DNA from: Methylovulum miyakonense HT12
GTDB taxonomy: Bacteria > Pseudomonadota > Gammaproteobacteria > Methylococcales > Methylomonadaceae
Direction of reading: 5' to 3'
Assembly: GCF_000384075.1 (NCBI RefSeq)
Contig: NZ_KB913025.1
Span: forward strand, 3,140,045-3,204,044
DNA length: 64,000 bases
Below, piece by piece: positions 1 through 64,000 of the stretch. Both the position numbers and the translations under genes were made by a program. The notes under the pieces are model-generated. The model ran no database searches, was not told the DNA's origin, and saw only the letters and a program-made list of their open reading frames with translations. The stretch's first letter is position 1; every line of letters begins with the position of its first letter.

Positions 1-245
1 GTATGTTTTCTGAAAAAGATGGCATGAGGGTTTTTTTGGAAAGTGTTTACAACCAGGGCATGTCGGGCAAAGTGGGCGAATACATGAGCACTGAAACCAT
101 CAGTGTCGATGCCAAATCCAGTATCGTAGATCTGGCTGAAAAATTAGATAAATCTTCGGTCAGAAGCTTTCCGGTATTTGAAGAGGGTGAGTTCGTTGGC
201 GTAATTAGCCGTGTTGACGTGCTAAGGGCGTTGGTTGACATTTAA
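1..245 (+). CDS. CBS-domain protein, C-terminal part (5' end outside window)
   Basis: The readable 80 residues hold one CBS module: a typical start (VGEYMSTETISVDAKSSI), the stretch RSFPVFEEGEFVGVISR and a final helix DVLRALVDI. CBS modules normally occur as pairs that bind adenine nucleotides and regulate an attached or partner protein. One module of this length is too short for a complete protein, and the first Met at position 3 is probably internal, so the gene very likely begins before the window. No partner domain is visible, so the role is unknown. An insertion sequence lies 115 bp after the stop codon and separates the gene from a good intrinsic terminator. Confidence 0.75.
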   Translation, partial: MFSEKDGMRVFLESVYNQGMSGKVGEYMSTETISVDAKSSIVDLAEKLDKSSVRSFPVFEEGEFVGVISRVDVLRALVDI

Positions 246-360
246 GCCGTAATCCCAAAAACAACTGGAAGCACAAGGTGTCCGTCCGGCCCCGTAGGCA
301 ATGATGCTGCAACCCGGTAGTCCAACGCAGGTAATTGAATTATTGCTTGTCTTATAAATA

Positions 361-1509
361 TAGAAGTTACGCATTGACGACAGCCTGAAAATCTGGGTTC
401 AAGTGGCTCATGGTAGGCATTAGTCGACCAATGAACCCTGCAATGACCCCGTTGAACAGGTTACGCTGGACGCTATAACAGTTATCTATCAAGGACATGG
501 CACTGAGTTTCTGGAGTTGGACATAGCCGCATAGGGCGGCGAACAGGTGGTTTCGGATGGCGTTCTTGCTGCGCACCTGGAAATGTTCGATGTTGCAGAC
601 CTGCTTTATGGCGCGGTGGTACTGCTCAATATGCCAGTGCTTGTCGTGCTGTTCGGTGAAGGTTTTCCGGCCGACGGCGGCGAGCTGGTCGTCATCGGGC
701 AAGAAAACCGCATAATGGCGTGGCTGGTCTTTCAGCCAGGTCCGGAACAGTTTCACGTTGCCGAAGTCCTTGAGCCAGACCAGCAGGCCGTCATCGGGGA
801 TGTCGAGCTTTTGCACCTGCGTCCACTGGCCTTTGTCCACGGACACGGTGCGGTTGCTTTCGATGGCGAACAGCCCACCCCGCTGGTGGTTTTTCACCCG
901 CTTCAGGTTGTCCGCACCGCTGTACCAGCTGTCGCCGGTCACGAAAGCGGGCTCCAGCCCCCAGGCCAGGACTTCTTCCAGCATGTCGCGGAAGTAGTCG
1001 TTTTTGGTCTTGCCTTCCGATTTGTACCCTCTGGGGCATAAATCATAGACGCGGAAGTTGACGGGCAGGTGCTGCCCGTTGGTGTCGGTGTAATACAGCG
1101 TGACCAGGCTGATGCCCTTCACGGAACGCTTGTGCTTGCCGGACTAGAAGTAGCCGACGAAAGCCAGGTATTGGCTATACGGCTTGTCCAGCACGCTGTC
1201 GTCGACGCTCAACGTGCCGCCTTTCAGGATCAGGAGCGGCGCGGATTCGTTGTACAAATCCTTGCCCTCGTAGCGTTCCCGTTGCAGGAAGCGGGTTGCG
1301 CTATCGTGGGAAATCTCCATCACCTCACCCAGACGGCGGCAACTGCCGTATTTGGGTTCGCCCAGCAGGAAGCTGATGTACATCGGCAAGGTGCAACGGG
1401 CGGTGCTGGGGCGGGTGATTGTCCTGATCATGGTTTGGCCTTCCGGTGGCGGCTGCTTGGGGAATTTTAAAATTCATATTATAACTTGGCTGTCAATGCG
1501 TAACTTCTA
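361..1509 (-). mobile_element. Insertion sequence, about 1.15 kb, with 18-bp terminal inverted repeats
   Basis: Perfect 18-bp inverted repeats TAGAAGTTACGCATTGAC lie at 361-378 and, in reverse complement, at 1492-1509. The 5-bp sequence AAATA occurs directly outside both ends (356-360 and 1510-1514) and is a likely target-site duplication. The only gene inside is a DDE transposase read on the minus strand that nearly fills the element. The transposase resembles the IS701-like group, but the family name is from memory and not certain. Matching ends and flanking repeat suggest a fairly recent insertion. Confidence 0.85.
367..1431 (-). pseudogene. DDE transposase interrupted by an in-frame amber stop
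   Basis: Two adjacent open segments (1431-1144 and 1143-367) are in the same frame and separated only by a TAG codon at 1146-1144. Read through, they give a protein of about 354 residues that looks complete. DDE features are visible: LSVDDSVLDKPYS with the first Asp, VTGDSWYS with the second, and HWHIEQYHRAIKQ with the Glu. The stop falls in GYF-stop-SGKHKR, where relatives have Trp, so a single TGG to TAG change explains it. Without suppression the product would be a 95-residue fragment lacking most of the catalytic core, so this copy is probably unable to move by itself. A related active copy elsewhere could still act on its intact ends. Confidence 0.85.
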
Positions 1510-1516
1510 AAATATT

Positions 1517-1553
1517 AAGCCTTTCAGGTTGTTAAAGCCTGAAAGGCTTTTTT
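1517..1553 (+). terminator. Intrinsic terminator, probably of the CBS gene before the IS inserted
   Basis: A perfect 12-bp stem AAGCCTTTCAGG / CCTGAAAGGCTT with a 9-nt loop is followed by a T run. It lies just outside the right end of the insertion sequence, so it may originally have terminated the CBS-domain transcript. Confidence 0.75.
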
Positions 1554-1846
1554 ATTAACGGCTCGTTACAAATGACTTAACAACTGGGAACCGCTAATAC
1601 TTATCATCCAAGCCTTTGGTGGGATTCAGGTTGGCTATTGTTTTATAAGGTCAACTGATTTTCACGATGTATTGACACCGGCAGGAGCCCTGAAAAAATG
1701 CGATCAAATCCGTAAATTTAACAATTAACCATAGATTAATTATGGGATATAAGGCTATCATAACAATTATTAGAAAATGTTAATAAACTAATAAAATTTG
1801 CATGTAGCCATGCCCAAATTAAACATTGTGTAGGGGAACTTTATTT
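1554..1846. other. Non-coding stretch before the cytochrome gene
   Basis: AT-rich sequence with no credible gene. A TTGACA hexamer lies near 1674 but lacks a good -10 at the usual spacing, so no promoter is claimed. The ribosome binding site of the next gene (AGGGGA) lies near 1832. Confidence 0.4.
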
Positions 1847-3592
1847 ATGGTCAAATCAAAACTCCAATCAGCTATTTTGCTGATTTTTATGCTGTTGCTC
1901 AGTCACCATGTGAAAAGCGCCCCGATACAGGAATATAAAGTCTTTGCGGTAAACGATTTGGGCATGCATTGCGTCGATGATGATTTTTCAACATTTACTA
2001 TTTTGCCGCCGTTTAATGTCGTGCAGGCGCAAGTGATTGGCATTGATACGCAAGGCCGCCCTTCGGTGTTATCGCCCGCTAATGGGGTGGAACTGACTTA
2101 TGCCCCCACAGCTGATCGCTTAGGTTCAATTAACAGCTCATGGAAGGACAAATATGGCAACCCAAAAACCAATTTTTGGTCTTATCAACAAGCTTACGGG
2201 CTAAAGTTAGCGGACGGCGTGGGTATTTTTGGTTTGACCATGCCTAAAGATGCCAAAACCAGCGCCGACAAATCTTTCTCTTGGGTCAATGAAACAAGTG
2301 TTTTTAAAGCCCCTGGCATCCCAATTTTGCCGATTGATGATAACGGCAATAAAAACTTTTATCCCCTGTTAAAAATCCAGGCCAGCAATTCCGCTACCCA
2401 TAAGGCGCTGGCGGGTGCTTCAACCAGCATTGTCTTGCCGGTCTCCGATGAAACTACCTGTAAAAATTGCCATGCCACCAATGCCAGCGCCGCCGATCCG
2501 GTCAAATTTCCGAAAATAGCTTGGTCACTCAATCCGGATCCTAGCGTCCAATATCGGGAAAATGTCTTAAAACTGCACGATGCCAAATTTACAACGGCAT
2601 TGGAAGCCGCCAAGCCCGTGTTATGCGCTTCCTGCCATTATTCCCCGGCACTGGATTTAACCGGATCAGGGCCTAGTGAAGTGCAGAAGCTGCATAAGAC
2701 CATGTCTGCGGTGATGCACGATAACCATGCTAATAAAATGGTGTTGAATAGCGTAAAACTTCCCGACAAACCTGTTCTGGTCGGTGGAAAAATCCCCAAC
2801 CCTGCCAAGCAAAGTTGTTACCAATGCCATCCTGGCAGTGAGACGCGTTGTTTACGCGGGGCGATGACCGAAAATGTCACTTGCCAAAACTGCCATGGCA
2901 ACATGCAGGCCACGGGCGGGCATTATCCGCTTAAAACGGGCGGCTCTTTGGATGGTAAAAATGACGGTGGCAAACGCCGTCCTTGGGTCGACCTGCCACG
3001 CTGCCAATCTTGCCACACAGGAGATGAAACCAACCATTTGCCGGTAACGGCCAGCACTTCTGGGGATGGCCTGCGCGAACATTTTGCCTTTGATATCGTT
3101 GACCGTTCCGCATCGCCACGGCTCGCAACCAACAAACGTTTTGCCGAACAAGCCAACACCCTGTATCGCTTCAGCAAAGGGCATGGCGGAGTCTTATGCG
3201 AAAATTGCCACAACAGCACCCATGCAATCTGGCCCGGTGATGCCAAGCATCCCAACGACAATGTCGCGGCGATTAAGGCACAAGGCCATACCGGCACGAT
3301 TATGGAATGTACAACTTGCCATAAAAACGGCAGTTTGGCATTGACCTTAAATGGGCCGCATGGCATGCACAATGTCAATGATAAGGAATGGGCGAATGGT
3401 GGGCATGGTGATTTTTATGAACACAATGCCAAGTCCTGCCAGTCTTGCCATGGTCTGGACTTGAAAGGTTCACCCTTAGCCAAAGCCGCAGCAAATAGGG
3501 TGTTTGTCACTGAATTTGGTACCAAGAACTACACCGCCGGACAGAAAGTGACTTGTTTTGATTGCCATAACGGCCCGAATTTTGACGACTAA
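1847..3592 (+). CDS. Secreted multiheme c-type cytochrome with nine CXXCH motifs
   Basis: The protein has about 581 residues with an N-terminal signal peptide (hydrophobic AILLIFMLLLS, likely cleavage after HHVKSA). Nine CXXCH heme-binding motifs lie in the C-terminal two thirds, from about residue 205 to 575: CKNCH, CASCH, CYQCH, CQNCH, CQSCH, CENCH, CTTCH, CQSCH and CFDCH. The first 200 residues contain no heme motif and carry a separate domain beginning with NDLGMHCVDD. Cytochromes of this type act in the periplasm or at the outer surface in electron transfer, but donor and acceptor cannot be named here. The start at 1847 is chosen over an in-frame Met seven codons earlier because it follows AGGGGA at good spacing and gives a normal signal peptide. 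The gene appears monocistronic. Confidence 0.85.
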   Translation: MVKSKLQSAILLIFMLLLSHHVKSAPIQEYKVFAVNDLGMHCVDDDFSTFTILPPFNVVQAQVIGIDTQGRPSVLSPANGVELTYAPTADRLGSINSSWKDKYGNPKTNFWSYQQAYGLKLADGVGIFGLTMPKDAKTSADKSFSWVNETSVFKAPGIPILPIDDNGNKNFYPLLKIQASNSATHKALAGASTSIVLPVSDETTCKNCHATNASAADPVKFPKIAWSLNPDPSVQYRENVLKLHDAKFTTALEAAKPVLCASCHYSPALDLTGSGPSEVQKLHKTMSAVMHDNHANKMVLNSVKLPDKPVLVGGKIPNPAKQSCYQCHPGSETRCLRGAMTENVTCQNCHGNMQATGGHYPLKTGGSLDGKNDGGKRRPWVDLPRCQSCHTGDETNHLPVTASTSGDGLREHFAFDIVDRSASPRLATNKRFAEQANTLYRFSKGHGGVLCENCHNSTHAIWPGDAKHPNDNVAAIKAQGHTGTIMECTTCHKNGSLALTLNGPHGMHNVNDKEWANGGHGDFYEHNAKSCQSCHGLDLKGSPLAKAAANRVFVTEFGTKNYTAGQKVTCFDCHNGPNFDD

Positions 3593-3672
3593 CAGGTCTT
3601 GCTTGCTGGAAAATATAGGCTGAAAGGGATTTCAGCCTACGGAATTAAACACCCAATGATTGAGTGTAATCA

Positions 3673-5298
3673 CTATAAGATATTGACCGGATTGTTATTC
3701 GCTTTGCGTGGTGCGGTTTGGTTAGTATCCATGTCAAGGGATAAAAACGGGGTAGGGAATTTTGGTAATGTGGGGGTTGCCAGCCAAGCTGAGAAAACCT
3801 CAGATGGCAATTCCTTCTTCTGTATTTCCGTTGTAATCCGCGTCAGTGCCGCTAAGCCTTGGTGCAGTTGGTTAGCATTCGCCGCCGGCATAAGAAAGGT
3901 TAAGGGCTCTGTGGTAGGCAAGCTGGCACTTTTAAAGCCAGGGTTAAGAAGGCTGAATTTCTCGATGCTTAGGTTGGCAAGCTGGGCGACGGTGGAGAGA
4001 TTTTTACCTGCCAGCAGCTTGATGTCGTTATGATGCTCAATTTTGACTTTAACAAAATAGGGTTCATTGCTCACTGCGGGAAGTTTCAAATGGTAATTGC
4101 CAGGGTTGGCAAAGATACTCGATAAAGCCAGCAAGCGCGGGACATAATCCTGGGTTTCTTCAGGCAGGGGTAAAGACCAAAAATCGGTGGGCAGGCCATC
4201 GGATATATTGCGGCTAATGGCGGCATCCACTGCGCCTTGCCCACAATTATAGGCGGCCAGGGTGAGCAACCAATCACCATTGAAATGCTGTTTCAGTCCG
4301 GACAGAAAGCGTACGGCGGCCTGCGTGGAAGCCATGATGTCAAGCCTTTCATCATAGTCATCATTTTGCTCCAAATCAAAATCATTCCCGGTACTGGGGA
4401 TAAATTGCCAAAGCCCGGCAGCATTTTTGGGCGATAGTGCGGTAGGCTGGTATGCACTTTCAACGATAGGTAGTAAAGCCAACTCCAAAGGCAGCTTGTT
4501 CTTGCTTAATTTTTCGACGATGTGATAGAGGTAAGGCCGGGAACGTTCGGCCACCTGACGCAGATAATCGGGCCGCTGGGCATACCAAAGTATCTGTTTA
4601 TTGACGCGTTGGTATTTGTTTTCTGCCGGGCATTTATCAGCCAGTTGCAACCCTGGCTCCGCATCATCTTGGTTTTGCCCTTTAGGTTTAAGGCAAAGCG
4701 GATTGCCCATGATTGGTTTTGCAAAAGTAAACTCTTTGTTAGCGGAAAGGCTGCTTATGATAGGGACTAAAGGGGCTTTGGGGCGTTGTTTTCGCAGCTC
4801 CGAATGAAAACCGATTGTCGTCCGGTAACGTGTTTGCCCGGCCATAGTATTGCCGGGGACATTGATTTTTTGTATGGATATTCGGCCTGGATTATCATCT
4901 TCGGAAAGCGTTGGGACAGGCTTATGCGTGGCTGCGGCACTGATCAGGGCATTAATCTTGTCCAATTTCATGATTTCCCCCGGCTGTTTGTGAAACCGTG
5001 CCTGGATAGCTGAAGGGGTAAGGCGGGCATTTAATGGCTTGCCGTTTTCCAGAATGGGTAGGCGTTCGGGGAATTCTTGTGCCAGGTTAGGACGGGGAAT
5101 TTGCATACCTAAACGGATGCGCTCCCAAACATCACCAGGATCCTGCAACCTGATTTTCTTGGTCGTTTTCCCGTTGTTTTTTCCGTGGTAGTGGCTTTTA
5201 CTGTCCTTGATGCTTCCGTAAGCTGCGGAAACGTTGTTGGCGGGCGTCAATAAAGAAACACCAACTAACATATTCAATACCAAAACGAATGGTCGCAT
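3673..5298 (-). CDS. Membrane-bound lytic murein transglycosylase D-like protein
   Basis: The protein has 541 residues with an N-terminal signal peptide (VLVLNMLVGVSLLTPANNVSA). A lytic transglycosylase (SLT, family GH23-like) domain occupies about residues 250-400. The likely catalytic Glu is in LPIVESAYQPTALS, followed by the signature AAGLWQFIPSTG and then LAAYNCGQGAV. The part after residue 400 resembles a weak LysM-like region (LSTVAQLANLSIEKFSLLNP). These enzymes cut peptidoglycan glycan strands to leave 1,6-anhydro ends in the periplasm. The first 220 residues are low-similarity linker-like sequence, longer than in MltD of enteric bacteria. The gene is convergent with the cytochrome gene and appears to stand alone. 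Confidence 0.85.
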   Translation of the reverse strand: MRPFVLVLNMLVGVSLLTPANNVSAAYGSIKDSKSHYHGKNNGKTTKKIRLQDPGDVWERIRLGMQIPRPNLAQEFPERLPILENGKPLNARLTPSAIQARFHKQPGEIMKLDKINALISAAATHKPVPTLSEDDNPGRISIQKINVPGNTMAGQTRYRTTIGFHSELRKQRPKAPLVPIISSLSANKEFTFAKPIMGNPLCLKPKGQNQDDAEPGLQLADKCPAENKYQRVNKQILWYAQRPDYLRQVAERSRPYLYHIVEKLSKNKLPLELALLPIVESAYQPTALSPKNAAGLWQFIPSTGNDFDLEQNDDYDERLDIMASTQAAVRFLSGLKQHFNGDWLLTLAAYNCGQGAVDAAISRNISDGLPTDFWSLPLPEETQDYVPRLLALSSIFANPGNYHLKLPAVSNEPYFVKVKIEHHNDIKLLAGKNLSTVAQLANLSIEKFSLLNPGFKSASLPTTEPLTFLMPAANANQLHQGLAALTRITTEIQKKELPSEVFSAWLATPTLPKFPTPFLSLDMDTNQTAPRKANNNPVNIL

Positions 5299-5454
5299 TC
5301 TATAACCTTTTATTTGTTAATTAATTATTTGAATAATAAGGGTTTTGCTTTATTTTTGATGTATGGGGCTTCAAGTAGGCCCATGGCTTGTGCTACGGTT
5401 CAGTATCCCCATTTAGGATAGCTTGTAAATATTTTATTTTATCTATTTATTATT

Positions 5455-5595
5455 ATGGTGCGAGCTTTATTCATTGGAAACAGTTTTGCCCATCAAATTC
5501 AGGGGGAAGCGGATTTTATGGGGTTTGTCGGTTATATCCACTATAATCCGACCCAGCGCCCATTGGTGCATATTGGGCGGCTGGGGATGTTGTAA
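5455..5595 (+). pseudogene. Remnant of a REP-associated tyrosine transposase (Y1, IS200-like)
   Basis: A 46-residue reading frame ends in a segment reading GFVGYIHYNPTQRPLVHIG. It resembles the C-terminal part of REP-associated tyrosine transposases, which carry YIHYNPVKHGLV-type motifs after a helix such as RFWEHQIRDE; the preceding HQIQGEADFMGF fits that layout. The catalytic HUH and Tyr parts are absent, so this is a fragment. It fills most of the 317-bp gap between the transglycosylase and GNAT genes, and the rest shows nothing recognisable. Confidence 0.45.
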
Positions 5596-5615
5596 CGTAA
5601 ATTACGGGGTGGAGC

Positions 5616-6461
5616 ATGGCTGATTTTATCATTCGGGAAATGGCCCGAAACGAACTGGATATAGTGTTGGGTTGGGCGGAGCAAGAAAGTTGGCGGCCTG
5701 GGTTGGCCGATGCCGATTATTTTTACCCGACCGACCCGCACGGTTTTTTCATCGGTTTGTTGGGCGGCGAGCCTATCGCCAGCATATCCGGGATCAAATA
5801 TGGCGACGGTTACGGCTTTATTGGCTTGTATATCGTCAAACCGCAGTGGCGGGGGCAGGGCTTTGGTATCCAACTCTGGCATACCGCGATGGGCTATTTG
5901 CAAGGCCGCAATATCGGTTTGGACGGCGTGATCGCCCAACAAGGCAATTACCAAAAATCCGGCTTCCAAATTGCCCATCGGCATGTGCGCTATCAAGGCG
6001 TGTCGGTACATCAACCGGTGCCGGGTCATGGTATCGTGCCTGCCGGACAAATCCCGTTTGCTGACATCTTGGCCTATGACAACGCCTTTTTCCCAGAACC
6101 AAGGCCCGGCTTTTTACAAGGGTGGCTAAAACAACAACACGGCACGGCCTTGGCCATCACCCGGCAAAGCCGCGTGTCTGGTTACGGGGTGATCCGCGCT
6201 TGCCACACGGGGTTCAGGATCGGCCCCTTATTCGCCGATAGCCCTAGCGAAGCGCAAGTTCTGTTCAACGCCCTGCAAAACACCATTCCTGAACATAGCC
6301 CCATTTTTATCGACATCCCGGAGCCTAATGCGGATGCGATGGCTCTGGTCACCCGCTATGCTATGGAACCGATATTTGAAACCGCCCGGATGTACACACG
6401 GCAAGCACCTGATATTGATTTGACGCGGAGTTATGGGGTTACGAGTTTGGAGTTGGGGTGA
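5616..6461 (+). CDS. GNAT-family N-acetyltransferase (YitH/HolE-like, two domains)
   Basis: The 281-residue protein has an N-terminal GNAT fold. The acetyl-CoA loop is in GLYIVKPQWRGQGFGIQLW (about residues 65-85), matching the R/Q-x-x-G-x-G/A motif. The C-terminal domain has the pattern seen in YitH/HolE-type proteins: GYGVIRACHTGFRIGPLF, then IDIPEPNADAM, then FETARMYT. The family transfers an acetyl group from acetyl-CoA to an amine. The substrate is unknown, and the neighbours (a transposase scrap and a decayed toxin gene) give no clue. Confidence 0.85.
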   Translation: MADFIIREMARNELDIVLGWAEQESWRPGLADADYFYPTDPHGFFIGLLGGEPIASISGIKYGDGYGFIGLYIVKPQWRGQGFGIQLWHTAMGYLQGRNIGLDGVIAQQGNYQKSGFQIAHRHVRYQGVSVHQPVPGHGIVPAGQIPFADILAYDNAFFPEPRPGFLQGWLKQQHGTALAITRQSRVSGYGVIRACHTGFRIGPLFADSPSEAQVLFNALQNTIPEHSPIFIDIPEPNADAMALVTRYAMEPIFETARMYTRQAPDIDLTRSYGVTSLELG

Positions 6462-6523
6462 GATGGAAGTTCTCATGCCACAATAAAATATCATTCAATG
6501 CCTTACTGCTATATAACAAAAAG

Positions 6524-6678
6524 ATGCGTGTCATTATCTAAGCAATTTAATTAGAGAATTTTGGAGCCGCCATCCCGAATCTAAATCTGCGTTGGAAGAA
6601 AAGTTCCGCAAGGCAAGCCACCTTACCGTAGAATCTTCTCCTGAATTGCGGTGGGCATTTGGTCTGGCGGATTATTAA
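6524..6678 (+). pseudogene. Decayed HigB-type toxin gene
   Basis: If single extra A bases near 6536 and 6549 are removed, the sequence reads MRVISKQFIREFWSRHPES and continues KSALEEKFRKAS. This closely follows the N-terminus of HigB-family mRNA interferases (MRVISKKxLREFWEKHPDAE). As it stands the start codon runs into a stop after five codons. The later part, up to a TAA at 6678, no longer resembles the family, and no HigA-like antitoxin gene is present. It is read as a broken relic rather than a working toxin-antitoxin pair. Confidence 0.5.
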
Positions 6679-6737
6679 GTTTCACTCCACAAATATCATC
6701 CATTTTTCACTTTACAGCAACACCCTTCCATTTCTGA

Positions 6738-9700
6738 ATGTCCACCACCGAACAGCTCCAACAACTCACCCGCCAATTACCACTGTGTCTGAACCAAGAC
6801 CGTCACGCGCTGAAACGGCAGTTAGACCGTTTGCGTCAGGATGCCAAAAAAGGTAAGCCTATAGATAGTGCGTTAGCGAATCTTGCCAGCCGGATTGATA
6901 AATCCGTGGCGTTCAGGAATAAACGCCTTGCCAGTATTCCGCCGCTGAACTTCCCTGATTTGCCTGTCACTGGCAAAAAAGACGAGATTGCCGAATTGAT
7001 TAAAAACCATCAAGTGGTAGTGATGTGCGGTGAGACCGGATCAGGCAAAACCACGCAATTGCCGAAAATTTGTTTGTCGATAGGGCGCGGCGCGGCGGGT
7101 TTTATTGGCCATACCCAACCACGCCGGATTGCGGCGCGGACGGTGGCAGACCGGATTGCCGAGGAATTAGGCGAGCCGATGGGCAAATCGGTGGGTTATA
7201 AAATCCGTTTTAACGACAAAACCCATGCTGAATCGCTGGTTAAACTGATGACCGACGGGATTTTGTTGGCGGAATCGCAAAATGACCCTTACTTAAACCA
7301 ATACGACACCATCATTATTGACGAGGCGCACGAGCGCAGCCTGAACATTGATTTTTTGCTCGGTTATATGAAATGGCTGTTGCCGAAACGGCCTGATCTG
7401 AAACTTATCATCACCTCGGCGACGATTGATACCAAGCGCTTTTCAGAACACTTTGGTAATGCGCCGATTATTGAAGTGTCGGGACGAACCTATCCGGTGG
7501 ATGTCCGCTATCGTCCGATCGAACCCAAAGATGGTGATGAAGAAGCGGCGAACGACGAGACTACCGATGACCTTCAAAATGCGATTCTCGATGCGGTCGA
7601 TGAACTGACCCGTGATTTGCGCGGCGATATTCTGATTTTTTTAAGCGGCGAGCGGGAAATCCGCGAAACCACCGATTCCTTAAAAAAACACCATCCCACG
7701 CAATACGACATTTTGCCGCTCTACTCCAAGCTCAGCGTCAGTGAGCAAGAGCGCGTGTTCAATCCCAAAGGCGGCAAAATCCGCATCGTCTTGGCAACCA
7801 ACGTTGCCGAAACGTCGCTCACCGTGCCAGGAATACGCGGCGTAATCGACACAGGCCACGCCCGCATCAGCCGTTACAGCCCCAAAAGCAAAATCCAACG
7901 CTTGCCGATTGAACGCATCTCGCAATCGAGCGCGAACCAACGAGCCGGACGTTGCGGACGGGTCGCAGAAGGTATTTGTATCCGTTTGTATTCGCGCCAA
8001 GATTACGAAGCCAGACCGGAATTCACGGAACCGGAAATTTTGCGGACAAATTTGTCGGCAGTTATTTTGCAAATGTTGGCCTTGAAATTGGGTGATATTG
8101 AGGATTTTCCTTTTATCGAGCCGCCCGATGACAAAATGATCCGTGACGGCAAAACCATGTTGCACGAGGTCAACGCCCTCGATAAAGCGGGGCAACTGAC
8201 CGAAACGGGTAAACAGTTAGCAAAATTCCCGACCGATCCGAAATTGGCGCGGATGTTGGTTGCCGCGCATGAGGAAGGTTGTTTGCACGAAGTGGCGATT
8301 ATCGTCGCAGCTTTGAGTGTTCAAGACCCACGTGATAAACCAGCGGAAAAAATGGGTCAGGCCGAAGCCAAACACGCGGCTTTCCGTCATCCTGAATCGG
8401 ATTTCTTGACGCTGCTCAATTTGTGGAACACTTACGAGGCGCAGAAAAAGCACCTGTCCAACAGCAAATTGCGGAAATATTGCTCGGACAATTTTTTGTC
8501 TTATCTCAGGATGCGCGAGTGGTTTGATATTCACGCGCAGATTTTGCAGGTGGTGAAGGGCGATTTGAACATGAGCGTGAGCGAACCCGTTGCCCGCTTG
8601 GTGAAGAATGAGGAAAAATCCGTTAAGCCGCCTAAACCTAAAGATATTAAATCTGAAGTGCGGGATATTTTATCGAATGACCGCTACGAAAACATCCACC
8701 GCGCCTTATTAACGGGCTTGCTCTCAAACATCGGTTTCCGCCACGAAACCCACGAATACCTGGGCGCACGCGGCCTCAAATTTTTCATCTTCCCAGGCTC
8801 TGGCCTGCATAAGCTCAAACCTAAATGGATTATGGCGGCGGAGCAAGTCGAGACCAGCAAAGTCTATGCCCGTAACGTGGCACGTATCGAACCGGAATGG
8901 ATAGAGGCCTGCGCGGGGCATTTGGTCAAGCACACGCATTACGACCCGCATTGGGAGAAAAAGGCCGGACGCTCGGCGGTTTACGAACGCACCATGCTCT
9001 ATGGCCTCACTTTGCAAGCGGGTCGGAAAATTCCTTATGAGCGAGTTGATGCCAAATCAGCACGTATGCTCTTTATCCAATCGGCTTTGGTCAGCCACGA
9101 ATACCACAGCAACGCGCCGTTTTATGTCGCCAACCAAAAGCTCTTGGAAGAAGTCGGCATGATCCAGCATAAAGGGCGGCGCGTCGATTTGGTCGAAGAT
9201 GAATTGTGGCTGTATTCGTTTTATGACCAAAAACTGCCCGCCGAAGTGGTCAATGGCATCACGCTAGACCAATGGCGCAAAACCGTTGAAAAGACTAATC
9301 CGAAATTTTTGTTCCTGACCAAGGAAGATTTGACCCGCGAAAAAGACGGTTACGTTAACGAATGGGATTATCCTGACCATAAGAAAATCGGCAATCTCAG
9401 CATCGCCTTGCAATACCGTTTTGAACCCGGTCATGACGAAGATGGCGTGACGGCGGTGATTCCGGTGCATCAGCTCAACCAATTATCGCCTGTGCCGTTT
9501 GATTGGCTAGTGCCGGGGATGCTGGAAGAAAAATGTATCGCACTGATAAAAGCCTTGCCGAAAAATATCCGCAAGCATTTTGTACCCGTGCCGGAAACCG
9601 TGAAACGTTGTTTGGAAATCGAGCCGGATTTTAAAGGGACATTGCAAGGATGGCTCGGCAACCGTCTGCGCAAATTGACTGGCGAAGCGATTCCGTTGAA

Positions 9701-10730
9701 TGCGTGGGTGCTCGATGGCCTGACCGACCATTTGAAAATGAATTTCCGCGTCATAGATGAAAACGGCAAATTGTTGGATTACGGGCGGGATTTAAAAAAA
9801 TTACAGCAAAAGCACGCCACGCAAGCCGTGCAAAGTTTTGATCAAATCGCTGCTGATGAGTTGAGTTACACGGGCTGCATCCAATGGGCGTTTGATGATT
9901 TGCCGGACACGTATGCGTTTATCCAACAAGGGCAAAACTTTGTCGGTTTTCCGGCGATAGTCGATGAAGGCGATGCCGTGGGCGTGAAGATTTTCGATAC
10001 CCAAGCCAAAGCCGATGCCGAACATCAGGCAGGGTTATTGCGCTTATTCCAACTGTCTTTGCGTAAAGATTGCACTTATTTGACCAAAAACAATCTGCAA
10101 TCAGCCGCTGCCGAGTTAGCTTACCAACGCTTGCCTGCACACCCTATTTTAAAGCTGCCCGCCACCGCATCTTATAAAGAGGATATGCTGCAATTGATTT
10201 TGCACCATGTTTTTATCGACGGGCGCACCATCCGCACCCAAGCCGCGTTTGAAGACAGTTTGAGGCAACACAAGGGAAGCTTGTTGATGGTCGCCAACGA
10301 AGCCGGAAAACTGGCCTTGGAGGTGATGAACGCCTACACCGCCATCAAATCCCAATTGCAACGTTTAAACGCAAGTGACCCGCTGGCGCAAGATATCAAC
10401 GCGCAATTGGCGATGCTGGTGTATGCGGGATTTTTGCGCAACACGCCTTACGAACAGCTCAAAGCTTTCCCGCGTTATTTAAAGGCGATCAGCTACCGCT
10501 TGGATAAGCTGGACAATAATGCCCAAAAAATTCAAGAGCTGAACCGCTATGTCTTGCGTTATTGGAAAGACGTGGAAAAAAAAGCCGCCAAAATCCAAAT
10601 CCTGCCTGAGCAGGAGGTTTTCCGTTGGATGCTGGAAGAGTTCCGGGTGTCGCTGTTCGCCCAACACCTGAAAACGGCTTATCCAATTTCGGCAAAGCGG
10701 TTGGATAAGGCTTGGGATGAGCGGGCCTAA
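6738..10730 (+). CDS. hrpA: ATP-dependent RNA helicase HrpA
   Basis: The 1330-residue length is typical of HrpA. The DEAH-box helicase core is clear: Walker A CGETGSGKTTQLPK near residue 95, motif Ia TQPRRIAAR, motif II DEAHERSLN, motif III SATID, and motif VI QRAGRCGR. It is followed by the HA2 and OB-fold regions and the long HrpA-specific C-terminal region, which ends at GPEVFRWMLEEFRVSLFAQ-like sequence. HrpA unwinds or remodels RNA; in E. coli it is linked to mRNA processing and to rescue of stalled ribosomes. The start 15 bp after the last upstream stop gives a normal N-terminus (MSTTEQLQQL). The gene appears monocistronic. Confidence 0.97.
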   Translation: MSTTEQLQQLTRQLPLCLNQDRHALKRQLDRLRQDAKKGKPIDSALANLASRIDKSVAFRNKRLASIPPLNFPDLPVTGKKDEIAELIKNHQVVVMCGETGSGKTTQLPKICLSIGRGAAGFIGHTQPRRIAARTVADRIAEELGEPMGKSVGYKIRFNDKTHAESLVKLMTDGILLAESQNDPYLNQYDTIIIDEAHERSLNIDFLLGYMKWLLPKRPDLKLIITSATIDTKRFSEHFGNAPIIEVSGRTYPVDVRYRPIEPKDGDEEAANDETTDDLQNAILDAVDELTRDLRGDILIFLSGEREIRETTDSLKKHHPTQYDILPLYSKLSVSEQERVFNPKGGKIRIVLATNVAETSLTVPGIRGVIDTGHARISRYSPKSKIQRLPIERISQSSANQRAGRCGRVAEGICIRLYSRQDYEARPEFTEPEILRTNLSAVILQMLALKLGDIEDFPFIEPPDDKMIRDGKTMLHEVNALDKAGQLTETGKQLAKFPTDPKLARMLVAAHEEGCLHEVAIIVAALSVQDPRDKPAEKMGQAEAKHAAFRHPESDFLTLLNLWNTYEAQKKHLSNSKLRKYCSDNFLSYLRMREWFDIHAQILQVVKGDLNMSVSEPVARLVKNEEKSVKPPKPKDIKSEVRDILSNDRYENIHRALLTGLLSNIGFRHETHEYLGARGLKFFIFPGSGLHKLKPKWIMAAEQVETSKVYARNVARIEPEWIEACAGHLVKHTHYDPHWEKKAGRSAVYERTMLYGLTLQAGRKIPYERVDAKSARMLFIQSALVSHEYHSNAPFYVANQKLLEEVGMIQHKGRRVDLVEDELWLYSFYDQKLPAEVVNGITLDQWRKTVEKTNPKFLFLTKEDLTREKDGYVNEWDYPDHKKIGNLSIALQYRFEPGHDEDGVTAVIPVHQLNQLSPVPFDWLVPGMLEEKCIALIKALPKNIRKHFVPVPETVKRCLEIEPDFKGTLQGWLGNRLRKLTGEAIPLNAWVLDGLTDHLKMNFRVIDENGKLLDYGRDLKKLQQKHATQAVQSFDQIAADELSYTGCIQWAFDDLPDTYAFIQQGQNFVGFPAIVDEGDAVGVKIFDTQAKADAEHQAGLLRLFQLSLRKDCTYLTKNNLQSAAAELAYQRLPAHPILKLPATASYKEDMLQLILHHVFIDGRTIRTQAAFEDSLRQHKGSLLMVANEAGKLALEVMNAYTAIKSQLQRLNASDPLAQDINAQLAMLVYAGFLRNTPYEQLKAFPRYLKAISYRLDKLDNNAQKIQELNRYVLRYWKDVEKKAAKIQILPEQEVFRWMLEEFRVSLFAQHLKTAYPISAKRLDKAWDERA

Positions 10731-10964
10731 GATTGGGAAAATCATCGCTTGGTTTTGTCACGAACCATTTTGGGTCAAAAAAATGGTTTGCACACAGAAA
10801 AAATCAACTACCTAGCGTTTATTTCCGTTACGCAACAGAAACAGTAGTTAATGTATAACTTATTGATATTTTTAATAAATTAAATTGTATCCAATTTGTA
10901 CAATCTAACAAAACTGTAATAAAAACCGCAATTAAGCGTCAATCCTAACAAGTAATGCACAAAC

Positions 10965-10987
10965 TTATCCACAGGTTTTGTGCATAA
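10965..10987. promoter_or_regulatory. Inverted pair of DnaA boxes, copy 1
   Basis: TTATCCACA at 10965-10973 matches the strong E. coli DnaA box exactly. Five bases later TGTGCATAA (10979-10987) is the reverse complement of TTATGCACA, which also fits the consensus TTWTNCACA. The two boxes therefore face each other across GGTTT. A very AT-rich stretch (10861-10890) lies about 75 bp upstream. Confidence 0.65.
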
Positions 10988-11289
10988 GTTTTAATGCGTA
11001 GGGGGTTAAAACAGGGCCTGGTAAATTTTTAGGGGTTTGTCCCGCCGTTTGGACAATTTCAAAACCGCCTTATCGTTCCGGAGGCAATTGGTTTTGATTC
11101 AACAATAGTTGCCCACAGAAAAAATCAAGGACTTGGATTTGATACTCCGGTAAGCGTATGATTATCGGTTATAAAACCTAATTAATTGATAACTATGGTA
11201 ATTGTGATATTGACCGATATTTGTACAATTTAACAAAACATTAATAAAAACCGTAGGTAACCATTTAAGCCGACACGCAATCCACAAAG

Positions 11290-11312
11290 TTATCCACAGG
11301 TTTTGTGTATAA
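11290..11312. promoter_or_regulatory. Inverted pair of DnaA boxes, copy 2
   Basis: TTATCCACA at 11290-11298 is followed after the same five-base spacer GGTTT by TGTGTATAA (11304-11312), the reverse complement of the consensus box TTATACACA. The arrangement is identical to copy 1, located 325 bp upstream, although surrounding sequence has diverged, so the boxes seem to have been conserved by selection. Confidence 0.65.
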
Positions 11313-11461
11313 CTCAGAAGCCCACTATGATGGCTTTGCCGCCCTGATCCAAAGAAAAATCCTAAATCTATAGGTCTTTATGATCTGCATTCATGGTTTC
11401 CTATATTTTTACTAGACTTTTAGGTTAGAATAGTTGGCTATCGAAGCTGGACGGGTGAGAT

Positions 11462-11554
11462 GCTAAGGGGGTCCCTTAGCCCTGATCCGAACCGAACCCT
11501 CTTGAGTTTAAGGTTCATGAGTGGTCACCCAAAAGTTTTTTATGCCCAACCTTA
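11462..11554 (+). promoter_or_regulatory. Structured leader upstream of the EF-G gene
   Basis: A perfect 8-bp hairpin GCTAAGGG / CCCTTAGC (11462-11480, loop GGT) is followed by a second possible pairing of TAAGGTT (11509-11515) with AACCTTA (11548-11554). The second pairing ends next to the weak ribosome binding site of the EF-G gene, so it could affect translation. It matches no riboswitch class known to me. Confidence 0.35.
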
Positions 11555-11564
11555 GAGTAAACAC

Positions 11565-13652
11565 ATGACAGACCTATCGTTATACAGAAACATCGGTATT
11601 TTCGCGCACGTTGATGCCGGTAAGACAACTACCACCGAGCGCATTTTAAAGCTCACCGGTAAAATCCATAAAATCGGTGAAGTGCACGACGGTGCGGCAA
11701 CTACTGACTTCATGGTGCAAGAACAAGAACGCGGTATTACGATCCAATCGGCAGCGACCACTTGTTTTTGGAAAGACCACCGCTTCAATATCATTGATAC
11801 TCCTGGTCACGTTGACTTTACCATCGAAGTTTACCGTTCGTTAAAAGTACTGGATGGCGGTATCGGTGTGTTTTGCGGTTCTGGCGGTGTGGAGCCACAA
11901 TCTGAAACCAACTGGCGTTATGCTAACGATTCCAAAGTTTCCCGTGTGATTTACGTCAATAAGTTGGATAGGCTAGGTGCTGATTTTTACCGTGTTGTCA
12001 AACAGATCGAAGAAGTATTGGGTGCCGTACCGGTGGTGATGACTTTGCCTATCGGCTGTGAAGACCAATTTGCTGGTGTGGTTGACCTGTTGACCCGCAA
12101 AGCCTGGGTTTGGGACGACTCTGGAGACCCGTTGAAATATGAAATTAAAGACGTGCCTGCCGATATGGAAGCGGACGTGGAAAAATGGCGTGCACGGTTG
12201 ATCGACCAAGTCGCCGACCAATACGACGACATTATGGAAAAATATTTGGAAGGCGAAGAGCCTACCTTGGAAGAAATCAAACGCTGCCTACGCAAAGGTA
12301 CGATCAAAATGGATTTTTTCCCAACTTTCTGCGGCTCTTCGTTCAAAAATAAAGGCGTGCAATTGGTTTTGGATGGCGTTATTGATTATTTGCCCAATCC
12401 TACCGAAGTCAGTCCGCAACCGGAAGTGGATTTGGAAGGCAACCCCACTGGCGAATTCGCAAAGGTTGATGCCGACCGTCCAGTCCGTGCTTTGGTCTTC
12501 AAAATCATGGACGACCGTTTTGGCGCATTGAACTTCGTCCGTATCTATTCAGGCCGTCTGAAAAAAGGCGACACGTTGTTGAACACGTTTACCGGTAAAA
12601 CCGAACGTGTCGGCCGTATGGTGGAAATGCACGCCGATGACCGTTCTGAGATTGAATCGGCACAAGCGGGCGATATTATCGCCTTGATTGGTTTGAAAAA
12701 TGTCCAAACCGGACACACCTTGTGTGACCCTGATAAACCGGCCACTTTGGAGCCGATGGTGTTCCCGGATCCGGTTATCTCCATTGCCATTTCGCCTAAA
12801 GATAAGGCCGGTTCAGAAAAAATGGGCATCGCCCTGGGCAAAATGATCCAGGAAGACCCGTCTTTCCGCGTGGAAACTGACGAAGACAGTGGTGAGACTA
12901 TCATCAAAGGCATGGGCGAGTTGCATCTTGATATTAAGGTGGACATCTTGAAACGTACCCATGGTGTTGAGGTTAACGTTGGTAAGCCACAAGTGGCCTA
13001 CCGCGAAACGATCACCAAGCGCATTGAAGACGAATACACCCACAAGAAACAATCCGGCGGTTCTGGCCAATATGCGAAAATCAACTACATCATCGAGCCA
13101 GGTGAGCCAGGCAGCGGCTTTGTGTTTGAATCGACCGTCACTGGCGGTAACGTGCCAAGAGAATATTGGCCGGCCGTTGAGAAAGGCTTCAAATCCTGCG
13201 TCGACAAAGGTGTGTTGGCAGGCTTCCCTTGCTTGGACTTCAAAGTCAATCTGACCGACGGTGGCTTCCACGCAGTTGACTCGTCATCTATCGCTTTCGA
13301 AATCGCCGCCCGCGCCGCCTACCGCCAATCTCTGCCAAAAGCGGCGCCGCAGTTGTTGGAGCCTATCATGAAAGTGGATGTGTTCACGCCAGATGCACAC
13401 GTCGGTGACGTGATTGGTGACCTTAACCGCCGCCGTGGCATGATCAAATCACAAGATCCAGGCATCACTGGCGTGCGTATTAAAGCGGATGTGCCGTTGA
13501 GCGATATGTTCGGTTACATCGGTGATTTACGCACCATGACTTCAGGCCGTGGCCAGTTCTCCATGGAGTTCTCGCATTACATGCCATGTCCGAAAAACGT
13601 TGCCGACGAAGTTATCAAAGAAGTCAACGAGCGCAACAAAGCTAAAAACTAA
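11565..13652 (+). CDS. fusA2: Translation elongation factor G, second paralogue (EF-G2 type)
   Basis: The 695-residue GTPase contains the EF-G signatures: G1 [14 protein letters not shown] near residue 15, the effector region [13 protein letters not shown]3 DTPGHVDF and G4 NKLDRLGAD. Domains II-V follow in normal order, ending with [23 protein letters not shown] moves tRNA and mRNA through the ribosome using GTP. The sequence (for example [16 protein letters not shown] and the C-terminal [17 protein letters not shown]) resembles the extra EF-G of Vibrio and Pseudomonas. There is no str operon context (no rpsL, rpsG or tuf nearby), which supports a paralogue rather than the main fusA. It has its own terminator. 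Confidence 0.9.
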
Positions 13653-13670
13653 TAAGGTTTTCGGCACAAG

Positions 13671-13697
13671 GGACGGGGGTATCACCCCCGTCCTTTT
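13671..13697 (+). terminator. Intrinsic terminator of the EF-G gene
   Basis: A perfect GC-rich 10-bp stem GGACGGGGGT / ACCCCCGTCC with loop ATC is followed by TTTT, 18 bp after the stop codon. Confidence 0.9.
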
Positions 13698-13832
13698 AAG
13701 TTTTAATGGCCGGGAGTGGCAACTTGGTTCCGGCTGTTTTCATGCTATATACCCTTTCTTACTGTCTTTCCGACCCTTTCCTTTGTGCGTTAAGGCGACT
13801 TGCCTTAAACATGACAGACCAAAAATGTATCC

Positions 13833-14747
13833 GTGGGCAAAATAGCCATTTTTACCGATGACCCAGGCTGGCATGGCAAGCAGCTACAACTGGCGTTTGC
13901 CGAGCGTGGGTATCAAAGCGATTTTACCAGCTTGACCGGATGCCGTTTGCGCATTGCTCCAGGCGAATTGCCTGTATTGATCCCAAAGTTTGAACAGGCC
14001 TTGCCGGATGCCGTTTTTGTGCGCGGTGTGCCTGGCGGTTCCTTGGAAGAGGTGGTGCTGTATTTGGACATGCTCCATGCCTTAAAAACACTGGCTATCC
14101 CTGTTTATAATGACGGGCATGCCATAGAGCGCAGTGTCGATAAGGGCATGACCAGTTTTTTACTGCACCATGCAGGCTTACCGACGCCCTTGACTTGGGT
14201 GTTGCGTGACCGGGAAGAAGCTTTGGCAATTGCCGAACGGGAATTAAATGACGGGCACTTGCTGATCAGCAAGCCACTGTTTGGTTCACAAGGCGAAGGC
14301 ATACGCAGGCTTGAGAAAATGACCGATTTGTTATGGTTGACAGGAAGCCGTGGCGTTTATTATTTGCAGCGGTTTGTCGAGTGTTTTGGCGATGGCTATT
14401 GCGACCACCGCGTCTTTGTCATCAATGGCCGCGCTGTTGCCGCCATGCAGCGGCACGGAAAATTTTGGCTGAACAATGTCGCTCGCGGCGCGAGTTGTGA
14501 GCATGTCACGTTAAATGCCGGCTTGGCTGATTTGGCAACCAAGTCAGCGGCTGCCCTGGCCATGGATTATGCGGGTGTCGACATTATTGAAGACAGGGCG
14601 GGGCAGTACACCATCATTGAAGTGAACAGTATACCGGCTTGGAAAGGCCTGCAAAGCGTCTGCGATGTCAATATTGCCGCTTTGTTAGCTGATGATTTGA
14701 TTGGTCGCCTTATAAAACCCAAATGGCCGTATCCCCTGAGCGTTTAG
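13833..14747 (+). CDS. RimK-like ATP-grasp ligase of the methylotrophy gene cluster
   Basis: The 304-residue protein has an ATP-grasp fold: LLISKPLFGSQGEGI for the nucleotide-binding lobe (about residues 145-160), YYLQRFVECFGDGYCDHRVFVING in the middle, and the metal-binding C-terminal motif DIIEDRAGQYTIIEVNSIPAW. RimK-type enzymes join an amino acid or similar amine to a carboxylate with ATP. In methylotrophs and methanogens related proteins lie next to fae and are thought to act in tetrahydromethanopterin-type cofactor synthesis; the exact step here is inferred from context only. Translation seems to start at GTG. The gene overlaps the following CitG-like gene by 25 bp, so they are probably cotranscribed. 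Confidence 0.8.
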   Translation: MGKIAIFTDDPGWHGKQLQLAFAERGYQSDFTSLTGCRLRIAPGELPVLIPKFEQALPDAVFVRGVPGGSLEEVVLYLDMLHALKTLAIPVYNDGHAIERSVDKGMTSFLLHHAGLPTPLTWVLRDREEALAIAERELNDGHLLISKPLFGSQGEGIRRLEKMTDLLWLTGSRGVYYLQRFVECFGDGYCDHRVFVINGRAVAAMQRHGKFWLNNVARGASCEHVTLNAGLADLATKSAAALAMDYAGVDIIEDRAGQYTIIEVNSIPAWKGLQSVCDVNIAALLADDLIGRLIKPKWPYPLSV

Positions 14748-15568
14748 CGCAACTGTACCGCGAAGCTTGCGAGCTTGAATTGCAGGCCTTCAAGCCCGGC
14801 AACGTCAGTGTTTACGCTGATGGGCACGATATGACTGTCGCTGATTTCCGTATCAGCGCCGAAGTCAGCGCAACGCCTTTATGCCACCCTGGTTATTGTT
14901 TGGGCGAAAAAATATACTACGCTGTCAAAGCCACCCAGGAAGCGGTTGCCTGCAACACCAACCTAGGCATTATTTTGTTGGCCGCGCCTTTGCTGCAAGC
15001 CACCCTTAACGGTTCGGGCTTAACTTTGCGGGAATCCTTACGGCAAGTTTTAAGCGCCACCACCGTAACTGATGCCGATTGGGTGTTTCGGGCGATTGCC
15101 TTGGCCTCACCTGGGGGATTAGGTAAAACGCAAGAACAAGATGTGCATGCCGCCGCGACAGTTACCTTAAAAGCGGCGATGGGCTTGGCTAGTGATAAAG
15201 ATCGCATTGCACTTCAATACCTTACAGATTATGAAGATATTTTTGATTTTGCTATCTTATACTACTATAATGCTATGAATATATGGAAAAGCAAAAGTTG
15301 GTCTGGAGTAGCCGTTTATACAACGTTGTTAAGCCGGTTTCCTGACAGCCATATCGAAAGAAAATACGGCAAGCAGTATTCTGGCATGATAATGCAAACA
15401 ATGGGTAAACTTAGCCGTGCGTTGGCAACGCCAATGCCTGAACAGGTGATGCCGTTGCTTTATCAGGTAGACCAGGAACTGAAAGCCAAACGGATTAATC
15501 CAGGGACCACAGCAGATATGACCGTAGCAACGTTGCTGGCGGTACTTTTACAGGAAGAGTGGACATGA
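14723..15568 (+). CDS. CitG/MdcB-like (triphosphoribosyl-dephospho-CoA synthase family) protein
   Basis: The 281-residue protein carries hallmarks of the CitG family: ACELELQAFKPGNVSVY near the N-terminus, TNLGIILLAAPLLQA near residue 80, and GTTADMTVATLLAVLL near the C-terminus. CitG makes the prosthetic group precursor of citrate lyase, but no citrate or malonate lyase genes are present. Homologues clustered with fae in methylotrophs belong to the set of genes associated with tetrahydromethanopterin-linked formaldehyde oxidation, so the substrate is probably different here. It overlaps the ATP-grasp gene and precedes fae by 119 bp. Confidence 0.8.
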   Translation: MAVSPERLAQLYREACELELQAFKPGNVSVYADGHDMTVADFRISAEVSATPLCHPGYCLGEKIYYAVKATQEAVACNTNLGIILLAAPLLQATLNGSGLTLRESLRQVLSATTVTDADWVFRAIALASPGGLGKTQEQDVHAAATVTLKAAMGLASDKDRIALQYLTDYEDIFDFAILYYYNAMNIWKSKSWSGVAVYTTLLSRFPDSHIERKYGKQYSGMIMQTMGKLSRALATPMPEQVMPLLYQVDQELKAKRINPGTTADMTVATLLAVLLQEEWT

Positions 15569-15584
15569 CTCTATCCATCAAGAA

Positions 15585-15602
15585 TTTGTTTTCAAAAACA
15601 AA
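15585..15602. promoter_or_regulatory. Near-perfect inverted repeat upstream of fae
   Basis: TTTGTTTTCAAAAACAAA is a short palindrome-like site about 100 bp before the fae start and just after the CitG-like gene. It may be a regulator site or a weak hairpin. The function is a guess from its position ahead of a gene that is normally very highly expressed. Confidence 0.3.
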
Positions 15603-15687
15603 TAATCCGGCACGGACAGTATTAAACACGCTGTGTCACTATTAGCTAAAACCTTTCAACCTTTTTCTTCACAGGGGAAAAACAAAA

Positions 15688-16206
15688 ATGGCAAAAATTA
15701 CTAAATTGTGCGTTGGTGAATCTTTAGTTGGCGATGGCAACGAAATCGCCCACATTGACCTGATCATTGGCCCAAGAGGTTCAGCCGCTGAATCAGCATT
15801 CGCAAATGCTTTGACCAACAACAAAGACGGCTTCTCTACTTTGTTAGCTGTTGTTGCTCCTAACCTGATGGTTAAACCAGCGACTATTTTGTTCAACAAA
15901 GTCACCATCAAAGGTTCAAAACAAGCCGTACAAATGTTTGGCCCAGCACAACGCGCTGTTGCTATGGCGGTTGCTGATTGTGTAGAAGACGGCACTATCC
16001 CAGCTGACGAAGCTGATGACCTGTTTATCTCTGTTGGTGTATTCATTCACTGGTTGGCTGAAGACGACGCTAAAATTGAATCATTCAACTATGCGGCAAC
16101 TAAAGAAGCCCTGAAACGCGCTGTATCCGGTTCACCAACTGCTGCTGAAGTTGTGGCTGCTAAAAAAGACGCAAAACATCCATTCGCAGTAAACAACGAA
16201 GCATAA
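15688..16206 (+). CDS. fae: Formaldehyde-activating enzyme
   Basis: The 172-residue protein aligns throughout with Fae of methylotrophs: an N-terminal [22 protein letters not shown] region containing the catalytic His, then [19 protein letters not shown] and [11 protein letters not shown]. Fae condenses toxic formaldehyde with tetrahydromethanopterin in the cytoplasm to give methylene-H4MPT, the first step of the H4MPT-dependent oxidation route. The gene has a strong ribosome binding site (AGGGGA) and its own terminator. Its 119-bp upstream gap allows separate high-level expression although the two preceding genes point the same way. This gene is the main reason to assign the window to a methylotroph. 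Confidence 0.97.
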
Positions 16207-16228
16207 GCTTTAAGTTGACGGATGTTAA

Positions 16229-16256
16229 AAATACCTCAGCTCGCTGGGGTATTTTT
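16229..16256. terminator. Bidirectional intrinsic terminator between fae and the HisA-like gene
   Basis: The stem AATACCTCAG / CTGGGGTATT is flanked by an A-rich run on the left and seven T residues on the right, so it can end transcription from fae and probably from the opposing HisA-like gene, whose stop codon it touches. Confidence 0.8.
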
Positions 16257-16946
16257 TTGCCTTAAGCTTTCCAAATCCCCGCGTCCAATCACTCCCGAAT
16301 GCAACGCGCTAGCCACCAAGGCCTGCTTGATGCCCAAATCATTTAAAGCCTGTAAATCTGCAACATTCCTGACCCCGCCCGCCGCGATAAAATTGTAATC
16401 AGGGAAATCCCGGCAATACTGCGCCAAACGCCCCCAATCCGGCCCTTTGCCGCTACCTACCCGAGCCAACGTCATGATGATAATATCCCCAGGCCAATAA
16501 CCGGCTCCAGAAAACAAGCTGGCCGCCCCCAAGGCCTCGCTATTCGCCGAATAATCCAGTGATAGGACAAAGTGTTTACCAAACGCCAGCAACTCGGTTA
16601 TAGATGCGTCGCTATAAGACTCGCTACCCAACACAGGCAGGTAATTCGCGTGATCCGGCAACGTAGTGGCTTGCTGATAACCCTTGTCCACCCAAAACCG
16701 AATGTCAGGGAAAGCCGCCAGCACCTTGGCAATTAATTTGGCATGGTCGCCTTGCTGGCTGATGGCGTTCAAATCCGCAATGTAAAAAGTATCAAAGTCA
16801 TCCAAAGCCAAAAAAGCTTCGATCACCTCAAAAATATCCGCTGACTGGCATAAACTGGAACGGATAGGCCGATAATGTTCACGGTCACCTTGCTTGGCGT
16901 GGACGACTTGGTTATTTTTTAGGTCTAGGACGGGGATAGTTTTCAT
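16236..16946 (-). CDS. HisA/HisF-like TIM-barrel protein of the methylotrophy cluster
   Basis: This is a (beta/alpha)8-barrel protein related to phosphoribosylformimino-AICAR isomerase. It begins MKTIPVLDLKNNQVVHAKQGDR, with YIADLNAI as the second strand and FIAAGGVRNVADLQAL near the C-terminal phosphate site. True HisA belongs to histidine clusters, which are absent here. HisA-like proteins beside fae are part of the archaeal-like gene set of methylotrophs, so a role in cofactor or sugar-phosphate chemistry of the C1 pathway is likely but unproven. The start at 16946 matches the family; an in-frame GTG at 16970 would add eight residues. Neither start has a strong ribosome binding site. Confidence 0.75.
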   Translation of the reverse strand: MKTIPVLDLKNNQVVHAKQGDREHYRPIRSSLCQSADIFEVIEAFLALDDFDTFYIADLNAISQQGDHAKLIAKVLAAFPDIRFWVDKGYQQATTLPDHANYLPVLGSESYSDASITELLAFGKHFVLSLDYSANSEALGAASLFSGAGYWPGDIIIMTLARVGSGKGPDWGRLAQYCRDFPDYNFIAAGGVRNVADLQALNDLGIKQALVASALHSGVIGRGDLESLRQKNTPAS

Positions 16947-16970
16947 CAAAATGGGTAATGGCCTGTTCAC

Positions 16971-17502
16971 GGATATGATGGGTTCACGCTAAAAATGCGG
17001 GCATACCCGGATAAAGTTTATGTTTAAGGTGTGATGGCCCGCTTCGCATCACCAAGCGTTTCAACTAAATGGTATGTTTGTTAGGTGCAAAGCTTAAAAG
17101 TATATCGTTTTTGAATCAAACGGGAGCGATACAAAACAAATTGATACAACGTTAGGGCTAACGTAACTTCTGGTTGTGAAAGTGCTTGCGGGGTATACTT
17201 TATACCATCGGTCTGTTGTATTTTAGGTTGTTGGCTATCATTTTGGGGCGCTAGCCACTTTATTATTTCGTGGCATGGTTAAGACCCTTGCTTTTTATGC
17301 GGTTAAATTGACCGATAGTTTTTTGAAGCTCAATATTGTCCGGGCTTGAAATTAGACAGGGCTGATGGTTATTAAGTTATATGGCATTTAAAATGCAATG
17401 CCATTTTGTATTTGCCACAAGGTATCCAGCGCTTACCACCTTTACCAGAGGCCGCTTAACGGCCCGTTACGCAGCGAATTGAAGAGCCCGGCAGCAGTGA
17501 TT
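16971..17502. other. Intergenic region upstream of the ABC/partner-switching operon
   Basis: No gene was found. It contains a perfect palindrome ACGTTAG-GG-CTAACGT (17149-17164). About 25 bp downstream is TATACT, with the weak -35 match TGGTTG 17 bp before it, a possible promoter. The start of the operon transcript cannot be fixed from the sequence. Confidence 0.4.
17149..17164. promoter_or_regulatory. Perfect 7-bp palindrome, possible operator
   Basis: ACGTTAG and CTAACGT are perfect inverted halves around GG. The site sits just upstream of a possible promoter (TATACT near 17191) for the operon that begins at 17503, a position compatible with a regulator site. Confidence 0.35.
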
Positions 17503-18522
17503 ATGAACGATATGTGGCATAAAAATCATCCGGAACGGAGGAAGGGCTCCATGGTTGTGGTGGCCTTGTTTCTTTTCTTGCTAAGTTTTTCTTTAGCCGC
17601 CGAAGAAATGATCTTGAAACATGCCACCTTCATGCCGCTGTGGAGCCCGCAGGCCCAGTTTGCCGGGTATTATGTGGCTCTCGACAAGGGAATCTATGCC
17701 CGTTACGGCATCGCCTTGAAAATTCTTGAGTCGGGGCCCGGAAATTTTCCTGACCAAGCCCTAAAGGAAGGTAAGGCGGACTTCGCAATCCTGTGGCTTA
17801 CCACCGCCATTAAGTGCCGTGCTGCCGGTATGAAACTGGTCAATTTGGCGCAGATCATCCAGAAATCATCCCTGATGCTGGTTTCAAAAAAATCCGCCGG
17901 TATCAGGACTGTCGCCGACATGGATGGCAAGAAAGTGGGGCTTTGGGTCGGCGACTTGTCAATACCTCCGCTGGTCCTGTTTGCCAAACACCACATCAAA
18001 GTCCAAGCAGTCCCGCAGTCCCACACCGTTAACTTGTTTTTGCGTGGCGGCATTGACGTGGCTTCCGCTATGTGGTTCAACGAATACCATACGATTTACA
18101 GTTCGGGGGTCGATTTTGATGAATTGAATGTCGTTTCCTTCAGTGGGGAGGGAATGAATTTTCCGGAAGACGGGATCTACACTATGGAACAAGGTCTCCA
18201 CAAAGACCCGGCCCTGGCGGAAGCCTTTGTTGCGGCGTCGCTGGAGGGATGGCGTTACGCTTTTGCCCATCCCGACGAGGCCTTGGACATTGTGATCAAA
18301 TATATGCGCGAAGCCAAGGTGCCTGCCAACCGCGTCCACCAGAAATGGATGTTGGATAGGATGCGGGACCTGCTGGTGACAGGCACACGCCAAGAACCGC
18401 CCGGGCATCTCGATGAGCAGGATTACGGGTATGTGGGGCGTGTAATGCAAGAAGCCGGCCTGATCCGTAATTATCCCGATTACAATGACTTTGCCTGGAG
18501 AGCGGATGCCGAGAAAAAATAG
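17503..18522 (+). CDS. NMT1/THI5-like periplasmic solute-binding protein
   Basis: The protein has about 339 residues: a basic N-terminus with RRKGS, a hydrophobic signal segment (VVVALFLFLLSFSLA), then a type II binding-protein fold typical of the NMT1/THI5 and SsuA-like group (PLWSPQAQFAGYYVALDKGIYARYGI near the mature start). This family delivers thiamine precursors, sulfonates, nitrate or similar solutes to ABC transporters. No dedicated permease of that type is present, so it may act as a ligand sensor for the next gene. Two starts are possible: 17503 gives the basic n-region; 17551 has a better ribosome binding site (GGAGG) but lacks basic residues. It overlaps the SpoIIE gene by 17 bp. 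Confidence 0.8.
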   Translation: MNDMWHKNHPERRKGSMVVVALFLFLLSFSLAAEEMILKHATFMPLWSPQAQFAGYYVALDKGIYARYGIALKILESGPGNFPDQALKEGKADFAILWLTTAIKCRAAGMKLVNLAQIIQKSSLMLVSKKSAGIRTVADMDGKKVGLWVGDLSIPPLVLFAKHHIKVQAVPQSHTVNLFLRGGIDVASAMWFNEYHTIYSSGVDFDELNVVSFSGEGMNFPEDGIYTMEQGLHKDPALAEAFVAASLEGWRYAFAHPDEALDIVIKYMREAKVPANRVHQKWMLDRMRDLLVTGTRQEPPGHLDEQDYGYVGRVMQEAGLIRNYPDYNDFAWRADAEKK

Positions 18523-20467
18523 TATCGTCACCAAGCTCATCCTGGTGATCACGCTCAGCAGTGTGCTGATTTTTGCCGTGACGCTCGGTTATAACTATTA
18601 CCAGTCGCGCATGATCCTGGAACGTGAGTTGGAGAACAATGCGCATAATCTGGTCTCGTCGTTGGTCTATCGGGTGGAGACGGAACTGATGTCAGTTGCC
18701 AAGGTTGCGGAAGGGGTGGCTAGGTCATTGGAAACCAGCAAACATTCGGAGCAGGAATTGTTGGCCCTGCTCAGGACGACCGTCGAAAAAAACCCCGAAA
18801 TGTACGGTTCGGGCATCGCTTTTGAACCCTATGCTTTTAGCGCCGAGTCCCGGCTGTATGCGCCTTATTATTACCGTGAAAAAGGCAGGATCGCTTTCAG
18901 CCGCCTGGATAAATCTTATCGCTACGTCCCGTATTTGTATTGGGATTGGTACCAGATTCCGCGGGAGCTGGGCAAGCCCGAATGGAGCGAACCCTATTTC
19001 GATGAGGGCGCGGGCAATATTTTGATGGCGACCTGTTCAGTCCCTTTCTATGGGGGGACGGGCGCCACGAAGCGGCTCCGGGGGATTGTGACGGCGGATA
19101 TTTCCCTGGATGCGCTGACGGAACTCATTTCCTCCGTCAGGATACTCAGAAGTGGCTACGCCGCGCTGCTCTCCCGCAACGGGATGATACTTGCGCACCC
19201 CTTGAAGGGCGCCATCATGAATGAGACGTTCTTTAGCATCGGGGAGTCACGTAATGACCCTTCATTACGGGAACTGGGCAAAAAAATGGTCAGGGGTGAA
19301 TCCGGCTTCATACTCTACAATAGCCTGATGGGGGTCAGGAGTTGGCTGTATTACGCGCCTGTCCGGTCGACTGGCTGGACGCTGGCGGTGGTGTTCCCGG
19401 AGGAAGAGCTGCTTGAAAATGTCAAACAGTTAAGTATGACCATGGCCGCCATGGGTTTCTTCGGGCTGATGTTGCTGGTTTCGGCGGTTGTCCATATTGC
19501 CAGGACCATCATCAAGCCCTTGGAATTGTTGGCTGATGCAACTGATGAAATCGCTGCCGGGAATTTTGATGTGGTGATGCCAAGTGTGGCCTCGGATGAT
19601 GAGGTGGGTGTCCTGGCCCACGATTTTCAAGTGATGGCCGCGTCACTCAAGGATTACATCAAAAATTTGACCGAAACCACCGCCGCAAAGGAACGTATCC
19701 AAAGCGAACTCAAGGTCGCCACCCATATCCAGGAAAGCCTGTTGCCCCGCTTGTTCCCGCCGTTTCCTAACCACCCCGAATTTGAGATATACGCGTCGAT
19801 GGTGCCTGCCAAAGAGGTGGGCGGTGACTTCTACGATTTCTTTTTTATAGATGACTACAACCTGTTGTTCCTGATTGGGGACGTCTCCGACAAGGGGGTG
19901 CCTGCGGCATTGTATATGATGGTGACAAAAACCCTTTTGAAGTCGGAAGGGCAACGGTTGGGCGAACCGGATAAGATACTGTCTTCCGTCAACAAAATCC
20001 TCGCGGCCGACAATGACAGTTGCATGTTCACGACAGTGTTCTGCGCCATACTCGATGTCAGGACAGGCGAGGTGCGTTTTGCCAATGCCGGGCATAATCC
20101 CCCGCTGATCATCGAGTCAGGGGATGTGCGTTACCTGGCCGTGAAACCTGGGTTAATGCTTGGCCCTATGGCGGGAACGGTTTATGGGACTGAGCGTATC
20201 AGCTTAAAGCCCGGGGATATGCTGTTCCTTTATACGGATGGCGTCACTGAAGCAATAAACCAGCAAGAGGAACTGTATGGTGAGCGGCAGTTGCTGAAGG
20301 CGTTGCTGCTCGCCCCTAAAGGGGATGTTTCAGGCATGGTCCACTATATCAGCGCCGAGGTGTCACGACATGCCGCTGGAGCCCCCCAATCAGACGACAT
20401 CACCATGTTGGCGATAAAAATGACGGACAATACGATGGGCATCGAAAGTGCCAGAAGCGGCGCATGA
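18506..20467 (+). CDS. Membrane sensor phosphatase: Cache-HAMP-SpoIIE (PP2C)
   Basis: The protein has about 653 residues. A first transmembrane helix (LILVITLSSVLIFAVTLGY) is followed by a periplasmic double-Cache-like sensor to about residue 300, a second helix (MAAMGFFGLMLLVSAVVHIA), a HAMP linker, and a C-terminal PP2C/SpoIIE phosphatase. Metal-binding motifs are visible: EVGGDFYDFF, IGDVSDKGVPAALYM, NAGHNPP, LYTDGVTEA and QSDDITMLA. SpoIIE/RsbU-type enzymes dephosphorylate STAS antagonist proteins, and one is encoded three genes downstream. The simplest reading is that an extracytoplasmic signal controls this phosphatase and thereby the STAS protein. It overlaps the genes on both sides, showing tight translational coupling. 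Confidence 0.93.
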   Translation: MPRKNSIVTKLILVITLSSVLIFAVTLGYNYYQSRMILERELENNAHNLVSSLVYRVETELMSVAKVAEGVARSLETSKHSEQELLALLRTTVEKNPEMYGSGIAFEPYAFSAESRLYAPYYYREKGRIAFSRLDKSYRYVPYLYWDWYQIPRELGKPEWSEPYFDEGAGNILMATCSVPFYGGTGATKRLRGIVTADISLDALTELISSVRILRSGYAALLSRNGMILAHPLKGAIMNETFFSIGESRNDPSLRELGKKMVRGESGFILYNSLMGVRSWLYYAPVRSTGWTLAVVFPEEELLENVKQLSMTMAAMGFFGLMLLVSAVVHIARTIIKPLELLADATDEIAAGNFDVVMPSVASDDEVGVLAHDFQVMAASLKDYIKNLTETTAAKERIQSELKVATHIQESLLPRLFPPFPNHPEFEIYASMVPAKEVGGDFYDFFFIDDYNLLFLIGDVSDKGVPAALYMMVTKTLLKSEGQRLGEPDKILSSVNKILAADNDSCMFTTVFCAILDVRTGEVRFANAGHNPPLIIESGDVRYLAVKPGLMLGPMAGTVYGTERISLKPGDMLFLYTDGVTEAINQQEELYGERQLLKALLLAPKGDVSGMVHYISAEVSRHAAGAPQSDDITMLAIKMTDNTMGIESARSGA

Positions 20468-23463
20468 AAATAGCGGCGGCATTTATGCTGGTCTTGCTGG
20501 CGGTGATGGCTGGCCTTGGCAGTTGCAGTAAAACGGAAACCGTCATCGCCAATTTTGATGACGCGCAAACGGCAAAAATTGGCGTGATGACCGGCTCCAC
20601 AGGCGAGGCCATCGCCCAGGCAAAATTCCCTAAGGCGCAGGTCAAAAGCTTTGACGACATTATGGACGCGGTTGCGGCCATCAAATCCGGTCAAATCGAC
20701 GCGATCGTGACCGCGTTCCCGGCCGCGCTACAGGTCACCAAAAAGAACCAGGAATTGGGGCTGTTGCCTGAACCGCTGGCTAATGAAGACACGGCCATTG
20801 CGGTCATGAAGGGGAATGCCGGGCTGCTGGCTTCCTTGAACCGGATTATCACAGGGCTAAAGCAGGACGGCACGCTGGAGTCCATGCAGAAGCGCTGGTT
20901 CAAGCCGGATTTGACGCCTTATGAGGAATTGCAAATAACCCTGCCGACCCAGGGGACGCCGCTAAAAATAGGGGTCAGCGCGACACGGGAACCCTTTAGT
21001 TTTGTTGACAAGACTGGCCGCGTGACTGGCCATGACGGCGAATTGGCCAGGCTTATCGGCGCCAAGCTTAACAGGCCCGTCGTGTTTTTGAATATGAAGT
21101 TCATGGCCTTGATCCCCGCGTTGCAATCGGGGAAGGTGGATATGATCGTCACCGGCATGACCGCAACGGAGGGGCGCAAAAAATTTGTCGATTTCACCGG
21201 GCCTTATTATGCCAATGCCCAAGTCATGCTGGTCAGGAAAGCCGCTGCCAGTGCGCCCGTTGCGGCAACGGCGGCGGATGCCAAGGCCATTACGGATTTG
21301 CAAGCCCTAGACGGCAAGCGGATCGCCGTGCTCTCCGGTTCCGCCGGCGACTTGGCGGCCCGCAAGCACTTTCCCAACGCCCGTTTCCAAGCGCTGGCCG
21401 CGTCGGCGGATGCGGCGCTGGCGGTCAAAACCAATAAGGCCGACGCGTTTGTCTATGACAAAAGCGTGCTGCTCAATGTGGCCGAGAAAAACCCGGAATT
21501 GGCGATTGTCGCCCAGCCGGTTGACCAGTTGGAAGTGGCGGCGGCCATCAACAAAGACAACCCAGCCCTGCTGGCCAGGATCAACGCCGTCTTGGTCAGT
21601 TTGAAAAAGGAAGGGGAACTCGACCGCTTACGGTCTAAATGGGTGGATTCCAAATATTCGGTCACGCCGCCGTTGCCAACAATCGCCAAGCCCGGAAGCC
21701 AGGGCGTGTTGAGGATGGGCACCAGCGCGACCATTGAGCCTTTTTCCTTCCAGGCTGACGGCAAGCTGACCGGTTTGGACATAGAGCTGGGCCAATTGCT
21801 AGGCCAGCGCCTGGGCAAAAAAATCGAGGTTATTGACATGAATTTTGAGGCGTTGATCCCGGCCTTGCAGTCCGGCAAAATTGATTTTGCGCTGTCCAAT
21901 TTTAATGTCACGGAGGAGCGCAAAAAACTGGTGCTTTTTTCTTTGCCTTATATCCAAAACGACATATCTGCGTTGGTGCGCAAATCCGTCCCCTCCCAAG
22001 CCGTTGCCGTGCAAACGGGAAAGCTGGCTTCGGTGGCCGACCTGGCCGACAAACGCATCGGCGTGCTGTTGGGTTCCGCGCACGACACTTATGCGACCCG
22101 ACACTACCCCAAGGCGACCATACTACAATACAAAGCGCCTGCCGACGTCGCGCTGGCAGTAAAAACCGGCAAAGTTGATTCCGCCTTGTTCGATGCCGAA
22201 CCCTTGCGCGAAATTATGCGTCAGGACGACTCGTTCGCGCTGGTGGGCGGGCCGTTGTTTTCCTTTGGCGTTGGTGCCGGGTTCAACAAAAGTAACGGTG
22301 CGTTGAAACAGCAATTCGACCGCTTTTTGGCGCAGCTCAAAACCGATGGCGTTTACGGCGATATGGTCAAACGCTGGATGGAAACGGGTGACACACGGAT
22401 GCCCGCCATTAAGAATCCCCAAACTAACGGCAGCCTGGGCATCGGTGTCAGCGATGCCGGGATGCCGTTCACGATGGTTAAGGACAATCAACTGGTCGGC
22501 TTTGACATAGAACTGGCCGCCCGCTTTGCCGCGCAGCTTGGTAAAGAGGCCAAATTTGCCAACATGGAATTCGGCAGCCTGATTGCGGCGGTGGCGACAG
22601 GCAAGGTGGACATCATTATCAGCTCCATTTACATCACCGAGGAACGGCAAAAACAGATCGATTTTTCCGTCCCTTATTACGAAATGGGCACACGGGTGTT
22701 CGCGCTGAAACAAAACGTCGCCGGTTACACCGCCCCGGTGGTGGCCCAAGCCGCACCGGTTTCTTTCCTGACGGGGATCGCCAACAGTTTTGACAGCAAC
22801 ATCATCCAGGAAGACCGTTATTTGCTGATCTGGGACGGCCTGAAAACCACGGTGACCATTTCGGTGTTTTCCGCCTTGTTCGGAACCCTGCTGGGCGGCC
22901 TCGTCTGTTTCATGCGCATGTCGAAAAAAATCGCCCTGAACCTACCGGCACGGCTGTATATCGGCATCCTGCGCGGCATGCCGGTCCTGGTGCTATTGAT
23001 GCTGATTTTTTATGTGGTGTTCGCCTCCGTGGACATCAGCCCGGTGCTGGTGGCGATTATCGCCTTCGGCATGAATTTCGCCGCTTATGTGTCCGAGATT
23101 TTCAGGACGGGCATCCAGGGTGTCGATAGGGGGCAATCCGAGGCGGGTATCGCGATGGGCTTCACCAGAATCCAGACTTTCCTGTTCATCGTGCTGCCGC
23201 AGACCGTGCAACGTATTTTGCCGGTTTATAAGGGCGAATTCATTTCCCTGGTCAAGATGACCTCGATAGTCGGTTACATCGCCGTGCAGGATTTGACCAA
23301 GGCCAGCGACATTATCCGCAGCCGTACTTTCGACGCGTTTTTTCCGCTGGTCATGGTTGCGGTCCTGTACTTTTTAATATCGTGGGCGCTGATGCAATTC
23401 CTGGAATACTTGGAGCGGGCCACCGACCCGAAACACAAACGGCGCAAGGTAGGGAAGGTATGA
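20464..23463 (+). CDS. Lipoprotein-like fusion of tandem SBP_bac_3 binding lobes with an amino-acid-type ABC permease
   Basis: The 999-residue protein starts with a lipobox-like signal sequence (GLGSC, Cys21). Then come a lone C-terminal half of a family 3 binding domain (about 35-148), two complete binding domains (166-395 and 414-640), and a lone N-terminal half (657-750). A HisM/GlnP-type permease follows (about 785-990) with the EAA-loop sequence [24 protein letters not shown]. Repeated motifs such as PFSF, [16 protein letters not shown] and TEERKK identify the lobes. It should import polar amino acids or related solutes with the ATPase encoded next. The order half-full-full-half is unusual and suggests one expanded binding protein cut out of register. 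It overlaps both neighbours by 4 bp. Confidence 0.9.
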
Positions 23464-24575
23464 TCAAAGTAGGGCACCTTTCCAAATCATTTGCTGGCAC
23501 CACGGTCTTGGCAGACATCAGCACGGAAATAAAAAAAGGCGAGGTCATCGCCATCATCGGCCCGTCCGGCACGGGCAAAAGCACCTTCCTACGTTGCCTT
23601 AACTTGCTGGAACAGCCCAGCGGCGGCACCATCGAGATCGACGGCATGGACATCCTCGACAAAAAGGCGGACATCGCCAAAATACGCCAGAAGATGAACA
23701 TGGTGTTCCAATCGTTCAACTTGTTTTCGCATCTGTCCGTGCTCGATAACCTGACCCTGGCGCCCATCAGGCTGAAAGGCATGTCCACGCAAGACGCGCA
23801 AGCTAAAGCGTTGGAATTGCTCAGGCTGGTCGGGCTGGCGGAGAAAGCCGACAGTTATCCCGACGAGCTGTCCGGCGGCCAAAAACAGCGGGTGGCCATC
23901 GCCCGTTGCCTGGCCATGGAGCCTGAGATCATCCTCTTCGACGAGCCGACCTCCGCGCTAGACCCGACCATGATCAGCGAAGTGTTGTCGGTGATCCGCC
24001 GTTTGGCCAAAGACGGCATGACCATGGCGATCGTCACGCACGAGATGGATTTTGCCAAAGACGTGTCCAACCGGGTGCTGTATATGGATGAGGGCCTGAT
24101 CTATGAAGAAGGTAGCCCGGCGCAGATATTTGACAATCCGCAAAAGGAAAAGACCAAAGCCTTCATCAACCGGATCCGCAGTTACCATTGCCGGATTGGT
24201 TCGCCCGACTATGATTTGTATGCGATGAACGCGGAGATAGAAGCGTTTTGCGAAAAGCAGGTTTTACCCAAGAAAACCCGTGACAACCTCTTGTTGCTGG
24301 TTGAAGAATTGCTGCAAATCTATACCCCCTATCTGCCAGCCATGGCTTTTGAGATGACCATAGCCTATTCGGAAAAAAGCGGGCATCTGACCTTAATGTG
24401 CGAAAGCGCGGGCGGGCCTTTTAACCCGCTGGACAGTGGCGGCCTGCCTGATGATTTTGGCTTGATGATCATCAAAAAATTAACGGAAAGCATAACCTAC
24501 CAGTTTGTGGACGGCAAAAACCGGCTGGAGCTTTTGATGCAGAAAGGACCTAAAAATAGCCCTCATTTGGAATGA
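23460..24575 (+). CDS. Amino-acid-type ABC ATPase fused to an anti-sigma-kinase-like (HATPase) domain
   Basis: The protein has 371 residues. Residues 1-245 are a GlnQ/HisP-type ATPase: Walker A GPSGTGKS (34-41), Q-loop VFQSFN, signature LSGGQKQR (137-144), Walker [13 protein letters not shown] (157-168), H-loop THEMDF. Residues about 255-362 resemble RsbW/SpoIIAB kinases: an N-box-like helix [14 protein letters not shown], a turn [11 protein letters not shown], and a G-box-like [26 protein letters not shown]. The usual N-box Asn appears to be Ile287 and the ATP-binding Asp appears to be Ser316, so the domain may bind STAS without kinase activity. The start at 23460 overlaps the permease stop codon; a longer in-frame start at 23382 would lie inside the permease gene and is rejected. 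A STAS gene follows after 4 bp. Confidence 0.88.
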
Positions 24576-24579
24576 CATT

Positions 24580-24915
24580 ATGGATTTTAAGACAAAAAAC
24601 GAAGCTGGCACCCTCATTGTTTCAGTCGGAGGCAGGCTGGACACGGTCACCGCGCCAGAGTATGAAAAACAAATCCGTGCCTTGATTGACGGCGGCAATA
24701 GCCGGTTTGTGGTGGATTTTGCCCGGCTTGACTACATCAGCAGCGCCGGCTTGCGCGGGCTGCTCGTTATGGCCAAGCTGCTGAACGCAAAAGATGGCAA
24801 GGTCTGTTTTGCGAACGTCAATGGCAATGTCCGGTCAGTATTTGAAATGTCCGGTTTCAACGACCTGTTCAAAATAGAAAACTCGGTAAGCGAAGCCCTT
24901 GCCACGCTGGCCTGA
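24580..24915 (+). CDS. STAS-domain anti-sigma factor antagonist
   Basis: The 111-residue single-domain STAS protein has the phosphorylation-site motif FARLDYISSAGLRGLLVMAK, with the usual Ser in ISSAG (about residue 56-57). Such proteins are phosphorylated by RsbW-like kinases and dephosphorylated by SpoIIE/RsbU-like phosphatases; only one form binds the partner. Here the phosphatase is three genes upstream and the kinase-like domain is fused to the ABC ATPase directly upstream. No sigma factor gene is nearby, so the target may be the transporter itself or an unlinked regulator. Confidence 0.92.
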   Translation: MDFKTKNEAGTLIVSVGGRLDTVTAPEYEKQIRALIDGGNSRFVVDFARLDYISSAGLRGLLVMAKLLNAKDGKVCFANVNGNVRSVFEMSGFNDLFKIENSVSEALATLA

Positions 24916-24927
24916 ACCAAAGTTTTC

Positions 24928-25698
24928 ATGGCCAACCTTTATCTCCGTTTGCACAGTTGCCTTGGCTTATTTTTGCTCGCCCTAAGCTTCTACACCCGCT
25001 TGCCCACCCCGCTTCACCTGGATTACCAAAAACTCCCCCAAGCCAGTATCTACCTGCCCTTAGTCGGCTGGGTGGCCGGCGGTGTTTGTGCGTTGGTGTT
25101 TTATCTGGCGGTGTTGGTATGGCCGCCGATGACCGCGGTTATCCTTTCCATAACCGCCGGAATTTTCATGACGGGTGCATTCCATGAAGATGGTTTTGCT
25201 GATGTTTGTGATGGTTTTGGCGGTGGATGGGGCAAGCAACGGATTTTGGATATTATGAAGGATTCGCAGGTGGGGGCTTATGGGGCGATGGGCATTGGCT
25301 TGTTGCTGCTGTTAAAAGCCAGTGTCTTGTCCGCTATGCCTGCCGCCGCCGTGCCGTTGGTGTTGTGGGCGGGGCATAGCGTCAGCCGTCTGCCGCCGTT
25401 GTTGTTGATGCGGCGATATGATTATGCACGGGTGGATAGCAGTAAAGGCGCGGCGGCGGTGTTTAAGCCTAGCGCTAAAGATTTGGGCTTTGCTGGTGTG
25501 TGCGCAGTGTCGCCGGTGTTGCTGTTGCCGACGGGCTGTTGGCTGGCGGCCCTTCCGGTGCTATTGGTGAACGGGCTGTTGGGGCGGTATTTCCACCGCC
25601 ACATCGGCGGTTATACGGGGGATTGCCTGGGCGCAAGCCAGCAAGTGGCGGAAGTGGTGTTTTATTTGGGGGCCAGCGCCTTATGGACATTTATTTGA
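24928..25698 (+). CDS. cobS: Adenosylcobinamide-GDP ribazoletransferase (cobalamin synthase)
   Basis: The 256-residue polytopic membrane protein has CobS landmarks: FYTRLPTP near the start, FMTGAFHEDGFADVCDGFGGG (the metal-binding HEDG-ADxxDG motif, about 81-101) and RILDIMKDSQVGAYG. CobS joins adenosylcobinamide-GDP with alpha-ribazole (phosphate) in the membrane, the last assembly step of cobalamin. It begins only 12 bp after the STAS gene, so the cob genes may be transcribed with the signalling operon; no cobalamin riboswitch is visible ahead of it. Its end overlaps cobC by 16 bp. Confidence 0.95.
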   Translation: MANLYLRLHSCLGLFLLALSFYTRLPTPLHLDYQKLPQASIYLPLVGWVAGGVCALVFYLAVLVWPPMTAVILSITAGIFMTGAFHEDGFADVCDGFGGGWGKQRILDIMKDSQVGAYGAMGIGLLLLLKASVLSAMPAAAVPLVLWAGHSVSRLPPLLLMRRYDYARVDSSKGAAAVFKPSAKDLGFAGVCAVSPVLLLPTGCWLAALPVLLVNGLLGRYFHRHIGGYTGDCLGASQQVAEVVFYLGASALWTFI

Positions 25699-26246
25699 TC
25701 CGCCATAGCAAAACCGTCGCGCCAACAGGATTGTGCTACGGGCGCACGGATATTGCGCTGGACGGTGACTTTGCCGGTGAACTGGCCAAAATACGCGCCA
25801 AATTGCCGGATTTGCCCCCCGGTTGCCCGGTGTTTTGCAGCCCGTTAAGCCGTTGCCTGCAACTTGCGGAGTGTTTGTCCAATAATGTGCAGCGTGACGA
25901 ACGGTTGTTGGAAATCAATTTCGGCGATTGGGAAAATATCCTGTTTGACGCGATTGAAATCGAGGCGTTGCGGCATTGGGCCGATAATTTTGTCCATATC
26001 GCCCCGCCTAATGGCGAAAGCTTTACCGATTTGTACCACCGTGCGGGCGATTTTTGGCGGGATTTGACCCAAACAGACGCGCCGCTGGTGGTGGTCGTCA
26101 CCCATGCCGGAACTATCCGTGCCTTATTGGCGCAGGTCTTGGCCTTGCCTTTAGCCAATGCCTTCCAGTTCCGTATCGCCTTGGGTTCCGTGCATAAGCT
26201 GCATTACACCCCTGCGTACACTTACATAGACACCCTCAACCAATGA
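25683..26246 (+). CDS. cobC: Alpha-ribazole phosphatase / histidine phosphatase family (CobC-like)
   Basis: The 187-residue protein starts with the phosphoglycerate-mutase-type catalytic motif YLIRHSKT (the RHG motif with Ser instead of Gly) and has the second catalytic His in VVVVTHAGTIRALL. CobC removes phosphate from alpha-ribazole phosphate or adenosylcobalamin phosphate in nucleotide-loop assembly. The start at 25683 is set by the catalytic N-terminus; the frame stays open further upstream but only as a shadow of cobS. It overlaps cobS by 16 bp and cobQ by 4 bp, which supports the assignment. Confidence 0.88.
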   Translation: MDIYLIRHSKTVAPTGLCYGRTDIALDGDFAGELAKIRAKLPDLPPGCPVFCSPLSRCLQLAECLSNNVQRDERLLEINFGDWENILFDAIEIEALRHWADNFVHIAPPNGESFTDLYHRAGDFWRDLTQTDAPLVVVVTHAGTIRALLAQVLALPLANAFQFRIALGSVHKLHYTPAYTYIDTLNQ

Positions 26247-27643
26247 AACCACTCGCCGTTTTTGGCACCAGTTCCGATGCCGGAAAAACCACCTTGGCCA
26301 TGGCTTTGTGCCGGATTTTTGCGGATCGTGGCCTGAAAGTCGCGCCGTTTAAAGCGCAGAACGTCTCCAACAATTCCGCCGTCACAATAGAAAACCTCGA
26401 AATTTCCAGGGCGCAATGCCTGCAAGCGGAAGCGGCGCGGGTCGGGCCGAGCTTTTTGTTCAATCCGGTGTTGCTGAAAGCGCACGGTGGCGGCGGCGTG
26501 CAGGTCATCGTCAATGGCGTGGTGTACCAAAACCAATCGGTTGCCGATTACTACGATAACATTGGTAACTTGGAACAGGTGGTCACCCAGGCATTTACGC
26601 AATTGCAACGCGATTATGATGTGGTGATTGCCGAAGGTGCAGGCTCGCCCGTCGAGCTAAATCTGCTGGATAAGGATTTGTCCAATACCTTCATCGCGAA
26701 AACGTTCCAGACACAAAATATCCTCGTTGCCGACATCGAACGCGGCGGCGTGTTTGCGTCCATTTACGGCACCTTGGCGTTGATGGATCCGGTCATGCGC
26801 GGGAATTTGGTCGGTGTGGTCATCAATAAATTCCGTGGCGACCGCCGCTTTTTTGATGACGGCGAAACCATTATCCGCGAACGTTTCGGTGTCCCTGTGC
26901 TGGGCGTCATCCCCTACCGTAGCCTGAATATCGACATGGAAGATTCGCAGTCCTTAAGCAATTACCGGCAGCGTTTGGGTGCGGTGAAAATCCGTATCGC
27001 CGTGATCGCCTACCCAGGCCTGAGCAATTACAATGATTTGGATGTGCTGATGGCGGACAATGAAGTGGAAGTGGTGATGGTGGAAACCGGCCGTCCGCTG
27101 GATAGTTTTGATATGGTGCTATTGCCGGGCAGCAAAACCGTGATCCGCGATTTGCATTGGCTGAAAGCACAAGGTTTGTTTGAAGCTTTGCAGCAATTTG
27201 GCAAACCGATTTTTGGCCTGTGCGGCGGTTACCAGTTGCTTTGCCAAACCCTGCATGACCCCGATGCCTTGGAATATGGCCTGGCCAGCACCGAAGTAGG
27301 CTTGGGGCTGGTTGCGGACAGCGTGGTGTACCAAAACCCAAAAATCCTGGCGCGGGGTGCGTATGCGCTGTTTGGCTATCCGGCGATCAACGGTTATGAA
27401 ATCCATTGCGGGCGGCTGGCGAAATATCCGCTGTTTTACCAGCAAGGCCGCATCGCCGGTACCCATGTGCATGGGGTGTTTGATGATGATCACTTCCGCA
27501 CGGATTATCTCCGGTCTATCCACCGCGATTATCGCGGCTATGCTTATGGTGGCTACCGGGATGCGGAAATCCAAGGGTTTGCGGATATGGTGGTGGAGTG
27601 TTTGGATATGGAGGCAATTATGCGGGCCATACAGGATTCCTGA
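26243..27643 (+). CDS. cobQ: Cobyric acid synthase
   Basis: The 466-residue protein has the CobQ/CbiP layout: an N-terminal ATP-binding domain with GTSSDAGKTTLAMALCRIF and FKAQNVSNNS, then the motif DIERGGVFASIYGTLAL, and a C-terminal class I glutamine amidotransferase domain with the nucleophile in FGLCGGYQLLC and a later His in GTHVHGVFD. It amidates four side chains of adenosylcobyrinic acid diamide using glutamine and ATP. It lies between cobC and cobU with overlapping stop and start codons. Confidence 0.95.
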   Translation: MKPLAVFGTSSDAGKTTLAMALCRIFADRGLKVAPFKAQNVSNNSAVTIENLEISRAQCLQAEAARVGPSFLFNPVLLKAHGGGGVQVIVNGVVYQNQSVADYYDNIGNLEQVVTQAFTQLQRDYDVVIAEGAGSPVELNLLDKDLSNTFIAKTFQTQNILVADIERGGVFASIYGTLALMDPVMRGNLVGVVINKFRGDRRFFDDGETIIRERFGVPVLGVIPYRSLNIDMEDSQSLSNYRQRLGAVKIRIAVIAYPGLSNYNDLDVLMADNEVEVVMVETGRPLDSFDMVLLPGSKTVIRDLHWLKAQGLFEALQQFGKPIFGLCGGYQLLCQTLHDPDALEYGLASTEVGLGLVADSVVYQNPKILARGAYALFGYPAINGYEIHCGRLAKYPLFYQQGRIAGTHVHGVFDDDHFRTDYLRSIHRDYRGYAYGGYRDAEIQGFADMVVECLDMEAIMRAIQDS

Positions 27644-28146
27644 TGATGAAAACCCTGTTTATCGGCGGCGTAAAAAGCGGCAAATCGCGTTTGGCCGAAG
27701 CGTATATCTTGGAGCGTTCGGTTGGCGTCAAGCCCTTTTATTTAGCAACGACGGAATTGTTGGATGCGGAAATGCGCCAGCGTATCGCCGTGCACCAGGA
27801 ACGTCGGCAAACGGCGTTCATCACCTTGGAAGAGCCACTTAACCTGCTGAAAACTTTACAAGCTTGCCAAGGCCCGGTGCTGGTGGAATGCGTGACGATG
27901 TGGCTGAACAACCGGCTTTATCATGGTTTTTCACAAGCGGCGATTTTGCAGGAGTTGGAGGCGGCCTTGCAATTGCCGGGCGATTTCGTGTTTGTCCATA
28001 ACGAAGTGGGTTTAGGCATTATCCCCGATAACCCTTTGGCGCGGCAATTTGCCGACTTGTCGGGCAAGGCCGCGCAGCTGATGGGCGGGCATTGTGACAA
28101 GGTGTTTTTTTGCAGTGCGGGCCTGATGTTGGCGATGAAGCCATAG
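27643..28146 (+). CDS. cobU: Bifunctional adenosylcobinamide kinase / guanylyltransferase
   Basis: The 167-residue protein has the CobU P-loop GGVKSGKSRLAE at the N-terminus, the covalent-GMP region IAVHQERRQ, and the typical VECVTMWLNN and NEVGLGIIPDNPLARQFADLSG motifs. CobU phosphorylates adenosylcobinamide and attaches GMP, making the substrate of CobS. The start overlaps the cobQ stop codon by one base. It is the last gene of this cluster; the next gene faces it. Confidence 0.95.
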   Translation: MMKTLFIGGVKSGKSRLAEAYILERSVGVKPFYLATTELLDAEMRQRIAVHQERRQTAFITLEEPLNLLKTLQACQGPVLVECVTMWLNNRLYHGFSQAAILQELEAALQLPGDFVFVHNEVGLGIIPDNPLARQFADLSGKAAQLMGGHCDKVFFCSAGLMLAMKP

Positions 28147-28156
28147 CCCTTCCGGT

Positions 28157-28801
28157 TTAACGCCCTGGAAAAACCACGCCCGGTGAACCCGCCACCCAAA
28201 CCGGATATTTCCCCATCACGGCATCAAACAACGCCGACGCCAATAGGCTATCCAGCCATTGCTTCAATGCCGGATAGCCGGACGCTTGGAACCACCGCCC
28301 GTCCACTGCCGCAAACTGCCGGACAAACGGGAAAATCGCCGCATCGGCTATGGAAAAATCCTGGCCGCATAAGTGCCCGCCGCATGCCAAGCGGTTTTCC
28401 AGTTCCGCCAAAAACATTTCCCCTTGCTGACGGTAATGGTGCGCCGGATAATCCGGGTAACGGTCTGCGTATTTGTAACGGTCCAAATAATATTTAAAGC
28501 CGCCGTCATTCCTCTGGATGAGCGGCATGGCGTCAGCAGCAGATGCCAGCCAATCCTCAGGGTCATGCTGCGCCAAAGCCCAGAGCATAATATCCAAACT
28601 TTCCTCAACCACTTGCCCGTTTGGCAATTGCAGCACCGGAACGGTTGCCTTAGGCGAAATGGCCAGCAGTTCCTGGGGCTTGCCTTTTAACGCCACTTCG
28701 CGGATTTCGGTGCGGATGCCCGCATAGGCAATGGCGAGCCTCGCCCGCATGGCATAAGGGCAACGGCGGAAGCTATATAAAACGGGGAGGGCGGTGTCCA
28801 T
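28157..28801 (-). CDS. Glutathione S-transferase family protein
   Basis: The protein has about 214 residues. The N-terminal thioredoxin-fold domain starts PVLYSFRRCPYAMRARLAIAYAG, so Cys-Pro-Tyr occupies the active-site position as in glutaredoxin 2- and omega-like GSTs, and KATVPVLQLPNGQVVEESLDIM is the glutathione-binding cis-Pro and ES region. The C-terminal helical domain includes FSIADAAIFPFVRQF. Such enzymes use glutathione in thiol transfer or dehalogenation; the substrate is unknown. The start at 28801 is preferred to one 12 codons earlier because the thioredoxin fold begins directly there. It converges on cobU with 10 bp between them. Confidence 0.85.
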   Translation of the reverse strand: MDTALPVLYSFRRCPYAMRARLAIAYAGIRTEIREVALKGKPQELLAISPKATVPVLQLPNGQVVEESLDIMLWALAQHDPEDWLASAADAMPLIQRNDGGFKYYLDRYKYADRYPDYPAHHYRQQGEMFLAELENRLACGGHLCGQDFSIADAAIFPFVRQFAAVDGRWFQASGYPALKQWLDSLLASALFDAVMGKYPVWVAGSPGVVFPGR

Positions 28802-28920
28802 GTCGTGGGCGGATAATAGGTTGTGAGGTGGATTCATGAAATTGACACATAAACTTCATCGCCATGTCAATTTGATACGGTTAACTAGGGGGTTCCATTA
28901 ACCCACAATGAGGGCGTTTC

Positions 28921-30480
28921 ATGAAAATCAGGAAATCACGCAGTAGTCTGTTGTTTGCTTTACCGTTAATTGTCGCAGGCACTTTGGCCATTGATTCTGC
29001 CGTGTTGGCGGCAAGGCCTCCGGTCATGGAGCAGGGCATCCAATTTGGTGATTTGCAAAATGGCCGGGTCATGGTTTGGAGCCGGTCTAACCGCCCCGCC
29101 CGTATGATGGTTGAATACGCATTGGATGAGCAATTTACCCATGCCAAAACTGTCCGTGGCCCTTATGCGCTCCCCAATACAGATTATACCGCCAAACAAG
29201 AATTGGCCGGATTACCGTTGGGCAAGGATGTGTTTGTCAAAGTCTGGTTTGAAGATTTGACGAACGCCCGCACCAAAAGCGCGCCCGTGGTGGGCCATTT
29301 CCATACCATTGGAAAAAACGACAATGTCCACTTTGTTTGGGGTGGCGATACGGCAGGCCAAGGTTTTGGGATCAACGAAGCGTTCGGCGGCATGAAAATC
29401 TATGAAGCGATGCGCCAAGTGAAACCGCAATTTTTTATCCATAGCGGCGACAACATTTATGCGGATGGAGTGATCCCGGCCAGCAAGACCGTTGAGAACG
29501 GTCAAATCTGGACTAACGTGGTCACGCCTGAAGTGTCAAAAGTCGCCGAAACCCAAGCCGAATTCCGCGGCCGTTACAAATACAACTTATTGGACACCCA
29601 CGTCCGTGCCTTCAATGCCGAAGTGCCACAAATTTGGCAATGGGATGACCATGAAGTGGTCAACAACTGGTCAGACTCAAAAGATTTGAGCGCCGATCCC
29701 CGCTACACCGTAAAAGACGTGCCCTTATTGGTGGCAAGGGCGGCCACTGCATTCCAAGAATTCAGCGCACAACGCCCTAATAACGCCTTAGAGCCTGGCC
29801 GTGTTTACCGCAAAGTGTCTTATGGGCCCTTGTTGGATGTGTTTGTCATTGACATGCGCAGCTACCGTGGCCCCAACACCAATAACCTGCAAACTGAACA
29901 AAGTGCCGAAACGGCATTTTTGGGTGCCGAGCAAGTTAGCTGGTTGGAAAAAGGTTTGAAAGACTCGACTGCGGTATGGAAGGTGATTGCGGCCGATATG
30001 CCAATTGGCCTCAACATCAGCGATGATTTTGTCAATAACCCGCCAAAACTCTGGGAAGCGGTCGCTAACGGCAACGACGGCCCCGCTTTAGGCCGTGAGT
30101 TGGAAATGGCGGATTTGTTGGGCAACATTAAAGCCAACAACATCAAAAATATCGTTTGGTTGACCGCTGACGTCCATTACGCGGCGGCGCATTATTACGA
30201 CCCTGCAAAAGCCCAATCAACAAATTTCAATGGCTTCTGGGAGTTCATCGCCGGCCCGTTGAACGCGGGTTCATTCGGCCCTAACTCGACTGACGCCACC
30301 TTTGGCCCGCAAGTGGTGTTTTATAAAGCCCCACCAACAGGCCAATCTAACTTGTCACCTTATGCAGGCCTGCAATTTTTTGGCGATGTCAACATCGACA
30401 AAACCAGCAAAGCCATGACAGTTGATTTGAAAGACATCAATGGTGATTCTGTGTACAGCAAAACCCTGGTTGCCGAATAA
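28921..30480 (+). CDS. phoD: PhoD-like alkaline phosphatase / phosphodiesterase
   Basis: The 519-residue secreted protein has an N-terminal signal peptide (basic KIRKSRSS then a hydrophobic stretch ending AVLAARP). PhoD metal-site motifs occur in order: GGDTAGQG, HSGDNIYADG, WDDHEVVNNW, VIDMRSYRGPN and WLTADVHYAAAHYYDP. PhoD enzymes use iron and calcium to release phosphate from phosphomonoesters and diesters outside the cytoplasm. There is a beta-sandwich N-terminal domain (about 35-135). No Pho box was recognised upstream. The gene seems monocistronic. Confidence 0.9.
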   Translation: MKIRKSRSSLLFALPLIVAGTLAIDSAVLAARPPVMEQGIQFGDLQNGRVMVWSRSNRPARMMVEYALDEQFTHAKTVRGPYALPNTDYTAKQELAGLPLGKDVFVKVWFEDLTNARTKSAPVVGHFHTIGKNDNVHFVWGGDTAGQGFGINEAFGGMKIYEAMRQVKPQFFIHSGDNIYADGVIPASKTVENGQIWTNVVTPEVSKVAETQAEFRGRYKYNLLDTHVRAFNAEVPQIWQWDDHEVVNNWSDSKDLSADPRYTVKDVPLLVARAATAFQEFSAQRPNNALEPGRVYRKVSYGPLLDVFVIDMRSYRGPNTNNLQTEQSAETAFLGAEQVSWLEKGLKDSTAVWKVIAADMPIGLNISDDFVNNPPKLWEAVANGNDGPALGRELEMADLLGNIKANNIKNIVWLTADVHYAAAHYYDPAKAQSTNFNGFWEFIAGPLNAGSFGPNSTDATFGPQVVFYKAPPTGQSNLSPYAGLQFFGDVNIDKTSKAMTVDLKDINGDSVYSKTLVAE

Positions 30481-30608
30481 TTAGGCTTTGACCACTACGG
30501 ACAGAAAACTTTACCGTAGTTCTCACATTGTCGGCTTACTGACCGCTTAATGCGGTTTAGTAGGCCGCGCTTCAAATCCCTCAAAAGTTGGTGAATAGCA
30601 ACTCCAAG
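30481..30608. other. Intergenic region after phoD with two weak hairpins
   Basis: An inverted repeat ACTACGG / CCGTAGT (30494-30520) and a second TACTGACCGC / GCGGTTTAGTA (30537-30562) may help end phoD transcription, but neither has a T run. No gene was found. Confidence 0.4.
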
Positions 30609-30636
30609 TTGCTTTATTGCCACAAACACCTATAAT
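30609..30636 (+). promoter_or_regulatory. Promoter of the btuB transcript
   Basis: TTGCTT (30609-30614) and a perfect TATAAT (30631-30636) are separated by 16 bp. The predicted start near 30643 would put the whole cobalamin riboswitch at the 5' end of the transcript, which supports the call. Confidence 0.65.
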
Positions 30637-30644
30637 TACCGCTT

Positions 30645-30830
30645 GCTTTCAGGTTCCAGTGGACAAATGTCCGCTGGTTAAACGGGAAGTCGGTGAGGCC
30701 ACCCCAAATCCGACGCTGCCCCCGCAACGGTAAACCAGTAAAAGCTTGTCGTAATGCCACTGTGCTTAGCATGGGAAGGTGACAAGCCAGGCCATAAGCC
30801 ACTGGTAAGCCCGGAGACCGGCCTAAAAGC
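30645..30830 (+). promoter_or_regulatory. Cobalamin riboswitch
   Basis: The conserved elements occur in the correct order: TTCCAGTGG, AAACGGGAAGTCGGTG (30680-30696), AATCCGACGCTGCCCCCGCA followed by ACGGTAA (B12 box region, about 30707-30733), then GGGAAGG and GCCCGGAGACCGGCC. Class I-like B12 riboswitches bind adenosylcobalamin and lower expression of the downstream gene, here btuB. A hairpin region (CAGCGGCGGGCTG near 30841) follows before the btuB start. Confidence 0.95.
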
Positions 30831-31005
30831 ACTTCGGCACAGCGGCGGGCTGTCTACGAAATTAGGCTTTGTTGCGCTGGTTTACATGGGTCTTCTTTTG
30901 TGGTCGTTTTCGCGCTGTGATTTTATTTTCACGATGCGCGGGCGGCGCACGACTGCATGGATGCAGGAGGTAGAGCAATGCAGGAGCAATTGCCGAGAGG
31001 ACATC

Positions 31006-32856
31006 ATGCAAAAAATTATAGCCACATCCTTATCAGTTCTTGTCATCCCTTTCTCCAACGTCCATGCCAGACAGCCAGTTGATTTACCGGGTGTCATTGT
31101 CACGGCAACCCGGACTGAAACCCTCAAAAACGAGCTCGCGGCAGGCGCGACGGTTTATACCCGTCAAGACATTGACCGCTTGCAAGTCAAAACCCTGCCG
31201 GATTTGTTCAAAGGCACCTTAGGCCTAGATATTGCCCAGAGTGGCGGTTACGGGCAAACCACTGACTTGTTCTTGCGCGGCACCAATCCAGGCCATGTGC
31301 TGGTGTTGATTGACGGCATTAGGGTCGGTTCTGCGACGGTTGGCACGACGCCTTATGAATTGCTCCCCATTGACCAAATCGAGCGCGTGGAAATTATCCG
31401 TGGGCCGCTATCGAGTTTGTACGGTTCGGAAGCGATAGGCGGGGTCATCCAGATTTTTACCCGCAAAGGCAACCCTGATGATGACAAGCCGCATGTCTCG
31501 CTGCAAGCGGGCGGCGGATCTTATGACACGGCGCACACGGCGGGCACGGTGAGCGGCAAGCTAGGGGCAAACTGGTATAACTTGGGGGTGTCACACATTG
31601 ATTCACAAGGTTTTAATGCCAAACGCAATAGCGACCCTGACCGTGACGGTTACGAAAACACGGGCATGAATGCGCGGGTCGGGCATCGGTTTGCCAATGA
31701 TGCGGAAATCGAAGCGTTTTTTATGCGCTCGCAAGGCACAAACGAATACGATTCATACCCTGGCTATGGTGATAATTCGGCGTTTGTCAATCAAGTGGTG
31801 GGGCTAACAGGAAAAATGGATGTGTTGGAAAATTGGCATAGCCTCTTGCGCTTAGGACGGAGCTCGGATGATTTGGACACCTTTTTCCCTGATGGAAGCT
31901 TCGAGAACCGTTATGACACGACCCGCTGGAATGCCAGTTGGTTGAACCAAGTGCAGCTAAGCGACGCCCATCAACTGACGGTTGGTGCTGACTATCGTTT
32001 GGATGAGGTTGAAAACAGCGATATAGTCCCCTACATCGCAGGTTTTGATACGTATGCCCGGCATTCCCGTTACGATGCCGGCTTGTTTACGGAATTGCAC
32101 AGCCGCTTGTTTGACCGTCATTTTATTAACGCTTCAGTGCGCGGCGACAAAAATGAAGCGTTTGGTGATTATGCCACTGGCAATATTGGATGGCGTTATA
32201 ATTCCGCCTTCGGTATCAGCCCTTTCGCCAGTTTCGGCAATGCTTTTAAAGCCCCAACGTTTAACGAATTATATTACCCATTTGATGGTTATGGTCACGG
32301 CAACCCGAATCTGAAGCCGGAAGAATCACAATCATTTGAAGTGGGCTTGGCCGGGGGGCAAGGCCGTTGGCAATGGGAATTGCGGGCCTATCATACCGAT
32401 GTCGAGCAATTGATCTCCGGGTGGCCGCCCGTTAATGTCGATAAGGCGCGTATTGAAGGTATCGAAGCGCAAATAACCACAGACCTGTTAGGCTGGCATC
32501 AGAAGCTGAACTTGAATTTGCTGGATCCGGTTGATGTGGCGACGGGTTTGCGTTTGCAACGGCGTAGCGACAAATCCTTGTCTTTTGACGTGTCGCGCTC
32601 TTTTGGTCAGATTGATGTCGGGGCTAATGTGCTGGCTCAAGGCGACCGTCCTGACATTGATTACAACACCTTCCCAAGCTCCCGGGTCAACCTGCATGGC
32701 TTCGTCACGGTGGATTTGCGCACGGCGTGGCATATCAATAAAAGCTGGATGCTGAGCGGCAAGTTGAACAATTTGTTGGATGAGAATTATCAAACGGCGA
32801 ATGGTTACAACACGCCGGACCGAAACTTTTTTGTGTCCGTGCATTATAACCATTAA
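31006..32856 (+). CDS. btuB: TonB-dependent vitamin B12 outer-membrane receptor
   Basis: The protein has about 616 residues with a signal peptide (IIATSLSVLVIPFSNVHA) and a TonB-box-like start LPGVIVTATRTE. The plug domain has VLVLIDGIRVGSATVGT and IERVEIIRGPLSSLYGSEAIGGVIQI. It is followed by a 22-strand-type barrel ending in an aromatic-rich C-terminus (NFFVSVHYNH). BtuB imports cobalamin across the outer membrane using TonB energy. The upstream riboswitch makes B12 as substrate very likely. The start at 31006 is fixed by the signal peptide and a GAGAGGA ribosome binding site; an open frame extending back to 30754 runs through the riboswitch and is not coding. Confidence 0.93.
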   Translation: MQKIIATSLSVLVIPFSNVHARQPVDLPGVIVTATRTETLKNELAAGATVYTRQDIDRLQVKTLPDLFKGTLGLDIAQSGGYGQTTDLFLRGTNPGHVLVLIDGIRVGSATVGTTPYELLPIDQIERVEIIRGPLSSLYGSEAIGGVIQIFTRKGNPDDDKPHVSLQAGGGSYDTAHTAGTVSGKLGANWYNLGVSHIDSQGFNAKRNSDPDRDGYENTGMNARVGHRFANDAEIEAFFMRSQGTNEYDSYPGYGDNSAFVNQVVGLTGKMDVLENWHSLLRLGRSSDDLDTFFPDGSFENRYDTTRWNASWLNQVQLSDAHQLTVGADYRLDEVENSDIVPYIAGFDTYARHSRYDAGLFTELHSRLFDRHFINASVRGDKNEAFGDYATGNIGWRYNSAFGISPFASFGNAFKAPTFNELYYPFDGYGHGNPNLKPEESQSFEVGLAGGQGRWQWELRAYHTDVEQLISGWPPVNVDKARIEGIEAQITTDLLGWHQKLNLNLLDPVDVATGLRLQRRSDKSLSFDVSRSFGQIDVGANVLAQGDRPDIDYNTFPSSRVNLHGFVTVDLRTAWHINKSWMLSGKLNNLLDENYQTANGYNTPDRNFFVSVHYNH

Positions 32857-32941
32857 GCTACACGGTATTGGCGTTGCCCATTGCGGGACCGGACTGTTGA
32901 TGGGCGATGCGATGCCACTTATTTAATTTAGGAGAAACCTT

Positions 32942-33505
32942 ATGAAATTAACCTTGAACACGGCAATTGTCCCTTTACTTGCACTGATGGCGGTTACACG
33001 GGTGCATCATTTCGGCTCGGCTTGGTCGTTGCCGGACGCATCCTTAGCCGTGTTTTTTTTGGCGGGTTTATATGTCAGCAACCGCATGTGGTTGGCGGGT
33101 TTGCTATTGGCGGCAGGGCTGTTGGATTATCTGGCGATCAACCAATTTAATGTCAGCGATTGGTGCATGTCACCCGCTTATGTGTTCTTAATACCCACTT
33201 ATGGCGTGATGTGGTCGGCGGGGCGGTTTTGCCGGACTTTGGCGGCTTCAGGAAAACAGGAGTGGGCGGTGTTTGCAGCTTCGGTAACCTTATCGGCAAT
33301 AGTGGCCTTCGTCATTTCCAACGGCAGTTTTTTCTTGTTTTCTGGGCGTTACGCGGATATGCCAGTGGCCAGTTACAGTTTGGCAATCGCCAAATATTTG
33401 CCCGCTTATGTCGGTTGGGCGGTGGCTTACGCAGTGGCAAGCTTGGCGGCGGTTAAGGCGGCACGGGTTTTGTTGCAGGTTGCGGGCGAGCATAAAACGG
33501 TTTAA
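32942..33505 (+). CDS. BtuM-like integral membrane protein, candidate cobalamin transporter
   Basis: The 187-residue protein has about six predicted transmembrane segments and a conserved-looking Cys75 in NVSDWCMSPAYVFLIPTYG. This agrees with BtuM, a solitary ECF S-component-like protein of proteobacteria that moves vitamin B12 across the inner membrane and coordinates cobalt through a Cys in a similar position. The place directly after a riboswitch-controlled btuB supports it. Recognition is from length, topology, Cys and context. The gap to btuB is 85 bp, with a good AGGAGA ribosome binding site. A strong terminator follows. Confidence 0.7.
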   Translation: MKLTLNTAIVPLLALMAVTRVHHFGSAWSLPDASLAVFFLAGLYVSNRMWLAGLLLAAGLLDYLAINQFNVSDWCMSPAYVFLIPTYGVMWSAGRFCRTLAASGKQEWAVFAASVTLSAIVAFVISNGSFFLFSGRYADMPVASYSLAIAKYLPAYVGWAVAYAVASLAAVKAARVLLQVAGEHKTV

Positions 33506-33514
33506 TAGCGGCAT

Positions 33515-33554
33515 AAACCCCGGCAGGTTTGTGAAACCTGCCGGGGTTGTTTTT
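33515..33554. terminator. Strong intrinsic terminator between btuM-like and RTX genes
   Basis: A perfect 15-bp stem (AACCCCGGCAGGTTT / AAACCTGCCGGGGTT, loop GTG) is followed by GTTTTT on the plus strand. It also abuts the stop codon of the opposing RTX gene and may serve both. Confidence 0.9.
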
Positions 33555-35937
33555 AGGCAATGAACCCGTAGTCCGTCAAAGCGGTGGCGGCGGTATTGCC
33601 AATGAGTGCAATCTGGCTAAGCTCACCCGCCGATACTTGCGCATCGGTGTTAGTGGCGGAAAATAAAAACAATCCTGTCGCAGCCCCATTATCGACAACA
33701 AACAAAACTGTTTGCCCCAAAGCGTAGCTTGAGTTTGCCGAACCGATGGCAAGGGCGGCGCTGGTCGTGGTGATGGCGCCAGCAACGTTTTGTTGCATGA
33801 TCACCAGCTCCGCATTATTGGCGAAACCGCCTGAACCAAACCCCCTAACCGTCCCGCCTTCAACCAGCGTATCGCCATCGCCGATACGGATTCCTAATTG
33901 GCTAAACTGTAGCTTATCGGCATTTGTGGCAAAATCAGCCACGGTGTCGGAACCGATTTTGCTGTTAAAGACAAAAGTGTCTGCGCCGCCACCTCCGGTC
34001 AACCTATCCCCGCCCGCATTACCGTTCAGCACATTGTTATTGCCATTGCCTAGCAAGGTGTCGTTAAAGGCACCGCCCGTCAGGTTTTCAAAATTCAGCA
34101 AGGTATCTATGCCTGCCCCTAAGGTGTTTTGCGCACTATTGTTGCCAAGGTTAACGGTGACCGCCGCTGAAGCGTTAAAGTAGGAAACGGTGTCCACACC
34201 ATCAAAACCATTCAGCGTATTGTTGGCTGCATTCCCGGCGATGGTATTGTTAAGCGCATTGCCATTGCCGTTTAGCGGGCCCGTCCCCAAAAGGTTTAGG
34301 TTTTCCAGATTGGGGCTTAAGGTATAGCTAAAGGCGCTGTTGACCGTGTCTATGCCTGAGCGGTCACTAATCCGGTCCCCAAAATTGTCGACGAAATACG
34401 TGTCGTTGCCTTCGCGGCCATTCATAATATCGGCTCCGCCCGAACCGTCCAGCACATTCGCCTGGGCATTGCCGACCAAGGTGTCGTTCGCAAATTTGCT
34501 GCCGGTGATATTTTCGATATTAATGAGGGTGTCGCCAAAGGCATCGCCACCGGATATGGTGTTGTTCCATAGGCTGATGGTCACGGCGGAGGTTGAATCA
34601 ATATAGCTGGCCGTATCGGAACCGCTGCCGCCGTCCAGTTTGTCATTGCCGCTGCCGCCCGTCAGGGTGTCATCCCCACTGCCACCCAGCAGGGTGTCAT
34701 TATCGCCGCCACCCAACAATTTGTCGTTGCCTGCGCCCCCATAGAGGTAGTCCCTGTCGCTCCCGGCCGGATTGCTGCTGTCGCTGCCAAATAATTGGTC
34801 ATCGCCTTGTTCGCCGAAGAGGCGGTCATTGCCCAGGCCGCCAGACAATTTGTCATTGCCCAAGCCCCCAAAAAGATCATCGTCTTGCCCCCCGCCGGCG
34901 ATGATGTTGTTGGTGTTTGCCGACGCAAAAAGGATATTGCTGGCGGCCAGGCTACCTGGAAGGATACCGTTGAGAAACACCCCGGACCTGGCGCCATAGG
35001 TGTTGTAAATGAGCACTATGTTGTAGTCCGTGGTGATGCTGCTTAGGGTTTTGATGGTGTCAAAATCGCTGATGCCCAGTGCGGACACATCCAGTTTGTC
35101 CTGGAAGAGGTCGAAATCCAAAATGCTGTCGTCTTGGGTGCTGTTTTCAGGCGCTATGACAAACGTGTCGCTTCCCGTGCCGCCCGTCATAAAATCCGGC
35201 CCCGCGCCGCCGTCCAGGCGGTCATTGCCGTCACCACCAAACAACTGGTCCCCTTCCGATGTTCCGGGGCGGCCACCGCCACCAAACAATAAATCATTGC
35301 CGCCGCCACCATACAAGAGGTCGGAGCCATCATTGACCCCGTTGACGGCCCCGGCGGAATTGCCGTACAAAATATCATCGCCGCCTTCCCCAAACAGGCG
35401 GTCATCGCCCAGCCCCCCCATCACCTTGTCGTTACCTAGGCCTCCAAAAAGATAATCAATCAAATCCCCGCCGGTTTTAGTGTCATTGCTGACGAGGCTG
35501 GAAAATATAAAATCGCTGGCGATCAGGTCGTCTTGGTTGACGCCCAGCAGGGCGGTTGTCAACCAGACACCGTTGCGGTATATGCCGAAGCCACTGTTGC
35601 CGGCGCCGGCATTGCCTAAGATAGATTGGATGGAAGCGAAATCGGCAATCCCTACCTTGGTCAAGTCAATACGGTCAACACCCAATTCAAAATCATTGAT
35701 CTGGTTACTGCTATCCGTGGCTTCGAGGTTGATCATGAACGTGTCCTGGCCTTTTCCCCCCACATAGTTGTCATTGCCATTACCCCCTTCTAGCCTATCG
35801 TTGCCGTCACCCCCATCAAGGTAATCATTGCCATCATTGCCGAACAATATATCGTTGCCGCCTAAGCCAAAAATTTGATCGTCTGCAACCGTGCCATTCA
35901 AGGTTTCGCCTGCAGCCGTGCCTGTCATATTTGCCAT
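33553..35937 (-). CDS. Large RTX (hemolysin-type calcium-binding repeat) secreted protein
   Basis: The 794-residue protein is almost wholly GGxGxDxLx-type nonapeptide repeats (for example [17 protein letters not shown] and [17 protein letters not shown]), which wind into calcium-binding beta-rolls. At least three blocks of repeats are each followed by a conserved cap such as [10 protein letters not shown] plus [18 protein letters not shown]. No Sec signal peptide is visible, as expected for type I secretion, whose signal would be at the C-terminus (ending [10 protein letters not shown]). No protease, lipase or adhesin domain is seen, so the activity is unknown; a surface or matrix role is possible. 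No HlyB/HlyD/TolC genes are in the window. Confidence 0.88.
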
Positions 35938-36108
35938 TACTGTATGCCTTTATAAAGTAGTTGTTGGGGGGAAAAGCGCTATAAAAATAAGTGGCCGGAT
36001 TGCCATCGCGCCAAGAGCGGATCCTAAATTTAATAGACAGAAACTTTTTGCTTAACTTGGTAAAATGCAAAGGAAAACCTTCATATCAACTGTTAAAACG
36101 AGTGAATC

Positions 36109-38613
36109 ATGCCAAATAAAGTCTTTAAGAAAAGCCAGCCCAAATCCACTATTACTTTAGTTCCGGATTTAGGGATGGAAGTTAATGATATTGTCGCCGA
36201 TTTTAAACGTAATTACAGCCACCGTTTGGGACGTGACCAAAACTGCCGGTCACCGCATTATGCTTATGAAGCTTTGTCATTGGTGGTCAGTGACCGCCTG
36301 ATAGAACGCTGGAAAGACACCTATAATGCTTACCGGGATCAAGGTTGCAAACGCGCCTATTATTTGTCGATGGAGTTTTTGATGGGGCGTACCCTCAGCA
36401 ACGCCATGTTAAACCTGGGCATTACCGATGCGGTCCAAAAAGCCATGTATGAAGTTGGCCTGGATATGGAAGAACTGATTGAAAGCGAACCGGACGCAGG
36501 TTTGGGTAACGGCGGCCTAGGGCGTTTGGCGGCGTGTTTTATCGACAGTTGCGCGACTTTGCAATTACCGGTGACAGGCTATGGCCTCCGTTATGAATAC
36601 GGCATGTTCTGCCAAGCCATTGTGAATGGCGAACAAGTCGAAAAACCTGACCATTGGCTGCGTTATGGCAATATTTGGGAAATCGAACGCTCCGAATATG
36701 CCTACCGGATCAAATTTGGTGGCCATACCGAAAGGCATTTAGATGAAAATGGCAATGTCAGGGTCTGTTGGGTGGATACCCATGACATTTTGGCAATACC
36801 TTACGATACCCCGGTTCCGGGCTATAAAAATGGCACGGTAAACACCTTGCGGTTGTGGAAAGCCGCCGCCACTGAAGAATTTGACTTGCAGGAATTTAAC
36901 GCTGGTGATTATGCCGAATCCGTAGCGGCCAAGAACACCGCCGAAAACATCACGATGGTGCTGTATCCCAACGACGCCAACGAAAACGGGAAAGCCTTGC
37001 GCTTGCGCCAGCAATATCTCTTGGCATCCGCCAGTTTGCAGGATGTGATTGCGGCCTGGGTGCGCGACCATGGCCATGACTTCACGCATTTTGCCGAAAA
37101 AAACTGCTTCCAGTTAAATGACACGCACCCGAGCGTCGCGGTTGCGGAATTGATGCGCATATTGTTGGACATCCATGGTTTGTCATGGGATGCCGCTTGG
37201 AAAATTACCCGTGACACCATGGCCTACACCAACCACACCTTGTTGCCCGAGGCCTTGGAGCGGTGGTCGGTTAATTTGTTCAAGCAGTTATTGCCAAGAT
37301 TGATGGAAATCATTTTTGAGATCAATGTCCATTTCCTCGCCGAGGTTTCCGCCCATTGGCCTGGCGACACTAGCCGTCAAAGGCGCATGTCATTGATTGA
37401 GGAAGGCCAAGAGCAACACGTCCGGATGGCCTATTTGGCCATCGTCGGCAGTTTTTCGGTCAATGGTGTCGCGGAATTGCATTCGAAACTGCTGCAACAA
37501 GGCCTATTCCGGGATTTCTACGAATTGTGGCCGAAAAAATTTAACAACAAAACCAACGGGGTGACGCCGAGACGGTGGTTGGCCTCGTGCAACCCTGAAC
37601 TGGCCGCGTTGTTGACCGAAACGTTGGGTGATGGTTGGCTGACCGACTTGTCGGTGCTAAAAAAGCTCGAACCCTTAGCTGGCGATAAACAATTCCGTAA
37701 ACGTTGGTATGAGATCCAGCAACAATCCAAGCAAAGGCTGATTGATTTTAAAAAACAGGAATTGGATGTCGATTTAAGCGTCGATGCCTTGTTCGATGTC
37801 CAGGTCAAACGTATCCACGAATACAAACGCCAATTGCTTAATGTCCTGCATGTGATCCATCTGTATGACCGCATTAAGCGTGGTGATACTGTAAATTGGA
37901 CTAACCGGTGCGTGTTGATAGGCGGCAAGGCAGCGCCCGGTTATTATATGGCGAAAAAAATCATTAAACTTATCAATAACGTAGGATCGGTGATTAACCA
38001 TGACCCTGATGTCGGCGATAAATTAAAACTGGTTTTCCTGCCTAATTACCGGGTTTCCGCGATGGAAAAAATTTGTCCTGGCGCCGACTTGTCCGAACAA
38101 ATCTCCACCGCCGGTAAGGAAGCTTCCGGCACGGGCAACATGAAATTCATGATGAACGGGGCGTTGACGATTGGTACGTTGGATGGCGCGAATATCGAGA
38201 TCCGTGAAGAAGTTGGCGATGAAAATTTCTTCCTGTTCGGGCTGACCGAAGAACAGGTCGAGCAATTACGCCATCATTACGATCCGGTGACGATGATCAG
38301 CCAGGACGAAGATTTGAAACGGGTCATGAACCTGTTGGAATGCGGGCATTTTAACCAGTTTGAATCCGGCATATTTGACGCCGTGATTGCCGCCTTGAAG
38401 AGCCCTAATGACCCGTGGATGACCATTGCCGATTTCCGGAGTTTTGTTGACGCGCAAAAACAGGTGGAACATGCTTATCGGGATAAAGACCGCTGGACCA
38501 AAATGAGCATTTTAAATTGTGCCGGAAGCGGCAAGTTTTCTACTGACCGCACGATCAACGAATACAACCGGGAAATCTGGCATTTGACGCCTGTGCCTAT
38601 TGCATCCCGTTAA
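36109..38613 (+). CDS. glgP: Glycogen / alpha-glucan phosphorylase
   Basis: The 834-residue length and sequence are typical of glycogen phosphorylase (GT35). Motifs include MEFLMGRTLSNAM, GLGNGGLGRLAACF near residue 125, NDTHPSVAVAELMR, and the pyridoxal-phosphate site EASGTGNMKFMMNGALTIGT with the Schiff-base Lys in NMKF. It cleaves glycogen with phosphate to glucose-1-phosphate in the cytoplasm. Many methanotrophs store glycogen, which fits the genus-level picture. The gene is divergent from the RTX gene with 171 bp between them and has no glycogen genes beside it. Confidence 0.97.
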   Translation: MPNKVFKKSQPKSTITLVPDLGMEVNDIVADFKRNYSHRLGRDQNCRSPHYAYEALSLVVSDRLIERWKDTYNAYRDQGCKRAYYLSMEFLMGRTLSNAMLNLGITDAVQKAMYEVGLDMEELIESEPDAGLGNGGLGRLAACFIDSCATLQLPVTGYGLRYEYGMFCQAIVNGEQVEKPDHWLRYGNIWEIERSEYAYRIKFGGHTERHLDENGNVRVCWVDTHDILAIPYDTPVPGYKNGTVNTLRLWKAAATEEFDLQEFNAGDYAESVAAKNTAENITMVLYPNDANENGKALRLRQQYLLASASLQDVIAAWVRDHGHDFTHFAEKNCFQLNDTHPSVAVAELMRILLDIHGLSWDAAWKITRDTMAYTNHTLLPEALERWSVNLFKQLLPRLMEIIFEINVHFLAEVSAHWPGDTSRQRRMSLIEEGQEQHVRMAYLAIVGSFSVNGVAELHSKLLQQGLFRDFYELWPKKFNNKTNGVTPRRWLASCNPELAALLTETLGDGWLTDLSVLKKLEPLAGDKQFRKRWYEIQQQSKQRLIDFKKQELDVDLSVDALFDVQVKRIHEYKRQLLNVLHVIHLYDRIKRGDTVNWTNRCVLIGGKAAPGYYMAKKIIKLINNVGSVINHDPDVGDKLKLVFLPNYRVSAMEKICPGADLSEQISTAGKEASGTGNMKFMMNGALTIGTLDGANIEIREEVGDENFFLFGLTEEQVEQLRHHYDPVTMISQDEDLKRVMNLLECGHFNQFESGIFDAVIAALKSPNDPWMTIADFRSFVDAQKQVEHAYRDKDRWTKMSILNCAGSGKFSTDRTINEYNREIWHLTPVPIASR

Positions 38614-38958
38614 ACATCCCTGCCATTGGGTATGGGCGCCCGTTACGGCCCATACCTAATAAATGCCAGCCCAATTTTGTAAAGGCCCCCTCCCGGCATA
38701 CCCAAAAGGCATAAGCGGGCCGCGCCGTAAGGGCGGCGCATCCGCCCTTGGCCTATTCCGGCAAATAAGGTAGGTTATGGATTGCCAAATCAAAGCTAGT
38801 TGCTTTATTTGTTTAACGGCACAGGGGATATTCCCGTTCCTGGCCAGATTAAAAAGCCTGGAACGCTTTGGCGGGCTTTTTTAATCGGGGTAACTACGGT
38901 TGTATCCTGGGGTTGTGGCTACAGATCAAAACAAAAAACGACTAGGGGGAGGGGAGCC
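38614..38958. other. Intergenic region after glgP with hairpins
   Basis: A perfect hairpin AAGGGCGG / CCGCCCTT (38729-38749, loop CGCAT) lies in the first half. A terminator-like structure AAAAAGCC (38851-38858) with GGGCTTTTT (38873-38881) followed by TAAT lies further on. No gene was recognised. Confidence 0.5.
38851..38884 (+). terminator. Probable terminator after glgP or of a short transcript
   Basis: AAAAAGCC pairs with GGGCTTTTT across a 14-nt loop and runs into a T-rich end. It lies 240 bp after glgP, so it may end a long 3' untranslated region or an unannotated small RNA. Confidence 0.45.
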
Positions 38959-40059
38959 ATGCCGGATGAATTTACGCCTACGATATTGATCGTAGATGAC
39001 GCGCCAGAAAATTTGGCTGTCCTCAGTGAATTGCTACAGCCGCTATACCGCGTGCGCGTGGCCAATTCAGGGCCGAAAGCCTTGCGTATCGCCGCCACCT
39101 TGCCTTGCCCGGACTTGATCCTGCTGGATGTGATGATGCCTGAAATGGATGGTTATCAAGCTTTTGAGCACTTGCGTAAAGACCCCGCCACCGCTTACAT
39201 CCCGGTGATTTTTGTCACGGCAATGGATAACACTGAATCCGAGTTGCGTGGTTTGGAAATGGGGGCTTTAGATTACATCGCCAAGCCCATCATACCCACC
39301 GTATTGTTATCCCGTGTCCGCACCCATCTGGAACTGAAACGGGCGCGTGATTGGTTACGCGAACAAAATAGCTATTTGGAAGCCGAAGTATCAAACCGCA
39401 TCACCGAAAGCGAGCTGATCCAGGAAGTGAGCATCCGCGCCTTGGCGCATCTTGCAGAAATCCGTGATCCGGAAACCGGCAACCACATTTTGCGCACCCA
39501 ACACTATGTCCAGAAACTGGCCCAAGAATTAAGGGCGCTACCGCGTTTTGCGGAAATATTGACCGACCACTATATTCAAATCCTCGCCCGTTCGGCACCG
39601 CTTCATGACATTGGCAAAGTGGGCATTCCTGACTGTATCTTACAAAAACCGGGCCCGCTCACACCGGAGGAATGGGCCGTGATGAAAACCCATGCCTATC
39701 TAGGCAGCGAGGCTATTGAAACCGCAGAACGCGATGCAAGCCTTAAGGTGGAATTCCTAGCCTTGGCTAAAGAAATCGCCCATTGGCACCATGAGAAATG
39801 GGATGGGAGCGGTTATCCGGATGGCCTTAAAGGTGACGCCATCCCGGTTTCGGCACGGGTCATGGCCTTGGCGGATGTCTTTGACGCGTTGATTTCCCGC
39901 CGCGTCTACAAAAACCCAATGCCCCTTGAAGAAGTCCAACGCATCCTTTTAGCCGGGCGCGGGCAGCATTTCGATCCGGACATGGTTGATATGTTTCTGG
40001 CCCATTTCGATGCTTTCTGCGACATCCATGAACGTCACCGCGACCCTGAACCAGACTAA
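38959..40059 (+). CDS. Response regulator with HD-GYP domain (probable c-di-GMP phosphodiesterase)
   Basis: The protein has about 366 residues. The N-terminal receiver domain has ILIVDDAPENLAVL, the phospho-acceptor Asp in LILLDVMMPEMDGY and the switch Lys in DYIAKPI. The C-terminal HD-GYP domain has HDIGKVGIPD, the motif HHEKWDGSGYPDGLKGD, and ADVFDALISRRVYK. HD-GYP enzymes hydrolyse cyclic di-GMP to GMP; here activity would depend on phosphorylation. The start follows a strong GGGGGAGGGGAG ribosome binding site; an open frame to 38800 upstream lacks one and crosses the terminator-like element. The histidine kinases downstream could be partners. Confidence 0.93.
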   Translation: MPDEFTPTILIVDDAPENLAVLSELLQPLYRVRVANSGPKALRIAATLPCPDLILLDVMMPEMDGYQAFEHLRKDPATAYIPVIFVTAMDNTESELRGLEMGALDYIAKPIIPTVLLSRVRTHLELKRARDWLREQNSYLEAEVSNRITESELIQEVSIRALAHLAEIRDPETGNHILRTQHYVQKLAQELRALPRFAEILTDHYIQILARSAPLHDIGKVGIPDCILQKPGPLTPEEWAVMKTHAYLGSEAIETAERDASLKVEFLALAKEIAHWHHEKWDGSGYPDGLKGDAIPVSARVMALADVFDALISRRVYKNPMPLEEVQRILLAGRGQHFDPDMVDMFLAHFDAFCDIHERHRDPEPD

Positions 40060-40205
40060 ATGCGCCCATCGGGCTTATCCGTATCGGTTTGCCTAATATA
40101 ATTAAGTATATGATTCCATAAATATTTTAATTAGTGATAACATCATGGCTAAAGGATATGGCTGAACCACCGAGTCCGTTAATTCATCACAGTTTGTGAG
40201 CCAAT

Positions 40206-43178
40206 ATGCCCCCCGTTATTGCCAACCAACTTGTAGCAACCCGCCGCGACAGGATTTTGACCGTAGTGTTGGTTTACACCCTGTTTTCTGGTTTATGGAT
40301 ACTCCTGTCTGATAAGCTGATGCAAATGGTCTTTAGTGACCCCGGGCAAATTATCCTGGTCGGCATGTTTAAAGGGTGGTTGTTTGTCGGCGTGACCGCA
40401 TTGTTGTTATATGGCCTGATGCGGCGTTGGTTAGGTGCCGATCCGGAAACGACGGCCATGCCAATGGTTTCCCGCCGGTTGTATAAGCCTTTTGTAGGGT
40501 TGTCGGTGGTCATCATCACGCTGACCAGTGTGGGTATTATCAACGCCTTCAACCAGCACCAGGAAGCTGGAGCTATCCGCCTCCAAGCCATTGCCGATTT
40601 GAAGGCCCGGCAAATTGCCGATTGGCTCACGGAAAGGCAAGGCGATGCGGATTTTGTCCAGACCAGCGATTTTTTTGCAGACCATTACCGACGTTGGCAA
40701 GAATCAGGCGATGTGCTTAGTGGAGGCCGCCTACAGAAACGTTTGGAACAACTTCGCAAGAGCCGTGGGTTTTGCGCCATTTCCTTGCTCAACACCCAGG
40801 GTGAAAAAATTTGGGGCAGCGCATCCTCGCCCGCCAACCTTTCGCCGCCTTTGCAGGAGGCCGCGCAGTTGGCCTCCTCAAGCCGCAAAGTGGGCTTTGT
40901 CGGCCCCTACCGTGATTTGACCGGCCATGTGCGGTTAGATTTTGTCGCCCCGCTTACCGCCATGCCTAGCCCCGCCATCGTCATCCTGCATATTGACCTG
41001 GCGGAGTGGCTGCTCCCCACTTTACAAACGTGGCCTATACCGAGCATCAGTGGCGAAACGGTGTTGTTCCGGCGTGATGGCGACCAAGTGCTCTTCCTTA
41101 ACGAGCTAAAATATAAAAAAGGCTCGGCCGCTAACCTGCACCTGCCGATAACCACGGACAAACTGATTTTTGCGCAAGTGTTACGTGGCGAAGCGCCGTT
41201 AGGCAAGCTCATCCAAGATATGGATTACCGGGGTGTCCCATCATCCGGGGTGGCACGCTCCATCCCTGGCACCAGTTGGTATCTTATGGTCAAGCAAGAC
41301 CAGTCCGAGTTATATGCGGAAGTCCTTAATGACGGCATTTGGGTGGGTTTTGTCGGCCTGTTGTTCCTGTTCATGGCAGGCAGTGGTTTGTACCTGTTAC
41401 GCCAACGCGAGGCGTTGGTTATCGCCAACAGCGTGCAACAATCCCAAGCTGAACGCCTGCGGGCCCTAAACCTGCTTGCCGCCATTGCCGAAAGTTCCGA
41501 CGACGCCATATTCGCCAAGGATTTGGATGGGCGCTACATCTTGTTCAATGCGGCCGCCAGCCATTTCGTCGGCAAACCGGCCGAAGAGGTGCTAGGGCAA
41601 GATGACCGGGCCATTTTCCCGGCCGAACAGGCCGCACGGCTGATGGGGATCAACAGGCAGGTGATCACCGAAAACCAATCCTATACCCACGAAGAAACCC
41701 TCAGCACGGCAAACGGGCCACGGACTTTTTTGGCGACCAAAGGGCCGTTACGGGATGAACAAGGCAATATTATCGGTATTTTTGGCATTTCACGCGACAT
41801 CACCGGGCGCAAACAGGCGGAGATGGCCTTGCATAGCAGCGAGAAAAGCTACCGCTCCTTATTCGATAATATGATGAACGGCTACGCCCATTGCCTGATG
41901 ATTTATGAACATGGCGAGGCCAAAGATTTCCGCTACCTGAAAATCAATAAGGCGTTTGAGGCTTTGACCGGGCTTAAGGATGTGGTTGGCCGCCACGTCA
42001 GCGAGGTTATCCCGGGTTTCATTGAAACCAATCGGGATTTGTTGGAGATTTTTGGGGAAGTGGCGAAAGGCGGCCCGGCCCGGCAATTTGAAAGTTATGT
42101 CCCGACCTTGGGCATATGGTTTTCCATTTCCGTATTCAGTCCGCAAGCGGAACAGATCGTGGTCGTGTTCGACAATATATCCGAGCGCAAACAGGCAGAA
42201 ATGACGCTACGTGAAAGCGAGGAATTCAAACATGCCATTTTGGATTCGGTAAACGCCCATATTGCCGTGCTTGACAATCAGGGCACCATAACCGCCGTGA
42301 ATAGGGCCTGGGAATGTTTTGGCAAGGACAATGCCGCTTATCCTGGTGGGTTTATTGGGGTTGGCGCAAAATACCTGGACATCTGCCGGCAAAGCATAGG
42401 CCCTTACTCAGGAGCGGGCCAGGCCGCCCACGACGGCATCCAGGCCGTGCTCGACAAGAGCCTTCCCAGCTTCAACCTTGAATATCCCTGCCATTTACCG
42501 ACGCGGCAACGCTGGTTCATCCTGACCGTCACCCCGATGGGGGAAGGGAAACAGGGGGCTGTGATCACCCATACCAACATCACCGAACGCAAAGAGGCGG
42601 AGGAAGCTTTGGGCCAGCTTACCGATGATATGTCCGCCACCTTGCAAGCGGTCCCCGACTTGCTGTTTGAGGTGGATGAAACCGGACGCTATGTCAAAGT
42701 GAAAACGACCCAGGAAGAGCAGCTGGCCGCGCCTCCAGCACAGTTGCTAGGGCATACTGTGCATGAAGTCCTACCGCCAGAGGCGGCCCGGACAGTCATG
42801 GAATCACTCGCGGCGGCAAGCCAGATGGGATCGGACTATGGCCGCACGATCAATTTACAACTGGCGGGGAAAGGGCGGTATTTTGAGCTGTCCGTGGCCC
42901 GCAAATCCGGTGTAAAAGGCAATCTCCAGCATTTTATTGTGCTTTCACGCGACATCACCGAACGCAAGGCCACCGAATTGGCCTTACGCCAGCAGACTGG
43001 CGAACTGGCTGAGCGTAACGCCGAACTGCAACGCTTCAACCGCGCCATGGTCGGGCGTGAGCTAAACATGATTGAACTGAAGCAGCAAGTCAACGCCTTA
43101 TGCCGGCAGCTTGGACAAGAGCCGCCTTATCCATTGGCATTTCTGGATGCCGCAACTGCAACCACGGTAAAACCATGA
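40206..43178 (+). CDS. Membrane multi-PAS sensor protein without a kinase domain
   Basis: The 990-residue protein has two N-terminal transmembrane helices, then one near residue 95-115, a periplasmic sensor region to about 370, a further helix (VGFVGLLFLFMAGSGLYLL), and at least four cytoplasmic PAS/PAC modules (each ending in a DIT-ERK type linker such as RDITGRKQAEMAL). No HisKA, HATPase, GGDEF, EAL or output domain follows. The chain stops after a short helix, FNRAMVGRELNMIELKQQVNAL. This suggests it passes its signal through the kinase encoded by the next gene, whose start codon overlaps its stop, or forms a mixed dimer with it. Ligand unknown. Confidence 0.85.
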   Translation: MPPVIANQLVATRRDRILTVVLVYTLFSGLWILLSDKLMQMVFSDPGQIILVGMFKGWLFVGVTALLLYGLMRRWLGADPETTAMPMVSRRLYKPFVGLSVVIITLTSVGIINAFNQHQEAGAIRLQAIADLKARQIADWLTERQGDADFVQTSDFFADHYRRWQESGDVLSGGRLQKRLEQLRKSRGFCAISLLNTQGEKIWGSASSPANLSPPLQEAAQLASSSRKVGFVGPYRDLTGHVRLDFVAPLTAMPSPAIVILHIDLAEWLLPTLQTWPIPSISGETVLFRRDGDQVLFLNELKYKKGSAANLHLPITTDKLIFAQVLRGEAPLGKLIQDMDYRGVPSSGVARSIPGTSWYLMVKQDQSELYAEVLNDGIWVGFVGLLFLFMAGSGLYLLRQREALVIANSVQQSQAERLRALNLLAAIAESSDDAIFAKDLDGRYILFNAAASHFVGKPAEEVLGQDDRAIFPAEQAARLMGINRQVITENQSYTHEETLSTANGPRTFLATKGPLRDEQGNIIGIFGISRDITGRKQAEMALHSSEKSYRSLFDNMMNGYAHCLMIYEHGEAKDFRYLKINKAFEALTGLKDVVGRHVSEVIPGFIETNRDLLEIFGEVAKGGPARQFESYVPTLGIWFSISVFSPQAEQIVVVFDNISERKQAEMTLRESEEFKHAILDSVNAHIAVLDNQGTITAVNRAWECFGKDNAAYPGGFIGVGAKYLDICRQSIGPYSGAGQAAHDGIQAVLDKSLPSFNLEYPCHLPTRQRWFILTVTPMGEGKQGAVITHTNITERKEAEEALGQLTDDMSATLQAVPDLLFEVDETGRYVKVKTTQEEQLAAPPAQLLGHTVHEVLPPEAARTVMESLAAASQMGSDYGRTINLQLAGKGRYFELSVARKSGVKGNLQHFIVLSRDITERKATELALRQQTGELAERNAELQRFNRAMVGRELNMIELKQQVNALCRQLGQEPPYPLAFLDAATATTVKP

Positions 43179-45400
43179 TGGGCAAGAACTGGGGCCTCGC
43201 GATCCTGCTGCCTTTTTTGGCACTCGCCTTGCAATGGGTGCTGTGGCCTTGGTTATCCCCTTTTGTCTGGCTCCTGTTCTACCCTGCCGTATTTTTCAGT
43301 GCGCGCCTCGGCGGGCTCCGTGGTGGCTTGGCCAGCACCGTCATCAGTACCGCCATGGCCTGGTATTTTTTTATCCCCCCGCAGTTAAGTTGGGCGGTGG
43401 ATAACCCTAACCGATATTATTCGGTAGCCCTGTTCCTGGCCATGGGTTATTGGTTCAGCGACACCCATGAGCGTTTGCGGCGGGCGCAACAGCAGGTCAA
43501 TGCCGATTTGATGGATGTCCGCCAGCGCACCCAAGCGGAATTGCAACGTTATGGGGAAATCTTCGCCACTTCAAGCGATATGCTGGCCTTCATAAACACG
43601 GAACGTTGCTATCATCTGGCCAATCCTGCCTATGCCGGGAGGTTTGGGACAACACCTGAGGGGTTACGCCAACGGCCAGTGGCGGACGTTGTCGGTACCG
43701 GCATGTACGCCCATCTCTCCCCCTATATTGACCGCGCCTTGTCCGGCGAGATGCAGCGCTGCATTGCCGAACTCACATTCCCTGACGGCAAACCACGGGT
43801 GTTGGATACTGAATACCTGCCTTTCCGGCAGGACGGGGAAATCCAAGGCGTGGTCCTCAGTTTACGTGACATCACTGACAGGAAAGCGGCGGAAGCTAAG
43901 CTTAAGGCCAGCGAGATGGCTTTGAGGGAAGCGCAAACCTTGGCTGGTATCGGTAACTGGCAATGGGACGTCCAAACCGGCACGCAAACATGGTCGGAGG
44001 AAATCTACCGTATCTATGGCCGGGACCCCGGCTTGCCTCCGGCCAGTTATTCGGAAGTCCGGCAATACTTTAGCCCTGAAAGTTGGGCGCTGCTGTCAGC
44101 GGCGGTGGAGAAGTGCCTGGCGGAAGGGGAGGCTTACGAATGCGATGCTGAAACCGTGCGTAGCGACGGGGCCCGCCATTGGATCACCGCCCGTGGCAAA
44201 GCCGTGCAGGATGCCAATGGCAACGTTATCATCCTGCACGGCACGGTGCAGGACATCACCGTGCGCAAACAGATGGAGCAAGGCTTGCGTGAAAGCGAAG
44301 AACGCTTGGCGAACATTATCGGTTCGGCGATGGATGCAATCATAACGGTGGATGAACAGCAGCAGATACGCTTATTTAACCCGGCCGCCGGGCAGGTGTT
44401 CGGCCTGGATCCGGCAGAGGCGATAGGGCAGCCCTTGGCGCGGCTCATCCCGCCACGTTTCCGCGATTCACATGGGGACAATATCCGGAGATTTTCACAG
44501 GTCGGCACAACCGCGCGGCGTATGGGCGCATTGGGCGAGATCAGCGGCCTGCGCGCCAATGGCGAGGAGTTCCCTATCGAAGCGTCTATCTCCCAAGCCC
44601 ACATTGCCAGCGGCAAGCTGTTCACCGTGATATTGCGGGACATCGCCGAGCGGAACCGGAACCAGGAAGCCATCCGCCGCCTTAACGCCGAATTGGAACA
44701 GCGCGTGGTTGAACGCACCGCCGAATTGACCGCCGCCAACCGCGAACTTGATGCCTTTGCCTACGCGGTTTCCCACGATTTGCGGGCGCCGTTACGCGCC
44801 ATGAGCGGATTTAGCCAAGCGTTGCTGGAAGATTACGGCGACCAGCTGCAGGATGAAGCGAAAATGTATTTGGACCAAATCAATATCGCCAGTAATAAAA
44901 TGAGCGGTTTGGTCGACGGTTTGTTGGTGTTGTCGAGGAGCGTGCGGGGCGAATTGCAATTGGGTGACATAAACTTGTCCGCCCTTGCCGGACGCCTGTT
45001 GGCGGAATTGGGAAAAAATAATCCGCGGCAAGTTGTTGTGGAGGTTGAGGCAGGCCTGCAAATCCGTGGCGATGTCCGTATGGTTGAAGTGCTGATGTCC
45101 AACTTGTTGGAAAATGCCTGGAAATATACCGCGCATGTCGCCGTTCCGCATATCCGCGTTTATGCCGAGGAACGTGATGGCAAGCGCTATTTCTGTGTCG
45201 CCGACAATGGCGCCGGTTTCGATATGGCGTATGCCAGCCGCCTGTTCCAGCCCTTCCAGCGCCTGCACCGTCAGGATGAATTCCCTGGAATTGGCATTGG
45301 TTTGGCGACCGTACAACGCATTGTCCATCGCCACGGCGGCACGATAGAGGCACATGGGGAAATGGGCAAGGGGGCGGTGTTTAGTTTTACTATCAGGTGA
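43175..45400 (+). CDS. PAS-containing membrane histidine kinase (phytochrome-like kinase core)
   Basis: The protein has about 741 residues. A KdpD-like (DUF4118-type) transmembrane region at the N-terminus (LLPFLALALQWVLWP, VFFSARLGGLRGGLAST) is followed by three PAS/PAC modules and the kinase core: H-box AVSHDLRAPLRAMSGF, N-box LLENAWKYT, D-box DNGAGFDM, and a G-box GIGIGLATVQRIVHRHGG. The SHDLRAPLR H-box is typical of bacteriophytochrome-like kinases, which work with small CheY-like Rcp1 regulators; such a regulator is the next gene, though separated by a repeat element. It overlaps the preceding PAS gene by 4 bp. Confidence 0.92.
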   Translation: MMGKNWGLAILLPFLALALQWVLWPWLSPFVWLLFYPAVFFSARLGGLRGGLASTVISTAMAWYFFIPPQLSWAVDNPNRYYSVALFLAMGYWFSDTHERLRRAQQQVNADLMDVRQRTQAELQRYGEIFATSSDMLAFINTERCYHLANPAYAGRFGTTPEGLRQRPVADVVGTGMYAHLSPYIDRALSGEMQRCIAELTFPDGKPRVLDTEYLPFRQDGEIQGVVLSLRDITDRKAAEAKLKASEMALREAQTLAGIGNWQWDVQTGTQTWSEEIYRIYGRDPGLPPASYSEVRQYFSPESWALLSAAVEKCLAEGEAYECDAETVRSDGARHWITARGKAVQDANGNVIILHGTVQDITVRKQMEQGLRESEERLANIIGSAMDAIITVDEQQQIRLFNPAAGQVFGLDPAEAIGQPLARLIPPRFRDSHGDNIRRFSQVGTTARRMGALGEISGLRANGEEFPIEASISQAHIASGKLFTVILRDIAERNRNQEAIRRLNAELEQRVVERTAELTAANRELDAFAYAVSHDLRAPLRAMSGFSQALLEDYGDQLQDEAKMYLDQINIASNKMSGLVDGLLVLSRSVRGELQLGDINLSALAGRLLAELGKNNPRQVVVEVEAGLQIRGDVRMVEVLMSNLLENAWKYTAHVAVPHIRVYAEERDGKRYFCVADNGAGFDMAYASRLFQPFQRLHRQDEFPGIGIGLATVQRIVHRHGGTIEAHGEMGKGAVFSFTIR

Positions 45401-45589
45401 GGGAAGGTGGCCTGGATTTACCCGGAACAAGTGCTTCCTTTATTTCGACGCTGGGGCGGGCAGGTGCCGGAGCCTATCAGTAAGTGGCCAAAAGTTTTTT
45501 AACATTTGATATTACGCAGACATTTTCTGCAAATTGAAAATAAAAAATAGTGAGTCGCTATCGCGACGACTATTTAATCGGGTTCTCGC

Positions 45590-45860
45590 ACCCGACGGCG
45601 AGATACTTTCTTTTGCGCCGCCTCGGCAACTGCTCCTGCGTTGCCCTACCTCTGTCCATAGACCACCCTTTAGTGGTGGCATCCATGCAGTCGAAAAGAA
45701 AGTATCCAAAGAAAAGGCGGCCCGGTTGCCGCTTCATCCTGCGCTCCTCGGTTTTGTCGGGGGTCGGTAGAAGGGGCTTCCTGCCCTTTATGCCCTGCGG
45801 GTATTCGGGCTGATCCCGACAAAACCTGCGGTGCTCGGCGCGGCAAACGGGAGCAAAAAC
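45590..45860. repeat. Palindromic intergenic repeat element (MITE/REP-like)
   Basis: The stretch contains nested inverted repeats: TACTTTCTTTT (45604-45614) with AAAAGAAAGTA (45694-45704), a short CCACC / GGTGG hairpin inside, and GGTTTTGTCGGG (about 45752) with CCCGACAAAACC (about 45816), the last flanked by further complementary GC-rich stretches. It has frames of about 80 codons that look like translated repeat rather than genes. Elements of this form occur many times in proteobacterial genomes. It sits between the histidine kinase and the CheY-like gene. Confidence 0.65.
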
Positions 45861-45985
45861 ACGTTACTGCGTAACGTCAGTTAACATAATGAAAAATTCA
45901 TTTGTTCCCCCTTATCCGCCACAAAGGTTAAAAGACTTTTGAACGGCCACTTAAGCCATCAATGCTACATAAACGAGGTTTGGCA
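45861..45985. other. Upstream region of the CheY-like gene with an interspersed motif
   Basis: The inverted repeat ACGTTAC-TGC-GTAACGT (45861-45877) overlaps TGCGTAACGTCAGTTA (45868-45883). The latter recurs with one change at 53339-53354 upstream of proC, so it is probably a dispersed repeat. A GAGG ribosome binding site precedes 45986. Confidence 0.5.
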
Positions 45986-46426
45986 ATGAACCACAAAACT
46001 ATCCTTTTGGTGGAAGACAATCCCCAGGACGAAATACTGACCTTACGGGCCTTGCGCAAAGCCAATTTGGCAAACCGGATAGACGTGGCGCGGGATGGCC
46101 AACAAGCCCTGGATTATCTTTTTAAGGCAGGTGAATTTGTTGGCCGTGAAGGCCCGGATTTGCCCACTGTGGTCTTGCTTGACATCGGTTTGCCGCGCCT
46201 GTCCGGCCTGGAGGTATTGGAACGCTTGCGTGGTGACGCCCGCACTGAATTGTTGCCAATCGTCATTTTGACTTCTTCAGATGAGGAACGTGACCGCCTT
46301 AAGAGCTACCAGATAGGGGTCAATAGTTTCGTGCGCAAGCCGGTCGATTTTGCCGAATTCGCCGAGACTGTGGCGCGTTTGGGGGTGTATTGGCTGGTGA
46401 CCAACGAACCGCCGTTGGTACGGTAA
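45986..46426 (+). CDS. CheY-like single-domain response regulator (Rcp1 type)
   Basis: The protein has about 146 residues and consists of one receiver domain: [18 protein letters not shown] with the acidic pocket, the phospho-acceptor Asp in [17 protein letters not shown], the Ser/Thr in [11 protein letters not shown] and the Lys in [11 protein letters not shown]. The long loop before the acceptor Asp and NPQDE are typical of Rcp1-like regulators paired with phytochrome-type kinases. No output domain is present. The start at 45986 is chosen for its GAGG ribosome binding site; a start at 45962 would add eight residues. It precedes the hybrid kinase by 7 bp, so the two are likely cotranscribed. 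Confidence 0.92.
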
Positions 46427-46433
46427 AGCCGTT

Positions 46434-49400
46434 ATGGACAGGCCATTAAAAATCCTTGTCATTGAAGATACCCCGGCCGATTTCCTGTTGCTGGAGCGGT
46501 ATTTGCGCAAGCAGGACCCGTCGCTTGAGTGCAAGTGCGCCAGTGACCAGGAGGAACTGGAGTTGGCGTTGCTTGATGAATGGGATGCCATCCTGTCGGA
46601 TTACAACTTGTCAGGGATGGATTTCCCCGCCACCCTGAGGCGTATCCGTTTGGCGAAGGACGTGCCCGTGCTGCTGGTGTCAGGCAGTATTGGCGAAGCG
46701 GCGGCGGTGGCCTTGTTGCACTTGGGCATCAGCGATTTCATTTCCAAAAATAACCTGGTGCGTTTATGGCCTTCGTTGCTCCGTGCCTTGACAGAAACGA
46801 AGGAGCGTCGCGCCCGCGCCGAAGCCGAAGCCGCGTTGAACGAAAACCAGCAAGCCACCCTACAAGCCCAACGGCAAGCCAGCCTGGCGGCATTGAATTT
46901 GATGGAGGATGCCGTCGCCGCCCGCGCCCGTGCCGAAGCCGCCAATGCCGCATTACGCGAAAGCGAGCAACGTTACCGCCTGTTGTTCGAGACCAATCCG
47001 CATCCGATGTGGGTCTACGATTTGGAAACGCTCGCCTTCCTCGCCGTCAACAATGCGGCGATCGTGCATTATGGTTACAGCCGTGAGGAATTCCTCGCGA
47101 TGGCCGTCAAGGATATTTATCCGCAAGAAGACTTGCCAAAGCTTTTTGACAGTATCGGGCGGGTTACGCCGGGTATCGATAAAGCCGGGATTTTGCATCA
47201 TCGCCGCAAAGATGGCAGTGTGATTTTGGTGGAAATCACCTCCCATGTCCTGGATTTTGGCGGGCGGCGGGCGGAACTCATGCTGGCTTTTGATATTACG
47301 GAACGCATGAAGATGGAAGACCAGCTACGCAAGCTGGCACAAACTGTCGAACAAAGTCCGGAAAGCATCATCATCACCAATCTGGACGCCGAAATCGAAT
47401 ACGTCAATGAGGCCTTTGTCCAGAACTCAGGTTATAGCCGCGAAGAATTGCTCGGGCGGAACCCGGGCATCCTCCAAACGGGCAACACGCCCTATTTGAC
47501 CTATAAATCGCTGTGGGGAAATTTGAACCAAGGCGAGTCTTGGCAAGGGGAACTCCATAACCGCCGTAAAGATGGTAGCGAATATCTGGAGTTTGCCAGA
47601 ATCTCCCCCATCCGCCAGCCTGACGGCAGCATCACCCACTATGTCGGGGTGAAAGAGGACATCACCGAAAAAAAGCGGACGGAGGCGGAATTGGAGCAGC
47701 ACCGTTTCCATTTGGAAGAATTGGTGGCGACGCGCACCGCAGAGCTCGATTCCATGGTCAATAAGCTTAAGGCGAGCGAGGAACGCTTTAAATTGGCGCT
47801 GGACGCGACCAATGATGGTATATGGGATTGGAACATCCAATCCAACGCCGGTTACTGTAGCCCCGCTTATTACAAGATGCTAGGTTATGAGCCGGGTGAG
47901 TTTGGCCTGGACACCAACAATCTGTGGGTGGATTTGCTGCACCCTGAGGAAAGGGACAACGTTGTGGAACAGACCAGGCATCGGCTGGAGAACGAAGGCT
48001 TTTATGAAATGGAATTCCGGATGCGCACCAAGAACGGTAGCTATAAATGGATACTGAGCCGGGGCAAGTTAGTGGCGCGTGATGCAGAAGGCCAACCGCT
48101 ACGTGCGGTTGGCACGCATATCGACCTTAGCCTACGCAAGCAATTGGAAATTGAATTGCGGCATGCCAAAGAGCAAGCCGAAACGGCCAATCGGGCAAAG
48201 AGCGCTTTCCTGGCGAATATGAGCCACGAAATCCGTACGCCCATGAACGCCATCATTGGCTTGACGTATCTCTTACGCCAAAACTCCCCCACGCCCGAAC
48301 AAAGCGGGCGTCTGGACAAAATCGACGCCGCCGCCCAACATTTGCTGTCCATCATCAATGATATCCTGGATTTGTCAAAGATCGAAGTGGGCCGCTTGGA
48401 GCTGGAGCAGACTGACTTTGCCTTGGGCCCTTTGTTGGATCATGTCTATTCGCTGCTGGCCGAACAGGCTAGGATGAAAGGTTTGGACATTAAAATAGAA
48501 ACCGGCAATGTGCCCCAATGGTTGCGTGGCGACCCTACCCGGTTGCGCCAGGCCATACTCAACTACGCGGGCAACGCCATCAAGTTCACCCAGCATGGCA
48601 CGATTTGCTTACGCGCCAAACTGTTACAGGAAACTGGCCTGGGCTTGCTGATGCGTTTCGAAGTCCAGGACTCAGGCATCGGTATCGCTAAAGAAAATTT
48701 GCCGATGCTGTTTGAAGCCTTTACCCAGGCTGACATTTCGACGACCCGCCATTACGGGGGCACAGGGCTGGGCTTGGCCATTACCCGGCACCTCGCCCGG
48801 ATGATGGGGGGGGACGCCGGGGCTGAAAGTGTCTTGGGGCAAGGCAGCACTTTTTGGATAACCGTTTTGCTCCAGCGTGGGCATGGCGCCATGCCCAGTG
48901 CCGCCGAAGAAAAATGGGCCGATGCCGCCATCATACTCCGCCAAAATTTTACGGCCGCCCGTGTGCTCTTAGCGGAAGACAACGCCATCAACCGTGAAGT
49001 GGCGTTGGAATTGTTGTATGGTGCGGGCCTGTCGGTGGACACCGCCGAAAATGGCCGGATTGCCGTGGAAAAAGCTGCCATGAACGGCTATGACCTGGTG
49101 CTGATGGATGTGCAAATGCCCGAGATGGATGGCCTGATGGCAACCCAGGCCATCCGCGCCCTTCCGGGTTGCAAAGCCTTACCCATTCTGGCGATGACCG
49201 CCAATGCCTTTAACGAAGACCGGCGCGCCTGCTTAGCGGCTGGCATGGACGATTTTGTTGCCAAGCCCGTGGTCCCCAAAGACCTCTACACGGCCCTGCT
49301 GCATTGGCTTGCGCGCTCTGACACCCCCAAATCCCGGACGGATCCGGATGCGCGGCCTGCTATGCCCGTGGCCGTCCCGGTGCCAGACCCGGATGTGGCC

Positions 49401-50015
49401 ATCAACCTGGAAAACCGCTTGCAATTGATCCCCGGGCTTAATGTCGGGCGGGGGCTTGCCATCGTCATGGGCGACGCGAATAAATTTTGGCAACTTTTGC
49501 AAATGTTCGCCAATAACCATCGCCTGGACATGAAACATCTCCAGGATTTTTTGAAGGCTGGCAAAATCCAAGAAGCACAAGGTTTGGCGCACGAACTTAA
49601 AGGGGTGTCCGCCACTTTAGGCGCCCTTAGGGTTTCTGAACTGGCGGCCAAACTGGATACGGCCCTGCATCAGAAAGCCGCGCTAGCCGACTGCATGGAA
49701 TTGGCCAAGTCGTGTGATGAGGAGTTGGCGCAACTGATTGGGGGCATTTTGAGCCAACCGGAAGGCCTTGGCCTAGCCGGAAGCACGGATAACTGCGTTG
49801 ACCCTGAACAGGTAAACCGGGTCTTATCAGAACTGGAAGCTTTGCTTGCCGAAGACAATGCCATTGCCAGCCGCTTGGCTAGGGAATCGGCCAATTTGCT
49901 AAATGTCAGGCTAGGTAAACGTTACGCTGAGTTTAGCCGCCAAATTGACGCATTTGACTACGAAAGCGCATTGGCGACCTTGCGGGAAACCCTCCAAACC
50001 AAACCTGTCCCCTAA
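46434..50015 (+). CDS. Hybrid histidine kinase: REC-PAS-PAS-PAS-HisKA-HATPase-REC-HPt
   Basis: The 1193-residue cytoplasmic protein has no transmembrane segment. Domains in order are a receiver (acceptor Asp in [15 protein letters not shown]), a coiled coil near 120-180, three PAS modules (about 180-310, 310-440, 450-580), HisKA with [16 protein letters not shown], HATPase with [16 protein letters not shown] and GTGLGLAI, a second receiver ([32 protein letters not shown]), and an HPt domain with [13 protein letters not shown]. It can run a full phosphorelay within one chain and is controlled through its own N-terminal receiver. The final output is not encoded here. The preceding CheY-like protein is its likely partner. 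Confidence 0.95.
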
Positions 50016-50031
50016 TGGGCCAAGGGCCCGC

Positions 50032-51267
50032 CTATAATGTGGCAGGGGCCCCTGGCCTGGTTGCCCATTTGTCCAATAATTGCAGCTGTGCCGGCAATAA
50101 CTTTGCCAGCGAGTAATGTTCCAGAACCGTTGCACGGGCGTGCCGCCTAAGCATATCCCCTAAGGTACCATTATCCAACGCTTCTTCGATACGGTCGGCT
50201 ATCGCCTGGGTATCAAAAAAGTCCACCAGCAAGCCATTGTGGCCATCTTGAATGGCTTCACGGACAGGTGCGGTGTCTGACGCGACCACCAGGCAGCCTG
50301 CCGATAAGGCTTCCAATAAGGACCATGACAACACAAACGGTTTTGTCAAATAGACATGCACGGACGAGGCCTGCAAAACCTGGAGGTAATCCCGGTAGGG
50401 TAGGGAGCCCGTGAAATGCACCCTAGTCCAGTCCAAATCCACTGTTGCCTGCATCCAACTTTTCCAGCTTTGGCCTTCAGGGGGAGGTGGGCCGTAGGCG
50501 ATGCGGTCGGCGGCGACGATCACCACATGGCAATTTGGGCGGCGGCTTAACAACCGGGTGAGGCTTTCAATGAATTGCGGGAAGCCCCGGTAAGTGTCCA
50601 TGCCCCGTGCGACATAGGTGATAATTTCTTGGGCGCCACTTAAATCCAAGCCCGGCAGTTGCAGTTTTGCCCCTGTTTTGGGCTGGAAATAATCGGTGTC
50701 GACGCCGTCATGCAAGACTTGGATACGTGGCTGGAAGGCGTCGGGGAAGCGGGAATGTTGCCAATAGGTGGGCGTCACGCCAACATCACAGGCCTCCAGG
50801 TCAATCAACATTGCGGCGTTGCTGGCGCGGAAACGCAGGATGTCATCCAGGCTGGCCGGCGGTGCGCCAGGGTCGAAATCCAGGTCGCTGCCGCGGAAAC
50901 GGGTGAACCATTCGCAATACAATAACAACGGTGTGTCGGGGAAGATGTCTTTGACGAACATGCCGCTGCCCCAGCCGGTATGCGCACAGACCAGGTCAGG
51001 CACAAAGCCTTTGGCCTTTAATTGTTCCAATATCCGCACCACCGCCTGCGCTTCCAGCACCGCATTTTCAAAGGCTTTCACATACAAATGCGTGCTGGCG
51101 TGGGCTTTCCGGGCGGGTTCGTAGACCAGTTTGGTGACTCCTGGCATCTCCGCGCTAGTTTTGTTTTGGGTGATAAAGCCAATTTTATTGTCGGGGTTAT
51201 CGGCCAGTGCGCCGGCTATGTGGCGGTATTGGGCGGGGAAGTTGTTATGGATAAACAGGATACGCAT
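50032..51267 (-). CDS. Family 4 glycosyltransferase
   Basis: The 411-residue protein has a GT-B fold of the GT4 group: an N-terminal start MRILFIHNNFPAQYRHIAGAL, an acceptor domain with HTGWGSGMFVKDIFPDTPLLLYCEWF, and a donor-sugar domain with ITYVARGMDTYRGFPQFI and the E-x7-E-like motif SWSLLEALSAGCLVVASDTAPVREAI. It transfers a sugar from a nucleotide donor to an unknown acceptor, probably for a surface glycan. It starts 4 bp after the SDR gene and is the last gene of a three-gene minus-strand operon. Confidence 0.87.
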   Translation of the reverse strand: MRILFIHNNFPAQYRHIAGALADNPDNKIGFITQNKTSAEMPGVTKLVYEPARKAHASTHLYVKAFENAVLEAQAVVRILEQLKAKGFVPDLVCAHTGWGSGMFVKDIFPDTPLLLYCEWFTRFRGSDLDFDPGAPPASLDDILRFRASNAAMLIDLEACDVGVTPTYWQHSRFPDAFQPRIQVLHDGVDTDYFQPKTGAKLQLPGLDLSGAQEIITYVARGMDTYRGFPQFIESLTRLLSRRPNCHVVIVAADRIAYGPPPPEGQSWKSWMQATVDLDWTRVHFTGSLPYRDYLQVLQASSVHVYLTKPFVLSWSLLEALSAGCLVVASDTAPVREAIQDGHNGLLVDFFDTQAIADRIEEALDNGTLGDMLRRHARATVLEHYSLAKLLPAQLQLLDKWATRPGAPATL

Positions 51268-51271
51268 ACGG

Positions 51272-51982
51272 TTATTTGAATTTGATGACTTTGTTCAAAG
51301 GGTTGAGGTTGATTTCATCGACGACCATTTGGGCGCGTGATTCCAGCACATAGAGCACGGCTTGGGCAACATCCTCTGGCAATAAGGCGTTGCTGCCGTC
51401 ATCGCCAGGCGAAAAGGATAAGGTATCGAAAAACTCCGTCCTGACCATGCCGGGGTTAACCAAGCAGACACGCACATTACTTTTGCTGCATTCCTCGCGC
51501 AAGGCTTGGGTGAAGCCCCGCAAAGCAAATTTGCTGGCGCAATAGACCGCGCCTTTCCGGCTGCCTTTTAACGCGGCTTCTGAGCCTATATAAACCAAAT
51601 CACTGCGGGGCTTACGTTTTAAGGCGGGCAACAAGGCGCGGGTCACAAAGGCTTGGCTGGTGAAATTGACGCCCATCAGCCCGTTGATCTGCCGATAAGA
51701 AAATTCTTCCAGCGAACCAAATTGGCCTTGGCCAGCGCAAAAAACCACCGAATCAATCGCCGGATAGGTGTTCACCAATTTGTTCAGGTGTTGGGGCAAA
51801 GCGTCCAGATCCGACAAATCCAGCTGCACGCCGGTAAAGCCCATGACATTTTGGCGGAATTTACCGCAATCGCGGCTTACGCCGATGACGTGATGGCCTT
51901 GTTGCAACAACACCTTGGCGATGGCGCGGCCTATGCCGGAGCTGGCTCCGGTGACCAGGGTTGTGCGTTTTACAGTGTGCAT
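51272..51982 (-). CDS. Short-chain dehydrogenase/reductase
   Basis: The 236-residue classical SDR has the NAD(P)-binding motif TLVTGASSGIGRAIAKVLL, an Arg in VSRDCG that suggests NADP preference, CAGQGQFG in place of NNAG, catalytic Ser in YIGSEAALKG and the YxxxK pair in YCASKFAL. It oxidises or reduces an unknown alcohol or carbonyl. It overlaps the radical SAM gene by 13 bp and is followed by the glycosyltransferase after 4 bp, so the three products may act together. Confidence 0.88.
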   Translation of the reverse strand: MHTVKRTTLVTGASSGIGRAIAKVLLQQGHHVIGVSRDCGKFRQNVMGFTGVQLDLSDLDALPQHLNKLVNTYPAIDSVVFCAGQGQFGSLEEFSYRQINGLMGVNFTSQAFVTRALLPALKRKPRSDLVYIGSEAALKGSRKGAVYCASKFALRGFTQALREECSKSNVRVCLVNPGMVRTEFFDTLSFSPGDDGSNALLPEDVAQAVLYVLESRAQMVVDEINLNPLNKVIKFK

Positions 51983-52962
51983 GGGAAAAATTTGTCAGAT
52001 GGGATGTGGGTCAGTATTTGCCCGGTGCAATAGCCTATCATGTCCTGTTCCAATTGTTTCGGATAGGACACCCTGCCGTTTTGCCGTTCCAAAGGGCTGG
52101 CGAAGAGCTTTTCGTCGGGATACAGGGCGTGGATTTTTTTGAAGAAATTTTCCGGCAAACGGAACACGCCCAAACTCACCGAGTGCAGCCGTTCAGGGTT
52201 GATGCGGGCAAAAACCTGTTCAAACAGCGCCTGGTAATGCGCCTGGTAATCGTGTTGGTACAGCAAAGGGTCAAAACGCAGGCCCACCAGCCAGCCCTGC
52301 TCCTGGCATTTAACTAAGGCATCCAGGCGTTTTTGTAGGGTAGGGGCTTTGGCCTCGACTTTTTCGGCGATAAGCCCTGGTGACAAACTGAACGCCACCA
52401 CCGCACGTGGCAAGGGCTCGCGGTTTAACAGGCTGCGCACTTGGGTGCTTTTAGTGCGTAATTCCAGCCACGCATTGGGCAATCCGGCGAAAAAGGGCAG
52501 AAAGCTTTCGGCAAAGCCAGTCACGGGTTCCAAAGCGAGGCTGTCGCAATCATAGCCGGAGAAAAAATGCACCGCCTCATCCGGCGTTTGTGCGCACAGT
52601 TGTGTGATGTTTTGTTGGAAATCTTCGTAATTGATGAATAGCACGTAATGTGCGGATTGGTACATGCCTTGCAAAAAACAATAACGGCAATCGTAAAGGC
52701 AATTTAAGACGTGGGAAAAATAAAAATTGCGCCGTGCGCCGATGCCGTACCCGGCGGGGGCAGGGAGGGCAAAATGTTGGTATTTTTCGGCAAGGATCAA
52801 CGCCGGTTTGAGTTTTTGCAACCGGAAATTCTGGGCCTTAGGGTTAAACACTTCCCCGTAGCGGCGGCAGGGTATGCGTGCGGCATTAGGGAAGCGCGCC
52901 AAAATTTCCAATACCCGTGGATGTTGGCGGATGGCTTCTTCTATATAAATGGTGTCGATCAT
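51970..52962 (-). CDS. Spore-photoproduct-lyase-like radical SAM protein
   Basis: The 330-residue protein has a radical SAM cluster motif CLYDCRYCFLQG (CxxxCxxC, about residues 88-95) preceded by FYFSHVLN. The segment VHFFSGYDCDSLALEP and the fold order match the SplB-like group. SplB repairs UV-induced spore photoproduct in Bacillus; homologues outside spore formers are mostly uncharacterised, and this organism is unlikely to sporulate. A DNA-repair role is one option, another is modification of a different substrate linked to the SDR and glycosyltransferase downstream. The last 13 bp overlap the SDR gene. Confidence 0.8.
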   Translation of the reverse strand: MIDTIYIEEAIRQHPRVLEILARFPNAARIPCRRYGEVFNPKAQNFRLQKLKPALILAEKYQHFALPAPAGYGIGARRNFYFSHVLNCLYDCRYCFLQGMYQSAHYVLFINYEDFQQNITQLCAQTPDEAVHFFSGYDCDSLALEPVTGFAESFLPFFAGLPNAWLELRTKSTQVRSLLNREPLPRAVVAFSLSPGLIAEKVEAKAPTLQKRLDALVKCQEQGWLVGLRFDPLLYQHDYQAHYQALFEQVFARINPERLHSVSLGVFRLPENFFKKIHALYPDEKLFASPLERQNGRVSYPKQLEQDMIGYCTGQILTHIPSDKFFPCTL

Positions 52963-53454
52963 TGTCGGGATGGTTTGGGGCTTAGGGATGAATGGCTTGC
53001 TTTCGCATGGGTGTGGCCGTCGTGGAGGTGGCTCCAGTCACTGGATGATGGGGGCAAATTAGGATCTGATGTTAGGCATTGTCCACGAAAAGCACGAAAA
53101 GCACGAAAAAAACGCACTAACGCCTTCGTGAGCAAAAATAAGCGGCAACTTGAAAGGGTCTCCCTAGCCTTTTTTCGCTTTGTAACGCAAGTTGTTCCCG
53201 TTACGTAACGATTTCAGTACCTATAGCGATTTTGAAACCTTAAGGACGGGTTTTGTCCTGCTCCGAGCAATCAAAGCCAAATAAATGCCCAGGATCCTTT
53301 CGTGCATTTTCGTGTTTTTCGTAGACAAAAGGAAGTCGTGCGTAACATCAGTTAGGATAACAATGCCGGCATTTTATATGAAAATTTTAGGGATTTATTA
53401 CTCCAGCTTTATATAGGGTAAAATACCTGCAATGATTATCTGTACAGGGACATT
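52963..53454. other. Intergenic region before proC with a MITE-like inverted repeat
   Basis: Imperfect inverted repeats of about 28 bp lie at 53081-53109 and 53298-53326 (arms built from ACGAAAAGC units, three in tandem on the left). A palindrome CGTTACGTAACG (53199-53210) lies between them. After the right arm is TGCGTAACATCAGTTA (53339-53354), also seen near 45868. No gene is supported. Confidence 0.6.
53081..53326. repeat. MITE-like element with about 28-bp terminal inverted repeats
   Basis: The left arm starts GTCCACGAAAAGCACGAAAA. The right arm in reverse complement starts GTCTACGAAAAACACGAAAA, differing by two changes in this stretch and one inserted base later. The 246-bp unit has no coding potential. 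Confidence 0.5.
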
Positions 53455-54282
53455 ATGAAAACGAATAAAATAGGTTTTATTGGCGGCGGCAATATGGCTT
53501 CAAGCCTGATGAACGGGCTGATAGCCAGCGGCCATCCCGCCGGGGCTATCTGGGTGTCCGATGTGGACGAAGCGGCGTTGGCGGCATTTGCGGTTAATCT
53601 GGGCGTTAACACGTCGCTGAGTAATGACACGGTAATTGAGGCGGTGGATGTGTTGGTTTTTGCGGTCAAGCCGCAAATACTGAAAGACGTGGCGTGCAGG
53701 GCGGCAAAGTTAATCCGGCAGCGGCAGGTATTGGTGGTTTCCATCGCGGCGGGCATCACCCAACAAAGTTTGGGGGCTTGGTTAGGCACAGAAACCGCCA
53801 TTGTGCGTTGCATGCCCAATACGCCAGCATTGGTGTTGACGGGGGCGACGGCCTTATATGCCAACCCGCATGTCTCTGCCCAACAACGGGATTTGGCGGA
53901 AAGCATTATGCGGGCGGTGGGCATTTCGCTTTGGGTTAATGAGGAAAGCGATTTGGACGCGGTGACTGCGGTGTCCGGCAGTGGCCCCGCCTATTTCTTT
54001 TTGCTGATGGAAGCGATGGAAGCAACGGCGGTAGGGCTTGGTTTGGATGCACAAACGGCACGGTTGTTGGTGCAACAAACCGCGTTGGGCGCCGCGAAAA
54101 TTGCCTTGGAATCCTCCGAGTCGCCAGAATTATTGCGTAAGCGGGTGACCTCGCCCGGAGGGACCACCCAGCAGGCGATCCAAACCTTTGAAGAAGGGGG
54201 GTTTACCCAACTGGTTGCCCGTGCGTTACATGCGGCACATGACCGTTCTATTGAAATGTCCAAACAAATGGAGAGTTCCTAA
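53455..54282 (+). CDS. proC: Pyrroline-5-carboxylate reductase
   Basis: The 275-residue protein has the NAD(P)-binding start IGFIGGGNMASSLMNGLIASG, the middle motif FAVKPQ, VRCMPNTPALV and the C-terminal dimer motif AVSGSGPAYFFLLMEAM followed by TSPGGTTQQAI. It catalyses the last step of proline synthesis, reduction of pyrroline-5-carboxylate with NAD(P)H. Its stop codon overlaps the start of the YggT gene, an arrangement common in gammaproteobacteria. Confidence 0.97.
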   Translation: MKTNKIGFIGGGNMASSLMNGLIASGHPAGAIWVSDVDEAALAAFAVNLGVNTSLSNDTVIEAVDVLVFAVKPQILKDVACRAAKLIRQRQVLVVSIAAGITQQSLGAWLGTETAIVRCMPNTPALVLTGATALYANPHVSAQQRDLAESIMRAVGISLWVNEESDLDAVTAVSGSGPAYFFLLMEAMEATAVGLGLDAQTARLLVQQTALGAAKIALESSESPELLRKRVTSPGGTTQQAIQTFEEGGFTQLVARALHAAHDRSIEMSKQMESS

Positions 54283-54857
54283 TGGATTCGAGCTATCTGA
54301 CTGATCCTATTATCCTTGTTGTCGATTCCTTATCGTCGCTCTATATTCTGGCCGTTTTATTGCGTTTTTTGTTGCAATGGTGCGGAACCTCATTTTATGA
54401 CCCCATTGCGCAATTGTTGCTTAAAATCACTCATCCGCCTTTACGCATCCTACGTCGGTTCATACCCCCTATCGGCAGGATTGACACGTCTTCTTTGGTG
54501 TTGGTGCTTTTCTTGCAGATGGCGGCCAATTTCAGCATCCTGATTTTAAAGGGGGTGACAATCAACATAGGGGCGTTGACCATTTTGTCCATCACCGATT
54601 TGGTGGCGTTGCTGATCAATATATTTATTTTTGCCGTGTTCGCACGGGCTTTATTGAGTTGGATAAATCCGGAGGCTTATAACTCGGCATCGTCGATCTT
54701 AGTGAGCTTGACCGAACCTTTACTGGATTTATGCCGTAAGGTGATCCCGGACTTAGCTGGCATAGACTTGTCCCCATTGGCGGTGTTGTTGTTTTTGCAG
54801 TTAGCTAAAATGATCATCTTGCCCCCCTTGCAACAATTGGCCAGTCTGATCGGTTAA
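54282..54857 (+). CDS. yggT: YggT-family membrane protein
   Basis: The 191-residue protein consists of two YggT repeats, each with paired hydrophobic segments and the motif DPIAQLLLKITHPPLRILRR (first) and SASSILVSLTEPLLDLCRK (second). It sits in the inner membrane. YggT proteins are found next to proC in many bacteria and have been connected with osmotic tolerance or cell-envelope organisation, but the biochemical role is unknown. Start overlaps the proC stop by one base. Confidence 0.92.
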   Translation: MDSSYLTDPIILVVDSLSSLYILAVLLRFLLQWCGTSFYDPIAQLLLKITHPPLRILRRFIPPIGRIDTSSLVLVLFLQMAANFSILILKGVTINIGALTILSITDLVALLINIFIFAVFARALLSWINPEAYNSASSILVSLTEPLLDLCRKVIPDLAGIDLSPLAVLLFLQLAKMIILPPLQQLASLIG

Positions 54858-55025
54858 CGGGCTTATTTGACTGGCTAATATAGCCATAATAGACAATGCC
54901 GTTTTGCCGTTTTGCTCGCCGCTAACAATAACGTTAAGAAAAGGTTGCCCTCAGATAATTAGGCTTTCTCTTTGGCTGGTCTTTATCCTATAATTCAAAA
55001 TCTTGTGTAAAGCATTTAAAAGTCT

Positions 55026-56903
<1,878 letters not shown>

Positions 56904-56949
56904 CTAAAATTCCAATAAATAAACTTTGTGCGCTATGGCCGCTTGGCCG

Positions 56950-57990
56950 CTATAGCTTAAAACCATTGACTTCATCAAACAAACCTTCAATATCGAAGTC
57001 ATCGTCGTCATTTACAATAATGTTGACACCGCTTTCAAGCTCCGCTGGAGATTCCCTGTCCCCATAATCAAGGACCCGTTTGAATTGCATGAGGTTGGAA
57101 ATGGCGGCTGTGAATTCGGTCAGCTCCAATGGGTAATTGCTTTGCGAATTATGGGTCATTATATCTTTAAAGGCTTTCATCAGGCTTTCCAAATCTTGCC
57201 TTAAGATGTTTGACAACCAGCGGTGCCCTACAAACAGGGCCAATAAGGCAACGAATGAGGTCGTAAAAATAAGGCTCCCTAAGAGGGCCAAATCGCCTAG
57301 CCCGGTACTATCCGGGTATTGGTAATGGATCGTCCAACCGGTATTGGCGACATTAATTTCTTTAGCGTCAATATGCCCGACAGCCATTTTGTCACCCAAG
57401 GTACCCAGCACTGCCGGCCCTTGTTTCAGTTCCATATAGCCGTTTTTTATGCTGGCAAGGCGTAAGCTTTTTAGGACGACATTTTCGTCAAAACTCGCCA
57501 GGATGACCCCTGTTATTTTGCCATTTTGGTAGATGCCACGTGCAATTGCGAAGTGCCGGCCCGCCCCTTTTTCACCTTGGATACCAGGAAATGGGTTGCC
57601 GTTCAGGGTTTCCCGCACTAACTCCAGGTCGGCAAACCCCATGCTTGGCTGGGTTTGGTCGTCAGTTTCATGGGTATCAGGCAGCAAGATCCTGATTTTG
57701 AGGATGTCAGGGATATATTGTTCGAGTTTGGCCGCCGCCATTTTTAAGAGCCCGTTGTTGCCAAGGGCCACGGCATTTAAAACGTCCGGGTCTTGGGTCA
57801 TTTTGTCCAAGGTTTTATTCAATAGGTCAATTTGCGCCGATAAGCCGAGTGCAACATTTTTTGCCTCCGCAACCGCCGATTCTTCCCGGGCTTTGGTAAT
57901 GTCAGATTGTGATAACCAGTAAATGCCAAAAGCCGTTGTGAGTATCATTAAAACTATCGCAGCCGCGAGCAAATAAAAGAGCTTTCTCAT
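56950..57990 (-). CDS. Membrane Cache-like protein resembling the N-terminal extension of long AlgC
   Basis: The 346-residue protein has an N-terminal transmembrane helix (LLAAAIVLMILTTAFGIYWL), a periplasmic PAS/Cache-like region to about 225, a second helix (LLGSLIFTTSFVALLALFVG), then a cytoplasmic tail with acidic VNDDDDFDIEGLFDE. Long AlgC-type phosphomannomutases of Pseudomonas and methanotrophs carry such an extension before the catalytic domain, and algC normally lies between dut and argB. Here the gene occupies that place but stops where the mutase domain would begin, so it may be the sensor half of a split gene. No catalytic motif is present. Confidence 0.7.
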   Translation of the reverse strand: MRKLFYLLAAAIVLMILTTAFGIYWLSQSDITKAREESAVAEAKNVALGLSAQIDLLNKTLDKMTQDPDVLNAVALGNNGLLKMAAAKLEQYIPDILKIRILLPDTHETDDQTQPSMGFADLELVRETLNGNPFPGIQGEKGAGRHFAIARGIYQNGKITGVILASFDENVVLKSLRLASIKNGYMELKQGPAVLGTLGDKMAVGHIDAKEINVANTGWTIHYQYPDSTGLGDLALLGSLIFTTSFVALLALFVGHRWLSNILRQDLESLMKAFKDIMTHNSQSNYPLELTEFTAAISNLMQFKRVLDYGDRESPAELESGVNIIVNDDDDFDIEGLFDEVNGFKL

Positions 57991-58018
57991 GTTATAACCT
58001 CAAAAATAAAGAACCGTT

Positions 58019-58474
58019 TTAATGTTGCCCAGTGTGGCCAAAGCCACCATCGCCACGTGCACTTTCCGTGAATTCGCCGACCTGCATGAATTCAACCTGT
58101 ATCACAGGCACAAAAACCATTTGCGCGATGCGTTGGCCGACATTAATGGTGAACGCCGTTGCGCCCCGGTTCCAGCAAGAAACAAAAACTTGGCCTTGAT
58201 AATCCGAATCGATCAAGCCGACCAAGTTACCCAGCACAATCCCATGCTTATGGCCTAAACCCGATCTGGGCAATAATACCGCAGCCAATTCAGGGTCATC
58301 AATAAAGATGGCCAAACCCGTTGGTATCAAAAGGCTTTCTCCAGGATAGATCAGGGTGTTTTCGTCAAGGCAGGCGCGTAAGTCCAGTCCCGCCGAACCT
58401 TCAGTTGCATATTGGGGCAGGGGGATGTCCTTGCCCAAACGGGCGTCAAGAATTTTTAGCTGTATTTTTTTCAT
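58019..58474 (-). CDS. dut: Deoxyuridine 5'-triphosphate nucleotidohydrolase (dUTPase)
   Basis: The 151-residue trimeric-type dUTPase has all five motifs: [24 protein letters not shown], the region [12 protein letters not shown], and the C-terminal GDGGFGHTG with the Phe that stacks on uracil. It hydrolyses dUTP to dUMP and diphosphate, keeping uracil out of DNA. The coaBC and dut genes overlap by 4 bp as in many proteobacteria. Confidence 0.97.
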
Positions 58475-59682
58475 GGTTTATGTAATTTAAATCGTTCGGC
58501 GATAAGGCTAAGCAATTGCTCGGCGAGAAGGGTTTTATCGGCCATTGCCAAGGTCTTATGGCCTGTTGGCCAGAACACTTGCAAGGCGTTTTGGTCGCTG
58601 TCAAAACCGCCCGCGTCACGCCCCACCCAATTGGCGGCGATCATATCCAGGTTTTTTTGTTTTAGCTTGGCCAGGGCATACTGTTCGAGGTTTTCGGTTT
58701 CTGCGGCAAAACCGACGGTAAATGGCCGCTGCCCAAGTGCGGCGACAGCCGCCAAAATGTCTTGGGTCTTGTGCAATAGCAATTGGCTTTGGCCATCCTG
58801 TTTTTTGATTTTTTCAGGCATGGGCATCGGGCTATAATCGGCCACAGCCGCCGCACCAATATAGATGTCGTGGTTAACGGCGGCGGGTAGGACCGCTTCA
58901 TACATTTGCATTGCCGTTTCCACCTGGATGGCCTTCACATTATCCGGTAAGGCTAAATTCACCGGGCCGCTAATCAGCGTCACCTCGGCACCCGCGTTGG
59001 CTGCGGCGGCCGCCAATGCGTATCCCATTTTTCCCGAACTGCGGTTAGTGATGTAACGCACGGGGTCTATAGGTTCCCGCGTCGGGCCTGCGCTTATTAA
59101 AACCTTCAGGCCTTGAAGGGTTAAGGGGGTAGGCGTGCCGGACAAGTGACGGCAAATGTGTCCAGGTTCTGACATTCTGCCAAAACCATTTTCACCACAT
59201 GCCTGGTCACCGGCTTCCGGGCCGATGAAGCGGACGCCTTGGGCTTTGAGCCGCCGGACGTTTTCCTGGGTGACCGGTTTGTTCCACATCGCCTGGTTCA
59301 TTGCCGGAGCCACATAAACCGGGCAAGTTGCCGCCAGATAAAGGGTGGACAATAAATCGCCGGCCAGGCCATGGCTTAATTTGGCAAGCAAGTCCGCCGT
59401 GGCGGGGGCTATCAATAAAATATCCGCCCAGCGGGTCAGATTAATATGGCCCATGGCATTTTCCGCATCTACATCAAGTAATGCAGTATGGACAGGGTTG
59501 CCGGACAAGGCTTGGAAGGTTAGCGGGCTAATAAATCCGGTGGCGGCTTGGGTCATAACAACCCGTACATCCGCCCCTTGTTTGCGCAGCAGACGCACTA
59601 GTTCTGCCGATTTATAGGCGGCGATGCCGCCACTAATCCCTAATAAAATTCGCTTGTTAATGGTGTTTCCTGAATAAGGCAA
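58471..59682 (-). CDS. coaBC: Bifunctional phosphopantothenoylcysteine decarboxylase / phosphopantothenate-cysteine ligase
   Basis: The 403-residue protein has a flavodoxin-like CoaC part ([21 protein letters not shown], active His in [31 protein letters not shown]) and a CoaB part ([29 protein letters not shown], then KIKKQDG). It converts phosphopantothenate through phosphopantothenoylcysteine to 4'-phosphopantetheine in coenzyme A synthesis. It is the first gene of a minus-strand run coaBC-dut-Cache-argB. Confidence 0.97.
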
Positions 59683-60060
59683 AAACGGCTATTATGGCAA
59701 GTCTGGATAAATTGTTCTAGGCTTAATCGTATGCGGAAAGACGGTTTTCTTGAAACAATAGGATATGCCGGATCATGTAACGGCTATTCTATGGTATGGG
59801 GCATTTTGCCGTAGCGCCTACCCAACCTATATTAAGCAGATAAGGGAAATGGCAAGCATCCATAGGGCCATTTGTTTGGCCAGTTAGGGTCTGGGTGAAT
59901 TCCCATACGGAACTGAAATTTACTCCATAAAAACTATATTTTGTGTTAATCTTTATTTTTTTCACTATATGCAGTGTCGGTGTCTGCCGTTTTTTGAAAT
60001 TTGTCCGTCTTAAACCGCCTGCTAGCCATCCCCACCTATCACAGCACCCCCTATACCATT
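59683..60060. other. Divergent intergenic region between coaBC and the nrdJb-like gene
   Basis: AT-rich sequence without recognisable genes. It must hold the promoters for both flanking genes, but no confident -35/-10 pair was found. Confidence 0.4.
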
Positions 60061-60774
60061 ATGATCCAGCAAATTAATAAAAAAATTACCGCTTATAAAG
60101 TACTGTCCCCTAACGTATCGGCAAGCAATGAAGACCAGGATGCCACCCCATTAGCCGCCCAAGAGCCCGTTCCGAACTTGGAAAGCATGCATGAAAATGT
60201 CGCACGCCCTGAAATTTTGTATGGTTCAACCTATAAAATCAAAACCCCGCAATCGGAACATGCGCTGTACATCACCATCAATGACATGATTTTGAACCAA
60301 GGCAGCGAGCATGAAGAGCGCCGCCCTTATGAAGTGTTCATCAACTCAAAAAATATGGAGCATTTCCAGTGGGTGTTGGCATTGACACGGGTTATCTCGG
60401 CGGTGTTCCGTAAAGGCGGCGACGCATGCTTTTTGGTTGACGAGCTAAAGGCCGTGTTCGACCCGCGTGGCGGCTATTTTAAAAAAGGCGGGGTGTTTAT
60501 GCCTTCACTGGTGGCGGAAATTGGCTGTGCCATTGAATCGCATTTAAAAAGCATCGGCATGCTTAAGGACAATGAGCTCAACGACCATCAAAAGCAGTTC
60601 CTGGCCGAAAAGCGCCGTGAATTTGACGCGTTGCACGCCGGGCCTGAAGCCATCGAAGTTGACAGCGGTTTTCCGGCCAAAGCGTTGTTGTGCGTCAAAT
60701 GCCAGACCAAAGCCGTGGTGCTGATGGATGGCTGTATGACTTGCCTCAATTGTGGCGACAGTAAGTGTAGCTAA
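60061..60774 (+). CDS. nrdJb: NrdJb-like TSCPD-domain protein (small part of a split class II ribonucleotide reductase)
   Basis: The protein has about 237 residues beginning MIQQINKKITAYKVL. The TSCPD region spans about 60-180 (EILYGSTYKIKTP, ALYITINDMIL, ALTRVISAVFRKGGD), and the protein ends in a four-Cys zinc-ribbon-like tail CVKCQTKAVVLMDGCMTCLNC. In Pseudomonas NrdJb is encoded beside NrdJa and is needed for the B12-dependent reductase to be active. No nrdJa gene is in the window, so the large partner must be elsewhere or the protein has another role. The start at 60061 is preferred to 60001 because the family begins with MIQxI. Confidence 0.75.
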   Translation: MIQQINKKITAYKVLSPNVSASNEDQDATPLAAQEPVPNLESMHENVARPEILYGSTYKIKTPQSEHALYITINDMILNQGSEHEERRPYEVFINSKNMEHFQWVLALTRVISAVFRKGGDACFLVDELKAVFDPRGGYFKKGGVFMPSLVAEIGCAIESHLKSIGMLKDNELNDHQKQFLAEKRREFDALHAGPEAIEVDSGFPAKALLCVKCQTKAVVLMDGCMTCLNCGDSKCS

Positions 60775-63700
60775 GGCGACGGTAGTGTTATTTGGGGCTT
60801 AGGCGGTTGGGGCACAGGCCTGCTTGGTGCTGTTTGTGGTTTCAGGGGTCTAGGCAAAGGCTTGTTAAGCGGGCGGTTTGGGGTCACGGGAACCAGGCTT
60901 TTTACGGGTTTAGGCAGTGGCTTGATGACGGGTTTGCCGGGCACGGCCAACGCCGGGGCGGTGGCGGGTGGTTTCACAAGTTTGGGTTTTGTCACCGGAG
61001 GGTTAGTCAAAATTTTCGGCGGTAAAACGTTAGGCGGAAGGGTTTGCGGCTTAACGGGCTTAGGTTTGCTGATAAGCGCCCTGGGGACAGGTTTTATGCC
61101 GGTGCCCATAGGGAGGGTTAAGGCCGGCAGGGTGCTTGGGCTGGTTACTAGCTTAGGCCTGACCAATTTCCGTATGGCTTTGGTGTTTCCGGTAGTTTGT
61201 GCAGGTTCCGCCTTAGGTCTGGGTGCGCCGGTTTTAATGGCCGCAACTTTGGCTTCCGGCTTAACCCCTTCTTCTTCGGGCACCATATTGATCAGCGGCG
61301 ATAGCGTGGGCTTGAGGTGACGCATAATTTGCACGGGCAATGAGCTCGTGAAGTGGTAGCTGCCCGCATCGTCCCCGGCAACATAGGCTGTGATCACCCC
61401 AAAAAACCGTTCGCCAATAAAAAAGGTAAATACGGCGGCGCGGCTGATAAACTTCGATTCGATTAAACGTCCGCCCGGCCCCCAAATTTCCTTGCGGTGG
61501 TCTCCCGTACCGGTTTTACCGCCAACGGTCAATGGTTTGCCCGCCGCATTCGTGTATATGCCATTGAGCCGCGCCGCCGTCCCGCCTTCGACGACGCCGC
61601 TTAAAGCGCCACGCGCCACTTTGGCGATTTCAGGCGCAAACACCCGCTCCCCTTGGTCTAGGGATTTGTTCAACACCGTTTCATAGGGCGTGCCTTGTGC
61701 GAAATGCAGGCTTTCAAAACGGACGAAAGGGAGTTTCATGCCATCATTACGCAATATGCCCATCAGCTCGGCCAAGGCCACCGGACGGTCACCCGAGGCC
61801 CCGATAGAGGTTGCGTAAGACGGGGTGAGTTCTTCAAACGGGTAACCTACCCGTTGCCACGCTTTATGTATTGCCCTGAACGCCTCAATTTCCAACAAGG
61901 TCATGATGCGCCGCTGCTGGGCATTTTTTCTATTGTTCTTGAACAGCCAACGGTAGACATCCTGGCGCTGTTTGGTGCTGGCTTCCATGACCTCATCACG
62001 GCTGGCTTTAGGGTGTTGTGCCAAATAATTGGCCAGCCAGAGTTCCAATGGATGGATCTTGGTGATGTAGCCTTGATCCTGCAAGTCGAAATTATCCACG
62101 GTATATTTATCGTAAAGGCTATAAATATCGTCATCCGACAGCTGGCTATTATCCAAACGGGTTTTTAAAAATTTCTTTAATGCCTGTTCATCCGCATCCG
62201 GATAAACGGCCCGAAATAACATGGTCAACCTTGAGGGTTTGGCATATACCCGGTTGGACAATAACGCCAGCGTTTCTTCAGGTGTCTTGTCCTGATATTT
62301 GGCATAAAACCGCTGTAAGTACACGCCGCCTTCACGGTCGGCGAAACGTTGCAAATATTCTTTTCTACGCGGGTCATCAGGGCTTTCCAACCAGCGTGCC
62401 AAACCGTCTGGCTTGTAAAGGTGATGGTAAACCACATCGCGCATCAGCCTGACAAAGACCAAATTGACCGAGTCACGCAAAGCCTCGCGTACCGACATGA
62501 TCTTATGGTTTTCATCTTTAGTGAAGTTGCTGAAGGTATGCAAGCCCCCCCCCGTAAAGAAACTTTCGCCCGGACTGGCTGAATAACGCCTGTCCAGTGC
62601 GTTGTTCAGCAAGTCTTCGAGACGGGCCTGGGGGGTTGCCAGTAGCTGCTCAATCACCCATTGTGAAAAATAATCACGCGGATGCAGTTGGATTTGCTTC
62701 AACACGGCCGGTGGCTGGTCTTTGTAGCGATGGTAAATGTCAGTGACCAATTCCAGGTAATGCACCATGGTGCGCAATTTGGCGGTCGACCCTAGGTCTA
62801 TGCGTATACCCTCGTTGATGTCCAGGGCTTGGTCGTAATTGTCGGTTTGCACACGTAGCATATTCCCGGTCTTGCCCCGTTCAAACAGCATTAAGCTATA
62901 AATGATAGGCGCCAATTTACTGTTTTCACTGAGCATCCTTTTTCCCAGCAGGCCTGCCGCTTTTGCGTTTTCAGGTTCACCTAGCCGGCGCAATTCCTGA
63001 TTGACGGCTTGCTGCGTATTGAAATCGAGGGAAGTTTTGACGGTCAGGTCGAGGCGGTCCAGGTCGTAATTGGATTTAATGTTGAGCAATTTCCCCAGCC
63101 GGCTACGTAGCACGGACTGGGTTTTTTTCTCAACGGCAAACTTGGCCGGGATCGTACTGGTTTTGGACGGGCGCAAGGTGGCCTCTTTCAATGCGGCGTC
63201 ACGTAAGGCATTAGAAATAAGGCCTTTTTCAGCCAATATCCTTAAATAACTGTCGGTCAGGTTTTGTAGCGCATCAAAACCTCGCCCCAATAAATAAGTA
63301 GGCCTTCTTTGCGATAACAGAATCCCCAATACCTGCCGATAAGCTTGGGCCTGCTGCGGGCTAATGTGTTTCACGGCCAAGGCTTTAGGTGCCAACAATT
63401 TGTTGATTTCATTAAAGTCGGCGCCAAACCATGCGGTCAGGCCATCGCCAAGGCCATGGATTTCGCCGGATTTGGGGGTTGCGGAGAGCGGCATGGAATT
63501 TAAGTAAGAAAGGGCGATTTCCTGGCGCATCGCACGGGTGTCTGGGCCTAACAAATAAGCCCGCACCGACGCCGTGCCCATTTGCCGGAATTTATCCGTG
63601 ATCGAATTGGTATAGCCGTTTGGGGAATGGCGGTATTTTTCAATTTGTGTCGCCAGGGTGCTGCCACCAGGGACGGCGCTCGTCGCGCCTAGTTTGTGCG

Positions 63701-64000
63701 CCATCAATTGCAAGCTGGCGAAGCCTAGCCTGTCCCATTCTATGGCGGGGTTAACCTGGGTGTTTTGCTCATCCAGCAGTTCCCTATTTTCGATGAACAG
63801 CAGGGTATTGAGGATGACAGGGGGGACGGATTCGAAGTTGGGGTAACCAAATGCAGGGTAAACGGCTTTAAAGACCAATTGGTTGCGGCGGTCCAGGATA
63901 CGCAAGCCTGCCTGGCTTTTTTCGTGGTAAACGGTAAATAGCCCGTAATCGACCAATTCCGCCATCATCGGTGAAAAATCCGCTTGCGCGGTAATGCCAT
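60771..64000 (-). CDS. Bifunctional penicillin-binding protein (transglycosylase/transpeptidase), 5' end outside window
   Basis: At least 1065 residues are visible, and the frame remains open to the window end (first residues GITAQADFSPMMAEL), so the true N-terminus lies beyond 64000. The transglycosylase (GT51-like) domain has LLFIENRELLDEQ with the catalytic Glu and GGSTLATQIEKYRHS. The transpeptidase domain shows the three motifs: Ser in LGSTAKLRTMV (SxxK), SVN in RDSVNLVF, and KTGTGD in GGKTGTGD. A long proline- and lysine-rich tail of about 160 residues follows. Such proteins polymerise and cross-link peptidoglycan at the membrane. The sequence is unlike PBP1a/1b of E. coli. Its stop overlaps the end of the nrdJb-like gene. 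Confidence 0.88.
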   Translation of the reverse strand, partial: GITAQADFSPMMAELVDYGLFTVYHEKSQAGLRILDRRNQLVFKAVYPAFGYPNFESVPPVILNTLLFIENRELLDEQNTQVNPAIEWDRLGFASLQLMAHKLGATSAVPGGSTLATQIEKYRHSPNGYTNSITDKFRQMGTASVRAYLLGPDTRAMRQEIALSYLNSMPLSATPKSGEIHGLGDGLTAWFGADFNEINKLLAPKALAVKHISPQQAQAYRQVLGILLSQRRPTYLLGRGFDALQNLTDSYLRILAEKGLISNALRDAALKEATLRPSKTSTIPAKFAVEKKTQSVLRSRLGKLLNIKSNYDLDRLDLTVKTSLDFNTQQAVNQELRRLGEPENAKAAGLLGKRMLSENSKLAPIIYSLMLFERGKTGNMLRVQTDNYDQALDINEGIRIDLGSTAKLRTMVHYLELVTDIYHRYKDQPPAVLKQIQLHPRDYFSQWVIEQLLATPQARLEDLLNNALDRRYSASPGESFFTGGGLHTFSNFTKDENHKIMSVREALRDSVNLVFVRLMRDVVYHHLYKPDGLARWLESPDDPRRKEYLQRFADREGGVYLQRFYAKYQDKTPEETLALLSNRVYAKPSRLTMLFRAVYPDADEQALKKFLKTRLDNSQLSDDDIYSLYDKYTVDNFDLQDQGYITKIHPLELWLANYLAQHPKASRDEVMEASTKQRQDVYRWLFKNNRKNAQQRRIMTLLEIEAFRAIHKAWQRVGYPFEELTPSYATSIGASGDRPVALAELMGILRNDGMKLPFVRFESLHFAQGTPYETVLNKSLDQGERVFAPEIAKVARGALSGVVEGGTAARLNGIYTNAAGKPLTVGGKTGTGDHRKEIWGPGGRLIESKFISRAAVFTFFIGERFFGVITAYVAGDDAGSYHFTSSLPVQIMRHLKPTLSPLINMVPEEEGVKPEAKVAAIKTGAPRPKAEPAQTTGNTKAIRKLVRPKLVTSPSTLPALTLPMGTGIKPVPRALISKPKPVKPQTLPPNVLPPKILTNPPVTKPKLVKPPATAPALAVPGKPVIKPLPKPVKSLVPVTPNRPLNKPLPRPLKPQTAPSRPVPQPPKPQITLPSP

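Follow-up and report, generated by a model that had tools for sequence, protein, structure and literature searches.

Five genes at positions 17503-24915 of the window (the whole stretch of 64,000 nucleotides from Methylovulum miyakonense HT12 analysed here) suggest that a phosphorylation switch may act directly on an ABC importer. Control of the importer by such a switch is suggested because a phosphatase, a STAS protein and often a kinase are encoded alongside it in many relatives. We give about an even chance to the reading that this is a partner-switching circuit with the importer as its effector, in which a kinase domain that looks dead would serve as the docking site for STAS. A more exacting version, in which the importer is gated post-translationally by a full phospho-partner-switch via a pseudokinase receptor domain of the same kinase family, fused to the ATPase, seems to us somewhat less probable than that. 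The genes are as follows (window positions), with the tail of the fourth given separately.

17503-18522, + strand: g1, NMT1/THI5-like periplasmic solute-binding protein (Pfam PF09084, E 1.6e-36)
18485-20467, + strand: g2, predicted dCache-HAMP-SpoIIE (PP2C-type) phosphatase (Pfam MCP-like_PDC_1/dCache_1, HAMP and SpoIIE, the last at 5.2e-50)
20464-23463, + strand: g3, binding-protein/permease fusion of the amino-acid importer type (four SBP_bac_3 stretches and BPD_transp_1)
23460-24575, + strand: g4, amino-acid-type ABC ATPase with a C-terminal degenerate RsbW-like domain (ABC_tran 5.4e-37 and HATPase_c_2)
24171-24572, + strand: g4 tail, putative pseudo-GHKL domain (residue alignment, profile comparison, predicted fold)
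24580-24915, + strand: g5, single-domain STAS protein, SpoIIAA/RsbV-like (Pfam STAS 2.2e-20)

Open reading frames and Pfam domains bear out what had first been read from the letters, namely five same-strand genes that touch or overlap. The overlap is 38 bases between g1 and g2, 4 bases between g2 and g3, and again 4 between g3 and g4 if the ATG at 23460 is taken as the start of the latter (a GTG in the same frame, upstream at 23382, is a second possible start); g4 and g5 are 4 bases apart. None of the listed terminator-like sites lies between g5 and the next gene; the window has 22 of them, against 13.3 (sd 4.4) in shuffles, and 8 promoter-like sites, against 6.4 (sd 2.3). A link to cobalamin through the gene at 24928, downstream of STAS, was set aside because at two other loci (L028 and L035) the genes after STAS are on the opposite strand. 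In Rfam, a single match in the window reaches the gathering threshold, a cobalamin riboswitch (30634-30840).

The importer has the parts expected of the polar amino-acid family (SBP_bac_3 domains, a HisM/GlnP-type permease and a GlnQ-type ATPase); the solved permease 4yms was matched in the PDB comparison, and the best NCBIfam models for g4 are TcyN and GlnQ, both under cut-off. Going by family names, the solute may be an amino acid. The apparent order of lobes in g3 is C-lobe, full SBP, full SBP, N-lobe, permease. In the stretch of g3 that scores best against 5t0w_A, residues 29-147 align with residues 124-246 of that chain, Lig_chan-Glu_bd scores best at 676-749 and BPD_transp_1 lies at 811-987 (Pfam); Cys21, invariant in 17 aligned rows, is a possible lipobox Cys. 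As for the predicted phosphatase g2, it carries, besides its SpoIIE match, the metal-binding Asp motifs of PP2C enzymes in the form GGDFYDF (residue 446), GDVSDKG (465), YTDGVTE (583) and SDDITM (636), and it resembles solved SpoIIE-type phosphatases in the PDB comparison. Close variants of these four motifs occur in the SpoIIE proteins of five relatives (L057 deviates in one), ADVSDKG being found in four of the five. Among NCBIfam models, SiaA ranks first for g2, at E 1.1e-21 and with 77 bits where the cut-off is 700.

For the tail of g4, the RsbW-like match in Pfam is sub-threshold (20.8 bits against a cut-off of 27.4), the tail profile has no significant match among PDB sequences (best E 1.5), no NCBIfam family matches the tail by itself at E 0.01, and a plasmid search gave no tail match. 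When a profile of 48 tail rows is compared by hhalign with one built from 26 stand-alone kinases, the two nevertheless align along the length of the tail (98.1%, E 7.7e-14). In predicted fold the tail resembles SpoIIAB, UsfX and RsbW chains, with a TM of 0.73, by target length, to SpoIIAB 1th8_A. Judged by profile and predicted fold, the domain is therefore homologous to RsbW and belongs with the GHKL proteins. It also looks catalytically dead, going by its residues: the Glu pair (E282/E283) is kept, Ile287 stands at the column of the N-box Asn and Ser316 at that of the G1 Asp, and the features by which an active RsbW/SpoIIAB kinase is recognised (N-box Asn, G1 Asp, glycine-rich loop and ATP lid) are not found as a set in g4. 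Both the N-box Asn and the G1 Asp are missing from all 82 aligned tails, and the lid is absent in the alignment and the profile comparison alike, whereas all 26 stand-alone kinases retain E-E, N, D and GG.G.

The tails differ somewhat according to their surroundings. The Glu pair is retained in 30/30 STAS-linked tails, 31/36 STAS-less ones and 15/16 unclassified ones (Fisher 0.058 for STAS-linked against STAS-less), and the five losses among STAS-less tails are all in related Chlorobi. Tails also change faster, relative to the ATPase, at loci with no linked STAS: the median ratio of tail to ATPase terminal branches is 2.70 there and 1.84 where STAS is linked (one-sided p 0.017), in a test that partly leaves relatedness in and omits the 16 of 82 rows of uncertain STAS state, and that was likewise run without the short ATPases L049, L054 and L103 and without L026. 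One tail alignment has 86 rows, two of them duplicate loci.

The STAS protein g5 has a predicted phosphoacceptor, Ser55 (codon 24742-24744), recognised from alignment and motif; it aligns with the first Ser of DSSG in the SpoIIAA chain 1th8_B, which we take to be the phosphorylated residue. All 31 STAS genes situated downstream of the ATPase at a distance of up to about 4 kb have the motif ISS[ATV]G (identified by eye in L080). A separate RsbW-like kinase gene was found in 19 of the 23 STAS-bearing loci with enough flank, and in two second copies from Chlorobiaceae genomes (L174 and L175) STAS and kinase come immediately after the ATPase. In the window's own cluster, however, no gene for an active-looking GHKL kinase was found and none adjoins STAS; the neighbouring kinase is also missing at L035 and L037, and the nearest relative in the species' own genome, 36% identical, sits in another cluster. 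The sequence-only reading had tied a partner switch to an ABC importer instead of a sigma factor, and its wording may imply that the fused RsbW-like domain is the kinase; recurrent co-localisation speaks for the former, and the latter is not supported in view of the missing residues and the separate kinases.

The five-gene order was searched for in the genomes of relatives, and it does recur: all five genes stand on one strand in the same order at 17 of 89 non-duplicate loci, a set that includes one locus with no ATPase-tail gene (L173) and several ended by contig edges. A flank of at least 5 kb upstream and at least 1.5 kb downstream is present at 58 of 85 non-duplicate loci. Among these 58, 19 have SpoIIE, STAS and kinase, 3 have SpoIIE, STAS and NMT1 with the kinase absent, 3 have partial sets, and 33 keep the tail with none of SpoIIE, STAS, kinase or NMT1 within 8 kb. 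Around the transporter, phosphatase, STAS and kinase are mostly present or absent together (Fisher over the 58 loci, uncorrected for kinship, 1.1e-12 for SpoIIE with STAS and 9.3e-12 for STAS with kinase), and parsimony on the ATPase tree gives 12 changes of local STAS state over 66 loci. NMT1 is present at 19 of the 58, always with SpoIIE (19/19), and g1 is a probable ligand-presenting sensor component for g2.

Some features of the sample bear on these counts. "STAS-less" describes the local flank only: in Trichlorobacter thiogenes (L095), which is locally STAS-less, a STAS-kinase pair is found some 30 kb away on the same contig, and the genome of L044 additionally carries a full cluster (L046). 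Divergent tails are under-sampled because the contig scan relied on two peptide patterns, with 80 of its 91 matches retained. The flanks of relatives were read with a profile set without regulator families, Pfam being applied to ten proteins; most records are MAG contigs, with labels taken as printed, and L027, L028 and L030 (the same as L036, L037 and L049) were dropped from the counts as duplicates. The holders of the tailed importer are a methanotroph and scattered distant relatives; Methylobacter tundripaludum (L036) and Nitrosomonas communis (L041) are among the holders.

We would picture the circuit as follows. A periplasmic signal, perhaps presented to the Cache domain by the NMT1 protein, would set how actively the SpoIIE phosphatase takes phosphate off STAS; a kinase of the RsbW type, which relatives encode as a separate gene, would put it back, and in the window's species this kinase may be supplied from elsewhere or may have been lost. 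Unphosphorylated STAS would shuttle between the kinase and its dead look-alike on the ABC ATPase, and its docking on the tail would alter, upward or downward, the activity or the assembly of the importer.

The flow could also run the other way, with the transporter as sensor: the tail would capture or release STAS according to the state of transport, and free STAS would, by way of the kinase, affect a regulator encoded elsewhere (sigma, anti-sigma or other). Gene regulation is the classic outcome of partner switching, STAS-kinase pairs exist apart from the transporter (as at L173), and the species' own genome has 21 sigma-70 region-2 matches besides further STAS and kinase genes, all of which favour this view. 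However, none of the 21 falls in the window, in agreement with the early remark that no sigma factor is encoded here, and the module accompanies the importer at many loci; we consider a reversed flow unlikely.

We are a little more doubtful of the idea that STAS binds the ATPase with no need of the tail, as MlaB does when it contacts the helical subdomain of MlaF and, on the adjacent MlaF, a C-terminal extension (PMC7367683). In its favour, the tail is present with no module nearby in the 33 loci mentioned above, and AlphaFold2 gave confident domains with a pTM of 0.58 when tail and STAS of L036 were joined in one read-through chain, against 0.71 for STAS and kinase (L059), a comparison of pTM only between models whose domain order and alignments differ. 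The prediction thus lends no support to a tail-STAS interface, and it weighs, like the 33 loci, against the docking reading. The tail is, on the other hand, homologous to the classic STAS-binding kinases, and every STAS-linked tail has the Glu pair. The same 33 loci would fit neighbours, perhaps co-regulated, that serve a common need with no interaction between module and importer; we find this improbable, given their repeated co-occurrence, even in rearranged order (L058 and L114), and the fusion of a kinase-like domain to the importer's own ATPase. Finally, that the tail itself is a STAS kinase with an unusual active site is very improbable and was set aside for its missing catalytic residues and lid and the separate kinases of relatives, despite its RsbW homology, its Glu pair, the lack of a kinase gene beside STAS in the window, and one divergent extra member (L184) that keeps the N-box Asn and that residue only.

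Post-translational regulation of ABC transporters is poorly understood, according to the authors of the MlaFB study (PMC7367683). Here, a candidate phosphatase, a STAS protein, a kinase-derived ATPase domain and, in relatives, a kinase are all encoded beside one transporter, so that small soluble proteins would allow a test of whether STAS phosphorylation controls an ABC ATPase. Provided that the docking model holds, a dead GHKL kinase would have become a receptor. Among the matches listed from a search of titles and abstract openings in the open-licence PMC literature, we recognised no description of this arrangement.

The part types are equivalent to those of RsbU/RsbV/RsbW and SpoIIE/SpoIIAA/SpoIIAB (PDB matches 6m36, 1th8 and 1til), that is, a PP2C phosphatase, a STAS antagonist and a GHKL kinase; the difference is that the window has no sigma-factor gene and the importer seems to be the effector instead. 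GlnPQ-like amino-acid ABC importers have binding domains fused to the permease, and the present system shares this fusion and a GlnQ/TcyN-like ATPase with them, but the first and last lobes of g3 are apparently split and g4 has its putative pseudo-GHKL tail. The nearest analogues are the MlaF-MlaB pair and SiaABCD. MlaF-MlaB offers another STAS/ABC ATPase pairing: the MlaFEDB complex requires MlaB on MlaF, and a phosphomimetic T52E change weakens binding. T52A reportedly binds and yet is non-functional, a result that in the authors' view does not sit easily with simple phosphoregulation, even as they ask whether STAS phosphorylation regulates the ABC ATPase (PMC7367683). There, STAS sits on the core of the ATPase together with a short extension, the available part of that paper describes no phosphatase or kinase for Mla, and Mla is not an importer of the amino-acid type (PMC7367683). 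In the SiaABCD system of Pseudomonas aeruginosa, the phosphatase SiaA (the family of the sub-threshold top model for g2) and the kinase SiaB keep SiaC phosphorylation in balance, and the target of SiaC is an effector enzyme (PMC7647112, PMC8457831). Both would be phosphatase/kinase partner switches on an effector; that effector is a diguanylate cyclase in SiaABCD, whereas here the proposed effector is an ABC importer that carries a dead, kinase-like domain for docking.

The five-gene arrangement is real and recurrent. In the single-contig genome of 4.69 Mb that contains the window, the sequence-only reading had correctly named the genes and domains of this cluster, in which adjacent genes overlap or are spaced 4 bases:

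First gene of window 17503-24915, same strand as the other four: NMT1/THI5-type binding protein
Second gene of 17503-24915, same strand: dCache-HAMP-SpoIIE phosphatase
Third gene, 20464-23463, same strand: SBP_bac_3 lobes fused to an ABC permease, 999 residues
Fourth gene of 17503-24915, same strand: ABC ATPase with a C-terminal extension (the tail)
Fifth gene of 17503-24915, same strand: single-domain STAS protein

That reading also saw no sigma factor encoded here, and none of the 21 sigma-70 region-2 matches of the genome lies inside the window. The conservation of gene order that it proposed to check is found, all five genes in order on one strand, at 17 of 89 non-duplicate loci. The fusion at 20464-23463 apparently starts with a C-lobe and has its N-lobe last before the permease, as if two complete binding proteins sat inside one split binding protein. 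The genes downstream of STAS resemble cobalamin-synthesis genes. A cobalamin riboswitch lies at 30634-30840 (Rfam RF00174, 112.6 bits).

The same reading described the ATPase extension as RsbW-like, which holds for homology and fold; a kinase role, if the likeness is taken at face value, is not supported. Its HATPase_c_2 match in Pfam is weak (20.8 bits versus a cut-off of 27.4), and a sequence search of solved structures with the tail profile gave no significant match. However, a profile of 48 tails aligned with one of 26 stand-alone RsbW-like kinases over 124 columns (probability 98.1%, E 7.7e-14), and in an AlphaFold2 model of tail plus STAS from Methylobacter tundripaludum (mean pLDDT 93.3) the tail matches SpoIIAB (1th8_A, TM 0.73 by target length) as well as UsfX and RsbW chains, while the STAS half corresponds to SpoIIAA. 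We therefore assign the tail to the GHKL domains of the anti-sigma kinase type. In the profile alignment the tails are gapped opposite the kinase stretch preceding the GG.G box, which we read as the ATP lid. The N-box Asn and the G1 Asp are catalytic residues in such kinases. Both are replaced in 82/82 aligned tails, mostly by Ile or Leu and by Ser, respectively, with the same loss in two further alignments of nine and 86 rows (the latter including two duplicate loci); the 26 stand-alone kinases all keep them, together with E-E and GG.G. A divergent tail from the profile search (L184 8489-9601, in genome G836) has the N-box Asn and lacks the G1 Asp, as judged by eye, and is perhaps an intermediate; no STAS or kinase match was found around it within an 18 kb stretch.

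The composition of the module proposed from sequence stands, but a separate kinase lay beyond the sight of that reading. Searched with a profile for which six sources supplied the RsbW-like proteins, 19 of the 23 STAS loci with enough flank have a separate kinase gene near STAS. Geobacter-like, Chlorobi and Burkholderiaceae loci have it downstream on the same strand; in Methylobacter, Nitrosomonas and Nitrotoga loci it lies just downstream on the opposite strand. No adjacent kinase was found in the window or at loci L035, L037 and L080, and the sequence of L096 stops shortly past STAS. The nearest relative of this kinase in the window's own genome is 36% identical, lies at C1:56813 and belongs to a different cluster. 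Matches to the profile occur in all 14 genomes searched, some being weak (the L064 genome has only one of 1.9e-12) and some being the tails themselves. Since the genomes of L074 and L080 carry one more ATPase-tail cluster, accompanied by STAS and kinase, and that of Trichlorobacter thiogenes (L095) a STAS-kinase pair about 30 kb off on the same contig, local absence is not genome-wide absence. The latter pair (L173 6661-7427, G600:C33) is away from the importer and adjoins a Tll0287/HAMP/PAS protein and an HD-domain protein.

A module beside an ABC importer thus occurs outside the window too, as the window's own genome interleaves another importer with partner-switching genes (L148 628-12581, G000:C1 ~50600-62600):

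Importer parts: ABC_sub_bind proteins, BPD_transp_2 permease, ATPase
Regulatory parts: GAF-SpoIIE phosphatase, RsbW-like kinase above the Pfam cut-off, hybrid histidine kinase
STAS protein: carries a 300-residue extension
989-aa protein: three ABC_sub_bind stretches

Pfam finds no kinase-like domain in its 286-residue ATPase.

At 81/92 loci, duplicates counted, the ATPase is preceded at short distance by a permease-bearing gene. This gene is downstream in L032, upstream behind one gene in L060, and after the kinase gene in L174 and L175 (second copies in Chlorobiaceae genomes); L173 is without an ATPase-tail gene, L097 without a recognised permease, and five loci (L030, L031, L049, L054, L103) are truncated by contig ends. 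Scored within 8 kb at the 58 of 85 non-duplicate loci with at least 5 kb of upstream and 1.5 kb of downstream flank, SpoIIE, STAS, kinase and NMT1 are all absent from 33; 19 have SpoIIE, STAS and kinase together (15 of them with NMT1), three have SpoIIE, STAS and NMT1 without kinase, and three have other partial sets. The STAS and kinase of L066, about 3.6-3.8 kb distant, may be unrelated to the importer. Parsimony on the ATPase tree (66 loci) gives 12 changes of local STAS state, and module gene order differs in L058 and L114. Insertions of ~1.9 kb (L025 4722-6579) and ~1.6 kb (L026 6114-7734) interrupt the cluster; one of them separates the ATPase from STAS, the other falls in the binding-protein fusion. 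The Chlorobi copies L047, L048, L055, L062, L174 and L175 have additional stand-alone SBP genes, some with two binding-protein/permease genes per ATPase.

Relative to the ATPase domain, tails without a linked STAS evolve faster. The median ratio of tail to ATPase-domain terminal branches is 2.70 without linked STAS (36 loci) versus 1.84 with it (30 loci; one-sided Mann-Whitney p 0.017, kinship being partly left in), and that of the summed branches 2.98 versus 2.52. An intact Glu pair in the N-box helix is seen in 30/30 STAS-linked versus 31/36 STAS-less tails (Fisher 0.058), and G334, L335 and I337 are conserved mainly among the former, a pattern which is compatible with a STAS-facing surface but no proof of one. 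Tail and STAS modelled by AlphaFold2 as a single chain, the stop read through at five in-frame loci, gave confident domains and a pTM of 0.58; STAS and kinase by the same procedure (five paired rows, domain order and alignments unlike the first run) gave 0.71, and thus on pTM the tail-STAS arrangement is less firmly predicted.

The ATPase-tail family is rare. Scanning genome contigs with the tail alignment gave at least 80 loci (80 of 91 matches kept), mostly from MAGs, with titles of Methylococcales, nitrifiers, Burkholderiaceae, Rhodocyclus, Desulfobacteria, Geobacter-like bacteria, Chlorobi, Gemmatimonadota, Kuenenia, Acidobacteria, Bacillota, Bacteroidota, Ignavibacteria and KSB1. Of 200 further genomes from the same order, 8 have strong tail matches (E < 1e-20); among 397 others sampled from the phylum, a single-sequence tail query found nothing better than 1.1e-5, and in the phylum of genome G608 the tail profile was positive in 3/247, two known already. 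On the ATPase tree the copies of Nitrosomonas communis (L041) and Nitrotoga (L043) nest within those of methanotrophs, which suggests horizontal transfer.

We consider the cluster a variant of partner switching in which the importer is the probable effector; search listings of the open-licence literature gave no description of this arrangement. Anatomy and linkage are observed, and the mechanism as a whole would probably run as follows: a ligand in the periplasm would be detected by binding protein and Cache domain, the phosphatase together with a kinase would set STAS phosphorylation, and unphosphorylated STAS would dock onto the apparently dead kinase domain that the ATPase carries, altering transport. 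This docking, the sign of its effect, the ligand and the activities we infer. The nearest published logics are SiaABCD (PMC7647112) and MlaFB (PMC7367683). In the latter, the STAS protein bound more weakly when given the phosphomimetic change T52E, but with T52A it is reported to be non-functional while still bound, so that the authors regard simple phosphoregulation as not settled (PMC7367683).
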